DNA of 64,000 nucleotides, from positions 2,643,903 to 2,707,902 of the forward strand of contig NZ_CH672387.1 of NCBI RefSeq assembly GCF_000153465.1. The letters run 5' to 3'. The DNA comes from Aurantimonas manganoxydans SI85-9A1 (GTDB lineage: Bacteria; Pseudomonadota; Alphaproteobacteria; Rhizobiales; Rhizobiaceae). Under the pieces are notes generated by a model. The model was not told where the DNA came from, did not search any database, and worked only from the letters and a program-made list of their open reading frames with translations. Shown here one piece after another: positions 1-64,000 of this stretch. Every line of letters begins with the position of its first letter. The stretch's first letter is position 1. Both the position numbers and the translations under genes were made by a program.

Positions 1-246
1 ATTGTAGACTTCGTCCGGAACGACATCGCGCATCACCCGGATGATGCCGGAGATGTCGAGCAGGTTGCCATCGAGGATCCGCACATCCTTGTCGACGCCG
101 AGCCATTTCAAGCGCACGTCGTTGACGTCGGCCGTGCTCGAGCGCCGCACCAGGCCGTAGACCTCATAGCCCTTTTCAAGCAGCAACTGCGACAGGTAGG
201 CCCCGTCCTGGCCAGTGATGCCCGTGATAAGCGCGCGCTTTGTCAT
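1..246 (-). CDS. gmd: GDP-mannose 4,6-dehydratase, N-terminal part (runs off window)
   Basis: The first 82 residues of a short-chain dehydrogenase/reductase-type sugar nucleotide enzyme are visible; the gene continues beyond the left edge. The start gives a beta strand followed by the NADP-binding turn GITGQDGAYL, then VRRSS and DLLD-like segments typical of Gmd. The enzyme converts GDP-mannose to GDP-4-keto-6-deoxymannose in the cytoplasm, the first step to GDP-fucose, GDP-rhamnose or GDP-perosamine for surface polysaccharide. The ATG at 244-246 follows directly upstream IS debris, so its native promoter may be gone. A GT4 glycosyltransferase on the same strand at 1364-2482 supports a polysaccharide role. 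The identification is firm; integrity of the rest of the gene cannot be judged. Confidence 0.9.
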   Translation of the reverse strand, partial: MTKRALITGITGQDGAYLSQLLLEKGYEVYGLVRRSSTADVNDVRLKWLGVDKDVRILDGNLLDISGIIRVMRDVVPDEVYN

Positions 247-468
247 CGAATAATGCTCTTCAATCCGTCGTGGCTGTGCCGCAATAGTCTCCCAGCGGAT
301 TTCCGCTTTAACCATCCACGCACTGAGAGGCAAGTTCGTTTGGCGTTTCGGGAAGTGACCAATAACGGCGCGCGGTGTACTTCGATGGACCTCACTCGAG
401 CGGCTGGGCCCGCCCGCATCCTGCGCCGCCGGGCAGCACTTTTCACTAGACCTAGGTAGGACGTGGAC

Positions 469-655
469 TCATCGCGCATTGATGCGGATGGCAGCGAGCT
501 TGAGCGCGGCCATGCAGTCGTCGGCCCTTCGGTCATAACGGGTCGCGAGCCGTTGCATCTGCTTGATACGATTGAGGAAACGTTAAGCGAGGTTGCCCTG
601 ACGGTAGACCCAACGCCTGAAGGCGAAGGTGTCCTGCTGGTCGCACGTGGCGGTA
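469..655 (-). pseudogene. IS5-family (IS427-like) transposase, C-terminal remnant
   Basis: Reading right to left, the peptide contains DTFAFRRWVYRQGNLA, a TAA stop, then RFLNRIKQMQRLATRYDRR and a short tail ending at a TGA (469-471). This matches the last ~60 residues of IS427-type IS5 transposases, where the motif is RNLVERFFNKIKQ...ATRYDKLA and the E of the DDE triad lies in VERFF. Here that E codon has become the stop TAA. The fragment is fused at about 650 to IS66 sequence in the same reading direction, so it is a recombination junction, not an intact gene. Nothing upstream of the C-terminal part of the IS5 transposase is present. Confidence 0.7.
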
Positions 656-1262
656 TGTTTGCCCAGGGTCCCGCGGTCGAGATGGACACCTTGGCGGGCG
701 TAAATCTGCGCCTGGCGATAGAGCGGCAGATGGTCGGCATATTTGGACACGAGCACCTGGGCGACCGTCGCCTCGGTGGGAATGCCAACCTCAATCAACC
801 GCGCCGGTGCGGGCGCCTGGACCACGATCCCTTCGCAGGATCGGCAGCCGTAACGTGGGCGACGGGTGACGGCACGCGGAACTCGGAAGGAACGATGTCG
901 AGGCGTCCGGCGACGTCCTCGGCAATGACATGCAGGATATGCCGGCAGCGTGCGCAGGCCTTGTCCTCGATGTCAACGACGGTCTCGATCCGCGGCAGAT
1001 GGGCAGGCAGCGGGCCCCGGTTTGCTCGGCGTTTGGCGGCGCGATCCGTCCGCCCTGACGAGGCCGCGGACTCTTCGGCTGCTTCGTCAGCCGCGACGCC
1101 CTGCTCGACCTCCTTGAGGCCTAGCAGGAGCTGGTCCTCGGGCAGCGTCTCGGCGCGTCGGCCGAAGCGATGACGCTGCAATTGGTTGATGAACTGAACG
1201 AGGCGCTCGGCGATCAGAATCGCCTTCAGCCTACCGGGATCGTAGGGAAGCTTGTCAGCCAC
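650..1262 (-). pseudogene. IS66-family transposase (TnpC-type), N-terminal half, frameshifted
   Basis: Codons from the ATG at 1262 give the coiled region and the conserved block HRFGRRAETLPEDQLLLG, then PLPAHLPRIETVVDIEDK and a CxxC-type zinc pair (CARC). Near 870-880 the frame shifts by one nucleotide; the next frame continues with the expected CRSCEG pair, APAPARLIE, LVSKYADHLPLYRQAQIYARQG. After LDRGTL the homology ends, at about 650, and the sequence passes into an IS5 remnant. About half of a normal ~520-residue IS66 transposase remains and the catalytic region is absent. It lies between gmd and the glycosyltransferase and probably disrupted that locus. Confidence 0.8.
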
Positions 1263-1363
1263 AAGTTCATGCTAGGAGTGAGTTACCTCCCCACGCCGGG
1301 GGCAACAGGCTTTGTGCCCCTCCCTCAGCCCGATATTGTCGGCGATCGGATACCCCCTAGAAA

Positions 1364-2482
1364 TCACATTTGATTACGCATCGTGATCGCACGCTCAAAT
1401 ACCTCAACCATTGTTTCTGCAAATTTATGCCATTGAAATCTATCAGCATTGGCGCGCGCGCGGCTTGCAAGCCGATCATGCAACGCGTCGTCCACCGCGA
1501 GGGTACGGAAGCCTTCAGCGAGCGCAATTTCGTTTCGTGCATCAACGCAAAGCGCCGCCGCCCCCCCGATCTCTGGCAGACAAGATCGGTCAGATACAAG
1601 TGCAGGAACGCCGAGAGCATTGCTTTCCACGATGGGCAAACCAAAACCTTCGTAGAGCGACGGCATGACCAGAAATCGAGCATTGGCGTAGAGAAAGCCG
1701 AGGTCGCCCTCTGAAACGTATCCGATAAGCTTGACATCCTCGCTGAGGCCTAGTTCCGTGATAATGGTCGGCAGGCCTGAACTCCGCCAGCCGGATCCGC
1801 CTATAATCGCCAACATGCAGGTAGCGCGAACCGCCGGTGGCTGAAGCGCGTACGCACGCAGCAGCTGCGGCAGATTTTTGCGTGGCTCGAGAGTACCGAC
1901 AAAGAGCGCGTAGGGCCGACTGAGCGAGTGGCGCTCCCGGATCGTGGACCCGGCGTCGACATCAATCGCAGTCGCTCCGGGGTACGCGGTAACAACGGGT
2001 CCACGAAGCCCCACATAGCGCTTTTCGATATCACGCGCCGTTGCATTGGAATCGGCCACCACGATGTCTGCTGCGTGCACAGCAGAGTCCATAAAGATGC
2101 GCTCGCCGAGCCATGTCCGCCGGCGCATCGTGGCCGCGGAGTGGATCCAGACCAGATCATGGATGGTTACCACACGCGGCAACGTACGTGGCAGTTGCGC
2201 CGGAAGGCGGTGAGCTGGCCCCCAAAAGACGTCCAGCTTGTCACGCGCGGCGGTCGCCGGCAGGACAGTTTGCCCCCAGAACCCACGGGCCAAAGAACCG
2301 TAAAAGTGTCCGACATCGAGATTTAGTCCGCCGGGAATCTGTATGCTCTTGTGGGGAGGAGAAGGCAGATAGAGTTTTACGTCGCAACCTAACATTGAGA
2401 GATGCCGACTCGCCTCCAGCACTACTCGAGCAATGCCAGATGGTTGTGGCACGAGATTTCTAGCGTCCACCCCAATCTTCAA
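1364..2482 (-). CDS. Glycosyltransferase family 4 (probable mannosyl- or related sugar transferase)
   Basis: A 372-residue GT-B fold enzyme. The N-terminal domain starts IGVDARNL and carries an SGIAR acceptor-side loop; the C-terminal donor-binding domain has FVGTLEPRKN and the E(x7)E signature in SLYEGFGLPIVES, glutamates at about 278 and 286. GT4 enzymes retain anomeric configuration and move sugars from GDP- or UDP-donors to lipid-linked or polysaccharide acceptors at the cytoplasmic membrane face. The start is a TTG at 2480-2482 with no good ribosome binding site, so the native start or leader may have been altered when the IS3 element landed just upstream. The neighbour gmd suggests a GDP-sugar-dependent surface polysaccharide; donor and acceptor remain inference. 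Confidence 0.85.
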   Translation of the reverse strand: MKIGVDARNLVPQPSGIARVVLEASRHLSMLGCDVKLYLPSPPHKSIQIPGGLNLDVGHFYGSLARGFWGQTVLPATAARDKLDVFWGPAHRLPAQLPRTLPRVVTIHDLVWIHSAATMRRRTWLGERIFMDSAVHAADIVVADSNATARDIEKRYVGLRGPVVTAYPGATAIDVDAGSTIRERHSLSRPYALFVGTLEPRKNLPQLLRAYALQPPAVRATCMLAIIGGSGWRSSGLPTIITELGLSEDVKLIGYVSEGDLGFLYANARFLVMPSLYEGFGLPIVESNALGVPALVSDRSCLPEIGGAAALCVDARNEIALAEGFRTLAVDDALHDRLASRARANADRFQWHKFAETMVEVFERAITMRNQM

Positions 2483-2529
2483 ATCGTCACCGTTTCTTGC
2501 TGCGCCGTAGGGCGCAGGTTGAGCAATCG

Positions 2530-2945
2530 ACGGAAACGCACCTCCCCATTAGGTGAAGCGTCTGATCCGATTGCAGTTAGGGTTCCGGCGAAAGCCGCAG
2601 GGTCTAATTTTGAAGCGATGAGTGCGGTATCTCGGTGTTGAATTCCTGCCTCCACGCGGCGATGGCGCCGCGGGCGTAACCTGGCGAAAAACAAGCCCCA
2701 TGCAGAAACTCGTCGTGCGATCGACCTCTGAAGCTCTCGACATAGCATTCTGGATCGGCTTACCCGGGCGCTTGTATCGCCACTCGACGTAATTTTCCAC
2801 CGACTCGGCGAGGATTGCGTTCAAAGTGAACTCCGTCCCTTGGTCGGAAACGATCATCTCCGGCTTGCTTCGACACCTGATCAGATCGGTCAGTTTAAAG
2901 GCCACTTGCCGACCAGGGATCGGTATGTCCGAAGTCGCGGCCAAA
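2530..2945 (-). pseudogene. IS3-family transposase OrfB, C-terminal remnant with frameshifts
   Basis: Three reading frames together give the integrase core of an IS3 OrfB. The first frame has RCRSKPEMIVSDQGTEF, with the second catalytic Asp, then NYVEWRYKRPGKPIQNA. A one-base shift continues with YVESFRGRSHDEFL (catalytic Glu), AIAAWRQEFNT and PHSSL. A second shift gives LDPAAFAGTLTAIGSD, the usual OrfB tail. OrfA and the N-terminal half of OrfB with the first Asp are missing. The left end abuts the glycosyltransferase start and the right end meets an IS5 remnant on the opposite strand. Confidence 0.78.
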
Positions 2946-2949
2946 CACT

Positions 2950-3560
2950 GTAGCACTACACGCTGGCGTGCCGCCGACGTCTGGGACCAACATCTGGCCG
3001 CAATTTCGCAAGCTTACGACGGCGATATTGCAATGATCGACAGCTCGTACATTCATAGCCGGCGGTATGGCGGCGGACGAAAGAAGCGATCTGCCGATCC
3101 GTACATGGGACCATCCGTCGCGGCCTGACATGCTCAATGACTTGATTGAGGCCGAAGGCCACTAGGTGCGCCTAGAACTGACCGCCGGACGGGCGGGCAA
3201 AGCGCAGATGGCGACCAGGTTGTTCGGGACAGTCGCGCCCGCTGCCACTGTGATCTCCGGCACAATCTACCATACCGACGACATCCGATCCTACGTTACC
3301 GGTCGAACCTTGGACGAACATTCTGCCACGGTCGATCCGCAATGACACCTTCACCTTCAGTCGGAGGATCTACCGCCAACACAATCTGGTCGAGCGCTTC
3401 TACAATAGCATCAAGCGGATGCGAGGCCTTGCCACCCGTCACGACGTGTGCGTTGACAACTCCTCGCCGCCTGCGGGATTGGCGTCATGAAGTTCGACCG
3501 GGCATACTTCACCATCCCCTCGACTTCCCTTGGTCATTCCCCTTTCCAGGGCGGCCGAAA
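2950..3560 (+). pseudogene. IS5-family (IS427-like) transposase remnant
   Basis: Plus-strand peptides in successive frames match the centre and end of an IS427-type transposase. They are DVWDQHLAAISQAYDGDIAMIDSS with the first catalytic Asp, then in another frame LTAGRAGKAQMA and a degenerate middle, then TFTFSRRIYRQHNLVERFYNSIKR with the catalytic Glu, GLATRHD, and after one more shift LLAACGIGVMKFD. At least three frameshifts and several stops are present, so it is non-functional. It is a different copy from the IS5 fragment at 469-655, which has lost the Glu. The right side abuts the IS21 remnant near 3510-3560, where the exact border is unclear. Confidence 0.72.
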
Positions 3561-4232
3561 CGATCGGCAAAAAGGTAGTGGCTCTGGAGTTCCGTGAAGG
3601 CCCGGGTGCGCTCACGGCGGCCGTCGCCGCAGATCCTGGCCACGGCGATCGTGGTGTTGTCGTACAAGATCGACAGCGGCACCTTGCCGAAGAAGTCGAA
3701 CGCCGACACGTGCCCGTCCAGGAAGGCTTCCGTCGTCTCCCGCGGATAGGCCTTCACGAACGGCGCGTCCGACTGCGGCACGTCCATGCAGAAGAAGTGG
3801 ATCTTCTGCCGGACCCCGCCGATGACGCCGATCGCCTCGCCGAAGTCCACCTGGGCATGATCCGGTGAATGCGCCAGCGGAACGAAGGTCTCGCGCAGGC
3901 GCCCCGGGCAATCCGGACATAGTCCTTTACCACCGTCAGGCCGCCGCCATAGCCGTGTTCGTCGCGCAGACGCTCGAAGATCCGCTTGGCCGTGTGCCGC
4001 TGCTTGACCGTCGCCGCGCCGCCTCCAGGATCGAATCGATCACCGGCAGCAACGCTCCCAGCTTCGGCTTGCCAACCGGCTTCACCCCCGTGTAGCTCGG
4101 CGGTAGCGAGAACCGGCACATCTTCGAAACCGTCTCGCGGCTCAGCCCAAACACCCGGGCCGCATCTCGCTGGCTGTTGCGCTGGATAAGCACGAAATGC
4201 CGAACGGCGGCGTAAACTTCCACAGCGAACAT
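3510..4232 (-). pseudogene. istA: IS21-family transposase IstA, first copy, frameshifted and 3'-truncated
   Basis: Starting at the likely ATG 4232 the peptide is MFAVEVYAAVRHFVLIQRN, a helix-turn-helix (DAARVFGLSRETVSKM) and SLPPSYTG. Two single-base frameshifts then give VKQRHTAKRIFERLRDEHGYGGG with VKDYVRIA, and VDFGEAIGVIGGVRQKIHFF (first catalytic Asp), VKAYPRETTEAFLDGHV, PLSILYDNTTIAV (second Asp), HYLFADRFGRPGKGNDQGK. The protein stops just after the GNDxGK(V)EG region, so the catalytic Glu segment and the C-terminal third are lost, as is any istB. Clear family identity, certainly inactive. Confidence 0.85.
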
Positions 4233-4394
4233 TCCCGGCCGTTCCCCAAAGGAAATCAGCGTAACCACCGGCCGGACCTTACTCCGGCGCGCATGCCCCT
4301 CTTGCCGCCGCTTCTCGCCCTATATTCTCACTTCCCTACACAATCTCAGCCGGTCGACGCTGCCTCGTCAAAAGGTGCGTGCGCGCTCGGCGAG

Positions 4395-4560
4395 TAAGAA
4401 CGTCGCGTCGATCTCACCCTGGCGCTGGAGGTCGTCAAACGGATTGATGCCCTGTTCTACATCGAGCGCGCATCAATGGCCGATCCGCCGTCGAACGCCT
4501 TACCGTTCGCCAAGCGGTGAGCATGCCACTCCTGCCGAGATGGAAGACTGGAGGCGGCCC
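4395..4560 (+). pseudogene. IS66-family transposase, internal fragment, inverted
   Basis: On the plus strand the peptide LALEVVKRIDALFYIERA is followed, after a one-base shift, by INGRSAVERLTVRQAVSMPLL. This is the internal stretch EAVRRIDALFxIERxINGxSAxERLAVRQ of IS66 TnpC, located between the catalytic core and the C-terminus. It lies in opposite orientation to the IS66 C-terminal fragment next to it at 4847-5155. That stretch is missing from the IS66 element at 4.8-8.4 kb, so it could be an inverted piece of it or the remnant of a separate copy. It is too short to decide. Confidence 0.65.
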
Positions 4561-4599
4561 AGCGGTCGAGGCATGCGCCAGGTTCATGGGTACCCCCGC

Positions 4600-4846
4600 G
4601 GCGACGACCGCGGTGGTGTTGCGCTTTTGGTCTTTCGTCTTTCTTGTTTTCGTAGCGCGAGTTGGCGCCAACCCATTTTGAGTTTTCGCCAACCTTTTTC
4701 GACGTGCGCAGGGCAGGAACGAAGCGTTGCCAACTCGGCGCGGGGCCGGCATACGCCGTATGGCTTTTTCGGCATACGGCGTATGCGGAGGTAACGGGGC
4801 GTTCCGGGGGATGAAGCATACGCCGTGACGCCTTGGGATGCGTCGG
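4600..4846 (-). repeat. IS66 right-end non-coding segment, copy 1 (with CATACG(C/G)CGTATG dyads)
   Basis: The sequence after the tnpC stop is non-coding but has a diverged, inverted counterpart at about 8800-9070. Both share the block GGGTTGGCGCCAACTCGC, purine-rich flanks and several near-perfect 13-nt dyads. In this copy the dyads lie at 4750-4762 and 4773-4785, with a half site at 4817-4827. Position directly behind two independent tnpC C-termini indicates that this is the right end of the same IS66 subfamily. No convincing terminal inverted repeat could be matched to the other end. Confidence 0.6.
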
Positions 4847-6519
<1,673 letters not shown>

Positions 6520-6627
6520 TCACGGCCGCCAGGGCGGCACGAACCCGAAAGTTCGCGCCATCGCGGACTCGGTTCCTCCGGTCGGGCTACGCCCTCCCTT
6601 CGCAACCAAGCTCGCGAAGCTCTCTCA

Positions 6628-6666
6628 TCTTGACTGTCGCGCTGTTCTCACCCTGATTGTCGCGCC
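6628..6666. repeat. Probable IS21 end repeats
   Basis: Two similar 14-mers, CTTGACTGTCGCGC (6629-6642) and CCTGATTGTCGCGC (6652-6665), lie 23 nt apart between the istA start and the IS66 breakpoint. IS21 elements commonly carry such multiple short direct repeats at their ends. The position right at the IS66/IS21 junction supports this reading. Confidence 0.5.
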
Positions 6667-6679
6667 GCAGCTCGGGATA

Positions 6680-7597
6680 ATCGGCCGTGCGGTCGCGGGA
6701 GGCGTAGAACAGCGCCGCTGGCGGTGCCGGACCGCCAAAGGGACGGTCGTCGCGAACATACACCCAGACCCGGCCGGTCACCGTCTTGCCTTTGGCCAGG
6801 ATCGGCACAGTCGTATCGTTGCCGTGCAGCCGCTCGGCAGCAAGGACATGTCGCTCGATGAGGTCATGCAGAAGACGCAGGGCATGAACGCAACGCAGGC
6901 ACCGACCTGGTCGGCGAGCGTCGACAGGCTGAGATCGATACCCTCACGGGCATAGCGCTCGTCCTGGCGGTTCAGCGGCTGATGCTGACCGAACTTCTCG
7001 AACAGGATTATCGCCAGCAGGCTCGGGCCGAGAAAGTCCCGCGGCATCGGACGATACGTCGCCGGCGGCTGGGTGATCGTCTCGCATTCTCGGCAGGCGA
7101 ACTTCTCGCGGACGGGCTGGATCACCTTCCACTGGCGCGGGATCACCTCCAGCGTCTCCGTGAGGGTCTCTCCAAGCTTCGACAGTCGGGCCGGACCGCA
7201 GCACGAGCAAGAGGTTGGCGCCTCGGTCACCACCCGCTCCCTCGGCAGATGCTCCGGGAACGGCTTCTTCGACGGGCGCTTGCGGGGGAAGGCCTCGACG
7301 ACTGTTGTCTGTGCCGCAGCCTGTACGGCCGCCAGTTCGTCTTCGGTCGCGGCCGCCCGAGCGTCCTCGAGCTGCATCTCGAACTGGTCGAGAAGACGCG
7401 CCTTCTTCTCCGAACGCGTCCCATAGACGCTCGCGCTTGAGCTTCTCGATCTCCAGCGTCAGATGCGCGATCAGGGCCTCGGCGTGCGAGGCCTTCGCCC
7501 TTCTGTTGGCCACTTAGGCTTCCGCGAGATCGGCACGCCGTTCGGCCGCTGCGAGGGCAGCCTTCAGGCCGACGATGTCGTCCGGCGTGGCGGCCAT
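6680..7597 (-). pseudogene. tnpC: IS66 transposase TnpC, N-terminal half, interrupted by IS21
   Basis: Likely ATG at 7597 (MAATPDDIVGLKAAL). A TAA stop follows after about 27 codons, then AEALIAHLTLEIEKLKRE. A one-base shift near 7420 continues with VYGTRSEKKARLLDQ, LEDARAAATEDEL, FPEHLPRERVV, a CxCC pair and REKFACRECETI, so the zinc-binding domain is complete, followed by FEKFGQHQPLNRQDERYAREG and LSLSTLADQVG. After a further shift near 6800 it reads TTVPILAKGKTVTGRVWVYVRDDRPFGG and PPAALFYASRDRTADYP, where IS66 homology stops at the IS21 end. The C-terminal part is at 4847-5155. Three or more lesions show an old, dead element. Confidence 0.85.
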
Positions 7598-7669
7598 GGA
7601 GGAAGGCCCGAAGCAGTTCGTGACGAAGGCGACTCTGCGATAGAACCCCTGCAATGCAGGGCTTGTAAA

Positions 7670-8016
7670 CTATCCTACCGCACTCGGTCGCCAGGTTCTC
7701 TGGGAATGAAGCCAGTCGATCCTTTCCAGCAGGTACCCGAGCTGCGCTGGCCAGATCGTCACCGTGCCGTCCGCCGGCGAAGGCCAGATGAAACGGCCCC
7801 GCTCCAGCCGCTTCGTGAACAGGCAAGCGCCCTGGCCATCGTGCCAGATCACCTTGATCAGATCGCCACGTCGGCCGCGGATTACGAACAGATGCCCATC
7901 GTTCGGATCGCGTTTCAGCGTTTCCTGGACTATGAGCGACAAGCCGGGAAAGCCCTTGCGCATATCGACATGCCCCTCGCCAGCCAGACCGGCACCCCGC
8001 TCGGAACCGGGATCAT
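7670..8016 (-). pseudogene. tnpB: IS66 accessory protein TnpB, single frameshift near the start
   Basis: IS66 Orf2 protein of about 115 residues. The core VDMRKGFPGLSLIVQETLK, GHLFVIRGRRGDLIKVIWHDGQGACLF, KRLERGRFIWPS and ITWPAQLGYLLE-like tail are well kept. The native start is ATG 8014-8016 (MIPVPSGVPVWLA), overlapping the tnpA stop as ATGA, the normal IS66 coupling. A one-base deletion in the run after GCGA, at about 7970-7980, separates this start from the core frame. The core frame is otherwise open upstream, but this is not the family start. Confidence 0.82.
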
Positions 8017-8417
8017 CGGCGCCGTTCCAAAACGGCGATGACCCGCGCCAGAGCCTCGGGATCTGCATCAGCGTCGATGGCGATCCGACGCCCGTCGGTC
8101 AGGATGATCTCCATGCGAGAGGACGTCGCCACGCTTCCTTGCCTCGGCGGCTCCGATACTGGTGCGGGTATCACGGGAACAAACGTCGGCACGGGATTCG
8201 ACCCGGCCGGTTCGTCTCGAAAGGCCCGCCGCCACGTCGCCAATTTTGAGCGCGATATCCCGTACCGCCAGGCCGTCGCCGAGACCAGCCACGGGCCTGC
8301 CACGCTCTCAATGACGATCATCAGCTCTTCATCGCTCCAGCGGCTACGCCGGCATGTCTCGATGATCTCAAGCCGTTCAAAGGCTCTGTGCGTATTCTCT
8401 ATAGGCACCGTTTGCAA
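8013..8417 (-). CDS. tnpA: IS66 accessory protein TnpA
   Basis: An intact 134-residue frame matching IS66 Orf1. It has an N-terminal helix-turn-helix (WSDEELMIVIESV, YGISRSKLATWRR), a proline-rich linker, and the C-terminal MEIILTDGRRIAIDADADPEALARVI segment. TnpA proteins are thought to bind the element's DNA and assist TnpC. The stop overlaps the tnpB start. This is the only undamaged gene of the IS66 element, which is otherwise dead, so it probably has no role now. Confidence 0.87.
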   Translation of the reverse strand: MQTVPIENTHRAFERLEIIETCRRSRWSDEELMIVIESVAGPWLVSATAWRYGISRSKLATWRRAFRDEPAGSNPVPTFVPVIPAPVSEPPRQGSVATSSRMEIILTDGRRIAIDADADPEALARVIAVLERRR

Positions 8418-8464
8418 GCTGGAAGCCTACTCGCCGCAAGACGGTCTCCTGCGTAGGCGTACGT

Positions 8465-8800
8465 TCATTGAGGCGATGGACTACATGCGGAAGCGTGGAC
8501 GACTTCGCCCGCATCATGCCAATGGACGGACCTGCCTAACGAATAGCGCGGCCGAGCGGGCACCCAGCGGTCGGGGGCTCCGCCACAGTTCTTGGCTGTT
8601 CGCCGGCTCCTATCGCGGCGCGGACCGCTGCGCTCTTATGCACACGCTGATCGCAATGGCGAAGCTAATGACGCCGCCCCGCAGGCTTCGCTTGCCGACG
8701 TGCTCGCCGCATCGCGATATGCTGCAGAGCCGCCTGGAAGAGCTCCTGCCCTGGAACTGGGGAACCAAGCCGAGCAGATCAGACAGGCCACCGCCTGACG
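8465..8800 (+). pseudogene. IS66-family transposase, C-terminal fragment, plus strand
   Basis: The plus strand gives EAMDYMRKRGRL, a degenerate stretch, NGRTCLTNSAAERA, SSWLFAGSYRGADRC and LIAMAKL. A pair of compensating shifts exposes NDAAPQASLADVL in one frame and LQSRLEELLPWNW in the original one. This is the same C-terminal end as at 4847-5155 but in opposite orientation and independently decayed; ALGRK is replaced by GLRHS. Together with the following non-coding segment it forms a second IS66 right end. Confidence 0.75.
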
Positions 8801-9072
8801 AACGCATGCTAAAGCCGCACGGCGTATGCCCCCCGAACGTCCCCGCTACCTCTTTGTGCGCCATACGCCGACAGCCCATACCCGCGTATGCCCGCAATCT
8901 TGGCGGCCACCCGAGCAGTGGCGCCGTCTCTTCTCAACACGGCGCCAAGCTGGCGACGCATCGTCCCAACTCCGCGCCACACCAAAGAGGATCGGCGGAA
9001 ACTTGAAACGGGTTGGCGCCAACTCGCACTACGGAAATAAGAAAGATGTAAGATCAAAATCGCAACATCGCC
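8800..9072 (+). repeat. IS66 right-end non-coding segment, copy 2
   Basis: Diverged inverted counterpart of 4600-4846. Shared blocks are GGGTTGGCGCCAACTCGCAC near 9013 and dyads related to CATACG(C/G)CGTATG at 8816-8828, 8861-8874 and 8877-8890. It follows the tnpC C-terminal fragment directly, as in copy 1. Homology fades after about 9070, which probably marks the IS edge. Confidence 0.58.
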
Positions 9073-9735
9073 GCAGTAATTCGGACAGACACTCAGGCGG
9101 CGTGCCGAAATGGGGCACACGCGCCTTGCGTGTCTATCTCTACACAGCAGCCATGGTGCTTCTGCATCCGACGAAGCGGTGGTCTCGGTTTGCATCCTAG
9201 GAGGTACGGCTTGCCCGGCGTGTCGGTTACGAGAAGGCCCACACCTGCGCTAGCCCACAAACTCGCTGTCATCCCGCACTATAGCTGGACTGACGGTACT
9301 GAATTCGAGTGGGGTAGATAGGCTGCGATGATCTCGCCTGTCTGATCGTCAGTCCGATCGATCTCGCATCAATCCCGACGCGACCCCGACGCTCTGCCCG
9401 AAAGGCCTTGACAGCGACCTCGGATATTCGGCTGACGCAGCCATCTGACGTCGTTGCACGCATCAATGCGCCCCCAAGCAGTCCAAGAGCGCCCTCGAAG
9501 ACGACCACACTTTGCAGAGACATCGAAGCAGGAGTTGTCAGCGAACTGGAACCAAAAGGCCGCATAACAGGGTCGGGAAGGCGGCGTCGCGACAAACCCT
9601 CCGCTCTGGCAGCAAAAAACTGCGGAACATACTAGCGCTTTTTTCGGGACCGCAGAATCGACGCGATTTCTTCACAGAGATTCTTTCTTGTCGGCGTGGC
9701 TACGTAGGTGAACCGAAACCACGGAGCCAACCGCA
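9073..9735. other. Non-coding stretch upstream of the mob gene; possible oriT region
   Basis: I find no convincing gene on either strand here. Base composition is less GC-rich than the core chromosome. Near 9625-9655 an inverted pair CTGCGG/CCGCAG surrounds an A-run and a T-run. MobV relaxases usually act on an oriT a short way upstream of their own gene, so the origin of transfer, if one exists, would be expected here. That is inference from position only; no known MobV nick sequence was recognised. Confidence 0.35.
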
Positions 9736-10087
9736 ATGACCCCTTTCATTTGTGTCAGGAAAGAATCGATAACCAACACGGCGGGTGCTGCCACTGGGGC
9801 GTCGCACGGTCGCCGCGCTTCGGAGGGCCGCGATCTCGGTCATTGCGATCCGGAACGCCGCAGTCTCATGTTGGCTGGAGCACCTAGACCTGTTGATCCG
9901 GCACGGGGGGCGGATCCCTTCGATGTCCGTGCTCGTATCGACGACGCAACAATGGCCACGAATGCCCAAAGGCGGATTGGTGCAGCAATTGCCACAGAAC
10001 TGCTGTTCACAGTGACAGCAGATGCGCTCAAACGTACGGATGCTGTCGCAGATGAGGACGTTGCAAGTCCGCCGGCTAAAGCCGTTG
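9736..10087 (+). pseudogene. MobV/Pre-type relaxase, N-terminal exon-like part (split by IS256)
   Basis: ATG 9736 follows CGGAGCC at a suitable distance. The 117 codons to 10087 read into the IS256 element. The peptide has a CVRKESITN start, the DPERRSL motif common to this family's N-terminus, and RRIGAAIATELLFTVT. Joined directly to 11519 the frame continues into the MobV catalytic motif, giving a protein of about 448 residues. MobV/Pre proteins nick and relax plasmid DNA at oriT or recombination sites. The sequence supports an originally intact gene interrupted by a single insertion; the N-terminal family assignment alone would be weak. Confidence 0.7.
10080..10087. repeat. Target site duplication of the IS256 element, left copy
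   Basis: AGCCGTTG directly precedes the left inverted repeat and is repeated exactly at 11511-11518 after the right one. Eight bases is the usual duplication length for IS256-family transposition. Confidence 0.9.
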
Positions 10088-10114
10088 GGTCGTGTCCCCA
10101 TAGGTGGTGTAGCT
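10088..10114 (+). repeat. IS256 left terminal inverted repeat
   Basis: Pairs with 11484-11510 in inverted orientation, 21 of 27 positions identical. The inner 11 bases and the GTGTCCC block are perfectly matched. Confidence 0.88.
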
Positions 10115-10244
10115 CGGCGATAGCGTCGCCAATCTCGTCCGCGCCTTTCATCGCGCTGTAGGACGAGATTGGCGGCGCGGTGGTCACCAGCGGTTTCCGG
10201 TTAGGCTTGGGTTGCGAGACCTAACTGCAACCGGAGATCCCCTG

Positions 10245-11444
10245 ATGACCAATGACATGATGGGCCTGCGCAGCCTTCTGGAGAAGACCCCTGATGCCGA
10301 TCTGCTGCGCGAGATGATCGGCTTTGCCGCCGAGCGGCTGATGGAACTGGAGGTCGGTGCCGCGACTGGCGCCGGCTATGGCGAGAAGAGTGCCGAGCGC
10401 CTCGCCCAGCGCAATGGCTACCGCGACAGGGACTGGCAGACGAGAGCCGGCACAGTCGAGTTGCGCATCCCAAAGCTGCGCAGGGGCAGCTACTTTCCCG
10501 GCTTTCTGGAGCCGCGGCGCATGGCCGAGAAGGCCCTGACGGCCGTCATTCAAGAGGCCTATGTCCAGGGCATCTCGACGCGCTCGGTCGACGACCTGGT
10601 CAAGGCGATGGGCATGACCGGCATCTCCAAGAGCCAGGTGTCGAGGCTGTGTGAAGAGATCGACGGCAAGGTAAAAGCCTTTCTGGAGCGGCCGATCGAA
10701 GGCGACTGGCCCTATCTCTGGATCGACGCCACCTACCTCAAGGTCCGCCGCGGCGGCCGCATCGTCTCGGTTGCCGTGATCATCGCCGTCGGCGTCAACG
10801 CCGATGGCCGGCGTGAGGTTCTCGGCATGGAGATCGGCACCTCGGAAGCCGAGCCGATCTGGACCGAGTTCCTGAGAAAGCTGACCCGACGCGGCCTTCG
10901 CGGCGTGAAGCTCGTCGTGTCCGACGCTCACGAGGGCATCAAAGCCGCGGTCACCAAGGTGCTAACGGCGACATGGCAGCGCTGCCGCGTGCACTTCATG
11001 CGCAACGTCCTGGCCCATGCTGGCAAGAGCGGCCGTCGTGTCGTCTCCGCCTTCATCGCCACCGCCTTTGCCCAAGAGACGCCAGAGGCCGCCAGCCAGC
11101 AATGGCGCTCCGTCGCCGACCAGATCCGGCCAAAGGTGCCGAAGCTCGCTGCCATCCTCGACGAGGCCGAGCCCGACGTGCTGGCCTACATGACCTTCCC
11201 TAGGGAGCATCGGGCCAAATTGCACAGCACGAATCCGATCGAGCGGCTGAACGGCGAGATCAAGCGGCGCACCGACGTCGTCGGCATCTTTCCCAACGAT
11301 GAGGCCATCCAGCGCCTCGTCGGCGCGCTGCTGCTCGAGCAAAATGATGAGTGGGCGGTTCAGCGGGCCAGGTACATGACACTGGAATCCGTCGCTCCCC
11401 TGAGCGATGATCCGTTCGTTAGCCTGCCAGCCGTGGCACGCTGA
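10245..11444 (+). CDS. IS256-family transposase
   Basis: A 399-residue mutator-type DDE transposase. Visible in order are [38 protein letters not shown], the first Asp in [10 protein letters not shown], the second Asp in VVSDAHEGI, the CxxH motif in CRVHFMRN, and the catalytic Glu in [14 protein letters not shown]. The start chosen is ATG 10245 (MTNDMMGL) with GGAG 11 nt upstream; an upstream in-frame ATG at 10212 lacks a ribosome binding site. No frameshift or stop is present, so the enzyme is probably active and catalyses copy/circle-forming transposition of its own element. Confidence 0.95.
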
Positions 11445-11483
11445 TCAATCCGGCTTGGCCGGAACCGCACGGCCATCGCCGTC

Positions 11484-11510
11484 AGCTACACCACATGGTG
11501 GGACACTATC
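11484..11510 (-). repeat. IS256 right terminal inverted repeat
   Basis: Inverted partner of 10088-10114; the element ends at 11510, immediately before the second AGCCGTTG. Confidence 0.88.
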
Positions 11511-11518
11511 AGCCGTTG
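11511..11518. repeat. Target site duplication of the IS256 element, right copy
   Basis: Exact copy of 10080-10087. Removing 10088-11518 leaves one copy and rejoins the relaxase frame. Confidence 0.9.
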
Positions 11519-12513
11519 ATGGAGCAGCGATCCTGCGGCGCCTGACGATTGAAAATCATTGGAAGTGTGAATGGCTTGACGACCTTCCCGCCGAAAAGGG
11601 GGCATCGTCGACCTCCAACCATAAACTGCAGCACAGATGGCCGGCACTGACGCGCATCGCAGGGGAAGAAACGCGGAGGTGGCTCGAAGCGTTCGATCCA
11701 CATAAAGTCATGGCGTTCGCGGGGCTTGTGCTTGAGGCTTGTGTCTTGGACGAGCGCTGGCGCGTCGCTTGTTGGCGCCTCGATCTCGATGAAAAGACGC
11801 CTCATTTGTCGGTTTTCGTCGTACCGCTCAGGCAGAGCCATTCGAAAACAGGTGAATCAAAAACCTGGGTCAGCGTGCGTACACATCTCGGAAAAAGGCA
11901 TCAGCTCAGCGCGCTGCAAGACTGGGCCGGGGAGGTTTGCGCTCCGATTGGCCTCGTCCGCGGACGGCCGTGGTCCGAGACAGGCGCGCGGCACGTCTCG
12001 CCGAGCCGCTATCGATTTCAGGCGCTGAAGGCGGCAGAAGCAGACCTCGCCCAGCGCGAAGCTGCGCTTCTGGCGAAAGAAGAAGAGTGCGAAGCCAGAC
12101 AGAACGCTCTCGATGCCCGAGACGCAGCAGCCGCGGCGCGCGAAGCTGCAGATCAGAAGCGGCAAGCAGCCCAGAAGCTCGCCGAACGTGAACTTTCGCA
12201 GAAGCAATCGCTGCTGGACGACGATATGGATCGCGCCGCGAATGCGATCCACGCGGCCGCGGGGATCCTGAAACGTAGTCCATCCTCGGGGGCGGCTTCC
12301 TCGCTGTATCGCTTCCTCTCTGACTCTTTGCCTGAGCGGCCGGCGTCCAAGGCCGACGAAATTCAGGCGGTCCTTGGGGAATGGGTGCAGCGAACGAGTA
12401 GAGTAGCGCAATCATCGCCGCACCGCACCCCCGAGAAGCCGATGCTTCCGACCTTGGTCTTCGATGAACCCAAACTGTCAAATAACGATGGGGTCGATAA
12501 GGCGCGCCCGTAG
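11519..12513 (+). pseudogene. MobV/Pre-type relaxase, C-terminal part (split by IS256)
   Basis: This segment continues codon 118 of the frame begun at 9736. It carries KVMAFAGLVLEA and the MobV metal/catalytic signature LDLDEKTPHLSVFVVPL (family form HxDExTPHxH), placed near residue 205 of the joined protein. Then come GKRHQLSALQDWAGEV, IGLVRG and SPSRYRFQALK. A long Ala/Glu/Arg-rich coiled coil (about 12020-12210) follows, as in other Mob/Pre proteins. The first histidine of the signature appears as Leu. Without the N-terminal part it should be inactive. Stop at 12511-12513, 44 nt before the convergent metallophosphoesterase gene. Confidence 0.78.
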
Positions 12514-12556
12514 AAGTGGTAAAAAGGCCTGCGTGGGCTGTCGCGCTTGCGCGTTC

Positions 12557-13363
12557 CTAGTCAGTGGACGCCGCTTCGATCAAGCAGTTGCGTTTGAAAC
12601 CCCTCGCCTCATCGGCACGGCCAAGCGGGTTCGCGACGACCTGCGTTTCTCCAACCCTGTAGTCGCGGGCCGCATGGATATGCCCGTGGATCCAGACCCG
12701 CGGCCGCCACGTCTCAATCGCAGGCTCGAGGTCCGAAGCGTAGCAATGGTCCAGCGGGTCGTGCGGAAGCGCGAGGGAGCGCAAGCTCGGCGCATGATGC
12801 GTGACCACGACTGTACGGCGTGGGTCGATGTCTCCGGCGAATGCGTCGGCCAGAAACCGGCACGAGGCACGGTGCCAGGCGAGCGTCGTTGCCGGCGTGA
12901 TCCGCCGCGAGCGCCGGGTCGACGAGGCGCGGTGGATGCAGCGGTAGTCGTTCATTCCGCGTCGTGCCGCCGCATGGGCCTGCGCTCGGCTGACGTGAAG
13001 GTGCGACCGCAGATCCGTCCAGAGCGTTGCTCCGAGGACTGTCATGCCATTGATCGTCGCGGCATCGTCGGACAGGAGCGTGATCCCGAGCCTGGCGGCC
13101 AGGTCACGGCCCGCCTGAAGCTCGTCCTCGACGGTGAAGCCATTCGGCGAGCCATCGCGGTACCAATCGTGATTGCCGGGGACATAGATCGTCGGCACCC
13201 CGGCAAACCGCTCTCCCAGCCATTTGAGCGAGGCCGTCAGCCTGCCGGCGCAGTCGCCTGCAACGATGGCAATGTCGAACGCCGCGGTGATCTCGGTTGC
13301 CGGATCGAAGAAGCGGCCGCCGTCATTCTGATGGAGGTCCGACAGGACGAGCAACCGTGTCAT
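12557..13363 (-). CDS. Calcineurin-like metallophosphoesterase
   Basis: A 268-residue protein with the full metallophosphoesterase metal-site set: LSDLHQN (D8, H10), VAGDCAG, VPGNHDWY, VTHHAPS and HGHIHAARDY. These bind two divalent metals and hydrolyse phosphomonoesters, phosphodiesters or nucleotides; the substrate cannot be read from the sequence. There is no signal peptide, so it should be cytosolic. Its ATG overlaps the stop of the FtsH-like protease gene (ATGA, 13360-13363), a strong sign of translational coupling and joint function. It ends convergently 44 nt from the relaxase remnant. Confidence 0.88.
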   Translation of the reverse strand: MTRLLVLSDLHQNDGGRFFDPATEITAAFDIAIVAGDCAGRLTASLKWLGERFAGVPTIYVPGNHDWYRDGSPNGFTVEDELQAGRDLAARLGITLLSDDAATINGMTVLGATLWTDLRSHLHVSRAQAHAAARRGMNDYRCIHRASSTRRSRRITPATTLAWHRASCRFLADAFAGDIDPRRTVVVTHHAPSLRSLALPHDPLDHCYASDLEPAIETWRPRVWIHGHIHAARDYRVGETQVVANPLGRADEARGFKRNCLIEAASTD

Positions 13364-15357
13364 GCGGGCCCTCCGTGGTCAGGATCGATGAACCCATGGC
13401 CCCTTGCGAACTCTGCGAGCGCCGCTCGTCCGAGAACACGGCGATCGAGCGCTAGATCGGCGAGCGCTTCAATTGCCGCCCGGTGCCGGCGCACGAGAAC
13501 GATCGTCTCGGCATAGAGCCGTGCCAGCCGACGATGGACGGCCGCGCCATCGATCTGTGCGCCATGCACGAGCGTGCCGCCGAACCCGAGGGACGTCTCC
13601 GCGTTCGCAACGATGCGGGTCACCTGGGCAAGGTCGGAACTGGCAGAGCCACCAGCGCCAGCCGAGGGCGAACCGAGGATGACCTCCTCTGCGGCACGAC
13701 CGGCCAGCATGCAGACCGCCTCCCTGACGACATCACCGGGTAGGCCCTCGAACGACCCCTCGTCCACATCGAAGACAACCGCGCCGCCGCTGTGTTCCGT
13801 CTCGACGAGCGACAGCGATGTCGGCACCTGCCCGAAGTTCATCCGGGCAACGGCGTGGCCAGCCTCATGGATGGCAATGCGCCGGCGAACAGCCGGCGCA
13901 CGCTCGTCGCCGGGAACCGCAACCGCGATCAGATCCTCGGTCTGGATGGACCGACCGGCAAGCCGGGCCCGGCGCCGTGCATCGCGGGCAATGCGCACGA
14001 CATCCGCTCCCGACAGCGTTCCGGCAAACAGCGTCGCGACCCGATCGATCGCAGACGCGTCGATGCCGTCGCCAAGATGGTGGCGGAAGATGCCGGCCAG
14101 TGATGCTTCGTCGGGCAGATCGATCCAGAACCGCCGGTCAAGGCGTCCCGACCGGACAAGTGCGGCATCGAGGTTTGCATCGTCATTGCAGGCCGCGATG
14201 ACCACGACGCCTTCGCGCCGACCAATCCCGTCGAGGCATTCCAGAAGGCAGGTCACGATCGCCGTGAACCAGGCGTCGGCGGACCTGTCGGATCCCCCGC
14301 GGCCCTGCACCGTGTCGATCTCGTCGATGAAGACGATCGCCGGCAAATTCTTCGCGGCCGCTTCGAACACGGCACGAATGGCCTTGGTGACGTCCCCCAG
14401 ATGACCGGACCTGTTCGACTGCCATTGGGCATATGAGGTGGCGATGAAGTGGACACCGGCAGAGTTCGCGATCGCCTGGGCCAGCAGGGTCTTGCCCGTC
14501 CCGGGCGGGCCGACGAACAGCGCCCCGGCATCGACGTCCTCCCAGCCGATCGTGCCCTCACGATAGGCAGACAGATCGGCAACGAGTTGCAGGGCCCAGC
14601 GCCCGGCCTCACCATAGCCATGCAGGTCTTCTATGCGCGGCCGCGCTGCGCCGGTTGTGCCAGCGGGTCCAGCACCGGAGCGCGCGTCATCCGCCAGCCG
14701 CAGTCCACTGATCTCCTGGAGCAGGCTCAGACGCTCGGCGGGGGAGCGGCCGCGCCCGACCGCAAAGTCGAGTTCGAGCGGCCGGTAGGCCGAGCCCATC
14801 GTTCCGTCCGGCAGATGGGGCAGCGCGTCGCCCAGGCCGAGCAGGCGTTCGATATTCTCGCGTGCAGGATCGGCGATCTCGACGACAGCATCCGAGATAG
14901 CGCGCAGCATCTCTGGCGGTTCATGGTCAGGCGGAAAGAGGCAGAGGCAGGGTGACGCCTCGGCCAGCATCTCGGGCAGACGCTGAAGCTCGAACGGATA
15001 GCCGTGCTCGAGGCGGCTCTCGGACGTTGCCGTCAAAACGGTGATCGGCAGGTATTGATCGGGCCATGCGGCGCGGATCGACGCCTTCACCGCTTGCCGT
15101 GCCGTGTCGAGCCACTCAGGCGAGAACACCCTGACGGTGACGAGGAGCGTCCGCTCCCCTCGCGAGCGTGTGGCGGCCGCGACGTTGCCGTCGATGGCAT
15201 CGAACAACAGGCGCGCGGACGGGCTCAGCGCCGCGACGATCCGATCCCTGTGCGAACCCGAATCCGCGATGTCGTCCACTTCGCCTTGCATGACGTATTG
15301 TTCCCTTCGCGCGCGCTCGCGCAGCTGTTCGAAGCCTGTTCGCAGATCTGTCGGCAT
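13360..15357 (-). CDS. Soluble FtsH-like AAA+ ATPase / M41-type zinc protease
   Basis: A 665-residue protein started at ATG 15357, preceded by GAGGAAGG at ideal spacing; the frame is open further upstream but without a signal. Residues 1-250 form a region I cannot assign and contain no evident membrane helix, unlike FtsH. The AAA+ domain has Walker A GPPGTGKT (283-290), Walker B VFIDEID (342-348) and arginine fingers in VRSGRLDRR (401-409). The protease domain has HEAGH (497-501) and the third zinc ligand Asp at about 575 in SSDLAQVT. It should unfold and degrade selected cytosolic proteins using ATP. Next gene overlaps by 4 nt. Family assignment is sure, substrate unknown. Confidence 0.9.
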   Translation of the reverse strand: MPTDLRTGFEQLRERARREQYVMQGEVDDIADSGSHRDRIVAALSPSARLLFDAIDGNVAAATRSRGERTLLVTVRVFSPEWLDTARQAVKASIRAAWPDQYLPITVLTATSESRLEHGYPFELQRLPEMLAEASPCLCLFPPDHEPPEMLRAISDAVVEIADPARENIERLLGLGDALPHLPDGTMGSAYRPLELDFAVGRGRSPAERLSLLQEISGLRLADDARSGAGPAGTTGAARPRIEDLHGYGEAGRWALQLVADLSAYREGTIGWEDVDAGALFVGPPGTGKTLLAQAIANSAGVHFIATSYAQWQSNRSGHLGDVTKAIRAVFEAAAKNLPAIVFIDEIDTVQGRGGSDRSADAWFTAIVTCLLECLDGIGRREGVVVIAACNDDANLDAALVRSGRLDRRFWIDLPDEASLAGIFRHHLGDGIDASAIDRVATLFAGTLSGADVVRIARDARRRARLAGRSIQTEDLIAVAVPGDERAPAVRRRIAIHEAGHAVARMNFGQVPTSLSLVETEHSGGAVVFDVDEGSFEGLPGDVVREAVCMLAGRAAEEVILGSPSAGAGGSASSDLAQVTRIVANAETSLGFGGTLVHGAQIDGAAVHRRLARLYAETIVLVRRHRAAIEALADLALDRRVLGRAALAEFARGHGFIDPDHGGPA

Positions 15358-15520
15358 CGGAGCCTTCCTCGCGTCTTCGGTCCGGTCGGCACGGCGGTTG
15401 CTGGCATCGCGGACGAAGGAGAGCGCTGATGGCAGCGCCCTCCCCTTCGCCGTGCCAAGCCGTTGCCCAGCGCAAACCGATGGCCTGACAACCTGGTGAT
15501 GCCGGACGTAGGCGTCGTGG

Positions 15521-15781
15521 TTACGAGACCGATCCACTGCGCACGCGCAGCAGCGGCTCGAGATGATTGGCAAGGACCGCGGCCTTTGGATCATCGACCT
15601 GGCGAAGCCGACCGATCAGCGACGCAATCTCGCCGCGCGCCGCACCGGCGCGGCTGCGGCGGATGGTGTAGGCCACCAGGGTGGACGCCGGCATGGCGCA
15701 GATCCGCGCCGAGACCGCAGCCGGCTTGCACCTGTCACGCGAACCCTCCCGGTCACCTCGGGCAAACGGCACCACGGTCAT
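15521..15781 (-). CDS. Small basic hypothetical protein in the protease unit
   Basis: An 86-residue frame whose ATG overlaps the stop of the upstream gene (ATGA at 15778-15781), which supports it being real and coupled. It is rich in Arg and Ala, with a probable helical segment GEIASLIGRLRQVDDPKAAVLANHLEPLL. No known motif is visible. It could be an adaptor or a regulator of the neighbouring protease, but that is only a guess from position. A 163-nt gap separates it from the protease start. Confidence 0.55.
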   Translation of the reverse strand: MTVVPFARGDREGSRDRCKPAAVSARICAMPASTLVAYTIRRSRAGAARGEIASLIGRLRQVDDPKAAVLANHLEPLLRVRSGSVS

Positions 15782-16731
15782 GTCCGGCCCCGTTGCCGGG
15801 AGCGACTGCTACTTCCAGACACCAGTGCCAGCCGGCGGCGTTCATGCGGACCGACCAGGCGCTGCGGCAGACGGGGAGCGCAACCGACTGGCCTGGTTGA
15901 CCTGACCGCGAGCTCCCTCGGTGCATGACCATCGCTCTCGGTCCACTCGTCCGCGCCGCCTTGTGTCACATCCGGCGTGTCAAACACTCGGCCAACCAAC
16001 CGCTGCATCTCGGCCGAGTAACCCGTCGCGATCGTCTGGTTGAACAGCTCGATCAGCGGCGTGATCGGAACATCGAAGAACGTGTCGATCTCGGCGCCGG
16101 ACACAGAGCGGTCTTTCGCAAAGCCGGCAGCACCCGCGAGATCAATGATCCCCCATGACGCCGAAGCGATCGAGACCTTCACGCGGCGAAGGGCGGCGGG
16201 AGCAGTGAGCGAACAGGCGGCCATCGCGGTGCACAGGTCGAGGCGCGCCCGCGAAGAGTAGAGGGCACTGCCGCGCTTGACGTCGAGCAACGTCGCATGG
16301 CCGGTGGTCCGGTCGATAACGATGAGATCGACCGCAAGGTACCGGACGGGTCGCTCCTCATCGCCGAGGACGACATTCCTGGCCGTCTCCTGGTCGCCGA
16401 TGGAGAGTGCGGTTGCTGTGATGGGCAGGCGCGTTTCCTGCAGCACCTTCAGCCGCGGATCGGCTTCGAGACCGATCGCGATGACGCCCGGCAGCGCCTG
16501 CCCGACGCGGGTGGTGACCGAAAGCCCGAAGGCCTGGAGTGGCGTCCACGCACCGAAGCATGGATCTTCGACGGTCGGGCTTGCAGCGGCGGCGGCCGCC
16601 TTGGCGACGATATCGAGCGCAAGCGATTGCACACGCGCTTCCGGTGTCGACGCGGCGCGGGGTTCCTCCTTGGCCTGCTGGGAGTGGCGGCCGTCTGGTT
16701 TGCTGGTTCCAAGTTTGCTGGTTCTGGGCAT
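15778..16731 (-). CDS. Hypothetical protein with possible PD-(D/E)xK nuclease-like core
   Basis: A 317-residue protein from ATG 16731, which has GAGGAA 6 nt upstream; the frame extends further upstream without such a signal. The N-terminal 30 residues are basic and likely disordered. In the centre, YLAVDLIVIDRTTGHATLLDVKRG (about 131-154) places Asp135 on one strand and Asp150-x-Lys152 on the next, the pattern of PD-(D/E)xK nuclease folds. The C-terminus is again basic. The call rests on one motif and is tentative; a non-catalytic DNA-binding role is equally possible. It overlaps the next gene by 4 nt. Confidence 0.6.
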   Translation of the reverse strand: MPRTSKLGTSKPDGRHSQQAKEEPRAASTPEARVQSLALDIVAKAAAAAASPTVEDPCFGAWTPLQAFGLSVTTRVGQALPGVIAIGLEADPRLKVLQETRLPITATALSIGDQETARNVVLGDEERPVRYLAVDLIVIDRTTGHATLLDVKRGSALYSSRARLDLCTAMAACSLTAPAALRRVKVSIASASWGIIDLAGAAGFAKDRSVSGAEIDTFFDVPITPLIELFNQTIATGYSAEMQRLVGRVFDTPDVTQGGADEWTESDGHAPRELAVRSTRPVGCAPRLPQRLVGPHERRRLALVSGSSSRSRQRGRT

Positions 16732-16876
16732 AGCGGTTCCTCCGCGTCCGCGATGACGATCGGCGGACGACGTGTCTGGAATGATGAGATGAGCGAGAGC
16801 AGCGCCGATCGACACGGGGACACGTGACGATCGGGCGTCGGCCACCCCGCATGGCGGAATGGTCAGCGTCGGCTGT

Positions 16877-17437
16877 CTAGGCGGAGGTGACGATGTTGCC
16901 GAACGGGCCAGCGTCGACCCTGCAGATCACGCGGATCCGCGCGAGCCTGGTCAGCAGACCATCGTCGATCACGCAGCCGGGGGCATTGATCCCCTCAGGC
17001 GGGACCAGAAACAGCTGCCTGTCGCTGAGCGTCATCAGCAGCCAGCGTGTTGCGGTGATCTCGCTGGCGGAGAACACCGGGCCGAACGGCATGGAGACGG
17101 TCGCGGCCGCTCGTGCGTCGGGGACGCGCTCGTCATGGACAGACCGCGGAGCGGCCGCCGGCGAGCGTTCCAGTTCGCAGGGGGAGTTGGCCGGGCCCGC
17201 CCTGCCCTTCACGATGCTCGGCACCGTCGCGCCGGCAAATGCTGCCGGGACCGCCGGCGGCTCATCACAGGGCTCGAAGAGATCGTGCTGCGCGAAGGCC
17301 ATGCCGGCACGCAATGCGGCATGCCGCGAGACCTCAGGCCTTGGCGCCAGGCTTGCCTGATGCTGAAGGGGCGGACGGATGGACGTGATTGGGGTATTGC
17401 AAGACGCACGGGTGCGCGTCATCACGGTGTGAGCCAT
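16877..17437 (-). CDS. Hypothetical protein, first gene of the protease unit
   Basis: A 186-residue frame from ATG 17437 with AGGAGAT 5 nt upstream, a strong ribosome binding site. The N-terminal half is low-complexity (Pro, Ala, Arg). The C-terminal ~70 residues look folded: SMPFGPVFSASEITATRW, LLMTLSDRQLFLVPP and LARIRVICRVDAGPFGN. I recognise no family. As the first gene of a same-strand run of five ending at 12557, it probably shares their promoter, which would lie in 17440-17700. Confidence 0.6.
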   Translation of the reverse strand: MAHTVMTRTRASCNTPITSIRPPLQHQASLAPRPEVSRHAALRAGMAFAQHDLFEPCDEPPAVPAAFAGATVPSIVKGRAGPANSPCELERSPAAAPRSVHDERVPDARAAATVSMPFGPVFSASEITATRWLLMTLSDRQLFLVPPEGINAPGCVIDDGLLTRLARIRVICRVDAGPFGNIVTSA

Positions 17438-17974
17438 TCTGATCTCCTAGCCGAGTCAGTGATGGTCAGGCTGCTGGGTGGAGTTCGCGCTCCCCCGGTA
17501 GCCGCCCTCTAAGCGCTACCTGCATTCCGACCGATGTTGCGACCGCGTGATTGCGGGCGTATCAGCGATATTGGCGGGAAATCGTGGATGACAAGTAAAT
17601 GCCGGAAGTATTTTTGAATCACTCCGGCAAGTGTCACGCAGTTGAATAAAACTCGATCGAAATATCGATCCAGGCGTATAGCGTCCAGTCGCGTAGCAAT
17701 TGTCACCTCTGCTAGTTGTGGACGCCACTTAAGCACCACCCCAACAGCATGACAGCCAGCACACAATGTGCTATCCCCACTGAAGCCTCCGCCCGGCATG
17801 CGGGAAGCTCTCTTGTGCTAAAACCACCACAAGCCACCTTCGCAACAGACTGCTCTTCCTTGGAAACGGACAAAGGCACCGCTTTCGACGGGAACCACGG
17901 AATTGCGAAACTTAGGTCAACAGCCTACGCCTATAAATGTTGTATTGCCGACTATCGTTCTCGATACATCCCTA
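17438..17974. other. Intergenic stretch at the edge of the accessory region
   Basis: I see no supportable gene here. Composition is richer in A and T than the chromosome to the right, fitting a promoter region plus the border of an acquired segment. A short perfect dyad GATCGA-AATA-TCGATC lies near 17653-17668, upstream of the protease unit. No tRNA or recognisable attachment site was found at the border with the BrkB-like gene. Confidence 0.5.
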
Positions 17975-18928
17975 CTAACCATTGCCCAATTTATCCCGAC
18001 GCAGGGCGCGGGCGAGCCGGCGGATCCGGATGGCGCGGTTGAGCTCGCCGCCGAAGATCAGCACCAGGGCGGCCAGATACAGGAAGTACAGCGCCGCGAT
18101 GATCCCGGCGAGGCCGGCATAGTAGCTGGCGTAATTGGCGAACTGGCCGATATAGACCGAGAAGGCCGCCACGAGCGCCGACCAGGCGCAGAGCGTGAAC
18201 AGGATGCCCGGCCACATGTTGCTGAAGCGCGAGCGCCGCGCCGGCAGGAAGACATGGGCGACGAACAGAGCCGTCGTCAGGATCGCCGCGGTCGCGGGAT
18301 AGCGCACCAGGCTGGGCGTGACCGAGGACGGCTGGAAGCCCGGCATCAGCTGGTGCAGGAACGATCCGGCGCGCGGCGCCAGGACCAGGAGATAGCCGAC
18401 GACGACAAGCACCAGCCCGGTCAGGACGACGGTCAGCACCTGCAGGAGATAGAGGACGATGGTCGAGCGGGTCTCGCGAATGTCATAGGCGCGGTTCAGG
18501 CCGACACGGACGCCGTCGACGCCGCCGATAGCAAACCAGATCGTCAGGAGAACGCCGACGCTGAGCACCCCGCCCCGCCGTATGGTGACGATGTTCATCA
18601 CCTCCGACACCAGCGGCTCGGCCAGGGCCGGTGGAACGATGGCGATCAGGAAGGTGACGAGGCCGTCGGCCATTTCGCGATTGCCGATGAAGGCCGTGAG
18701 CGAACTGGCGAAGATCAGGAACGGAAAGATGGCGAGAACGGCGCGGAAGGCGATGTTGCCGGCCAGCCCCATGGCGTCGTCGTTCCACAGGCGCAGGATG
18801 GCTTCCCGCAGCACCGCCCAGACCGCCCGCCAGCCCGAGCCGAAGAGGAGATCCTCGGGATGCTCGCTCAGGACTCCGTTTGGCCGGCGCTTGTCGCGCG
18901 CGGTTTCGTTTTCGGCCTTTGCGTCCAT
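17975..18928 (-). CDS. YihY/BrkB-family inner membrane protein
   Basis: A 317-residue protein with about six hydrophobic segments (for example AIFPFLIFASSLTAFIG, VGVLLTIWFAIGGVDG, ILTTALFVAHVFLP, LAGIIAALYFLYLAALVLIFGGELN). The DDAMGLAGNIAFRAVLAIFPFL start and the GGELN end near the C-terminus are marks of the UPF0761/YihY family. Its biochemical role is not established; the old name ribonuclease BN is wrong for this family. It is the first typical core-chromosome gene after the accessory region. Confidence 0.88.
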   Translation of the reverse strand: MDAKAENETARDKRRPNGVLSEHPEDLLFGSGWRAVWAVLREAILRLWNDDAMGLAGNIAFRAVLAIFPFLIFASSLTAFIGNREMADGLVTFLIAIVPPALAEPLVSEVMNIVTIRRGGVLSVGVLLTIWFAIGGVDGVRVGLNRAYDIRETRSTIVLYLLQVLTVVLTGLVLVVVGYLLVLAPRAGSFLHQLMPGFQPSSVTPSLVRYPATAAILTTALFVAHVFLPARRSRFSNMWPGILFTLCAWSALVAAFSVYIGQFANYASYYAGLAGIIAALYFLYLAALVLIFGGELNRAIRIRRLARALRRDKLGNG

Positions 18929-19047
18929 TCAGCCGCTCTCGCACAGGCTTGCGTCCGCCGCAATCTCTCCTGCGGGGTCGGGCGGCACAACGCGGGACTC
19001 TGCCTCTGGCTCCGCGACCGCAGACCGGTCAAAGCCCGGTGGGCGGA

Positions 19048-19647
19048 TCAGCGCGACCAGCGGGGCAGATGGCGCTTCCAGCGTTCGCCGGCGCGCAGGC
19101 CACCGGTCCGCTGGCGACGGCGGCCCGCCGGGCGTGCCTCGGTCGCGGCCGTCTCGATCTCGGCGAGGCTGGTTTCAGCCGTCTGCAGATCCGCCACCGG
19201 CGCCGGAGCGACTGGTGCTGCGTCGACGGCCGGGGTGCGGCTCCAGTCGCGCTTGATTTGCGGTTGCGACTGGCTCTCGGCCTCGACTGCGACCGGACGC
19301 TGCGGTGTCTCGGCGACCGTCTTGCGCGGCCGGCCGCGACGGCGCACCGGACGCTCGACCGGCTCCGGGTCTGCTTCCGGCTCGGCCATGACGGGTTCGC
19401 TCGGCCGGCTCTGGAGAATGCGCGGCTGGCGGGACGGTGTCGCGTCGCTCTTGCCCGCTGACGACTCGGCCTTTGCCCGCGCCTTGGTGGCGGCAGCGGC
19501 GGGTGCCTCGTACTCGTCACGGGCAAGGTCGCTCTCGGCCGCGGCGATCAGATGCGAAACATCCGACCAGACGGACTTCTTCTTGCCCTCCGGCGAAAGC
19601 TTGCGCCGTTTCACGGCGACGGTGAACGGTTTCGACTGTGGTTTCAT
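19048..19647 (-). CDS. Disordered basic protein with AT-hook-like motif
   Basis: A 199-residue protein from ATG 19647 (MKPQSKPFTVAVKRRKL); an upstream in-frame ATG at 19668 is an alternative. The first 50 residues contain a short conserved-looking segment (KKKSVWSDVSHLIAAAESDLA); the rest is Ala/Pro/Glu-rich and probably unfolded. The string RRRGRPRKT is a classic AT-hook, so minor-groove DNA binding is plausible. A second basic block, AGRRRQRTGG, is near the end. No enzyme motif is seen. Function unknown. Confidence 0.65.
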   Translation of the reverse strand: MKPQSKPFTVAVKRRKLSPEGKKKSVWSDVSHLIAAAESDLARDEYEAPAAAATKARAKAESSAGKSDATPSRQPRILQSRPSEPVMAEPEADPEPVERPVRRRGRPRKTVAETPQRPVAVEAESQSQPQIKRDWSRTPAVDAAPVAPAPVADLQTAETSLAEIETAATEARPAGRRRQRTGGLRAGERWKRHLPRWSR

Positions 19648-19976
19648 CGTGCTCGTAGCTGTGTGCATGGAGGCCGGCCTCAGCCGGCGGTATATGCGAG
19701 GGATCAGGTGAATCACGGCCGCAACGACCGTCTCGCCTTATAGATATGTGCTGACAGGCGACTTGCCAATAAGGTTTGCCAGAATAAGCGCGGGAAAACT
19801 GTCGCGGCGGAGACAATTGCGTAACTTTCCTTGCCGCCGTCATGCGGTGTCTTGTCCTAAGCGCGCCAACAAACAGATCGGAATGCGTGATGGCAAGTGA
19901 CGGCAAGTTTCCGCAATGAAACGCCAAATGGCCGGCGCCGCGAGATCGGCAGGACGCGCGGCGCGCCTGCCCTAGA

Positions 19977-20690
19977 ATGGCAGTGATGGAACGGATCGCC
20001 GACGCAAGCTCACCGGACATCGACGCAACGCACCGGCGCGCGCTCATCCGCGCCTGGCCGGCGGCGCTCGGCATCGCCATTCTGGCGGGCCTGTGGCTCA
20101 GTCCGCTGGTCGAAATGAGCCGGCGGGCCTTTTCCGCCCACATGATCCTGCATCTGGGCATCGTCACCCTGGCCGCGCCGATGATCGTCATCGGGCTGCG
20201 GCGGATCGGCATCGGCCTGCACGTCATCCGCCCCGGCATCGGCTCGGCGATCGCTGCCTCCGCCTTCGACATGTTCGTCATCTGGGGCTGGCACACGCCG
20301 GTGCTGCACGAGGCCGCGGCGCGGGACGGCGGGGTCTTCGTGGTGCAGCAGGTCAGCTTTCTCGCCGCCGGCCTCCTCGTCTGGGCGGTCAGCTTCGCCG
20401 GCCGTCATTCCGGCGACGCGGCCATCGGCGCCTTCGCCATGCTGGCGACCTTCATCCACATGACCATGCTGGGCGTCCTTCTCGCGCTGGCCCCGGTCCT
20501 CGTCTACGCACCCGATGTCTGTGTCGGCGCCTTCGGCTTCGAGCGCCTCGACGACCAGCGTCTCGGCGGCATCCTGATGGCGGTGTTCGGCGGCCTTCCC
20601 TGCCTCGTCGGGGGCCTCGTGCTGGTGCAACGCCTGCTCGGGTCCGACACCGCCGCGGCGGTCAGGACGAACGGTCCCGGCCGGGGCTGA
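19977..20690 (+). CDS. CtaG-like (caa3-type) cytochrome c oxidase assembly membrane protein
   Basis: A 237-residue polytopic protein with about six membrane segments. FSAHMILHLGIVTLAAPMIVIGL contains the conserved HxxxH-like histidines of the Caa3_CtaG family, and WGWHTPVLHEAA and ATFIHMTMLGVLLALAP supply further membrane histidines. Such proteins are linked to copper delivery or assembly of terminal oxidases. The ATG at 19977 was kept; ATG 19986 is possible. No oxidase genes are adjacent, but a Sco-like copper chaperone lies at 29081-29674. Confidence 0.8.
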   Translation: MAVMERIADASSPDIDATHRRALIRAWPAALGIAILAGLWLSPLVEMSRRAFSAHMILHLGIVTLAAPMIVIGLRRIGIGLHVIRPGIGSAIAASAFDMFVIWGWHTPVLHEAAARDGGVFVVQQVSFLAAGLLVWAVSFAGRHSGDAAIGAFAMLATFIHMTMLGVLLALAPVLVYAPDVCVGAFGFERLDDQRLGGILMAVFGGLPCLVGGLVLVQRLLGSDTAAAVRTNGPGRG

Positions 20691-20841
20691 CCGCGACATG
20701 ATGTCAGGGTGCCGTGCCGCACTGTTTACGCCGGTTTGATAGCCGGCGACCTTTCACGCCGCGGTCGTGGCCCTATCCTGCTGACCCTCGCTGCCTGCAA
20801 CGCCGGCGGTCGCGGCCAGAAACAGGATCGAGGAGCAGGGT

Positions 20842-22656
20842 TTGCATCGCAGTATTGCCGACTACGCCATGATCGGGGACTGCGAAAGCGCAGCCCTCGT
20901 CTCCAAGGACGGCTCGATCGACTGGCTCTGCCTGCCGCGCTTCGATTCCCGCGCCTGCTTCGCCTCGCTGATCGGCACGCCTGAGAACGGCCGCTGGCGC
21001 ATCGCGCCGAGCGATCTGGAGTTCACCTCCTCGCGGCGCTATCGCGACGGTACGCTGATCCTCGAGACGACGTTCAGGACGGCAACCGGCAGCGCCATGC
21101 TCATCGACTTCATGCCGCCCCGCGACGGCATCGCCAACGTCATGCGCATCGTCGTCGGCCTCGAAGGCAGCGTCGATCTCGATTTCGACCTCGTCATGCG
21201 CTTCGACTACGGCCGGACGGTGCCTTGGGTGACGCGCATCGACCGCGACACGATGACGGCCGTCGCGGGACCGGAGATGCTGGTGATGCGCGCGCCGGTC
21301 AATCTGCATGGCGAGGACATGCACACCAAGGGGCGCTTCACCGTCTCGGCGGGCGAGCGCCTGGCCTTCACACTTCTGCACCAGCCGTCCAACCAGGAGC
21401 CGCTGGCGGGCACCGACCCCGAGGCGGCCCTCGCCGATACCGAAGCCTTCTGGACCGCCTTCTCCTCCCGCTGCCCCGAGGTCGGCAACTGGACCGGGGA
21501 GGTGCGCCGCTCGCTGATCACCCTGAAGGCGCTGACCTTCCGCCCGACCGGCGGCATCGTCGCGGCCGCGACGACATCGCTGCCCGAGGAGATCGGCGGC
21601 AGCCGCAACTGGGACTACCGTTATTGCTGGCTGCGGGACGCCACGCTGACGCTGATGGCCTTCATGGATCTCGGCTATTACGAGGAAGCCGAAGCGTGGC
21701 GCGAATGGCTGATGCGGTCGGTCGCGGGCGATCCGGCGCAGATGCAGATCATGTACGGCGTCGCCGGCGAGCGGCATCTCCTGGAATGGGAAGTGCCGTG
21801 GCTCGAAGGCTTCCGCGAGTCGCAGCCGGTGCGGGTCGGCAATGCCGCGTCCGAGCAGTTCCAGCTCGACATCTATGGCGAGGTCGCCGACCTTTTGGCC
21901 CAGGCGCGCACGGGCGGCCTCGCCCCGCATCCGCGCTCGGCCGCGCTGGCCCATTCGGTCATGCCGTTCCTGGAAAAGGCCTGGCGCCGGCCCGACGACG
22001 GCATCTGGGAAATCCGCGGCGAACACCGGCACTTCGTCCACTCCAAGGTCATGGCCTGGGTGGCCTTCGACCGCGCGTCGAAGATGGCCGCCGACATCGA
22101 GGGCGGCGAGAACTACGCCAAGCACTGGCGACGGGTGGCCGACGACATCCATGAGGACGTCTGCAAGAACGGCTATGACGCCGAGCTCGGGTCCTTCGTT
22201 CAGGCCTATGGCTCGACGGCGCTGGACGCCAGCCTGCTCCACATCCCACTGACCGGCTTCCTGCCGGCCGACGATCCGCGGGTGAAGGGCACGGTCGCGG
22301 CGATCGAGCAGCGCCTTTTGCGCGACGGTCTGGTGATCCGTTACGACAATGGCGAGACCGGCGATGGCCTCGAGGGCGAGGAAGGCGCGTTCCTGGCCTG
22401 CTCGTTCTGGCTGGCCGACGTCTACGCCCTCCTCGGACGGTTCGACGACGCGGTGGCCCTCTACGAGCGTCTCTGTAGCCTGAAGAACGATGTCGGCCTG
22501 CTGGCGGAGGAATACGATCCGGTGGGCGACGAGATGCTCGGCAATTTCCCCCAGGCCTTCAGCCATGTCGGAGTGATCATCACGGCGCTGAATCTGGCAC
22601 GGGCCAAGGGTCCGGCCAAGGAACGCACCGACACGAATGGCCAGCCCGTCGCCTGA
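20842..22656 (+). CDS. Glycoside hydrolase family 15 (glucoamylase/trehalase-like)
   Basis: A 604-residue cytosolic enzyme. It starts with TTG at 20842, preceded by AGGAG 6 nt upstream, and opens IADYAMIGDCESAALVSKDGSIDWLCLPRFDS, the standard N-terminal domain of this bacterial GH15 type. The (alpha/alpha)6 catalytic domain contains SRNWDYRYCWLRDA and LDIYGEVADLL, and the late acidic motif EEYDPVGDEMLGNFPQAFSHVG holds the general base Glu. The family cleaves terminal alpha-glucosidic bonds in maltooligosaccharides or trehalose. A separate monocistronic gene; substrate uncertain. Confidence 0.9.
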   Translation: MHRSIADYAMIGDCESAALVSKDGSIDWLCLPRFDSRACFASLIGTPENGRWRIAPSDLEFTSSRRYRDGTLILETTFRTATGSAMLIDFMPPRDGIANVMRIVVGLEGSVDLDFDLVMRFDYGRTVPWVTRIDRDTMTAVAGPEMLVMRAPVNLHGEDMHTKGRFTVSAGERLAFTLLHQPSNQEPLAGTDPEAALADTEAFWTAFSSRCPEVGNWTGEVRRSLITLKALTFRPTGGIVAAATTSLPEEIGGSRNWDYRYCWLRDATLTLMAFMDLGYYEEAEAWREWLMRSVAGDPAQMQIMYGVAGERHLLEWEVPWLEGFRESQPVRVGNAASEQFQLDIYGEVADLLAQARTGGLAPHPRSAALAHSVMPFLEKAWRRPDDGIWEIRGEHRHFVHSKVMAWVAFDRASKMAADIEGGENYAKHWRRVADDIHEDVCKNGYDAELGSFVQAYGSTALDASLLHIPLTGFLPADDPRVKGTVAAIEQRLLRDGLVIRYDNGETGDGLEGEEGAFLACSFWLADVYALLGRFDDAVALYERLCSLKNDVGLLAEEYDPVGDEMLGNFPQAFSHVGVIITALNLARAKGPAKERTDTNGQPVA

Positions 22657-22834
22657 CAGGCCCGCCGCGGGGCTGCCCGGCCTCGGGGCGGATCAGGGCG
22701 GCGCGGGCCGCTCGGCAGAGTATCGGCGGGCGGCCGCTCATCAACCATTGCGTGATCGGCCTGATCATTCAGGAGCCATTCAGCTTCCCGGACGTTGAAT
22801 GGAACAGGATGGAATCTGTCGCCCGGAGGTCGGT

Positions 22835-23308
22835 ATGAAATTGTTCAAGTCGTTTGCGGTCAGGTCTATGGCCGTTGCTCTCGCGCTGGCGGTGGCGCCG
22901 GCGACCCTGCCGGCGGGTGCCCCGCTAGGCATCGCCCAAGCCCAGGCCGAGCCCTTTGTCGGCGCCGGCGTTCACCTGGTGGGCGGGCGCCATTACGGCC
23001 GTCGCCATTATCGTGGCGGACGGCACTATCGCGGCGGGCGCCGCCATTATCGCCGCCATCGCGGCATCGATTCCGGTGGCGCGGCCGTTCTCGGCGGCAT
23101 CATCGGCCTCGGCATCGGCGCGGCCATTGCCAGCCAGCCCCGCTATTACGATGCGCCGCGGCCGCTCTACCGCGTGGCGCCGCGCGGCTATGCGCCGGCC
23201 TATGGCACCGGCGAATGGTATCGCTACTGCGCCGACAAGTACCGGTCGTTCGATCCGCGCAGCGGCACCTACCAGCCCTATCACGGCCCGCGTCGCGTCT
23301 GCCGCTGA
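22835..23308 (+). CDS. BA14K-family secreted protein
   Basis: A 157-residue protein from ATG 22835 (MKLFKSF), preceded by GGAGG. It has a signal peptide (hydrophobic MAVALALAVAPATL, cleavage near AQAQA-EP), then a His/Arg/Tyr/Gly-rich repeat of GGRHYRGGRRHYRR type. A glycine-rich membrane-like helix GGIIGLGIGAAIA follows, and the C-terminal BA14K motif WYRYCADKYRSFDPRSGTY ends with PRRVCR. In Brucella and relatives such proteins are immunoreactive, lectin-like surface proteins. It is followed by a strong terminator at 23367-23398. Confidence 0.88.
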   Translation: MKLFKSFAVRSMAVALALAVAPATLPAGAPLGIAQAQAEPFVGAGVHLVGGRHYGRRHYRGGRHYRGGRRHYRRHRGIDSGGAAVLGGIIGLGIGAAIASQPRYYDAPRPLYRVAPRGYAPAYGTGEWYRYCADKYRSFDPRSGTYQPYHGPRRVCR

Positions 23309-23366
23309 TCGGCCGCAACGACCCGGCCATCCCCGCGCGTCCCGCGGGCAAGGCCTGCAACCGGAA

Positions 23367-23398
23367 GACCCGCCGCAATCCCTGCGGCGGGTCTTTTT
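23367..23398 (+). terminator. Rho-independent terminator after the BA14K gene
   Basis: A perfect 10-bp stem GACCCGCCGC/GCGGCGGGTC with a 7-nt loop is followed by TTTTT. It lies between convergent genes and ends transcription of the BA14K gene. Confidence 0.88.
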
Positions 23399-23413
23399 GC
23401 GTCGGTGCCTACG

Positions 23414-25252
23414 TCAGGCGACGGCGGGCGGTCCGACCGGACGCGTCGCCGCGTCCAGCCAGTCGCGGTCGGTGGCGTCGAGCCGCTCGCCGAGCGCCGC
23501 GCGCACCCGCCGGTGATAATCATCCAGCCAGGCGATCTCGTCGGCCGTCATCAGCTCCGGCGCAACCAGCCGCGTGTCGATCGGGGCGAGCGTCAGCGTC
23601 TCGAAGCCGTGCATGGCGATGTCGCCGCCGGTGATCTTCGCCGCCGGTTCGGTCAGGATGAGGTTCTCGATGCGGATGCCGAAGGCGCCCTCGCGGTAAT
23701 AGCCCGGCTCGTTCGACAGGATCATGCCGGCTTCGATCACAGCCATGCCGCGCCGCGAGATCGACTGCGGCCCCTCATGGACAGCGAGATAGGAGCCGAT
23801 GCCGTGGCCGGTGCCATGGGCGAAGTCGCAGCCCGCCTTCCACAAAGCGATACGGGCCAGCGGATCGAGGTCGACGCCGCGCGTGCCCTTGGGAAACCGC
23901 GCCGTCGCAATGGCGATCATGCCCTTGAGCACCAGCGTGAACTTGCGGCGCATCTCGCTGGTCGGCTCGCCCACCGGCAGGGTGCGGGTGATGTCCGTGG
24001 TGCCGTCCTGGTACTGGGCGCCGGAATCCAGCAGGAACAATTCGCCCTCGCGCAGCAGCCGGTCGGAGTCGCGGTTCACCCGGTAATGGACGATCGCGCC
24101 GTTCGGGCCGGAGCCGGCGATGGTGTCGAAGGAGATGTCCTTCAGCGGAAAACCGTCCTCCTGCGCATGCTCGGCGCGCATCGCCTCCAGCTTTTCGGCG
24201 GCGGCGATCTCGGTGACCGTGCCGGGCTCCTGCCGGTCGAACCAGGCGAGGAAGCGCGTCACCGCGACGCCGTCGCGCAGATGCGCGGCACGCGCACCGG
24301 CGATCTCGCCGTCATTCTTGATCGCCCGCGGCAGCCGCGCCGGGTCCGGCATCTCGGCCACCGTGCCGCCGGCGGCCTCGACGATGGTCGACAGGCGCGC
24401 CGCGGCAAGCTGCGGATCAAGACCGATGGTGCGGCCGGACGCCTCGCGCCGGACCGCCGGCTCGAAGGCCTCCGGCGTATCGATGTCGGCCAGTGCCGCA
24501 AGGTGGTCCTGCACCGCGTCGTCCAGCTTGGCCGGATCGACGAAGAGCGTCGGGCGCCCGGTGGCCCGCAGGATGGCGAAGCCCAGCATCAGCGGCGTAT
24601 GCGACACGTCCGAGCCGCGAATGTTGAAGGCCCAGGCGATCGACGACGGGTCGGTCAGGATCGTCGCGTCGGCCTTCGCATCGGCAATCGCCGTCGCCAG
24701 TTCGGCGAGCTTGTCGCCCGCCGGGCTGCCGGCAAAGCTCTCCGGATGGATGACGGCGCGGCCGGCCGGCGGTGCGGGACGGTCGTTCCAGATCCGGTCG
24801 ATCGGATTGGCGGCCAAGGCGACGAGTTCGCCGCCCACCGATTCCAGCGCGGTGCGCAGGCGTTTCGCCTCGCCCACCGTGTGCAGCCAGGGATCGAAGC
24901 CGATGCGCTTGCCGGCTGCTTCATTCTTCAGGAAATCGGCCAGCGAGGTCTCCGCCGAGGCGACCGGTTCGAAGACGTCGAGATCGACCTGCTGGCGCAC
25001 CTGCAGCGTATAGCGGCCGTCGACGAGAATCGCCGCGCTGCCGGCAAGCACCACCGCGACGCCGGCCGAGCCGGAAAAGCCGGTCAGCCATTCCAGCCGC
25101 GCCGCCGAGGGCGGGATGTATTCGCCCTGATGCTCGTCGGCGCGCGGCACGATGAAGCCGTCGACGCCGTCGGCGCGCAGGCCGTCCCGCAGGCGGGCGA
25201 CCCGGGCCGCGCTCTGGGAGAAGTCGGCGATCTCGTCGAAGCTCTGGAACAT
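23414..25252 (-). CDS. pepP: Xaa-Pro aminopeptidase (aminopeptidase P, M24B family)
   Basis: A 612-residue enzyme from the ATG at 25252 (MFQSFDEIADFSQSAARV); longer in-frame starts look unlike the family. The order is two creatinase-N-like domains (DGFIVPRADEHQGEYIPP) and the M24 'pita-bread' metalloprotease domain. Metal ligands lie in LLDSGAQYQDGTTDITRT, HGTGHGIGSYLAVHEGP, EPGYYREGAFGIRIENL and FETLTLAPID. A C-terminal extension of eukaryotic-cytosolic APP type is present. It removes N-terminal residues before proline in peptides in the cytoplasm. Single gene; the terminator at 23367 is convergent. Confidence 0.92.
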   Translation of the reverse strand: MFQSFDEIADFSQSAARVARLRDGLRADGVDGFIVPRADEHQGEYIPPSAARLEWLTGFSGSAGVAVVLAGSAAILVDGRYTLQVRQQVDLDVFEPVASAETSLADFLKNEAAGKRIGFDPWLHTVGEAKRLRTALESVGGELVALAANPIDRIWNDRPAPPAGRAVIHPESFAGSPAGDKLAELATAIADAKADATILTDPSSIAWAFNIRGSDVSHTPLMLGFAILRATGRPTLFVDPAKLDDAVQDHLAALADIDTPEAFEPAVRREASGRTIGLDPQLAAARLSTIVEAAGGTVAEMPDPARLPRAIKNDGEIAGARAAHLRDGVAVTRFLAWFDRQEPGTVTEIAAAEKLEAMRAEHAQEDGFPLKDISFDTIAGSGPNGAIVHYRVNRDSDRLLREGELFLLDSGAQYQDGTTDITRTLPVGEPTSEMRRKFTLVLKGMIAIATARFPKGTRGVDLDPLARIALWKAGCDFAHGTGHGIGSYLAVHEGPQSISRRGMAVIEAGMILSNEPGYYREGAFGIRIENLILTEPAAKITGGDIAMHGFETLTLAPIDTRLVAPELMTADEIAWLDDYHRRVRAALGERLDATDRDWLDAATRPVGPPAVA

Positions 25253-25481
25253 CGGATGGCTCTTGCAAAGGAGGAGGCCGCTGCGGTGCGCGGCGATTGT
25301 CTGCGGGGCCGGAACATATGCATTTGGCAAGGAAGCGCAAAGGTTACCGGATTATGACGGGATCGCCGATGTTGCACTGCAAAAACGGGACGGACCTATG
25401 CAGTGCGGACTCTACCTGACGGGGACGCGGCAACGCATATTGGGGTCACCGGGAGGCCACGAGCCGAACAGGAGACTTTCC

Positions 25482-25691
25482 ATGGCGACTTCCACCTATA
25501 CCGACGTATCCCTGCGCAATTCCGCCCGCTCCAGGGGCTTCATGCGCAACATGCTCGACCGGGTGATCGAGGCCCGCGAGCGCGAGGCCCGTCGCTATGT
25601 CGACAACCACTTCACGATGATGGGCCGCGAGGAATTCGGCTCCAACGCACGCGAGTCGCTATTCGAGGGCCGCGCGCCCGAGCGGGGCTGA
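25482..25691 (+). CDS. Small hypothetical protein (69 aa)
   Basis: ATG 25482 has AGGAGA 7 nt upstream, a strong ribosome binding site, and a terminator follows at 25734-25769, so this small gene looks real. The peptide is charged and helical (SRGFMRNMLDRVIEAREREARRYVDNHF). It resembles the short basic proteins common in Hyphomicrobiales, but I could not place it in a family. Confidence 0.72.
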   Translation: MATSTYTDVSLRNSARSRGFMRNMLDRVIEAREREARRYVDNHFTMMGREEFGSNARESLFEGRAPERG

Positions 25692-25733
25692 GCAGCCCGG
25701 CCGCGTCACCGCAGCCATTCCCGACCGAAACAG

Positions 25734-25769
25734 ACGCCGGCCGCAGCCCCCCTGCGCGCCGGCGTTTTC
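25734..25769 (+). terminator. Rho-independent terminator
   Basis: Stem ACGCCGGC/GCCGGCGT, extended by CGCAG/CTGCG with one bulged base, is followed by TTTT. It ends the 69-aa gene at 25482-25691. Confidence 0.75.
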
Positions 25770-25824
25770 GTGTCCGGTCCGGTGCTGTAGGCTCGGCCTC
25801 TCCTGTTCGCCGTGTGAGGCCGCC

Positions 25825-26163
25825 ATGTGCCTGCAGTGCCTGAAGCCCGATGTGGTGTTCGTCGTGCCGAACGCCGTCTGGCGCGACTACGACGCCCTGC
25901 GCGCGCGCTGCGGTCCGCTGACGCTTCGGTTTCACCACGCATGCGAGCGCGAGGTGCGGGAAGCCGTCCGGCAACACGATCTCAGGACTGCCCTGCACTG
26001 GCGCGCCGTCGATCGTCTCGCCCTCGAATACCGCCGGTCGCCGGTCAGCGCGCTGGAGGTCGGCGGGGTACGGTTTCGCGAGACAGAGAAGCAAGCCTTC
26101 CTGCGCTATCCCGACGATGCCGACCTGCGGCCGGTTCCGATCGGTGTCGCGCCGGCCGCCTGA
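25825..26163 (+). CDS. Hypothetical protein (112 aa)
   Basis: ATG 25825 has GAGG 6 nt upstream. The product is a soluble, Arg/Val-rich protein starting MCLQCLKPDVVF, with RFHHACEREVREAV in the middle. A CxxC pair at residues 2-5 is the only notable motif. It runs convergently toward prmA, ending 12 nt before it. The opposite strand has an alternative frame of no known family, so the gene is likely but not certain. Confidence 0.5.
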   Translation: MCLQCLKPDVVFVVPNAVWRDYDALRARCGPLTLRFHHACEREVREAVRQHDLRTALHWRAVDRLALEYRRSPVSALEVGGVRFRETEKQAFLRYPDDADLRPVPIGVAPAA

Positions 26164-26175
26164 CCCGCGCGAGGC

Positions 26176-27045
26176 CTAGCGCAGATGCAGGGTGACCCAT
26201 TCGCCGCGCACCAGCGTGGCGACATGGTAGAGGCCCTGGTTGCGGAAGGCGGCGAGAACCGCATTGCGCTGGGTGGTCAAAATGCCCGAGAGGACGATGT
26301 CGCCGCCTTGGGCGAGATGCCGGTGGAACTCGGGCGCAAGCTTCATCAGGGGCCCGGCCAGGATATTGGCGACGATCAGATCGTAGGGCGCGCGCTCGCG
26401 GATCGCCTCGGCGCCGAAGCCGATGGCCGTGGCGCAATCGACGAAATTCGCCACGCCATTGGCCTCGACATTCGCCCGCGCCACGCGGACGGCCACAGGG
26501 TCGATGTCGGTCGCCAGCACCGGCACCCGGGCGAGCTTGGCCAGGCCGATGGCCAGGACCGCGCTGCCGGTGCCCAGATCCAGCGCGTTGCGCGGCTTGC
26601 GCCGGGTCGCCAGCCGCGCGATCGTCTCCAGGCAGCCGGCCGTGGTGCCATGATGGCCCGTGCCGAAGGCCTGCCCGGCTTCGATCTCGATCGCCAGATC
26701 GTTGGTCTTCACCTTGTTGCGGTCATGGGCGCCATGCACCAGGAAGCGTCCGGCGCGCACCGGCTTCAGCGCCGCCAGCACATCGGCCATCCAGTCCTTG
26801 TCGGGCAGGTCCTCGCGGCAGATCTCGCCGCCGCCGGCCTCGGCGATGGCGCCGGCGAACAGGCGTTCCGCCTCCTCGCCATCGGGCGCATCGACATAGG
26901 CCGAGACCTCGAAGATCGCCTTCGCCTCGTCGATCTCGGCCAGCGACACCGGCGTACCGAGATCCTCGAAGGCGGTCTCGACGGCGGCGTAGCAGGCGTC
27001 GGCCGCGGCCTTGTCCGCGGTGACGTAGAAACGGATCTGCGGCAT
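26176..27045 (-). CDS. prmA: Ribosomal protein L11 methyltransferase
   Basis: A 289-residue SAM-dependent methyltransferase from ATG 27045 (MPQIRFYVTADK). The N-terminal L11-recognition domain is followed by a Rossmann domain with AFGTGHHGTTAGCLE, NALDLGTGSAVLAIGLAKL (motif I), ATDIDPVAV and DLIVANILAGPL (NIL motif), all diagnostic of PrmA. It trimethylates L11 in the cytoplasm. The next upstream gene, the antiporter, ends 6 nt before this start, so the two probably share a transcript. Confidence 0.95.
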   Translation of the reverse strand: MPQIRFYVTADKAAADACYAAVETAFEDLGTPVSLAEIDEAKAIFEVSAYVDAPDGEEAERLFAGAIAEAGGGEICREDLPDKDWMADVLAALKPVRAGRFLVHGAHDRNKVKTNDLAIEIEAGQAFGTGHHGTTAGCLETIARLATRRKPRNALDLGTGSAVLAIGLAKLARVPVLATDIDPVAVRVARANVEANGVANFVDCATAIGFGAEAIRERAPYDLIVANILAGPLMKLAPEFHRHLAQGGDIVLSGILTTQRNAVLAAFRNQGLYHVATLVRGEWVTLHLR

Positions 27046-27050
27046 TCCTG

Positions 27051-28937
27051 CTAGCCCTCTTTCGGCTTCACGGCTTCGCTGGTCATGCGGGCCTTCTCGG
27101 CCCGCGCCTCGCGCTCGGTGGTCGTCGCCTTGACGATCTTTTCCTGGTCGCGCTGGGGCGGCTTGGGTCCGAAGGAGATGATGGTGTCCCCCTCGCCCGG
27201 CTCGCCGGAGCCCTCGTTCGACGCAAAGAGCAGATTGCCGGACGGCCGGATCCACAGGATCACGTGGGTGCCTTCCGGCCGCGTCGCCGAAAAGCGCTCA
27301 TAGTCGAATTCCTCGGTCAGCCGGGTCGCCTGGAAGTTCCAGCCGTCGACCACCAGATCGCGCAGTTCCGTGAAGGTCTTGGGCGGCTGGAACAGCGGCT
27401 GGCCGCCGATGGTGAAGTTCATCGAACGCCGGTCGGAGCCCTCGATCTTGCCGATCTGGAAGACCTCGGAGCGGCCGATCTCGGGACCGAAATCGGTACA
27501 GACCAGCGCGTTGTAGGCGTCGTTGTCGGTGGCGGCGACCATGTGGTCGAAGCGCGCGAGGTTGAGATTGTGGTGGGCCGCCTCGGAGAGAATCTCGCCG
27601 TACCAGACCTCGAGTTCGGCCAGCCGCGCCTCGGAGATGCGCGACCAGTTGGCATCGGCGATGAGCACCGGCACGTCCTGTGCCTTCAGCCGGCGGGCGA
27701 AGGCGATGGTGAAGCGCGAGGCGCCGACGAACAGGACGCCGGGCCGGTCGGCCGACCGCAGATCCAGCGCCCGGGCGAGCGGTCCCAGCGTGAAGCCGTG
27801 CAGGAGGATGGTCACCGCCACCAGCGCGAAGGTGTAGGCGATCATGCGGTCGGCATCGGCGACGCCGAGGCCGCTGAGGGTCGCGCCGAACAGGCCGGCG
27901 ACCGCCACGGCGACGATGCCGCGCGGCGCGATCCAGCCGACCAGCAGGCGCTCCCGCCAGGTCAGGCCGGCGCCGAGCGTGCTGACGAACACCGCGACCG
28001 GCCGCACCACGAAGAGCACCGCCGCGAGGAAGCCGATGACGCGCCATTCGAGGCTCGCCAGCACCTCGCGCTGCAGCGAGGCGGTGAGGATGATGAACAG
28101 GCCCGAGACGAGCAGCAGCGTGATCGTCTCCTTGAACCGCCGCAGGTCGCTCAGGCTGGCGATCCGCGTGTTCGCCATGGTGATGCCCATGACGGTCACG
28201 GTCAGCAGGCCGCCCTCCTCCAGCACCAGATTGGTCAGCGAATTCATGCCGACCACGGCCACCAGCAGGATCGGGGCCTTGAGATATTCGGGCGCCTCGC
28301 CGCGGGCGAAGACCCAGCTCAGGAAGCGCCCGGCCAGGAAGCCGCCGGGAATGGCGATGATGATCGCCAGGATGACGTTGAGGATCAGGTTCTCGGCCTC
28401 GTGGCCGGCGTTCAGGACCAGATAGGTCTCGAAGGCGATCACCGCGAAGAGCGCGCCGATCGGATCGTTGACGATCGCCTCCCAGCGCAGGATCGAGGCC
28501 GGCCGGTTCTTCAGCTTGGCGTGGCGCAGCAGCGGCGTGATGACGGTCGGGCCGGTGACCACCAGGATCGCACCGAGGATGATCGCGGTCGGCCAGCTCA
28601 GATTGCCGATGTAATGGCCGGCGAGCGCCGTCATCACCCAGACCAGCGGCCCGCCGATGATGACCATCCGGCGCACCGCGGTCGAGGTCTCGCGGATATC
28701 GCGGAAATTCAGCGTCATCCCGCCTTCGAACAGGATGATCGCGACAGCGGTCGAGACCAGCGGCGTATAGAGGTCGCCGAAATCCTCGCGCGGATTCATG
28801 AAGCCGGTGATCGGCCCGAACAACAGCCCGACGCCGAGCAGGAGGATGATGGCCGGCACCTGGACGCGCCACGCCACCCACTGGGCCGCGATGCCGGCGA
28901 CGCCGATGAGAGCGAGCTGAAGGGCAAGATCATGCAT
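27051..28937 (-). CDS. Na+/H+ (cation:proton) antiporter, CPA1 type, with C-terminal RCK-like domain
   Basis: A 628-residue protein. Residues 1-400 form about 12 membrane helices with the antiporter core LRWEAIVNDPIGALFAVIAFE (ND pair) and VGWIAPRGIVAVAVAGL. A TrkA-N-like nucleotide-binding domain follows (VLFVGASRFTIAFARRLKAQDVPVLIADAN, DHMVAATDNDAYNAL), then a short hydrophilic tail. It exchanges Na+ or K+ for H+ at the inner membrane, with possible gating by NAD(H) through the RCK domain. Followed closely by prmA. Confidence 0.9.
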   Translation of the reverse strand: MHDLALQLALIGVAGIAAQWVAWRVQVPAIILLLGVGLLFGPITGFMNPREDFGDLYTPLVSTAVAIILFEGGMTLNFRDIRETSTAVRRMVIIGGPLVWVMTALAGHYIGNLSWPTAIILGAILVVTGPTVITPLLRHAKLKNRPASILRWEAIVNDPIGALFAVIAFETYLVLNAGHEAENLILNVILAIIIAIPGGFLAGRFLSWVFARGEAPEYLKAPILLVAVVGMNSLTNLVLEEGGLLTVTVMGITMANTRIASLSDLRRFKETITLLLVSGLFIILTASLQREVLASLEWRVIGFLAAVLFVVRPVAVFVSTLGAGLTWRERLLVGWIAPRGIVAVAVAGLFGATLSGLGVADADRMIAYTFALVAVTILLHGFTLGPLARALDLRSADRPGVLFVGASRFTIAFARRLKAQDVPVLIADANWSRISEARLAELEVWYGEILSEAAHHNLNLARFDHMVAATDNDAYNALVCTDFGPEIGRSEVFQIGKIEGSDRRSMNFTIGGQPLFQPPKTFTELRDLVVDGWNFQATRLTEEFDYERFSATRPEGTHVILWIRPSGNLLFASNEGSGEPGEGDTIISFGPKPPQRDQEKIVKATTTEREARAEKARMTSEAVKPKEG

Positions 28938-29080
28938 GAAGGAGATTCCCGGGGCCGGGCGACACGGCCAATGCGGCCTTCACGACCACGCCCGTTCCGA
29001 CCAATGTTCTGCGATGAGCCGAAACTAGTCCAGCGTGCCGGATCGGAAACCCCTGCATGCCGGTATTCGCGCGGGTTGGA

Positions 29081-29674
29081 TCAGACGCCGACGAGGCGTT
29101 CCAGCTTGGCCAGCGCCGTATCGGGGTTCTCGCCATAGGCCAGCGTGCCGGCGAGTTCCCCCGTCTCGTCGATCAGGAAGGTCGTGGCGGTGTGGTCCAT
29201 GTTGTAGTCGTCGCCCTCGCCGATCTTGGCCGAGTAGACGCCCCAGCCCTTCAGCATGGCGGCGATCTTCTCGGGCGAGCCGCTCAGCGCGGTAATGTCC
29301 GGGGAAACGGCCTCGACATAGTTCTTCATCACCTCGGGCGTGTCGCGCTCGGGATCGACGGTGACGAAGACCACCTGCAGATCGCCGCCTTTTTCCGCGA
29401 GCTGCTTCTGGTAGCCGGCCAGCTCGTAGAGCGTCGTCGGGCAGACCTCGGGGCAATGGGTGAAGCCGAAGAACACCGCCGTGGGCTTTGCCCGCAGATC
29501 GGCCTGGGTGAAGGGCTGGCCGGTCTCGTCGATCAGCGAGAAGTCCGAGCCGTAGGGCTCGCCGCTGCGGCCGGGGCCGCCCTGGGCGTAGATCAGCGCC
29601 AGGGCCACCGCGGCGCCGGCAATCAGCGCCACGATCGTCCAGAGCGCGGCCCGGAACATCTTCACTCCACTCAT
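29081..29674 (-). CDS. SCO1/SenC-family copper chaperone for cytochrome oxidase
   Basis: A 197-residue protein from ATG 29674 (MSGVKMFRAALWTIV). An N-terminal membrane anchor (ALIAGAAVALALIYA) is followed by a thioredoxin fold with GFTHCPEVCPTTL, giving the CxxxC copper ligands, and the downstream His in YNMDHTATTFLID. It inserts or keeps copper reduced for the CuA centre of cytochrome c oxidase on the periplasmic side. The preceding same-strand small membrane gene (29845-30039) may be co-transcribed. Confidence 0.92.
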   Translation of the reverse strand: MSGVKMFRAALWTIVALIAGAAVALALIYAQGGPGRSGEPYGSDFSLIDETGQPFTQADLRAKPTAVFFGFTHCPEVCPTTLYELAGYQKQLAEKGGDLQVVFVTVDPERDTPEVMKNYVEAVSPDITALSGSPEKIAAMLKGWGVYSAKIGEGDDYNMDHTATTFLIDETGELAGTLAYGENPDTALAKLERLVGV

Positions 29675-29844
29675 GTCGTCCAGCGGGCGCCGCGTGCGGC
29701 CTCGCCCGTCCCCTGCTCGTGCATCGGTCGGTCTGTATTGCAGTGCCGATAGCACGACGGGATGCCCCTGCGCGACATGCGCGGTGCGTATGGGCGTTCA
29801 CGAAGGCGCCAATCGCTGCGGCATCTTTGCCGACCCGCATCCTT

Positions 29845-30039
29845 TCAGAAGCAGGCAGCCCAGCCGGCCTCCAGGAGATGCAGGAAGATCGCCTCGCCAT
29901 GCTGCGCCCAGCCGGCGACAGCGCCGCCCGACAGGAGGGCCAGCGCGACGACCGCCAGGGCGACCGGCAGCGCAGTCCGCGGGCCATGCGTGGCGGTGGC
30001 CTGCCGTGGTTCCTCGATCGTCGGGACATCCTGCGTCAT
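29845..30039 (-). CDS. Small single-span membrane protein (64 aa)
   Basis: Start ATG 30039, with AGGAC upstream. The peptide has a short hydrophilic N-terminus (MTQDVPTIEEPRQ), one hydrophobic segment ALPVALAVVALALLSGGAVAGW and a second weak one near AIFLHLLEAGW. No known family. It lies between the MFS gene and the Sco gene, on the same strand as both. Confidence 0.5.
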   Translation of the reverse strand: MTQDVPTIEEPRQATATHGPRTALPVALAVVALALLSGGAVAGWAQHGEAIFLHLLEAGWAACF

Positions 30040-30144
30040 CGGCCCGTCCTGCGCACGCCTTCGCTGTGCCGATCATAGCGCCGATCGGCCTGCCGCGCAC
30101 CTGTCGCCCGGCAACGCTCAACGAACCGGTGCCGCGCCTGCCGC

Positions 30145-31383
30145 TCAGGCGGATGCGCTCGCCTCCGCGCCGCGATCGGCGACGAGGAAATAGGCAAGCG
30201 CCGCCCCCGGCATGGCGATGCCGATGACGCAGATACCGGTCCAGCCGAAGGTCTCCAGCACCGGACTGGTCAGGGCCGAGCCCAGCGCGCCGCCGAGGAA
30301 GAAGGTCGTCATGTAGACGGCGTTCAGCCGGTTCCGGATGCTGGCATCGAGCTGATAGATCTCGCGCTGGCCGAAGACGAGATTGGCCTGGACGCCGAGA
30401 TCGATGAGGATGCCGGCCGCGACCAATGCGACCAGCGAGGTCTCGCCGAACAGCGCCGCGACGAAGGCCAGCACCACCGTCGCGATGGCCGCGATGGTGC
30501 CAACGCGGGTGTAGCCGCGATCGGCCAGCCGACCGGCGACCGGGGCGGCGAAGACGCCAAGCACGCCGGCCAGCGCGAACAGCGCGACGCCGCTCGGCGA
30601 AAAGCCGTAGGGCTCGCGCAGCAGGATGATCGGCGCCGCCGTCCAGAACAGCGAGAACGCCCCGAACATCGCCGCATGGTAGAGGCCGCGCCGGCGCAGG
30701 ACTTTCTGGTGCACGAACAGCTTGCCGAGCGAGGCGATCAGCGCGCCATAGCCGCGCGTGCCCTCCGGACGCCGCTGCGGCAACAGCACCAGCGCGGCCA
30801 CCATCAGCACCGCCACCAGCGCGCCGGACAGGCCGAAGACGCCGCGCCAGCCGACATAATCCGCCAGGAAGCTCGCCGCCGGCCGGGCAAGGAGGATGCC
30901 GGCCAGGAGACCGCTCATGACATTGCCAACGACGGCGCCGCGCTCGTCCGGCGGCGCCAGATTGGCGGCCAGCGGCACCAGCATCTGCGCGGCGGTCGAC
31001 GAGACCCCGACGAACAGCATGGCCGCAAACAGCGCCGTCAGCCCCGGCGCCAGCGCCAGACCGGCCAGCGCCACGAGATTGGCCGCCATGGTGACGAGGA
31101 TCAGCCGGCGGTTCTCGACGACGTCGCCAAGCGGGACCAGCAGCACGAGGCCGATGGCGTAGCCGAGCTGCGCCACGGTGACGATGGCGCTTTCGGCCGC
31201 CACCGACAGGCCGGTATCGGCGCCGATCAGCGCGACGAGGGGCTGGGCATAATAGAGATTGGCCGCCAGCGCCCCACAGGCAAAGGCAAAGAAGGTGGTC
31301 AGCACCGGGCCGAGGTTGGCCGGTTGCGCGTCGGTCTTCACCATGTCCTCTGGCGCGCCTGCGATGGCGGAAGCCTGTGTCAT
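30145..31383 (-). CDS. MFS transporter (drug/metabolite efflux type)
   Basis: A 412-residue protein from ATG 31383 (MTQASAIAGAPEDMV) with 12 predicted membrane helices. The loop 2-3 signature appears as GLVLLVPLGDVVENRRLIL, and ANLYYAQPLVALIGADTGLS is typical of a widespread uncharacterised bacterial MFS group. A central hydrophilic loop with GTRGYGALIASLGKLF separates the two halves. It probably exports a small molecule in exchange for protons. The divergent MoxR gene is 205 nt away. Confidence 0.88.
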   Translation of the reverse strand: MTQASAIAGAPEDMVKTDAQPANLGPVLTTFFAFACGALAANLYYAQPLVALIGADTGLSVAAESAIVTVAQLGYAIGLVLLVPLGDVVENRRLILVTMAANLVALAGLALAPGLTALFAAMLFVGVSSTAAQMLVPLAANLAPPDERGAVVGNVMSGLLAGILLARPAASFLADYVGWRGVFGLSGALVAVLMVAALVLLPQRRPEGTRGYGALIASLGKLFVHQKVLRRRGLYHAAMFGAFSLFWTAAPIILLREPYGFSPSGVALFALAGVLGVFAAPVAGRLADRGYTRVGTIAAIATVVLAFVAALFGETSLVALVAAGILIDLGVQANLVFGQREIYQLDASIRNRLNAVYMTTFFLGGALGSALTSPVLETFGWTGICVIGIAMPGAALAYFLVADRGAEASASA

Positions 31384-31588
31384 CTTCTGTTCCTGTCGAT
31401 AGGGCCGCAGCGGGTTCGGCGGCATGACGGAGACCGCCGCCGTCTCGCAGTTGCGAGATAGGGCGCGCCTGGCGGCGATCAGCCCCGCTTGACGGTGCGT
31501 TCGTCAAACACGCTTGCTGCGGCTTGCAAGTGCCCGGCCGGCCCTTATGGTTCCCGCGATTGCGAAGACGACGAACAGGATGACGCGC

Positions 31589-32428
31589 ATGCGCTTTACC
31601 GGGACCGACGCCTATGTGGCCGGCAAGGACCTCACCATCGCGGTCAACGCCGCGATCACGCTGGAGCGGCCGCTGCTGGTGAAGGGCGAGCCCGGCACCG
31701 GCAAGACCGAGCTCGCCTTCCAGATCGCCGAGGCGCTGGGGCTGCGGCTGATCCAGTGGACGGTGAAGTCGACGACGCGCGCAGCGCAGGGGCTCTACGA
31801 ATACGACGCCGTCTCGCGGCTGCGCGACAGCCAGCTCGGCGACGAGAAGGTCAACGACATCCGCAACTACATCCGCCGCGGCAAGCTCTGGGAGGCCTTC
31901 GCTTCGGAAGAGCGCGTGGTGCTTCTGATCGACGAGATCGACAAGGCCGACATCGAGTTTCCCAACGACCTGTTGCAGGAACTCGACCGGATGGAGTTCG
32001 ACGTCTACGAAACTGACGAGACGATCCGCGCGAAGCACCGGCCGATCGTCATCATCACGTCCAACAACGAGAAGGAACTGCCGGACGCCTTCCTGCGCCG
32101 CTGCTTCTTCCACTACATCCAGTTCCCCGACCCGGAGACGCTGGCGCGGATCGTCGATGTCCATCATCCGCACATCAAGCAGGATCTGGTGCGCGCGGCG
32201 CTCACCCAGTTCTACGAGATCCGCGAACAGCCCGGCATCAAGAAGAAGCCCTCGACGTCCGAGGCGCTGGACTGGATCCGGCTCCTGGTCGCCGAGGACA
32301 TCGAGGCCAAGGATCTGCGCGACAGCCCGACCAAGGCTCTGCCCAAGCTCGCCGGCGCGCTTCTGAAGAACGAGCAGGACGTCCACCTCTTCGAGCGGCT
32401 GGCGTTCCTGGCGCGGCGGCAGGGGTAA
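31589..32428 (+). CDS. MoxR-family AAA+ ATPase
   Basis: A 279-residue ATPase from ATG 31589 (MRFTGTDAYVAG), preceded by CAGG. Walker A is VKGEPGTGKTEL, Walker B LLIDEIDKAD, sensor 1 IITSNNEKELPDAFLRRCFF. MoxR ATPases act with a von Willebrand factor A protein as chaperones that assemble or insert metal centres in enzyme complexes. The matching VWA gene is present at 34566-35756, separated by other genes. Confidence 0.9.
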   Translation: MRFTGTDAYVAGKDLTIAVNAAITLERPLLVKGEPGTGKTELAFQIAEALGLRLIQWTVKSTTRAAQGLYEYDAVSRLRDSQLGDEKVNDIRNYIRRGKLWEAFASEERVVLLIDEIDKADIEFPNDLLQELDRMEFDVYETDETIRAKHRPIVIITSNNEKELPDAFLRRCFFHYIQFPDPETLARIVDVHHPHIKQDLVRAALTQFYEIREQPGIKKKPSTSEALDWIRLLVAEDIEAKDLRDSPTKALPKLAGALLKNEQDVHLFERLAFLARRQG

Positions 32429-32469
32429 CGGGCGGTGCCGCACGTCGAACGGAACGGACAGGAGCCAGC

Positions 32470-32925
32470 ATGAACGACGCGGTACGGATTCGCCCGATCG
32501 GACCGGACGACGAAGCCGAATGGCGCCGGCTGTGGACCGATTACCTGACCTTCTACGAGGCGAGCGTTTCGGAGGAGGTCTACGCCACGACCTTCGCGCG
32601 CCTCCTGTCCGGCGACGACAACGAATTCCGGGGCCTGATTGCGGAAGCGGGCGGCAAGCCCGTCGGCCTCGTGCACTTCCTGTTCCACCGCCATTGCTGG
32701 CGGGTCGAGAACGTCTGCTATCTGCAGGATCTCTATGCCGACCCGGAGGTGCGTGGCACCGGTGTCGGACGCAAGCTGATCGAGGCAGTCTATGCAGCGG
32801 CGGACGCGGCCGGCTCGCCGACCGTCTACTGGATGACGCAGGACTTCAACACGACGGCGCGCACGCTCTACGACCGCGTCGCGGCGGTGACGCCCTTCAT
32901 CAAGTACCAGCGAAAGCTCCCGTGA
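32470..32925 (+). CDS. GNAT-family N-acetyltransferase
   Basis: A 151-residue protein, ATG 32470 with AGGAG 8 nt upstream. It shows the acetyl-CoA-binding motif LQDLYADPEVRGTGVGRKLIEAVY (R/QxxGxG/A) and the C-terminal TARTLYDRV segment. Acceptor unknown. Its stop overlaps the start of the PhzF-like gene by one base, so the two are probably translated together. Confidence 0.9.
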   Translation: MNDAVRIRPIGPDDEAEWRRLWTDYLTFYEASVSEEVYATTFARLLSGDDNEFRGLIAEAGGKPVGLVHFLFHRHCWRVENVCYLQDLYADPEVRGTGVGRKLIEAVYAAADAAGSPTVYWMTQDFNTTARTLYDRVAAVTPFIKYQRKLP

Positions 32926-33755
32926 TGACCACCCTGCCCCTCTACCAGGTCGATGCCTTCACCGACCGGCTGTTCGCCGGCAATCCGGCGGCCGTCGTGC
33001 CGCTCGAAGCCTGGCTGCCCGACGCCGCCATGCTGGCGATCGCGGCCGAGAACAATCTGGCCGAGACCGCCTTCTTCGTGCCGGCCGGCCCGGCGCGCTG
33101 GGTGTTGCGCTGGTTCACCCCGACGATCGAGGTGCCGCTCTGCGGCCACGCGACCTTGGCCACGGCCTTCGTCCTCACCGAATGCCTCGGCGAGAGTGCA
33201 GCGACGCTGACCTTCGTAACGCGGGAGTCCGGCGAGCTGACGGTCACCCGCGGCGAGGACGGCTGGTTCGTCATGCGATTCCCGCGTCGGCACGAGGCCG
33301 GCACCGTCGATGCCGCCGAGATCGACCGTCTGGCCGCGGCTCTCGGCGCGCGGCCCAAGGTCGTGATCTCCTATGCGGTGCCGAACGACACCTCCTGGCT
33401 GGCGGTGATGGACAGCGCGGCCGAGGTGGAGGCGCTCGCCCCCGACATCCGGGCGATTGCCGCCCTGCCGCCGCGCAACGTCATCGCCACGGCACAGGGC
33501 GCGCCCGGCTCCGGCCTCGACTTCGTCTCGCGCATGTTCGCGCCCAAGGCCGGCATCGACGAGGATCCGGTCACCGGCTCGGCCCATTGCTCGCTGGTGC
33601 CCTATTGGGCCGGGCAGCTTGGCGGAAGCGCGTTCACCGCGCGACAGGTGTCGAAGCGCGGCGGCGATCTGCGCTGCCGGCTGGAGGGCGAAACGGTCGT
33701 TGTCGCCGGTCAGGCGGTGCTCTATCTGACGGGCGAGATCGCCGTTCCGGGCTGA
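32925..33755 (+). CDS. PhzF-family isomerase/epimerase
   Basis: A 276-residue protein with the PhzF/DapF-like double hot-dog fold. LYQVDAFTDRLFAGNPAAVV at the N-terminus, NNLAETAFFV with the catalytic Glu, LRWFTPTIEVPLCGHATLATA, and DEDPVTGSAHCSLVPYW are all diagnostic. The family includes phenazine-biosynthesis isomerases but most members have unknown substrates. It overlaps the GNAT gene by one base. Confidence 0.9.
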   Translation: MTTLPLYQVDAFTDRLFAGNPAAVVPLEAWLPDAAMLAIAAENNLAETAFFVPAGPARWVLRWFTPTIEVPLCGHATLATAFVLTECLGESAATLTFVTRESGELTVTRGEDGWFVMRFPRRHEAGTVDAAEIDRLAAALGARPKVVISYAVPNDTSWLAVMDSAAEVEALAPDIRAIAALPPRNVIATAQGAPGSGLDFVSRMFAPKAGIDEDPVTGSAHCSLVPYWAGQLGGSAFTARQVSKRGGDLRCRLEGETVVVAGQAVLYLTGEIAVPG

Positions 33756-33784
33756 GCGTCATCAGCGGGCCAGGGCGCCGCGCC

Positions 33785-34120
33785 CTACTCCGCCGCCTCG
33801 ACGGTCTGGGCGGCGTCGATGGCCTCCATCACCAGTTCCGGGCGCCGGGCCAGCACGTTCAGCAGCACCCGGGCCGGGCCGGTCGGATAGCGCCGCCCCT
33901 GCTCCCAGTTGCGCAACGTCGCGATCGGCACGCCGATCTTCAGCGCGAAATCGGCCTGGGTCAGCTTCAGCTTGCGCCGCAGCCGGGCAACGTCCGGCAC
34001 CTCGATCTTGTAGCGATGGACGGTGACCTGCGAATCGTCGCCCTGAAACCATTTCAGCGCCTGCTCCAGCGATTCGAGCATATGGGCGTCGGCTTCTTCC
34101 TGGGTCTTTCTTGCCTTCAT
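33785..34120 (-). CDS. HTH (XRE-like) antitoxin-type regulator
   Basis: A 111-residue protein, ATG 34120 (MKARKTQEEADAHMLESLEQAL). The C-terminal half has a helix-turn-helix, LRRKLKLTQADFALKIGVPIATLRNWEQGRRYP, of the HigA/NadS class. The start is 7 nt after the stop of the gene upstream, which fits the toxin-first arrangement of HigBA-like pairs. Such proteins neutralise the partner and repress their own promoter. Confidence 0.82.
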   Translation of the reverse strand: MKARKTQEEADAHMLESLEQALKWFQGDDSQVTVHRYKIEVPDVARLRRKLKLTQADFALKIGVPIATLRNWEQGRRYPTGPARVLLNVLARRPELVMEAIDAAQTVEAAE

Positions 34121-34127
34121 CACGCGC

Positions 34128-34454
34128 TCACAATCCGAACAGTCGCTTGATTGCATTGATCCGGTCGATCACGGCGAACACCTGCTCCAGAGGCCGCCGC
34201 TGCCGAACCGACTGGGGCCTCAACTCGAGAAGCACCAGCTTCGAAAAATCGCCGCTGATCGCATAGATCAGATCGAACTCGCCGAAACTCCATTGCCAAA
34301 GCGCCGCGTTTTCCACGTGGGGGCGCCCGATCGCCGGGTCGTTCCCCAGAATATCCAGCGCGCGTTCCTTGGCCGCGCCGCCGAACTGGTAAAGCGCGCA
34401 GTCGAGTTCGAAACGCCGCGTCTCGGCGATCTGGATTTCCAGGCTCGAAGCCAA
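34128..34454 (-). CDS. Probable toxin of a HigB/RelE-like toxin-antitoxin pair
   Basis: A frame of about 108 residues read from a TTG at 34454, with GAGGGG just upstream; no in-frame ATG exists nearby. The peptide has EIQIAETRRFELDCALYQFGG and a core WQWSFGEFDLIYAISGDFSKLVLLELRP with the beta-strand pattern of RelE/ParE-type folds. It ends 7 nt before the antitoxin-like gene. The identification rests on gene order and fold-like pattern, not on a clear family motif, so it is tentative. The TATATA near the start may be part of its promoter. Confidence 0.5.
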   Translation of the reverse strand: MASSLEIQIAETRRFELDCALYQFGGAAKERALDILGNDPAIGRPHVENAALWQWSFGEFDLIYAISGDFSKLVLLELRPQSVRQRRPLEQVFAVIDRINAIKRLFGL

Positions 34455-34565
34455 TTGCCCCTCATATATACGCCGCTGGCGTAGCGCATTCAACTGCGGG
34501 AATGATAGGTTGCGCTTGCCCTCCAGACAATGACTTCCCGCCCCCGCTGCCCTATTCTCGCGGCC

Positions 34566-35756
34566 ATGTTCCTGACCTTCTTCCTCAAGCTCAAGGCCGC
34601 CGGCGTGCCGGTCACGCTGCGCGAGCATCTCGCCCTGCTCGACGTCATGCGGGCCGATCTCGTCACCTACGATGTCGAGGGCTTCTACTATCTGGCCCGC
34701 GCGACATTGGTGAAGGACGAGCGCTTCATCGACCGCTTCGACCGGGTCTTCGGCGACGTCTTCAAGGGCGTCGAGGCGGTCTCCGGCGAGGCCGGCGACG
34801 GCGTCGACGCCCGCGAACTGCCGGAGGAATGGCTGCGGCGGCTGGCCGAGAAGCACCTCACCGACGACGAGAGGAAGCTGGTCGAATCCCTTGGCGGCTT
34901 TGACAAACTCATGGAGACGCTCAAACAAAGGCTCGAGGAGCAGAAGGAGCGCCACCAGGGCGGCTCGAAATGGATCGGCACCGGCGGCACCTCCCCCTTC
35001 GGCGCCTATGGCTACAATCCGGAAGGCGTGCGCATCGGCCAGAAGGAAAGCCGCCACCGGCGCGCCGTGAAGGTCTGGGACCGGCGCGACTTCCGCGACC
35101 TCGACGACAGCATCGAGCTGGGCACCCGCAACATCAAGGTGGCGCTGAAGCGGCTGCGCCGCTGGGTGCGCGACGGCGCCGAGCAGGAGTTCGACCTTTC
35201 CGGCACGATCCGCGCCACGGCCGAGCACGGCTATCTCGACGTCAAGACGCGGCCCGAGCGGCGCAACGCGGTCAAGGTGCTGCTCTTCCTCGATATCGGC
35301 GGCTCGATGGACGATCATGTGCGCGAGGTCGAGGAGCTGTTCTCCGCTGCCCGCTCGGAGCTCAAGCACCTCGAATTCTTCTATTTCCACAACTGCCCCT
35401 ATGAGCGGCTGTGGCAGAGCAATCACCGCCGCCACGCCGAGGCGATGCCGACCATGGACGTCCTCAACCGCTTCGGGCCGGACTACCGCGCCGTCTTTGT
35501 CGGCGACGCCTCGATGAGCCCCTACGAGATCGCCATGCCCGGCGGCTCTGTCGAGCACTGGAACGCCGAGCCCGGCGCTGTCTGGCTCGACCGCTTCACC
35601 CGGCAATGGCCGAAATCGGTCTGGCTCAACCCGGTGCCGCGCCAGCACTGGGACTGGACCCAGTCCATCGCCATGATCCGCGAGGCCATGGAGGACCGGA
35701 TGTTCCCGATGACCCTGAAGGGCATCGAGGCCGCGACCAAGACGTTGTCGCGGTGA
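34566..35756 (+). CDS. VWA-domain protein, CoxE-like partner of MoxR
   Basis: A 396-residue protein from ATG 34566 (MFLTFFLKLKAAGVPV). The helical N-terminal half (LREHLALLDVMRADL, YYLARATLVKDERFIDRFDRVFGDVF) is followed by a von Willebrand A domain with the metal-ion motif FLDIGGSMDDH (DxGxS form) and VFVGDASMSPYEI. CoxE/VWA proteins act with MoxR ATPases. Its partner is the ATPase at 31589-32428; the intervening genes are unrelated. Confidence 0.88.
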   Translation: MFLTFFLKLKAAGVPVTLREHLALLDVMRADLVTYDVEGFYYLARATLVKDERFIDRFDRVFGDVFKGVEAVSGEAGDGVDARELPEEWLRRLAEKHLTDDERKLVESLGGFDKLMETLKQRLEEQKERHQGGSKWIGTGGTSPFGAYGYNPEGVRIGQKESRHRRAVKVWDRRDFRDLDDSIELGTRNIKVALKRLRRWVRDGAEQEFDLSGTIRATAEHGYLDVKTRPERRNAVKVLLFLDIGGSMDDHVREVEELFSAARSELKHLEFFYFHNCPYERLWQSNHRRHAEAMPTMDVLNRFGPDYRAVFVGDASMSPYEIAMPGGSVEHWNAEPGAVWLDRFTRQWPKSVWLNPVPRQHWDWTQSIAMIREAMEDRMFPMTLKGIEAATKTLSR

Positions 35757-35871
35757 TCAGCGGCCGACAACTCGGCTTTCGCCCGTTCTGCATGCATAAT
35801 TTTCAGGCAGCCATGGCGCGGTGATCCGGCATTCCCCATATTGGGTCCGACGCAACCAGACGGGAACCGAC

Positions 35872-36876
35872 ATGGCCAACCGCCTTCGCCTCGGCTCGCT
35901 TTTCGCGAGCCTTCTCTTTGTCTTCTCCTTCGTCGCGGTCGACTATGCCGACGCGCGGCGTGGCGGCAGCTTCGGCAGCCGGGGCTTTCGCACCTATCAG
36001 AGCGCGCCGGCGACCAGGACGGCCCCGAGCGCCGCGCCCGTGCAGCGCTCGATGACGCCCGGCCAGGCGACCCAGCCCGGCGGCAGCGCCGCGCAGAGCG
36101 CCGCCGGCGCCCGGCGTCCCGGCCTCTTCGGCGGCATCGGCGGCGGCCTTCTCGGCGGCCTGATGCTGGGCGGCCTGTTCGGCATGCTGATGGGCACCGG
36201 CTTCGGCGGCATGGGCGGCTTCCTCGCCCTTCTGGTCCAGGGCCTGCTGATCGGTCTCGGCGCGATGCTGCTGATCCGCTTCTTCCGCAGCCGCAATCCG
36301 AGCCCGGCCCGTGCCAACGGCGGCGGCCATACCGAGCGCCGCGCCTATGAGGAGCCGACGCAGCCGGCCGGCAATGGCAGCTTCCGCATTCCCTCGATCG
36401 GCTCGGGCGCAGGTCTCGGCGGTGGTAGCGCCGCGACGGGCGCGGCCACCGCGGCGGCCGAACCGTCCGACGAGATCGGCATCACCGACGCCGACCTCGA
36501 CACCTTCGAGCAGAAGTTGCACGAGGTTCAGGCGGCGTTCTCGCGCGAGGATTATGCCGCGCTGCGGACGATCACCACGCCGGAGATCATGTCCTATCTC
36601 GCCGAGGAGCTGTCGGAGAACGCCACGTCGGGCCGCAAGAACGACGTTCTCGACGTCAAGCTCGAGCAGGGCGACATCGCCGAAGCTTGGCGCGAGGGCG
36701 ACACCGAGTATGCCAGCCTTGCCATGCGCTATTCGTCGATCGACGTGATGCGCGACCGGACCACCGGCGAGGTCGTCGAGGGCGACCCGGACACTCCGAC
36801 CGAGACGACGGAATTGTGGACCTTCGTGCGCGACAAGGGCGGCGAGTGGAAACTCTCCGCCATCCAGGAAACCTGA
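35872..36876 (+). CDS. Tim44-domain membrane-associated protein
   Basis: A 334-residue protein from ATG 35872 (MANRLRLGSL). It has a signal peptide or anchor, a low-complexity Gly/Ser/Ala stretch (RGGSFGSRGFRTYQS), glycine-rich membrane helices (GGGLLGGLMLGGLFGMLMG, LALLVQGLLIGLGAMLLI) and a C-terminal Tim44-like domain (DADLDTFEQKLHEVQAAFSREDY...ELWTFVRDKGGEWKLSAIQ). Bacterial members are inner-membrane proteins of uncertain role. A strong terminator follows at 36884. Confidence 0.88.
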   Translation: MANRLRLGSLFASLLFVFSFVAVDYADARRGGSFGSRGFRTYQSAPATRTAPSAAPVQRSMTPGQATQPGGSAAQSAAGARRPGLFGGIGGGLLGGLMLGGLFGMLMGTGFGGMGGFLALLVQGLLIGLGAMLLIRFFRSRNPSPARANGGGHTERRAYEEPTQPAGNGSFRIPSIGSGAGLGGGSAATGAATAAAEPSDEIGITDADLDTFEQKLHEVQAAFSREDYAALRTITTPEIMSYLAEELSENATSGRKNDVLDVKLEQGDIAEAWREGDTEYASLAMRYSSIDVMRDRTTGEVVEGDPDTPTETTELWTFVRDKGGEWKLSAIQET

Positions 36877-36883
36877 TCAGTTA

Positions 36884-36911
36884 CGGGCCGGCATTGCCGG
36901 CCCGTTTTCTT
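36884..36911 (+). terminator. Rho-independent terminator after the Tim44-domain gene
   Basis: A perfect 9-bp stem CGGGCCGGC/GCCGGCCCG with an ATT loop is followed by TTTTCTT. It separates the plus-strand gene from the convergent azlCD pair. Confidence 0.88.
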
Positions 36912-36919
36912 GTGGGGCT

Positions 36920-37216
36920 CTAGAAACCGGCGGCGCGGGCAAAGGCGACCATCGCCGTGCCGATCGCCACGGTGACGATCAGCGGCAGGCGCAGCGCCAG
37001 GACGATGCAGACCAGGATGGCGATGCGCTCGGGCCAGCCGCCGGAGACCAGCGCCGGTGTCACGATGGTCGTCAGCACCGCCGCCGGCACGGCGTTCAGC
37101 GCCGCATCGAGGCGCGGCGGAATGCTGCCGATCCGCGCCAGCAGCAGATGCCCGCCGGTGCGCGTCAGATAGGTCAGACCGCCGGCCAGCAGGATGATCC
37201 ACCAGATCTCATCCAT
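36920..37216 (-). CDS. azlD: AzlD-family branched-chain amino acid exporter subunit
   Basis: A 98-residue protein with three to four membrane helices from ATG 37216 (MDEIWWIILLAGGLTYLTRTGG). The start TYLTR and the central LNAVPAAVLTTIVTPALV are AzlD marks. It forms the small subunit of the AzlCD exporter. The start overlaps azlC by 8 nt. Confidence 0.87.
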   Translation of the reverse strand: MDEIWWIILLAGGLTYLTRTGGHLLLARIGSIPPRLDAALNAVPAAVLTTIVTPALVSGGWPERIAILVCIVLALRLPLIVTVAIGTAMVAFARAAGF

Positions 37217-37931
37217 GACGATCCTCCCCTTGCGCGGGTGCGGCCGCCGGTTTCGGCGGCATGAGGGCGGCGACCGCGATGCCGGCAAGGCCACCCAGCG
37301 TCACGTGCCAGGGCGGCCCGAGGGTCAGATAGACGACGATGGACGCCGCGGCGCTGGTCAGGGCCACCGGATAGAAGCCGCTGCGGGCGCGAAACGTCAT
37401 CAGCAGCGTCAGGAAATAGACCGGCAGGATGAAATCCAGCCCGTAACGCGCCGGATCGTCGATCAGCGACCCGAACACCGCGCCGAGCGCCGACGAGGCG
37501 AGCCAACCGACATACAGCACGCAGCCATAGGCGAAGTAGAAGGTCTTGGTCAGCGGCTGCACGCTGGCGCGCGCCTCGGCCGCGCCGAACACCGGATCGA
37601 CCAGGAAGAAGAAGGCCATCGCCTTCTGCAAGCCGGAGAAGCGATGCAGGTGCCGGCCAACGGAGGCCGAATAGAGCACGTGCCGGAAGTTCAGCGCCAC
37701 GACGGCCAGCAGCACCGACCAGACCGGCGCGCCCAGCCCGATGAGCTGGAGCGCCGCCAGCTGCGAGGCCCCGGCATAGACCGTTGCCGAAAAGCCCATT
37801 GTCTGGGCAAAGCTCAGCCCTTCCGCCGTGGCGATCGTGCCGTAGACCATGCCGAAGGGCACGACGGCGAGGAGCACGGGCAGAAGCTCGCGCAACGCCG
37901 CGCGGATCTCCGATCGGGTGGTCTCGGTCAC
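37209..37931 (-). CDS. azlC: AzlC-family branched-chain amino acid exporter subunit
   Basis: A 240-residue inner-membrane protein with about six helices. LLPVLLAVVPFGMVYGTIATAEGLS, AGASQLAALQLIG and NFRHVLYSASV are the conserved AzlC segments. With AzlD it exports branched-chain amino acids or their analogues. Overlap with azlD implies coupled translation. Confidence 0.9.
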   Translation of the reverse strand: MTETTRSEIRAALRELLPVLLAVVPFGMVYGTIATAEGLSFAQTMGFSATVYAGASQLAALQLIGLGAPVWSVLLAVVALNFRHVLYSASVGRHLHRFSGLQKAMAFFFLVDPVFGAAEARASVQPLTKTFYFAYGCVLYVGWLASSALGAVFGSLIDDPARYGLDFILPVYFLTLLMTFRARSGFYPVALTSAAASIVVYLTLGPPWHVTLGGLAGIAVAALMPPKPAAAPAQGEDRHG

Positions 37932-38047
37932 TGGACACTCGGGGTTTGTGGATGGGCGCGCGCCGATTACTCAGCCCGGCTTATGCTTCTTCGATGCGCT
38001 GCACACAAGCCGTGCCCGGATGCAGGGCGCGTTGCGCCGCTCCCGGC

Positions 38048-38632
38048 TCAGAGCGACGGGTCGAGAATCTGCGCCTCGAACTCGGCCAGCGCGATGGTCC
38101 AGCGATCGAAGGCGTCGTTCAGCTGCGTACGGGTGACCCCGCCGCGCAGCGACAGGTTCAGCTCGACCACCGGGTACTGGTCCTCGGTCTGATACGCCTT
38201 GTGAAACGGATGCGTGCGGTTCCAGGCGTTCAGCGCGTCGAGCGCCACGTCGGGCCGGCCCCAGATGGCGTAGAAGTTCGCGACCTCGCAATCCGTCCCG
38301 TCGGTGCAGTCGAGGAAGAACAGCTGGTAGGCGACGCCGTTGATGATGCCGGTGATGACCGGATCGCCCGTCTCGGTCGTCACGAGCTCGGCCTCGCCAT
38401 AGCCTTGGGCGATGTCGAGGATGGTGTCGGTTTCGTCGGCGCGCAGCATGTCGACAGTCATTTCGGCCGCTTCGGTGCCCGACTTCGCTGCCAGCGACCG
38501 CGACAACAGGCCCGGCTCCTCGTCGACGGCCATCGGAGTCGAGACGGCGGTGGCCGAGACGGCTCCCGCGGAGATGGTGATCAGGGCGACGGCAAGACCG
38601 GTGCGCAAGAGGCGCGGCGGGCAGAGGAGCAT
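38048..38632 (-). CDS. YbjN-domain secreted protein
   Basis: A 194-residue protein from ATG 38632 (MLLCPPRLLRTGLAVAL). It has an N-terminal signal peptide with likely cleavage after the VSATAV region. The folded part has TVDMLRADETDTILDIAQGYGEAELVTTETGDPVI and ALNAWNRTHPFHKAYQ..YPVVELNLSLRGGVT, the pattern of YbjN/bacterial sensory transduction-like proteins (N in W..N, then the LxLxGG strand). Role unknown. Confidence 0.8.
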   Translation of the reverse strand: MLLCPPRLLRTGLAVALITISAGAVSATAVSTPMAVDEEPGLLSRSLAAKSGTEAAEMTVDMLRADETDTILDIAQGYGEAELVTTETGDPVITGIINGVAYQLFFLDCTDGTDCEVANFYAIWGRPDVALDALNAWNRTHPFHKAYQTEDQYPVVELNLSLRGGVTRTQLNDAFDRWTIALAEFEAQILDPSL

Positions 38633-38862
38633 AGGGATTCCTTGTTCGGACGCCGCCAATCTCTGCCTTGTATCAGAGACCTGCAAGCCGCGATCGGCTC
38701 CGCCCTGCGGTTCTGGCGGCGACCGTGGCGGGGATACATCGTGCCAGCCCGGCGGCCCCGACGTCAGCCGCCACGCGCGGTTGCAAACGACGGTTCCCGC
38801 CGCCGCCCGGTCATCACGCCACAGCGCGAGCCTGGACCGGAAATCTTCGCGGCGAATCGCGA

Positions 38863-42120
<3,258 letters not shown>

Positions 42121-42124
<4 letters not shown>

Positions 42125-43806
42125 GCTCCCGCGCCGATGAGCCGGGCAGCGGCTGCGCGGGCCTCGTCGGTCACGGTCTCGCCGGCCAGCATGCGGGCGA
42201 TCTCCTCGCGCCTTCCGTCCTCGCCGATCGGCGCAACGCGGGTGGCCACGCGGTCCTCGCCGGAAGCGGCACTGCCCTTGGAGATCAGGAGGTGGGTCGT
42301 GGCGCGCGCGGCCACCTGCGGGGCATGGGTGACGGCCAGCACCTGCACGTTGCGCCCCAGCCGGCCGAGACGGCGGCCGATGGCGTCGGCCACGGCGCCG
42401 CCGACGCCGGTGTCGATCTCGTCGAAAACCAGGGTGGGCGCCGAGCCGCGATCGGCCAGCGCCACCTTGAGCGCCAGCAGGAAGCGCGACAGCTCGCCGC
42501 CCGAGGCGACCTTCATCATCGAGCCGGCGCGGGTACCGGGATTGGTCTGGACGTAGAATTCGATCTGGTCGATGCCGGCCGCGGACGGGCTCTGGGGGTC
42601 GCTGGTCTGCTCGACGAGGAACGTCGCGCGGTCGAGCTTCAGATCCGGCAGTTCGGCCATGACCGCGCCTTCCAGCAGCCGCGCGGTGGTGCGGCGCTTC
42701 TCCGACAGTTCGGCCGCGGCGCGGTCGAAAAGCCGGCGCTTTTCGGCGAGCTCGGCTTCCAGCTTGCCCATGCGCTCCTCGCCAGCGTCGAGATCGGCCA
42801 GATCGCCGATCATCCGGGCGGTCAGTTCCGGCAGATCGTCGACGGGCACCGAATATTTGCGGCCCGCGGCGCGCAGCGCGAACAGGCGTTCCTCGGTCTC
42901 CTCCAGCGCCCGCGGATCGAACTCCAGCGAGCGCAGCGCCGTCTGCAGCGCCATCTGCGCGTCGGACAGCGCATCGAGCGCCGTGTCCAGCCGGTCGATC
43001 GGCTCGTCCAAAAGGCCCGGCAGCTCGTCGCGCTTGCGGTCGAGACGCTTCAGGAGGCCGGCGAGCTGCGGGATCGGCGAGGACGAGCCGGACAGCTCCT
43101 CATGGGCGTCGTTGACGTCGGTGGCGATCTTCTCGGACCGCATCATCACCTGCCGGCGCTCGGCCAGTTCCTCCTCCTCGCCGGCGATCGGTGCCAGGTC
43201 GGAGAGTTCGTCGACGGAGGAGCGCAGATAGTCGGCCTCGCGGGCCGCCGCCTCGACGCGGGCGCGATGGGTGCGCAGCTCGTGCTCGGTGGCGCGCCAG
43301 TCGGCGTGGGCGCGCGCGACGAACGCCGCTTCCTGCTGCAGCCCGCCATACTGGTCGAGCAGCGTGCGGTGGGCCTGCGGGTCGATCAGCGCGCGGTCGT
43401 CGTGCTGGCCGTGGATCTCGACCAGCGCCTGGCCGACGCTGCGCATCAGGGAGACGCTGGCGGGACGGTCATTGATGAAACCGCGGGTGCGGCCGTCGGC
43501 GGTCTGGATGCGGCGCAGGATCAGATCGCCTTCGCTGAGATCCTGCTCGTCGAAACCGTTGTCGAGAAGGATCGCCCGCACGCCGGCGCCGGACGGCAGG
43601 TCGAAGGCGGCCGTCACCTCGCCCTGCTTGGCGCCGTGGCGCACCAGGCCGCCATCGCCGCGCCCGCCGAGGGCGAGCGACAGCGAATCGAGCAGGATCG
43701 ACTTGCCCGCGCCGGTCTCGCCCGTGAGCACGGAGAGACCCTCGTCGAGGGCAATGTCGAGCCGTTCGATGAGAACGATGTCGCGGATCGAAAGATGAAC
43801 GAGCAT
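42121..43806 (-). CDS. recN: DNA repair protein RecN
   Basis: A 561-residue SMC-like ATPase from ATG 43806 ([18 protein letters not shown]). Walker A is [18 protein letters not shown], the ABC signature [16 protein letters not shown], Walker [13 protein letters not shown], with a central coiled coil. It organises broken DNA ends during recombinational repair. It is on the same strand as bamD and the FAD monooxygenase, overlapping the latter. Confidence 0.96.
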
Positions 43807-44050
43807 GACCGGGATCGTCGGTACTGAACCGCCACCGAAATGGCAATGGCTCGTCAAGATAGTGCGGATCGAAGCCAAGCGCACCGGCTATCGGCGAAAG
43901 CCGCCAGAGGCGTCACCGCGTCCGCGGCGCGCGGCCTGCCGCGCCTGCCCTTGGGCCTGATGACGCAGGTTCCGCAGCCAGGCAGGCCCCGTGCCCGTCT
44001 CAAGCGTCGTCGGGAATGCGGACCGGGGACAAACCCCGGCCCGGTCTGTC

Positions 44051-44932
44051 TCAGGCGCCGGTGATCTTGCGCGCCGCCACGCCGAACCACGACGTCGCAC
44101 TGCCTTCGCGCGGCGACAGGCCATTGGACTGCAGCAGCTGGTAGGAATCGCGGTACCACTGCGAATCCGGGAAGTTCTGGCCGAGCACCGATGCCGCCGC
44201 CTGCGCCTCGCGGGTCAGACCCATGGCGTAATAGGCTTCGGTCAGGCGGGCCAGCGCCTCTTCCACGTGCCGGCTGTCGGAATAGACGTCGACGACATTC
44301 TTGAAGCGGTTGATCGCCGCGACGTATTCGCGCCGCTCCAGATAGTACCGGCCGACCTGCATCTCCTTGCCGGCGAGCTGGTCGCGGGCAATGCGCAGCT
44401 TGGCGCGCGCGTCGTCGGCATATTCGGAATCGGGGTATTTCTCGAACACCTCGCGCATGGCCGCAGCCGCGCGGGCCGCTTCCTTCTGGTCGCGGGTGAC
44501 GTCCGGGATCTGGCGGTAATAGGCCAGGCCCATGATGTACTGGGCGTAGGCCGCCTCTTCGCTGCCCGGATAGAGCGACAGATAGCGCTTGGACGAATTG
44601 ATCGCGGTGTCGTAGTCGCCGCCGCGATAGCTGGCGAAGGCGCTCATCACCAGCGCCTTGCGGGCCCATTCCGAATAGGGATGCTGGCGGTCGATCGCCT
44701 CGAACTTCTTGGTCGCCTCTCCGAGACGGCCGCCTTCGAGATTGGCGAGACCCTGATTGTACAGGACGTCCGGCGGATCGGTCTCGGCGGCGAGCGCGAG
44801 CGCCTCGACGTCGCTGGTGTCCGAACTCATGCAGCCCGACAGGCCGGCGGATGCGAGACCCAGCGCCAGAGCGCCGGTGAGTTTCGCCACCCGCAGTCGG
44901 CGCAAGGCCGGATGGTCGTGCGGATTGCTCAT
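44051..44932 (-). CDS. bamD: Outer membrane assembly lipoprotein BamD
   Basis: A 293-residue lipoprotein from ATG 44932 ([12 protein letters not shown]). Lipobox is LASAGLSGC, followed by TPR repeats ([67 protein letters not shown]). It is an essential part of the BAM complex that inserts beta-barrels into the outer membrane. Its place between lpxC and recN is standard in Hyphomicrobiales. Confidence 0.94.
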
Positions 44933-45108
44933 TCGTGCTGATCCCCCTGCTTTCGAAAGCCCGGCTGTCTTACGCCGCGCCTTTGTCGTCAGCAACGCTC
45001 AAGCCGGTTCAACCCGTCTTTTTTGTGACGCAGCGTCCCGATCGAGTGCACGTCGTCGTGTGCGACACCGGTTTGTCGACCGGACGAGGCGGTTGCGCGA
45101 TACCGATG

Positions 45109-46062
45109 TCAGAGAGTCTGCGGACCGTAGGCGGGCGCCGCGACGGCGACCAGCGGCGCGTGACGGACCGGATCGACCCGGCGCGACGGCGCCTCGACGA
45201 TCTCGTAGGCCCGGCGGTCGGCCAGAAGCGCCTGCAGCGCGAGACCGTTCAGCTTGTGGCCGCCACGATAGGAACGGTAGCAGCCGAGCACGCGGGCGCC
45301 GGCCAGCGCCTGGTCACCCACCGCGTCCAGCGCCTTGTGGCGGACGAATTCGTCGTCGTAGCGCAGGCCGTCCGGGTTGATCACCCGGCCGTCGTCGCCG
45401 ATGACCACCGAATTGTCGAGCGAGGAGCCCAGCGCGGAGCCGGCGGCCCACAGGCGCTCGACATCCTTCATGAAGCCGAAGGTGCGGGCGCGGGACAGGT
45501 CGCGGGCGAAGCGCTCGGCGGTCAGATCGGCCTTGTAGACCTGCCGGCCGATGGCCGGGGTGGCGAAGTCGATCTCGATCTCGAAGCGGGTGCCGTTGTG
45601 GGGCAGATATTCGGCGCGGGCGCCGTTCATCTCGACCGAGACGGGCTTCAGCACGCGCACATAGCGGGCCCGGGCCGACTGGCCGACGACGTCGGCCTCG
45701 CGGATGCCCTTGATGAAGGCGGCGGCGCAGCCGTCCATGATCGGCGTCTCGTGCGCGTCGAGCTGCACGACGACATTGTCGACGCCCATGGCGTAGAGCG
45801 CGGCCATCAGATGTTCAATCGTCGCGACATGGGCGCCGCGCGGATCGCCGACGACGGTCGCCAGATCCATCGGCGCGGCATTGCCGGTCAAGGCCTTGAT
45901 CTCGTGCAGGTAGCCCTGCTTGTCGCACAGGTGGAAGACGATGCCGGTGTTGACCTCGGCCGGAAGCAGGGTGAGCTGGACCGGGAGACCGCTATGGACG
46001 CCAATGCCCTCGAAATAGACCCTGGATCCAATCGTCTGCTGGAACATTCGCACTATCGGCAA
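45109..46062 (-). CDS. lpxC: UDP-3-O-acyl-N-acetylglucosamine deacetylase
   Basis: A 317-residue zinc hydrolase. QQTIGSRVYFEGIGVHSG begins the protein; IEHLMAALYAMGVDN holds the zinc-binding EHxxA motif, and VRHKALDAVGDQALAG the HKxLDxxGD pattern with His and Asp ligands. It carries out the first committed step of lipid A synthesis in the cytoplasm. It lies 250 nt downstream of the ftsZ terminator, so it has its own promoter. Confidence 0.96.
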   Translation of the reverse strand: MPIVRMFQQTIGSRVYFEGIGVHSGLPVQLTLLPAEVNTGIVFHLCDKQGYLHEIKALTGNAAPMDLATVVGDPRGAHVATIEHLMAALYAMGVDNVVVQLDAHETPIMDGCAAAFIKGIREADVVGQSARARYVRVLKPVSVEMNGARAEYLPHNGTRFEIEIDFATPAIGRQVYKADLTAERFARDLSRARTFGFMKDVERLWAAGSALGSSLDNSVVIGDDGRVINPDGLRYDDEFVRHKALDAVGDQALAGARVLGCYRSYRGGHKLNGLALQALLADRRAYEIVEAPSRRVDPVRHAPLVAVAAPAYGPQTL

Positions 46063-46311
46063 CCTTTCCCGCCAGCATCGGCGCGGTGTTCCCGCGGCTC
46101 AGATACCGGCATCCCCGCTCGGGAGCTTCGTCGTCAGTGCTGACCCGCCCCCTCTCCCCCCATGGAGGAATCGGGCCATCCCGCACTCTGCAATTCGTGA
46201 CAAATTCCCTAGACCGAACAGGCCCTTCGACAAAATCACGGTTCGTTACCCGTTGTTACTGCCGCTCCGGGGCCAAAAACTCCAATGCCAGCAATTTCAT
46301 ACGCTTGTCAT

Positions 46312-46342
46312 AAAAAAGGCCCGCCGAACGTGCCGGCGGGCC
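46312..46342 (-). terminator. Rho-independent terminator after ftsZ
   Basis: On the minus strand a 9-bp perfect stem GGCCCGCCG/CGGCGGGCC with a 7-nt loop is followed by six T. It ends the dcw transcript and isolates lpxC. Confidence 0.9.
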
Positions 46343-46368
46343 TTGTGTCAAACCTGCAACGTTGACGG

Positions 46369-47937
46369 TCAGTTCGCCTGACGACGCAGGAAAGCAGGAA
46401 TTTCGAGCTGGTCTTCCTCACTGACGGCGCGCGGCTGCGGGGCCGGACGGGCCGCCGATTCCGCCGCCTGACGGCGGGGTGCGTAGGGGTTCGGCTCGAC
46501 CACGGCGCGACGCGGCTGCTCGGCCGGTGCGTGACGTGCCTCGTGCGGTGCAGCCTCGTCCTCATCGCGGCGCGACAGGCCGGTCGTCAGGCGACGCAGC
46601 AGGCCCATCGGGCCCCGCTCGTCATGGGCGTCGGCCGCCGCACGGCTCTCGATCTCGGCCCGCACATTCGGCGGGAAGTCCTCGACCTGGGGCATGCGCG
46701 GTGCGGCTGCACGCGGCGCCGGCTCGGCGGCCGGGCTGACCTGGGCGATCTCGGCCTCCAGGGCGGCGGTGAAGTCGTCCACCATCTCGGCCTGGGGCGC
46801 CGGAGCGGCTTCGGCATGGACCGGAGCTTCGTAGGCGGGCGCGGCGGCCGGGGCCGGCTGCTGGGCCGCCGGACGCACGGCCGCGGCCTGCGTTTCGGGC
46901 AGTGCACGCGGGGCCGGAGCCGCCGTCGGACGGACCTGGTAGGCTGCGGTCTGCTCGGCCGCTTCCATTTCCGCCTTGTCGATGCCGGTGGCCACGACCG
47001 ACACGCGGATCACGCCTTCCAGATTCTCGTCGAAGGTCGCGCCGAGAATGATGTTGGCGTCGTGGTCGACTTCCTCGCGGATGCGGGTCGCCGCCTCGTC
47101 CACCTCGAACAGGGTCAGGTCACGGCCGCCGGTGATCGAGATCAAGAGGCCGCGGGCGCCCTTCATCGAGGTCTCGTCGAGCAGCGGGTTGGCGATCGCC
47201 GCCTCGGCGGCCGCCATGGCGCGGCCCTCGCCCGACGCTTCGCCGGTGCCCATCATCGCCTTGCCCATCTCGCGCATCACCGAACGCACGTCGGCGAAGT
47301 CGAGGTTGATCAGGCCTTCCTTGACCATCAGGTCGGTGATGCAGGCCACGCCCGAATACAGAACCTGGTCGGCCATGCCGAAGGCATCGGCGAAGGTGGT
47401 CTTGTCGTTGGCGATCCGGAACAGGTTCTGGTTCGGAATGACGATCAGCGTGTCGACGTTCTTCTGCAGTTCCTCGATGCCCTGGTCGGCGATGCGCAGA
47501 CGGCGCTGGCCCTCGAAGTGGAACGGCTTGGTGACCACGCCGACCGTGAGGATGCCCTTTTCGCGCGCCGCACGGGCGACGACGGGAGCTGCACCGGTGC
47601 CGGTGCCGCCGCCCATGCCGGCGGTGACGAAGCACATGTGCGAGCCGAGCAGGTGATCGCAGATCTCGTCGATGGATTCCTCGGCGGCGGCGCTGCCGAC
47701 TTCCGGCTGCGAGCCGGCGCCCAGACCCTCGGTGACGGCGACGCCCATCTGGATGATGCGTTCGGCGCGCGAGGAGCGCAGGGCCTGCGCGTCGGTGTTC
47801 GCGATGACGAACTCGACGCCTTCCAGCCCGGCATTGATCATGTTGTTGACCGCGTTGCAGCCACCGCCGCCGACGCCGAAGACGGTGATGCGGGGCTTCA
47901 GCTCGGTGATGTCGGGCTTCTTCAGGGTAACGCTCAT
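46369..47937 (-). CDS. ftsZ: Cell division protein FtsZ
   Basis: A 522-residue tubulin-like GTPase from ATG 47937 ([15 protein letters not shown]), with GAGG upstream. The nucleotide-binding parts are [15 protein letters not shown], the tubulin signature [16 protein letters not shown], and [22 protein letters not shown]. Residues beyond about 320 form a long, disordered Ala/Pro/Glu linker, then a C-terminal peptide ending [11 protein letters not shown], the tail that binds FtsA and other partners. A long linker is common in alphaproteobacteria. It forms the Z-ring. Last gene of the dcw cluster. Confidence 0.98.
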
Positions 47938-48064
47938 GGTTCGATCCTCTTTCACGCAGTTCTGGCCGGTTCGCCGCGCGGCCGTTCGTTGGTGACTCTT
48001 CAGCGGCGCGCGGCGCGCACCGATCTCGTTGTTCGCCCGGCCGTCCACGCGGCCGGGTGCGTTG

Positions 48065-49390
48065 TCAAAGGCTGCGTCTCAGCCAGGATCCGATCCGGCC
48101 GGCGCGGGTGTTCTCGTTGAAGGCGACCGTCGCGATGGACGGCGCCGAGACGTTCTCGCGGTGGGCGACCTGCGGGTAGATCAGCAGGCCGACGGCCGTC
48201 GCGAAGGCCGGGCCCTTGCTCGACGGATTCAGTCCCGACACGCCCATCGGCCGGCCGAGCCGGACGTTGCGCTGCAGGATGGTGCGGGCCGTGTCGCCGA
48301 GACCGGCAAGCTGGCTGGCACCGCCGGTGAGGACGATGCGCTTGCCGATGACGTGGCCGAGACCGGACGAGGCCAGCCGGTCGCGGACCAGCTCCAGCGT
48401 CTCCTCGACGCGCGGCCGGATGATCCGCGCGACCAGCGAGCGGGCCACGGTGACCGGCGCGTCGTGGCCGTCCTCCCCGAGTGCGGCGACCTGCACGGTC
48501 TCGCCGTCCTGCATCAGCTCGGTCAGCGTGCAGCCATGCATGACCTTCAGCCGTTCGGCGTCGGCCAGCGGGATGGACAGGCCGCGGGCCAGATCCATGG
48601 TGATGTGCCGGCCGCCCATGGCGACCTGGTCGGCATAGACGAAGCGACCGTTCTGGAAGATCGCGATGGTCGTCGCACCGCCGCCCATGTCGATGCAGGC
48701 CGAGCCCATGGCGGCCTCGTCCTCGACGAGGGTCGACAGCGCGCTGGCATAGGGCGTGGCGACGAAGGCCTCGACCATCAGCTGGGCGCGGTTGACCACC
48801 GCCTCGAGATTGCGCAGCGGCGTTTCCTCGGCCGACAGCACATGCATCGAGGCGCCGAGCCGCGAGCCGGTCATGCCGACCGGATTGTCGAGGCCGCCCT
48901 CGCCGTCCAGCGCCAGATCGTAGGCCATGGAATGCAGCGCCACGCGGCGCTCCTCGAGCGGCACGCGGGCGGCCATGCCGAGGACGCGCTCGACGTCCAT
49001 CCTGTCGATCTCGCCGGATGTGGCGATCTCGGCCGAGCCGCTGTGGCTCTTCAGTCGCCCGGCGGTGACCGAGACGATCAGGGATTCGATGGTCAGGCCG
49101 GCCATGCGCTCGGCGGCATCGACGCACAGACGGATCGACTGTTCGGCCGCGTCGAGATCGACGACGACGCCGGACTTGATGCCGTGCGAACGCTGGTGAC
49201 CGACGCCGATGACCTCGATCGTATGGGTGCGGCCGGGCAGCATCTCGCTGGCCAGGCGCGGCTTCAGGCGCGCGATCAGGCAGGAGATCTTTTCCGAGCC
49301 CACGTCGAGCACCGAGATGATCCGGGCGCGGCGCTTCGGCAATGCCTTGATGCGGGGCAATTCGTCCCCGCCGCGATTGAACAGACTCAT
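48065..49390 (-). CDS. ftsA: Cell division protein FtsA
   Basis: A 441-residue actin-like ATPase. [20 protein letters not shown] is the phosphate-1 motif, [20 protein letters not shown] phosphate-2, and [17 protein letters not shown] the adenosine motif. The C-terminus has the membrane-binding amphipathic helix ([11 protein letters not shown]). It anchors FtsZ to the membrane. The start overlaps the ftsQ stop by 4 nt. Confidence 0.97.
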
Positions 49391-50322
49391 ACCGGCTTGT
49401 CCTTCCGGCTACGCTTGATGAGCTTCTCGCGCTCTTCGAGGGCCGCGTTCCGGCGCACCAGGGCGTCGGGGGTGAGCTTGACGACCATGCGATCGGACAG
49501 CCGCATATCGACGGAGACGATGTCCCGCGACAGAAGTCCGTTCTCCCGATCCATTCTCGCTACCTCGGCCAATGCTTCTACCGGCTGGTCTTCGGGCAAC
49601 AGGACGGACAGGCCGTTCTCCAGTCGCAGATCCCACCGGCGGTCTCCGACGCGAACATACGCCTTGACCCTTGCGCGAAGCTCGGGAAGCACTTCCATTT
49701 CATCGATCAGGGCCGCGGCATGGGTTGCCGCGCCGGCGCCCACGACGATGGGCAGCGCGGCGAAACGGCCGGCCACGAAGGGGACGATTTCCTGCCCCTC
49801 GCGATTGACCACGACGAATTCCCGGCCCTTCTGCCAGACCGCATAGGGGCGGTGTTCGGAAATGCCGATCTTGACGCGGCCGGGGAAGATCTTGGCGACC
49901 GAGGCGCGGTCGATCCAGGGCATCGCCTCCAGCGTCTGGCGCGCCGCGGACGGGTCGAGCGAGATCAGGCTCTGGGAGCCGGTCTGCCACAGCGCCTGCA
50001 GAACGTCGATTTCCGAAGTCTCGGCATTGCCGACGACGTCGATGTCCTCGATCGCGAAGCCCAGCGGCTGGGCGACGGAATCGACCACGGTGACCGTATG
50101 GCCGCCCTGGACGACGCCGTAGACGACCGATGCGCCGACGACGACGGCCGCCAGGCTGCCGAAGCGCGGCAGCGGCAGCTGCGCCACGTCGCCGGCCAGC
50201 GCCGAGATCCGGCGGCCGAAGCGCGCGGTGCGCAGCATCAGCCGGCCGGCGGCACCCGGCCGCGGGTCGTCGTGGTGATCATGATAGGCCCCGTAGGGGC
50301 GCTGGGCGGTCATCGGCGACAT
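49387..50322 (-). CDS. ftsQ: Cell division protein FtsQ
   Basis: A 311-residue bitopic protein. A cytoplasmic N-terminus is followed by a membrane helix ([21 protein letters not shown]). The periplasmic POTRA domain follows ([24 protein letters not shown]...[46 protein letters not shown]), then the beta domain. It scaffolds the divisome with FtsB and FtsL. The start overlaps ddl by 13 nt and the stop overlaps ftsA by 4 nt. Confidence 0.95.
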
Positions 50323-51233
50323 GAGGCATCCTCCACCATCCAGCTGAGAAGTTCGGGGAAGCTGTGACCGGACGCGGCAGCGATGTCGGGCACCAGCGAG
50401 GTCTCGGTCATGCCCGGCTGGGTGTTGACCTCCAGCCAGACCACCTCGCCGCCCGGACCGAAGCGGTCGTCATAGCGAAAGTCCGAGCGCGACACGCCGC
50501 GGCAGCCGAGCGCCGCATGGGCGGCCAGCGACCAGCCCTGGATCTTGCGCGCGACATCCTTGGGCAGGTCGGCCGGCACGATGTGGCTCGATCCGCCGGG
50601 CACATATTTGGAATCGTAATCGTAGAAGGCGTGGCCCTCGGTGACGATCTCGCAGACCTCCAGCGCCACGTCGCCCATCACTGCGCAGGTGAGCTCGCGA
50701 CCGGCGACGAAGCGCTCGATCATCACGATGTCGCCGTAGGGCCAGTCGTCGCCATAGAGCTGCTGCGGCGGATGCGGCTGGTCCTCGCGGACGATCAGCA
50801 CGCCGAAGCTCGAGCCCTCGGCCACCGGCTTGATGACGTAGGGCGGCGGCAGGACATGGCTTTCGGCCGCGTCGAGGCGATGGCGGAGCTTGGCTTCGGC
50901 CACCGGCACGCCGGCTGCCTTGGCGACGATCTTGGCCCGTTCCTTGTGCATGGCCAGCGCCGAGGCCAGCACCCCGGAATGGGTGTAGGGAATTTCCAGA
51001 TATTCGAGGATGCCCTGGATGGTGCCGTCCTCGCCGAAGGGCCCATGCAGCGCATTGAAGGCGACGTCCGGGCGCAGACGGGCCAGGGTCTCGGCGACGT
51101 TGCGGTCGACATCCACCGTGGTCACGGTGTAGCCGGCGGTCTCCAGCGCAGCCGCGCAGGCCTTGCCGGAGGCCAGGCTCACGGGCCGCTCCGACGAAAA
51201 CCCACCCATCAAGACTGCTACATGCTTGCCCAT
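50310..51233 (-). CDS. ddl: D-alanine--D-alanine ligase
   Basis: A 307-residue ATP-grasp enzyme from ATG 51233 ([23 protein letters not shown]). [37 protein letters not shown] carries substrate-binding residues, [15 protein letters not shown] the ATP-grasp lysine and loop, and [11 protein letters not shown] the metal-binding motif. It supplies D-Ala-D-Ala for MurF in the cytoplasm. It overlaps ftsQ by 13 nt. Confidence 0.97.
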
Positions 51234-51456
51234 AGAACCCGATCCATCCTCAAAACGAGGGTATCGGCCATTCATCGCAGCCAGATGGTTAAGCGCGGGT
51301 TAAGGCACTCACGCTGAAGCAAGAAAATCGTAACGTTGCCACAATGGGGGTGGCAGATACGGGTCTGTCGTTCCGTTCAAATTTGCCTTCGCAGACAGCC
51401 GGTCCGTTAACGAATTGTCGATCATCTCCATGGTCGTGACCGTCAGGAGACATGCA

Positions 51457-51654
51457 ATGTCGAACGATCTGCATGATGCCGTCGAAGAAGTCGTGATCCG
51501 CGCCAAGCAGGAGCGCACGGTGCTGACGCTGGCCGATGCCGCAAGGCAGATCGCCATCGCCAGAGGCGCCACCGACCGCCGCGGGGACGGCGATCTGATG
51601 CTCGCCCTGATGAAGGAATCGGCGCGCCGCGGCGTCGCCATGCGCTTCAACTGA
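51457..51654 (+). CDS. Small hypothetical protein between murB and ddl (65 aa)
   Basis: ATG 51457 has CAGGAGA 8 nt upstream. The 65-residue peptide is helical and charged: DLHDAVEEVVIRAKQERTVLTLADAARQIAIARGA then GDLMLALMKESARRGVAMRF. The LTLADAARQIA segment looks like a small winged-helix or DNA-binding helix pair but is too short to prove. It is on the opposite strand from the whole dcw cluster, between murB and ddl, and splits that cluster into two runs. Confidence 0.7.
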   Translation: MSNDLHDAVEEVVIRAKQERTVLTLADAARQIAIARGATDRRGDGDLMLALMKESARRGVAMRFN

Positions 51655-51719
51655 GACGCGGCGAAAGAGTCAGGTGCGCGTTGATCGCCCGCGCGGCGCG
51701 TTAAGATGGCGTGCGGGTG

Positions 51720-52676
51720 TCAGTTGCCGAGAAACGGCTCCACCACGGCGCCGTCGCGGAACCGGCCGAGCCGCTTGATCTCCCATTCGAGCCGGATGCC
51801 AGACGCCTCCAGCACCCGGGCGCGCACCGTCTCGCCGAGACACTCCAGGTCGTAGGCGGTCGCCGACGCGTCGTTGATCATGAAATTGCAGTGCAGCTCG
51901 GACATGTGCGCGCCGCCGACGCGAAGCCCACGGCAGCCAGCCTTGTCGACTTCCTTCCAGGCGGAACTGCCGACCGGGTTCTTGAAGGTCGAGCCGCCGG
52001 TCTTCTCGCGGATCGGCTGCACCGTCTCGCGGTGATGCTGGACCTCGTCCATCTTCGCGCGGATCTCGGCCTCCTCGGCCGGATAGCCCTCGAAGACCGC
52101 CGAGGTGAAGATCAGGTCGCGCGACGCCGCCGAATGACGATAGGCGTAGCCCATCTCCTCATTGGTGAGGACATGCACGGCGCCCTGGCGATCGAGCGCC
52201 CGCACCTCGACCACCCGCTCGCAGGTCTCGACGCCGTTGGCGCCGGCATTCATGCGCAGAGCGCCGCCGATGGCGCCGGGAATGCCGTGGTAGAAGTGAA
52301 AGCCGCCGAGCCCCGCCTCGAGCGCCGCCGCGGCGAGCCGCTTGTCGGGCAGCGCGGTGCCGGCGCGCAGGGTGCGCTCTCCGATGCGCTCGACCTGGCC
52401 GAAGCCCTTGGCGGACAGGCGGATCACCACGCCCGGCACGCCGCCGTCGCGCACCAGGAGGTTTGAGCCGATCCCGACGACGAGCACCGGGATCTCCTCG
52501 GGCAGCGCCGCCAGGAAGGTCGCCAGATCCGCCTCGTCGGCCGGCTGGAACAACAGTTCGGCCGGACCGCCAGCGCGGAACCAGGTGATCTTGTCCATGC
52601 CGGCGTCCGGCGTCAGCCGACCCCGGACCGTCTCCAGCCTGTCGCCGAGGGAGGCCAGCAGATCCGCACCCGCCAT
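51720..52676 (-). CDS. murB: UDP-N-acetylenolpyruvoylglucosamine reductase
   Basis: A 318-residue flavoenzyme from ATG 52676, overlapping the murC stop by one base. The FAD-binding part has [31 protein letters not shown] and [16 protein letters not shown]; the substrate domain has YRHSAA and GGSTFKNP, with the catalytic Ser in the latter. It makes UDP-N-acetylmuramate with NADPH in the cytoplasm. It follows murC, as in related genomes. Confidence 0.96.
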
Positions 52677-54103
52677 CAGGCCGAGGCCCGGCCATTGCCG
52701 GACGCCAGCGCTTCCAGATCCTTCGGCAGCGCATAGGCCCATTGCGAGATCGAGCCGGCGCCGAGGCAGACCACCATGTCGCCGGGCTCGGCCAGATTGT
52801 GGATCAGCGGGGCGAGTTCTTCCGGTCCGTCGATCAGGCGCGCATCGCGATGGCCACCGAGCTTCAGCCGTTCGACCAGGATCTCGGAGCTGACGAAGTC
52901 GATCGGCTCCTCGCCGGCGGCATAGACCGGCGCGATGATCACCGTGTCGGCGTCGTTGAAGCAGGCGGCGAAATCGGCGAACAGCGCCTGCAGCCGGCTG
53001 TAGCGATGCGGCTGGACCACCGCGATGACCCGGCCGCTGGCCGACGAGCGCGCCGCCGACAGCGCGGCCCGGATCTCCACCGGATGGTGGCCGTAATCGT
53101 CGTAGATGGCGACCTCGCCGACGACGCCGGTCAGGGTGAAGCGCCGCTTGACGCCGCCGAAGCCGGCAAGGCCCTTGCGAATGGCGTCTGCCGAGATGTT
53201 CAGGCGGTGCGCCACGGCGATCGCGGCGGTCGCGTTGGAGACGTTGTGGCGGCCCGGCATCGGCAGGACGAGGCCGTCGATGCGCTCGGTCGTGCCTTTC
53301 ACCCGGTCGCGGATCGAGATGTCGAAATGCGACTTGCCGGCGGTGAAGCTGACATTCTCGAAGCGCACGTCGGCCTGCAGGTTCTCGCCATAGGTGATGA
53401 TGCGGCGATCCTCGATGCGCGAGACCAACGCCTGCACTTCCGGATGGTCAAGGCACATCACGCCGAAACCGTAGAAGGGCACGTTCTCGACGAAGGCGCA
53501 GAACGCCTCGCGGACCTTGTCGAAGGTGCCGTAATGGTCGAGATGCTCGGGATCGATGTTGGTGACGACGGCGATATCGGCCGGCAGCTTCAGGAAGGTG
53601 CCGTCGGATTCGTCGGCCTCGACGACCATCCACTCGCCCTCGCCCATGCGGGCATTGGTGCCGTAGGCGTTGATGATGCCGCCATTGACCACGGTCGGAT
53701 CGAGTTCGCCGGCATCCAAGAGGGTCGCGACCATCGAGGTGGTCGTCGTCTTGCCATGGGTGCCGCCGATGGCGATGGCATGGCGGAAGCGCATCAGCTC
53801 GGCCAGCATCTCGGCGCGGCGCACGATCGGCAGCAGCCGCTCGCGGGCGGCGGCGAGCTCCGGATTGCTGCGCTTGATCGCCGTGGAGACGACCACGACT
53901 TCGGCCTGGCCGAGATTGTCGGCGGAATGGCCGACGAAGATCTTCACGCCCAGTTCCCGCAGACGCTGGACATTGGCGTTCTCGCCCTGGTCGGAGCCCT
54001 GGACGTTATAGCCGAGATTGACCAGCACCTCGGCGATGCCGCTCATCCCGATGCCGCCGATCCCGATAAAGTGGACCGGTCCGATGTTCGGCGGCATCTT
54101 CAT
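52676..54103 (-). CDS. murC: UDP-N-acetylmuramate--L-alanine ligase
   Basis: A 475-residue Mur ligase. [18 protein letters not shown] at the N-terminus binds UDP; the ATP P-loop is [16 protein letters not shown], and [11 protein letters not shown] and [17 protein letters not shown] follow, with [12 protein letters not shown] in the C-terminal domain. It adds L-Ala to UDP-MurNAc. The murG stop is 28 nt upstream. Confidence 0.97.
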
Positions 54104-54131
54104 GACCGCATCCCCCTGATTTCATGTGTGT

Positions 54132-55232
54132 TCAGCTTGGTTTCACGGCCTGCGGCATAGACTCAACGAGGTCGGCAAGCAACTCCGCCGCGTCGGGTAT
54201 CCCCGTCGCACGCGCCGCTGCGGCCATCGCAGCTGCCTTGGCCGGGTCGTCGGCGATGCCGGCGATCAGACCGGCGAGGCGCTCGGGCGTCAGTTGCGCC
54301 TGCGGCTCGACCAGCGCCCCGCCCTCGGCCTCGAGCCGCGCCGCATTGGCGGCCTGGTCGTGGTCGAGCGCATAGGGATAGGGCACGAGGATCGCCGGCC
54401 GGCCGACCACCGCGATTTCCGACACCGTCGAGGCGCCGGAGCGGCTGATCACCAGATGCGCCGCGCCGATCCGCTCGGCCATGTCGGAGAAGAACGGCGC
54501 GACCGTCGCGGGAATGCCCTCGGCTTCGTAGAAGCGGCGCACGGTCTCCTCGTCCTCGGCCCGCGCCTGCTGGGTGACGACCAGCCGCCGGCGCAGCGCC
54601 TCGGGCAGATGCGCAATCGCCTCGGGCATGACCTGCGAGAAGAACTGGGCGCCCTGGCTGCCGCCGAAGACGACGAGATTGAACGGCGCATCCGCCTCGG
54701 CCGGCTTGTAGGCCTGGCGTGCGGCGAGGATGACCGCGGGGCGCACCGGATTGCCGGTCACCGTAATCTTGCTGACGATGGCCGGATCGGCCTTGCCCTG
54801 CGGGATGCCGGCGGCGATGCGGTCGACCCGCGGCGCCAGGAACTTGTTCGCCCGGCCCATCACGGCGTTCTGCTCGTGGACCATGGTCGGGCGCCCGGCG
54901 CGCTGCGCCGCCATCAGCGGCGGCACGGTCGGATAGCCGCCGAAGCCGACGACCACCGCCGGGCGGATCTCGCGGATCAGCGCGCCGGCCTCGCGGAAGC
55001 CCCGCCACAGGGTCCACAGCGCGGAGAAGACCTTGACCGGGTTCTTCGAGGCGAAGGTCGCCGAGCGGACGCGGTGGATCTCCTTGACCGGAAACCGGTC
55101 GGCGAAACGGCCGGCGCGGTCGTCGGTGACGAGATGGACGTCGTGGCCGCGCGCGACGAGTTCGTGCGCCAGCGCCTCGGCCGGGAACAGATGGCCGCCC
55201 GTGCCGCCGGCGGAAAGCAGGATCGTGGTCAT
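54132..55232 (-). CDS. murG: Undecaprenyl-PP-MurNAc-pentapeptide-UDP-GlcNAc transferase
   Basis: A 366-residue GT28 enzyme from ATG 55232 (MTTILLSAGGTGGHLFPAEALAHEL), with the GGTGGHLFPA loop that contacts the lipid substrate. GFGGYPTVPPLMAA, NPVRPA, VFGGSQGAQFFSQV and ISRSGASTVSEIAVVGRPAILVPYPYALDHDQAANA form the donor site. It makes lipid II at the inner membrane face. A 108-nt gap lies between ftsW and this gene. Confidence 0.97.
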   Translation of the reverse strand: MTTILLSAGGTGGHLFPAEALAHELVARGHDVHLVTDDRAGRFADRFPVKEIHRVRSATFASKNPVKVFSALWTLWRGFREAGALIREIRPAVVVGFGGYPTVPPLMAAQRAGRPTMVHEQNAVMGRANKFLAPRVDRIAAGIPQGKADPAIVSKITVTGNPVRPAVILAARQAYKPAEADAPFNLVVFGGSQGAQFFSQVMPEAIAHLPEALRRRLVVTQQARAEDEETVRRFYEAEGIPATVAPFFSDMAERIGAAHLVISRSGASTVSEIAVVGRPAILVPYPYALDHDQAANAARLEAEGGALVEPQAQLTPERLAGLIAGIADDPAKAAAMAAAARATGIPDAAELLADLVESMPQAVKPS

Positions 55233-55340
55233 GGTCAGGCGATATCCATGCGGGCCGCCGGACGCAAGCGCGCGCCGCGACGGGCTGTCATGCACCGACG
55301 GCCTCTCAGGGCACGGCGGCGTTTGTATGGCCGCAGCCGT

Positions 55341-56504
55341 TCAGGCAGGGCTGTGCATCTGCCAGGTCCGCTCCAGAAGCCGGTCGGTATGCGAGCGGTT
55401 CTCGGGGCGCCGGCGCGTCAGCGCCAGGATGAAGCCGGCGGAGACCGCCACGGCCAGCATTGACGAGCCACCGTAGGAGATGAAGGGCAGCGTCATGCCC
55501 TTGGCGGGCATCAGCTGCAGGTTCACCGCCATGTTGATGATCGACTGCAGGCCGAACAGCAGGACGAGCCCGGCGATCGCCAGCCGGTTGAACACGTCGC
55601 GCTGGACCAGCGCCACCTGCAGCCCGCGGATCACGATGAAGGCGAAGATCGCCGCCAGCAGCGCGCAGGTGACGATGCCGAATTCCTCGGCGAGCACGGA
55701 GAAGGCGAAGTCGGTGTGGCTGTCGGGCAGCATCCGCTTGACGGTGCCCTCGCCCGGTCCCTGCCCCAGCCAGCCGCCGCGCATGATCGCCTCGCGGGCG
55801 GTGTCGGTCTGGAAGGTATCGCCCTCGCCGGTCAGGAAGCGGTCGATGCGGCTCGCCACATGCGGGAAGGCGACATAGGCCAGCAACGCGCCACCGGCGC
55901 CGATGCCGCCGAGAACGGCGATCCACAGCCAGGACAGGCCGGCCATGAAGAACAGCCCGCCCCAGGCGCCGGCGACCAGGATGGTCTGGCCGAGATCGGG
56001 CTGGGCAACGAGCAGCGCCACCGCCACCAGCAGCAGGATCAGCGCGAAGAGATTGCCGGGGATTTCGGGACGGCGCTGGTTCTCGGCGAACAGCCAGGCG
56101 CAGATCACCACGAAGGCGGGCTTCATGAATTCCGACGGCTGCAGGTTGAGCGGGCCGAGGTCGATCCAGCGCCGCGCGCCCTTGATCTCGGTGCCGAAGA
56201 ACAGCGCCAGCACCATCAACCCCATGGAGACGGCCAGCATGATCAGCGCGGCGCGCCGCACGCCGCGCGGGCTGAGCAGCGAACAGCCGAACATCACCAG
56301 CGCAGACGGGATCAGGAAGACCGCGTGCCGTTTGACGAAGTGGAAGGGCTCGAGCCCGATGCGCTCGGCGACGGGCGGGCTGGCAGCGAAGGACAACACC
56401 AGGCCGCCGACCAGCAGCGTCAGGAACGCCGCCAGGAACCAGCGATCGACGCCCCACCACCAGTCACTGATCACACCACGCTTGATCCGGCTCGTCATCG
56501 TCAT
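55341..56504 (-). CDS. ftsW: Septal peptidoglycan polymerase FtsW (SEDS family)
   Basis: A 387-residue membrane protein with about ten helices. [30 protein letters not shown] contains the conserved SEDS loop, [24 protein letters not shown] follows, and [11 protein letters not shown] and [19 protein letters not shown] close the set. With FtsI it polymerises septal glycan. Its start overlaps murD by 4 nt. Confidence 0.96.
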
Positions 56505-57913
56505 CCCTTCCGGATCATCGCCACGTCCGGCAGCTTGCGTACCGCGTCGCGGAAGGCATCGCCCCGAACCTCGAAATTGCGAAACTGGTCGAAGCTGGCA
56601 CAGGCCGGCGACAGGAGGACGACCGCCTCCGCCCCCTCGCCCTGCGCTGCCGCGTCCACTGCCGCATCGGCCGCCGCGCGTTCCACCGCGACCTCCAGCG
56701 TACCGGAAATTTCGTAAGGAATTCGTTTACCAAGCGTGGCGGCAAAGGACGGCGCCGCTTCGCCGATCAGATAGGCCTTGGCGATCCGCGGGAAGAACGG
56801 CGACAGTGAACCGATGCCGCCCTCCTTGGGCAGGCCGCCGGCGATCCAGTGGATGCGCGGGAAGGCCGCCAGAGCGGGCGCTGCGGCCTCGGCATTGGTC
56901 GCCTTGGAATCGTTGACGAACAGCACGGAGCCGGCCCGGCCGACCTCTTCCATGCGATGCGCCAGCCCGGGGAAGCTCTCGAGGCCGGCAACGATCTCCT
57001 CGTCCGACAGGCCGAGCGCGGTGAAGACGGCGACCGCCGCGGCGGCGTTCTGGCCGTTGTGACGGCCGCGCAGCGAGCCGATGGCGGACAGGTCGAAGCT
57101 CGCCTCGGGGCGGCCCTCCATGCGCCGGTGCAGCATCCGGCCGTCGAAGCCGACGCCGGCATCGAGCCCGTCGGTCTGCGAGATCCGCACGACGGTGTGG
57201 CCTTCCGATTCCAGTTCGTCGGCGATCTGGCGGCAATGGGGATCGTCGACGCCGACGATGGCGAGCTGCGAGCCCGCCACCAGCCGCGCCTTGACCGCGG
57301 CGTAGCTGCTCATCGAGCCGTGGCGGTCGAGATGGTCGGGCGTCAGGTTGAGCAGCAGCCCGATGGACGGCTCGATCGTCGGCGCGAGGTCGATCTGGTA
57401 GGATGAGCACTCGACGACGTAGTGGCGCTCGGGCGCCGGCGGCGCGAGGGTCATCACCGCGACGCCGATATTGCCGCCGAGCTGTACGTCGCGCCCGGCA
57501 TGGGCAAGACAATGGGCGATCAGCGCCGTCGTCGTCGACTTGCCGTTGGTGCCGGTGATGGCGACGAACGGCGCCTCGGGCGCCAGCGCCCGGCGCTCGC
57601 GGCAGAACAGTTCGATGTCGCCGATCACCTCGACGCCGGCCGCATAGGCCAGAGCGACGGTCCAGTGCGGCCGCGGATGGGTCAGCGGCACGCCCGGCGA
57701 CAGCACCAGCGCGGCAAAGCGCGTCCAGTCGGCCGACGCCAGATCGACGGTCGGGATGCCCTCATCGATCGCCGCCTCGACGCTGGCCGGGTTGTCGTCC
57801 CAGGCCGCGACCTCGGCGCCGCCCTCCTGCAAGGCGCGCGCGGTCGCCCGGCCCGAGCCGCCCAGCCCGAACAGCGCCACCGACTTGCCAGAGAATGCGC
57901 GCGCCGGGATCAT
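56501..57913 (-). CDS. murD: UDP-N-acetylmuramoylalanine--D-glutamate ligase
   Basis: A 470-residue Mur ligase. [24 protein letters not shown] is the N-terminal dinucleotide-like fold, [21 protein letters not shown] the ATP P-loop, and [14 protein letters not shown] the conserved acidic and His site; [20 protein letters not shown] and [11 protein letters not shown] complete it. It adds D-Glu. Three bases separate it from mraY. Confidence 0.97.
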
Positions 57914-57916
57914 CTG

Positions 57917-58999
57917 CTACCTCAGCTTCAGGGTCGACAGGCCGACGAAGGCCAGCATGAAGGCGATGATCCAGAAGCGGATCACGACCTGGCTTTCGGT
58001 CCAGCCGAGCTTTTCGAAATGGTGGTGGATGGGCGCCATCAGGAAGACCCGCCGTCCGGTCAGCTTGAACCAGCCGACCTGGATGATCACCGACAGCGCC
58101 TCGATGACGAACAGGCCGCCGATGATGGCGAGGACGATCTCGTGCTTGGTGGCGACCGCCACCGTGCCGGTCATGCCGCCCAGCGCCAGCGAGCCGGTGT
58201 CGCCCATGAAGATGGCGGCCGGCGGCGCGTTGAACCACAGGAAGCCGAGGCCGGCGCCGATCACCGCGCCGCAGATCGGCGCCAGTTCGCCGGTGCCGGC
58301 GACATAGTGGATCTGCAGATAGTTGGCGAAGTTCACGTTGCCGGCGACATAGGCGATCAGGCCGAAGGCACCGGCAGCGATCATGATCGGCACGATCGCC
58401 AGGCCGTCGAGACCGTCGGTCAGGTTCACGGCATTGGCCGCGCCGACGACGACGAAGGCGGCGAAGCCGACATAGAACCAGCCGAGATTGAGGAGGATTT
58501 CCTTGACGAAGGGAAACGCCAGCGAGGTCGCGAAGTCGCCGGTGCCGGCATAGATGATCAGCACCGCCGCGACGCCGGCGATCAGGAACTCCAGCGCCAG
58601 CCGCATCTTGCCGGAAAAGCCCTTGTCGCTCTGCTTGGTGACCTTGAGATAGTCGTCGTAGAAGCCGATCGCCCCGAAGCCGAGCGTCACCAGCAGCACC
58701 GTCCAGACATAGAGATTGCGCAGGTCCGCCCACAGCAGCGTCGCCGTCAGGAAGCCGGTCAGCATCATCAGGCCGCCCATGGTCGGCGTGCCGGCCTTCT
58801 TGAAATGGGTCTGCGGCCCGTCGGCGCGGATCGGCTGGCCGCGGCCCTGGCGCACGCGCAGATTGGCGATGACGACGGGGCCGAACAGGAAGACGACGAG
58901 GAAGCCGGTGATCATCGCCGCGCCGGTGCGAAAGGTGATGTACCGGAAGACGTTGAACAGCGGAAAATCGGCACCGAACTGGCCGAGATAGGCAATCAT
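57917..58999 (-). CDS. mraY: Phospho-N-acetylmuramoyl-pentapeptide transferase
   Basis: A 360-residue protein with ten membrane helices from ATG 58999. [14 protein letters not shown] and [23 protein letters not shown] hold the catalytic Asp pair; [11 protein letters not shown] gives the third Asp and [14 protein letters not shown] the His-rich loop. It transfers the pentapeptide to undecaprenyl phosphate, forming lipid I. Its start shares one base with the murF stop. Confidence 0.97.
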
Positions 59000-60510
59000 T
59001 AAGCGGCTCCCGCTGGGTCTGTATCGTCCGCCGGCGGCTCGGCCGGGGACATGGCGTCGCCGGAGGAGGTCTCCGGCGCGTCGGTTTCGGCCGCCTTGGG
59101 CGGATAGAGGGCGAGGAGCTTGTCGACCAGCGGCGAGAAGCCGATGCTCTTGGACGCCTTGACCATGACGACGTCGCCGGTGCGCATGGTCTTCAGCAGG
59201 CTCTCCAGCAATTCGCCGGCATTCTCGTGCCATTCGCGGCGCACGCGCGATTCCAGCACGTCGTCGAGCGCCTTCATCTCGTCGCCGGCCAGGAAGACGA
59301 GGTCGACGCCCGCCGCCTCGATCGGCTCGACCAGGCCGGCATGCAGGCCGGGCGCCTTGTCGCCGAGTTCCAGCATGTCCCCGAGCACGGCGATGCGGCG
59401 ACCGCCCTCGCCCGGTCGCGAGGCGCTCAGCACATCGAGCGCGGCGCGCATCGAGGCCGGGTTGGCGTTGTAGCTCTCGTCGATCAGTTCGACATGGCCG
59501 CCGGCCGGCATCGGCAGGAGGTCGCGCCCGCCGCGTCCCTTGACGGCGCGCCAGTCCTTCAGCGCGCCGGCGACCCGGTGGAGGTCGGCATGGGCCAGCG
59601 ACGCCGCGCCGAGGACGGCCAGGACGTTCTGCGCCATGTGGCGGCCGCGGGAGGTCAGTTCGACGCGCACGGTCTCGCCGCCCATATTCGCTTCCATCAC
59701 CGAATGCTCGCCGGTCGGCGCGAAGGACAGCAGCCGGAAGTCGGCGCCGGCACTTTCGCCGAAGGTGCGGATCTCGGTGACGCCGGCCTTGCGGGCCATG
59801 GTCGCCAGCGGGCCGCATTGCGGATCGTCGGCGTTGAGGATGGCGGTGCCGTCACTGACCAGCCCCTCGAAAATCTCGGCCTTGGCCTCGGCGATCTCGT
59901 CGAGGTCGCGGAAATGGCCGAGATGGGCCGGCGCGATCAGGGTGATGATCGCCAGATGCGGCCGCACCAGCTTGACCAGCGGCCGGATCTCGCCGGGATG
60001 GTTCATGCCGATCTCGAAGATGGCGAAGCGGGCGTCGCGCGGCAGGCGGGCGAGGCTCAGCGGCACGCCCCAGTGATTGTTGAAGGAGGCGGCGCTCGCA
60101 TGGACCTTGCCCTCGGCGGCCAGGCCATGGCGCAGGGCCTCCTTGGTGGTGGTCTTGCCGACGCTGCCGGTCACCGCGACGATGGTCGCCTTGGAGCGCG
60201 CCCGCGCGGCTTCCGCCAGCCGCGACATCGCCTTCAGGACGTCGTCGACGATCAGCAGCGGCGACTGCACCCGGCCGAGCGCCGGCAGCTTCTGCTCGGA
60301 AACGACATGCAGCGCCGCCCCCGCCTTGGTCGCGGCGGTCAGGAAGTCATGGCCGTCGAAGCGGTCGCCCTGGATGGCGAAGAAGGCGTCGCCCGCCTCC
60401 AGCGTCCGCGTGTCGATGGAGATGCCGGAGATCGCCGCCGGCAGATCGCCGAGCGGACGGGCATGCATCGCCGCCGCCATGGCGTCGACGTCCCACAGTG
60501 CTTCGTTCAT
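58999..60510 (-). CDS. murF: UDP-N-acetylmuramoyl-tripeptide--D-alanyl-D-alanine ligase
   Basis: A 503-residue Mur ligase, with [18 protein letters not shown], the P-loop [46 protein letters not shown] and [17 protein letters not shown]. It has a C-terminal Pro/Asp-rich tail of about 35 residues (after AALYPP) beyond the usual end. It adds D-Ala-D-Ala. It overlaps murE by 4 nt. Confidence 0.97.
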
Positions 60511-61955
60511 CGGGCCGCCTCCGTGAGTGCTGCGCGGACCTCTTCATGGTCGCTGAAATGATGGGTGATGCCGGCCACCGTCTGGCCGACCTCGTGCCCC
60601 TTGCCGGCGATCACCACGGTGTCGCCGGTGCGCGCGCTGGCGACGGCCTCGCGGATCGCGGCGCGGCGGTCGCCGATCTCGCGGGCGCCGTTGGCGGCGG
60701 TCATGATCTCGGCGCGGATCGCCGCGGGCTCCTCGGAGCGCGGATTGTCGTCGGTGACGATGACGATGTCGGCGAGGCGCGCGGCGATCTCGCCCATCAT
60801 CGGCCGCTTCGCCCGGTCGCGGTCGCCGCCGCAACCGATCACCACCACCACGCGGCCCGTCGTGAACGGGCGCACCGCCGCCAGCACGTTCTCCAGCGCC
60901 TCGGGCTTGTGGGCGTAATCGACGAAGACCGGCGCGCCGTCCGCCGTGGTGCCGGCAAGGTCGAGCCGTCCGGCCGCGCCCTTCAGATGCTCCAGCGCCG
61001 CCAGCGCGTCGGCGGTCGCAACCCCGGTCGCGATGGCGAGACCGGCGGCGACGAGAGCGTTGGCCATCTGGAACTCGCCGGCCAGCGGCAGCACGACCCG
61101 GTGGATGCGGCCCTCCGCCTCGATCTCGGCGATCTGGCGCTGGCGCTCCAGCTCGAGCCGCTTTAGCGTCAGGAAATTGCCGCCACGGCCAACCGTCATC
61201 ACCTTCGCGCCGACGCTCGTCGCCACGTCGATGGCGCGGCCCGACCAGCGGTCGTCGGCGAAGATCACCGCCGGCGCGCCCTTCGGCAGCAGCGTCGTGA
61301 ACAGCCGCATCTTGGCGGCGAAATAGGACTCGATGTCGGGGTGATAGTCGAGATGGTCGTGGCCGAGATTGCTGAAGGCCGCCGCCGCCAGCCGCACGCC
61401 GTCGAGCCGGCGCTGGTCGATGCCGTGGCTCGACGCCTCCATCGCCGCATGGGTCACACCCTCGCCGGCCAGTTCCGCCATCAGCCGCATCAGCGCGATC
61501 GGATCGGGGGTGGTCAGCGAGCCGTATTCGTCGCGGCTCGGCGAGACGACACCGGTGGTGCCGACCGAGGCGGCGGCCAGGCCGCAGCGCGCCCAGATCT
61601 GGCGGGTGAAGGTGGCGATGGACGTCTTGCCGGCCGTCCCGGTGATGGCGACGACATGCTCCGGCTGGGCGCCATGGAAGCGCGCGGCCATCAGGGCGAT
61701 CGCCCTACGTGGATCGGCGGCGCGCAGGACCGGCAGCGTGGTTGCAATCTCCGCCCCCTCGCCGGCCAGGATCGCGGCGGCACCGCGCGCCTCGGCATCG
61801 GCGACGAAGCCGGCACCGTCGGCACGGCTGCCGGCCAAAGCGGCGAACAGGAAGCCGGCACCGGTCTCGCGCGAGTCGACGCACAGGCCGGCGATGTCCG
61901 GATCGGACGTCGTCTGCCCCGTGGCAAGATCCTCAGCGAGTTTGGAAAGCTTCAT
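60507..61955 (-). CDS. murE: UDP-N-acetylmuramoyl-L-alanyl-D-glutamate--2,6-diaminopimelate ligase
   Basis: A 482-residue Mur ligase from ATG 61955 ([14 protein letters not shown]). [17 protein letters not shown] and the ATP P-loop [20 protein letters not shown] are followed by [16 protein letters not shown] and the DNPRSEEP motif that selects meso-diaminopimelate over lysine. It adds DAP, as expected for a Gram-negative wall. A 171-nt gap after ftsI may contain a secondary promoter. Confidence 0.97.
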
Positions 61956-62126
61956 TAACCATGTTCCGAGCTGGACCGAAAAGCCGGCGCATCGCCCGCC
62001 GGCCCGTCGGTCTTCTATAGGCAAGCGCCCGTCCGGTGAAGCGCACATCTCGCTACGGCCCGACGCTTCGGTCCGGCTGTGGCTTTCCTGCGGCAGCGGT
62101 TCCGGCCGCCGCAGGTGATCCCCGGT

Positions 62127-63863
62127 CTAGTAGGAGACCAGCAGCGACTTGCCCTCGTCGCCGAACTCGGGCCGCACGCCCAGGAGGGTCGCCGAACGCC
62201 GGATGATGTTGCCGACGGTCGGCGCGGCGTTCATGCCGGCGGTGGCGTAATACTGGCCATCCTCGGGCTTCGGCTCGTCGATGACGACGAGGACGATGTA
62301 GCGCGGATTGTCTATCGGGAAGGCCGACAGGAAGGCGTTGAACTTCTTGGTGTCGGAGTAGCGCCCGTTGACCACCTTGTTGGCCGTGCCGGTCTTGCCG
62401 CCGACGCGGTAGCCGGTGACGTCGGCCTTGTTGCCCGAGCCGCGCTGGTCGGCGACGTTCAGGCGGAAGAGATAGCGCATCTCGTCGCTGGTCTTCTCGC
62501 TGAGAACCCGCGTGGCGACGGCCTCGGCCTCGGCGCGGCTGCGCGGCAGGAAGGTCGGCGGGATCAGCTTGCCGCCGTTCATCAGCGCGGCGGCGGCGAC
62601 GGCGGTGTTCAGCGGCGTCGTGGACACGCCGTGACCGAAGGAGATCGTCACCGAGTTGATCTGCTTCCAGACCTTCGGCTGGGTCGGCGTGGCGACTTCC
62701 GGCAGCTCGGTCGTCATGCGCGACAACAGGCCGACGCGGGTCAGGAATTCCTGGTGCCCCTCGATGCCGACGGCCTCGGCTTCCTTGGCGCTGCCGATGT
62801 TCGAGGAATAGATGAAGACCTCGGGCACGCTCAGCACCCGGCGCTTGCCGTGGAAGTCGGAGATGGTGAAGCCGCCCATGCGGATCGGCCGCGTCGCGTC
62901 GAAGCTGTCGGTGATCTTCACCTTGCCGGAATCCAGCGCCATCGCCGTGGTGAAGGCCTTGAAGGTCGAGCCCATCTCGTACAGGCCCGCCGACATGCGG
63001 TTCATGCGGTCCTTGTCCAGCGCCTGGCTCGGCTGGTTCGGATCGTAATCCGGCAGCGAGGTCATGGCGACGACCTCGCCGGTGTGGACGTCGAGCACGA
63101 CGCCGCCGGCGGCGATCGCCTTGTAGCGCGCCATGGCGGCGGCCAGTTCGTCGCGCACGATGTGCTGGACGCGCAGGTCGAGCGACAGCTTCACCGGCTC
63201 CAGATCGGTGCCGACGGCAAGGCCCGCATCCTGCAGGGCGCGGTAGCCTTGGTCGTCGATGTATTTCTCCATGCCGGCGGTGCCCTGATTGTCGACATTG
63301 GTATGTCCGACAATGAAGCCCGCGGTGGTGCCGCCCGGATAGAAGCGCCGCTTCTCGGTGCGGAAGCCGATGCCCGGAATGCCGAGATCGAGCACGGCCT
63401 GCTGCTGGCCCGGCGTCAGCTCGCGGCGCAGCCAGACGAAGCCGGCATTGCTGGCGAGACGGCGATAGAGCCATTTCGGGTCGAGATCCGGCATGACGCC
63501 GAGCAGCAGTTCGCTCGCCTCGTCCGGATCGATGATGCGGCGCGGCTCGGCGAAGAGCGAGGCGGTCTTGATGTCGGTGGCCAGCACCTCGCCGTTGCGG
63601 TCGAGGAGGTCCGGCCGGTCCGACATGATCTTGTCGGCGGCGCCATAGGCCGCGGCGCTTTCGGTGGGCGCGACGCCCCACATGACGAGGCGGCCGCCGA
63701 TGACGCCGTAGATGCCGACGAACAGGCCCATGGCGATGACGAAGCGGCTGCGGTTCTTCGGGCCGCCGCGATGGCGGCGGGGCCGGCCGAAATGGTCGCA
63801 GTCCGGCAGCATGGTGCCGGCGGCGACGGGCTTGTTGCGCTTGAACGGATTGGGGACTCGCAT
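62127..63863 (-). CDS. ftsI: Septal peptidoglycan transpeptidase FtsI (PBP3)
   Basis: A 578-residue class B penicillin-binding protein from ATG 63863, which overlaps the ftsL stop by one base; a GTG three bases earlier is an alternative. One membrane helix (RFVIAMGLFVGIYGVIGGRL) is followed by the pedestal domain and the transpeptidase domain with the active Ser in YEMGSTFKAFT (SxxK), SSN in YSSNIGS, and KTGT in GGKTGTANK. It cross-links septal peptidoglycan with FtsW. Confidence 0.96.
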   Translation of the reverse strand: MRVPNPFKRNKPVAAGTMLPDCDHFGRPRRHRGGPKNRSRFVIAMGLFVGIYGVIGGRLVMWGVAPTESAAAYGAADKIMSDRPDLLDRNGEVLATDIKTASLFAEPRRIIDPDEASELLLGVMPDLDPKWLYRRLASNAGFVWLRRELTPGQQQAVLDLGIPGIGFRTEKRRFYPGGTTAGFIVGHTNVDNQGTAGMEKYIDDQGYRALQDAGLAVGTDLEPVKLSLDLRVQHIVRDELAAAMARYKAIAAGGVVLDVHTGEVVAMTSLPDYDPNQPSQALDKDRMNRMSAGLYEMGSTFKAFTTAMALDSGKVKITDSFDATRPIRMGGFTISDFHGKRRVLSVPEVFIYSSNIGSAKEAEAVGIEGHQEFLTRVGLLSRMTTELPEVATPTQPKVWKQINSVTISFGHGVSTTPLNTAVAAAALMNGGKLIPPTFLPRSRAEAEAVATRVLSEKTSDEMRYLFRLNVADQRGSGNKADVTGYRVGGKTGTANKVVNGRYSDTKKFNAFLSAFPIDNPRYIVLVVIDEPKPEDGQYYATAGMNAAPTVGNIIRRSATLLGVRPEFGDEGKSLLVSY

Positions 63864-64000
63864 CACCGCACCACCGTGTCGGAGCTGTCGGCATAGCCGC
63901 CGAGATTGCCGCCGGTCTCGGGCACGAGGTTCACCGGACGCCGGGGCAACTCGTCGGGCCGCACGATCTGGTCGGGACGCATGGGCTGCAGCTGCAGCTC
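63863..64000 (-). CDS. ftsL: Cell division protein FtsL, C-terminal end (runs off window)
   Basis: The last 45 codons of a frame that ends with TGA one base into ftsI. The peptide is a proline-rich hydrophilic tail (MRPDQIVRPDELPRRPVN, then Gly/Asp/Ser-rich). Rhizobial FtsL proteins have such a C-terminal tail, and ftsL precedes ftsI in nearly all dcw clusters. The membrane helix and leucine zipper are outside the window, so the name rests mainly on position. Confidence 0.72.
   Translation of the reverse strand, partial: ELQLQPMRPDQIVRPDELPRRPVNLVPETGGNLGGYADSSDTVVR

Follow-up and report, generated by a model that had tools for sequence, protein, structure and literature searches.

Gene content of the locus

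We analysed a window of 64,000 nucleotides from Aurantimonas manganoxydans SI85-9A1. At 12557..17437, the ORF reading of the window gives five open frames, all on the minus strand (Table 1). A sequence-only reading had described five genes on one strand with ATGA overlaps at two junctions. The frames agree with this: the 4-nt overlaps lie at 15778-15781 between the nuclease-like gene and the small protein gene and at 13360-13363 between the protease gene and the metallophosphoesterase (MPE) gene. Four of the five genes are well supported and encode a nuclease-like protein, a small basic protein, a soluble AAA+/M41 protease and the MPE. The starts of the nuclease-like gene (best at 16731) and of the protease gene (best at 15357, preferred over a 744-aa frame) were chosen by eye from the Shine-Dalgarno-like motifs GGAGGAA/GAGGAAGG, which lie immediately 5' of them.

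Table 1. Position, strand and supporting evidence of the features at the locus
Feature	Position in window	Strand	Basis
Mobilization-like gene, convergent with the unit, truncated at the 5' end by an IS256-type insertion	11407..12513	+	weak Mob_Pre match, below the Pfam cut-off
Calcineurin-like metallophosphoesterase (MPE), 268 aa	12557..13363	-	Pfam PF00149 7.5e-10; PHROG 1649; PADLOC PDC-S10; dN/dS
Soluble AAA+/M41 (FtsH-type) zinc protease, 665 aa; frame open up to 15594	13360..15357	-	Pfam AAA and Peptidase_M41
Small basic protein, 86 aa, pI 11.3	15521..15781	-	leave-one-out profile; family between nuclease-like gene and protease
PD-(D/E)xK nuclease-like protein, 317 aa; frame open up to 16845	15778..16731	-	D...[D/E]xK motif
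186-aa open frame, doubtful first gene	16877..17437	-	open in all three Aurantimonas copies
Upstream stretch, probable promoter/leader (inferred)	17438..17608	-	part of block common with L082

A mobilization gene had been reported next to the unit. A Mob_Pre match is found there, but with 19.9 bits it is below the Pfam cut-off of 25.5 bits. In locus L081 the gene has no IS256-type insertion and encodes 457 aa, and this version is also below the cut-off (17.6 bits).

The window unit was compared with the two copies in Aurantimonas coralicida, with dN/dS computed on the long frames, and no internal stops were found in the compared frames. The dN/dS was 0.10-0.22 for the protease, 0.19-0.24 for the MPE, 0.28-0.30 for the nuclease-like gene, 0.44-0.45 for the 186-aa frame and 0.59-0.83 for the small protein gene. 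Synonymous differences amounted to 3% in brkB versus 14-17% in the MPE, protease and nuclease-like genes. A separate history of unit and flank is not claimed, because other flank bins (89-93% identity) are as low as the unit.

Predicted proteins of the unit

The protease matches the Pfam families AAA (1.6e-29) and M41 (5e-10). The HEAGH motif and the third metal ligand are invariant in 12 aligned members, the Walker motifs are likewise invariant, and HExGH is present in 62 of 75 predicted protease frames, counting the near-identical copies from the window and A. coralicida. FtsH-type proteases are described as membrane-anchored housekeeping enzymes (PMC9020784). In the unit protease, the maximal mean hydropathy over 19 residues is 1.32, compared to 2.53 for an FtsH of housekeeping type from this genome. 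By sequence, the constant part of the cassette is a cytosolic AAA+/M41 protease with an intact active site that lacks the FtsH membrane anchor. Tandem-AAA alignments hinted at a degenerate second AAA domain in the N-terminal region; this was rejected, as hhalign against the AAA domain gave 9% at best.

The MPE is above the cut-off of Pfam PF00149 and matches PHROG 1649 with 1.3e-34. Its metal-site residues DxH, GD, GNH, H and GHxH are invariant in 11 aligned members including that of the window, so that this site also appears intact.

The Pfam search gave no match for the nuclease-like, the small or the 186-aa protein. The window nuclease-like protein carries D...DVK, matching the PD-(D/E)xK signature. 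Among 26 family members, again with the near-identical copies counted, D...[D/E]xK is kept in 18 and lost in 8. The protein may have a nuclease fold. Taken together with the 62 of 75 proteases that keep their motif, this retention is as expected if proteolysis is constant and cleavage by the nuclease-like protein dispensable.

With a leave-one-out profile of the small protein, the small protein gene was confirmed independently, ranking first of the 807 frames of the window (E 1.5e-5; next 0.27), and matches with E<2e-9 were found in the gap at 5 of 9 further nuclease-like/protease loci. These profiles show a diverged small-protein family between the nuclease-like gene and the protease in many copies. 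The 186-aa frame is open in all three Aurantimonas copies with 84% protein identity, and there is a weak preference of its changes for codon position 3 (17/16/27). It had no relatives in the 46 loci compared, Pfam, PADLOC or NCBIfam and only a chance-level PHROG match (0.08). We regard this frame, found only in Aurantimonas, as a doubtful member of the unit.

Recurrence and mobility of the unit

The full set is present in 2 of 8 Aurantimonas genomes and occurs twice in A. coralicida. Recurrence of the five-gene order had been proposed as a check. Among the genomes searched, none but that of the window and A. coralicida showed the exact order, whereas the pair of nuclease-like gene and protease recurs widely. 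Of 46 nuclease-like matches in 151 genomes, 40 have a protease within 5 kb, always downstream and on the same strand. The 10 profile-seed rows are kept in this count; when they were removed, 30 of 36 nuclease-like genes had a same-strand protease within 5 kb in the 151 related genomes (chance about 0.16, assuming a 12 kb reach and a 4.5-Mb genome). The nuclease-like gene and the protease are a recurrent pair.

Around this pair, the genes for the small protein, MPE, DUF6634, an exonuclease and a TnsA-like protein vary. DUF6634, detected with an independent Pfam model, was near the protease in 28/48, and the MPE is a looser partner (3/23 non-seed). For the protease we used the 88 matches with E <=2.4e-40 among those listed; the dropped rest were mostly housekeeping-type FtsH near 1e-35. 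Only at the window's protease, among these 88, were the nuclease-like gene and the MPE both within 5 kb.

The set is patchy, with the nuclease-like gene in 33 of the 151 family genomes. A housekeeping operon with the same content, raised in the sequence-only reading as the counter-case, was not seen. The same reading knew no described system with this gene set, and we found no counterpart among the papers listed in the open-access literature searched, so that this is a weak absence. Nothing was found on DUF6634 in the open-access literature.

The second A. coralicida copy (L082) occupies a different site, close to tRNA-Gln and an integrase, as a block of 5 kb that corresponds to window 12570-17608. 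No exact repeat of >=14 bases from the tRNA-Gln 3' end, as would mark an attachment site, was seen in the L082 stretch. The protease matches 75 plasmid records, some of which may be ordinary FtsH, and has relatives in viral-collection contigs; phage records gave no match at 1e-20. For the nuclease-like protein, there was one plasmid match, and relatives in viral contigs were two with one alignment and none with two narrower alignments. The unit is perhaps best seen as one version of a modular cassette on mobile DNA in Alphaproteobacteria.

Exchange of the partner gene and the Tn7-like link

In a tree of 57 proteases, the slot 5' of the protease holds either the nuclease-like or the TnsA-like protein, with repeated switches between the two. 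The tree leaves out the window copy (near-identical to L081), L123 (a duplicate of L040) and split or short proteases. Placing the nuclease-like label on this tree takes 7 changes, of which well-supported branches require at least 6. The A. coralicida proteases with a nuclease-like partner nest beside L227 (72% identical) and L041, which both have a TnsA-like partner. The tree topology shows partner exchange at the slot directly 5' of the protease. The two partners were also considered as detectable homologues, but no profile match was obtained (hhalign 0.1%) and they have only the position in common.

The module directly precedes tnsA-tnsB-tnsC-like genes at 6 of 46 protease loci, in the same orientation and separated from them by no more than one called gene. 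One of these loci, L006, is a second copy in the window genome; no tnsA-tnsB-tnsC was seen among the surrounding genes that were read for the window unit and the two A. coralicida copies. At profile level, the TnsA-like protein of the upstream slot is related to the TnsA that the elements themselves encode (hhalign 94.8%, 5e-8). On a Bosea plasmid, protease, MPE and DUF6634 precede TnsA- and Mu-type transposase genes, and on a Methylobacterium plasmid a nuclease-like/exonuclease pair, with no protease, is upstream of tnsABC-TniQ. In parts of two Tn7 surveys, a word search gave no protease listed among the genes of the elements.

Interpretation of the module

The reading that we favour, though tentatively, is a mobile protease module in which an exchangeable subunit with a nuclease fold would recruit or sense the target. 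We infer the physical complex, its substrate and its purpose as follows. The nuclease-fold subunit would recognise foreign or moving DNA, or a protein complex assembled on such DNA. The small protein may be a linker or adaptor in delivering the bound protein to the AAA+ ring for unfolding and degradation. The MPE, as an optional partner, might then act on nucleotides or DNA ends. The purpose would most likely be a conflict between mobile elements, or between an element and a phage. The whole resembles an as yet undescribed system for conflict or mobility control; defence and transposition control are both possible, and a housekeeping role is unlikely.

In transposition control, a possible but unlikely role, a module derived from Tn7-like elements would strip or degrade the TnsA/TnsB complex, as ClpX acts likewise on the Mu complex. 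The degenerate TnsA-like protein would be the adaptor, and stand-alone PD-(D/E)xK-like copies would act on recombination complexes of other elements. The six tnsABC-linked loci including L006, the gene orders on the Bosea and Methylobacterium plasmids and the profile relation of the TnsA-like partner to TnsA are consistent with this. However, the other 40 of 46 loci have no such genes within five genes downstream, although contig ends shorten some of them, and the window unit has none. Moreover, Tn7 cargo commonly includes defence genes, and therefore position alone cannot separate a part of the element from its cargo. A narrow anti-phage defence, where infection activates the protease and the nuclease-like protein and the MPE attack DNA or nucleotides, is unlikely; it overlaps the favoured reading, so the likelihoods given here are not exclusive and do not sum to one. 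The sequence-only reading had seen a likeness to defence or plasmid-stability modules. The composition and mobility that it described are confirmed. Like defence genes, the module is mobile, patchy, modular and exchanges partners. The MPE matches PADLOC PDC-S10 (1.6e-11), the AAA domain resembles IetA (3.5e-24), CBASS adjoins one nuclease-like/exonuclease pair, and cytosine methylases, TniQ and cyclase-like matches are among the neighbours listed. The defence link is, however, no more visible than the Tn7-like one. When 130 of 254 neighbouring and 130 of 246 control proteins were scanned, 196 versus 15 PADLOC families were matched, yet of the 25 listed among the 196, 22 are methylase models hitting two proteins, and we take this as no more than a hint; Pfam gave integrase, TniQ and ParA among the neighbour matches listed for the same sets. 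PADLOC models did not match the nuclease-like, small and 186-aa proteins and matched the protease and MPE in part only, the IetA models covering the AAA domain alone with no subtilisin partner in the unit, and protease relatives sit in viral-collection contigs too.

A maintenance or toxin-antitoxin device is very unlikely. Here the toxic component would be the nuclease-like protein or the MPE, and the protease would remove an unstable partner; this fits the 4-nt overlap of the small basic protein gene with the nuclease-like gene and the location on plasmids and islands. Against it, the nuclease-like active site is degenerate in 8 of 26 members, the protein is wholly replaced in many loci, a remnant copy persists (C7 of G538), and the multi-gene size and partner exchange are atypical of such devices. 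Ordinary accessory proteostasis, with a spare cytosolic protease and unrelated passengers, would account for the 23 of 88 protease matches that have no nuclease-like gene, DUF6634 or MPE within 5 kb. It is highly improbable, given that strand and order with the nuclease-like gene are constant (40/46) and that partners are exchanged at one position.

The favoured mobile protease module can be taken further, to a version that we consider quite unlikely. The unit would then represent a mobile conflict system of a new class: a nuclease fold, often non-cutting, would read the DNA or the transpososome for a cytosolic FtsH-type protease and would itself be replaceable. The system would have arisen in Tn7-like transposons to dismantle transposition complexes and would have spread to islands, plasmids and prophages, degrading recombination or replication proteins of rivals. 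A family of soluble mobile FtsH relatives with an interchangeable nuclease-fold partner would add proteolysis directed at mobile DNA to the known means of inter-element conflict, and the way in which Tn7-like transposons take apart their own complexes would become testable. The linkage, the exchange tree and the intact or degenerate active sites point to the gene to mutate first.

Comparison with known systems

Like FtsH (TIGR01241) and other M41 AAA+ proteases, the unit protease combines an AAA module and an M41 zinc protease in one chain. In contrast to FtsH, it has by hydropathy no N-terminal membrane anchor but about 240 residues of another N-terminal region, and it scores 154.4 bits against the NCBIfam TIGR01241 cut-off of 600 bits. 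It also lies on mobile DNA with partners, and in some relatives it is split into two separate genes.

IetAS, an anti-phage system with a subtilisin-type IetS partner, likewise pairs an AAA ATPase with a protease, and the AAA domain of the unit matches its IetA models in PADLOC. The match covers the AAA core only (86.6 bits; NF042959 cut-off 510 bits). The unit differs in that M41 is fused to AAA instead of a separate subtilisin, no S8 peptidase match being found by Pfam among its proteins, and in the additional nuclease-like and MPE genes. The PADLOC candidate PDC-S10 is a metallophosphoesterase like the unit MPE, with a partial match (residues 3-119).

The nuclease-like protein shares the D...[D/E]xK motif with PD-(D/E)xK endonucleases such as EcoO109I. 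A weak predicted model of it gave their helix-strand order and such endonucleases as top structural matches, but sequence searches against solved structures (best E 0.33) and Pfam families gave no match. Finally, whereas the window unit does not carry the transposase of Tn7-like transposons (TnsA/TnsB/TnsC/TniQ), relatives of the unit are placed just 5' of tnsABC, and a TnsA-like protein fills the partner slot.

Results

The sequence-only reading had treated the minus-strand genes as one unit, and this was borne out in Aurantimonas coralicida DSM 14790, where two full copies were found. The first copy shares its site with the window copy, adjoining brkB, and matches at 94.7% over 13.5 kb. At the second site, a 5051-bp block with the unit and its upstream stretch is the only DNA in common with the window, besides one short stretch elsewhere. 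Upstream of this block are a tRNA-Gln and an integrase of the tyrosine type that scores above the PF00589 cut-off, and the 326-aa frame following the block is recombinase-like by eye but has no match in Pfam. The same genome also carries a remnant copy, consisting of the protease end and the metallophosphoesterase (MPE), and a fourth, diverged version. In the latter, the protease and the MPE are 72% and 76% identical to those of the window, and a TnsA-like protein is found where the window has the nuclease-like gene. A whole-unit search detected the full-length unit in 2 of the 8 genomes of the genus, the second taken as A. coralicida. The dN/dS values indicated purifying selection on the MPE, the protease and the nuclease-like protein, and less strongly on the 86-aa and 186-aa frames. 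The synonymous differences to A. coralicida are 14-17% in the MPE, protease and nuclease-like genes beside brkB; the remaining flank stretches are mixed. Further features are listed in the table.

Coordinates of features in the window and in related loci
Locus	Coordinates	Feature	Observation
Window	10212-11444	Mutator/IS256-type transposase (PF00872, 2.3e-123)	Missing at the matching A. coralicida site
Window	11407-12513	Mobilization-like gene	Without 5' end; A. coralicida version has that end
Window	12570-17608	Counterpart of the second-site A. coralicida block	
Window	17975-18928	brkB	Protein 100% identical to A. coralicida; synonymous differences 3%
L227 (fourth A. coralicida copy)	7266-17458	TnsA-like/protease pair and its MPE	About 7 kb between them, with transporter- and metabolism-like genes (by eye)
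L218 (window's genome, contig ~1.575 Mb)	7420-11003	Third related cluster: two DUF6634-like genes, MPE, integrase-like gene (below Pfam cut-off)	No protease among called genes
L229 (Methylobacterium radiotolerans plasmid)	3270-17724	CBASS genes, nuclease-like/3'-5' exonuclease pair, tnsA-tnsB-tnsC-TniQ, in this order	No protease
L213 (viral contig)	2462-3196	Distant nuclease-like relative with EVKRGNG motif	Followed by methyltransferase-like frame; terminase-like frames on contig (both by eye)
L214 (viral contig)	2007-2678	As L213	As L213

Linkage within 5 kb was assessed across the family in 151 genomes. The nuclease-like gene gave 46 matches in 33 genomes, and in 40 of the 46 the protease was nearby, in every case downstream and on the same strand. 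When the 10 seeds of the profile were removed, 30 of 36 matches had the protease (about 0.16 expected by chance). DUF6634, whose Pfam model is independent, was near the protease in 28 of 48 cases and near the protease, the nuclease-like gene or the MPE in 35. The MPE was near the protease in 11 of 32 matches, but in 3 of 23 once its 9 seeds were removed, and near any partner in 9 of these 23. Among 88 protease matches, the window's is the only one with both a nuclease-like gene and an MPE. The co-occurrence of the genes elsewhere, on which the sequence-only reading depended, held for the nuclease-like/protease pair and less for the MPE, which is therefore a loose, optional partner.

In the wider order, 16 of 397 genomes gave a match for the nuclease-like gene. 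Fourteen loci from this search were read (L099-L112, three belonging to the same family as the 151 genomes). Seven have the protease; three of the seven encode its AAA and M41 parts in two separate genes, as a Pfam check confirmed for L110. Three more have the nuclease-like gene, the MPE and DUF6634 (weak in one) and lack an M41 protease; two of these three carry a different AAA ATPase. The last four have neither protease nor MPE. In L110, L111, L112 and the viral-collection locus L124, the nuclease-like and small genes still precede the split AAA/M41 genes; here motor and protease are separated naturally.

Ten of the 46 protease loci sampled first, counting the window, have the nuclease-like gene on the protease's strand and upstream of it, with a small open frame between the two. 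When a profile of the small protein was built without the window copy, its top match among 807 window frames was the 86-aa gene (E 1.5e-5), and the runner-up had E 0.27. The complete profile was applied next to 13 more loci with a nuclease-like gene. Five of the nine with a protease have a member (L110, L111, L112, L124 and L219; E<2e-9) and L103-L106 have none, a DUF6634 gene occupying the gap in three of them. Nothing convincing was detected in L099, L101, L102 and L220, all without M41 protease; the top match in 20 control regions had E 0.088. The small protein is thus a genuine component, though not a universal one.

In many loci a protein some 200 aa long takes the slot upstream of the protease. 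By profile comparison it is related to the TnsA of Tn7-like elements (hhalign 94.8%, E 5e-8), and by eye its catalytic motif has no recognisable second half. The name TnsA is based on one member's matches below cut-off (PF08722 0.0035, NF033179 4.4e-7) and the annotation of two plasmids. On a tree of 57 proteases, the nuclease-like label needs 7 changes, at least 6 of them forced by well-supported branches, and the TnsA-like label 8, at least 5 of them forced. Shuffled labels need 12.5 and 14.8 changes, respectively. The partner has been exchanged repeatedly and yet is partly inherited. The clearest case of exchange is the fourth A. coralicida copy, whose protease is united with the window-type proteases by a fully supported branch.

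Of 26 nuclease-like members, 18 keep the motif intact and 8 have it broken, whereas 62 of 75 protease-family frames contain HExGH. Among the other 13 are AAA halves from split pairs, AAA genes that are partial or of another kind, and the apparently full-length L057, L075 and L077. The protease is thus the constant part of the cassette. The nuclease-like motif was lost in two ways in different groups (L048, L049, L051 and L103-L106), by lysine to I or V and by an acidic residue to S; a protease is nearby in every one.

In 6 of the 46 loci, TnsA-, TnsB- and TnsC-like genes follow the module on the same strand, separated from it by no more than one called gene, and one of the six is the second copy in the window's genome (L006). 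On a Bosea plasmid, protease, MPE and DUF6634 are followed by TnsA- and Mu-type transposase genes. On the M. radiotolerans plasmid, an exonuclease seems able to stand in for the protease. Protease matches occurred on 75 plasmid records, part of them possibly ordinary FtsH. A scan of a viral collection gave 231 protease relatives. The 80 best were retained, and in 7 of the 12 most similar loci (L113-L124) an MPE or a second phosphoesterase family is beside the protease. The phage-record collection had no protease match at 1e-20.

Discussion

In this gene pattern the AAA+ protease is constant, the putative nuclease-fold subunit exchangeable with optional catalysis, the small protein frequent and the phosphoesterase or exonuclease optional. 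The pattern fits a mechanism in which the nuclease-fold subunit would recognise a target and the protease would destroy it. The target may be a phage or plasmid protein, and a role in defence would agree with the patchiness, the modularity and the independent existence on islands. It may also be a transposition complex; such a control of transposition is favoured, at least for the ancestor, by the association with Tn7-like genes and by a TnsA-like partner. A housekeeping role is unlikely because the distribution is patchy, with the nuclease-like gene in 33 of 151 genomes. The favoured explanation, a mobile protease module, overlaps with defence, and therefore the odds of the explanations do not sum to one.

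The nuclease-like and small proteins belong to no named family in PADLOC, Pfam, NCBIfam or PHROGs, and the nuclease-like profile had no match among solved structures (best E 0.33). The protease scores below both the FtsH and the IetA cut-offs. As the sequence-only reading had supposed, no description of this gene set was found in searches of an open-access library. We rate the cassette, whose function we infer, as probably outside the described kinds of system, though its enzyme families are known.
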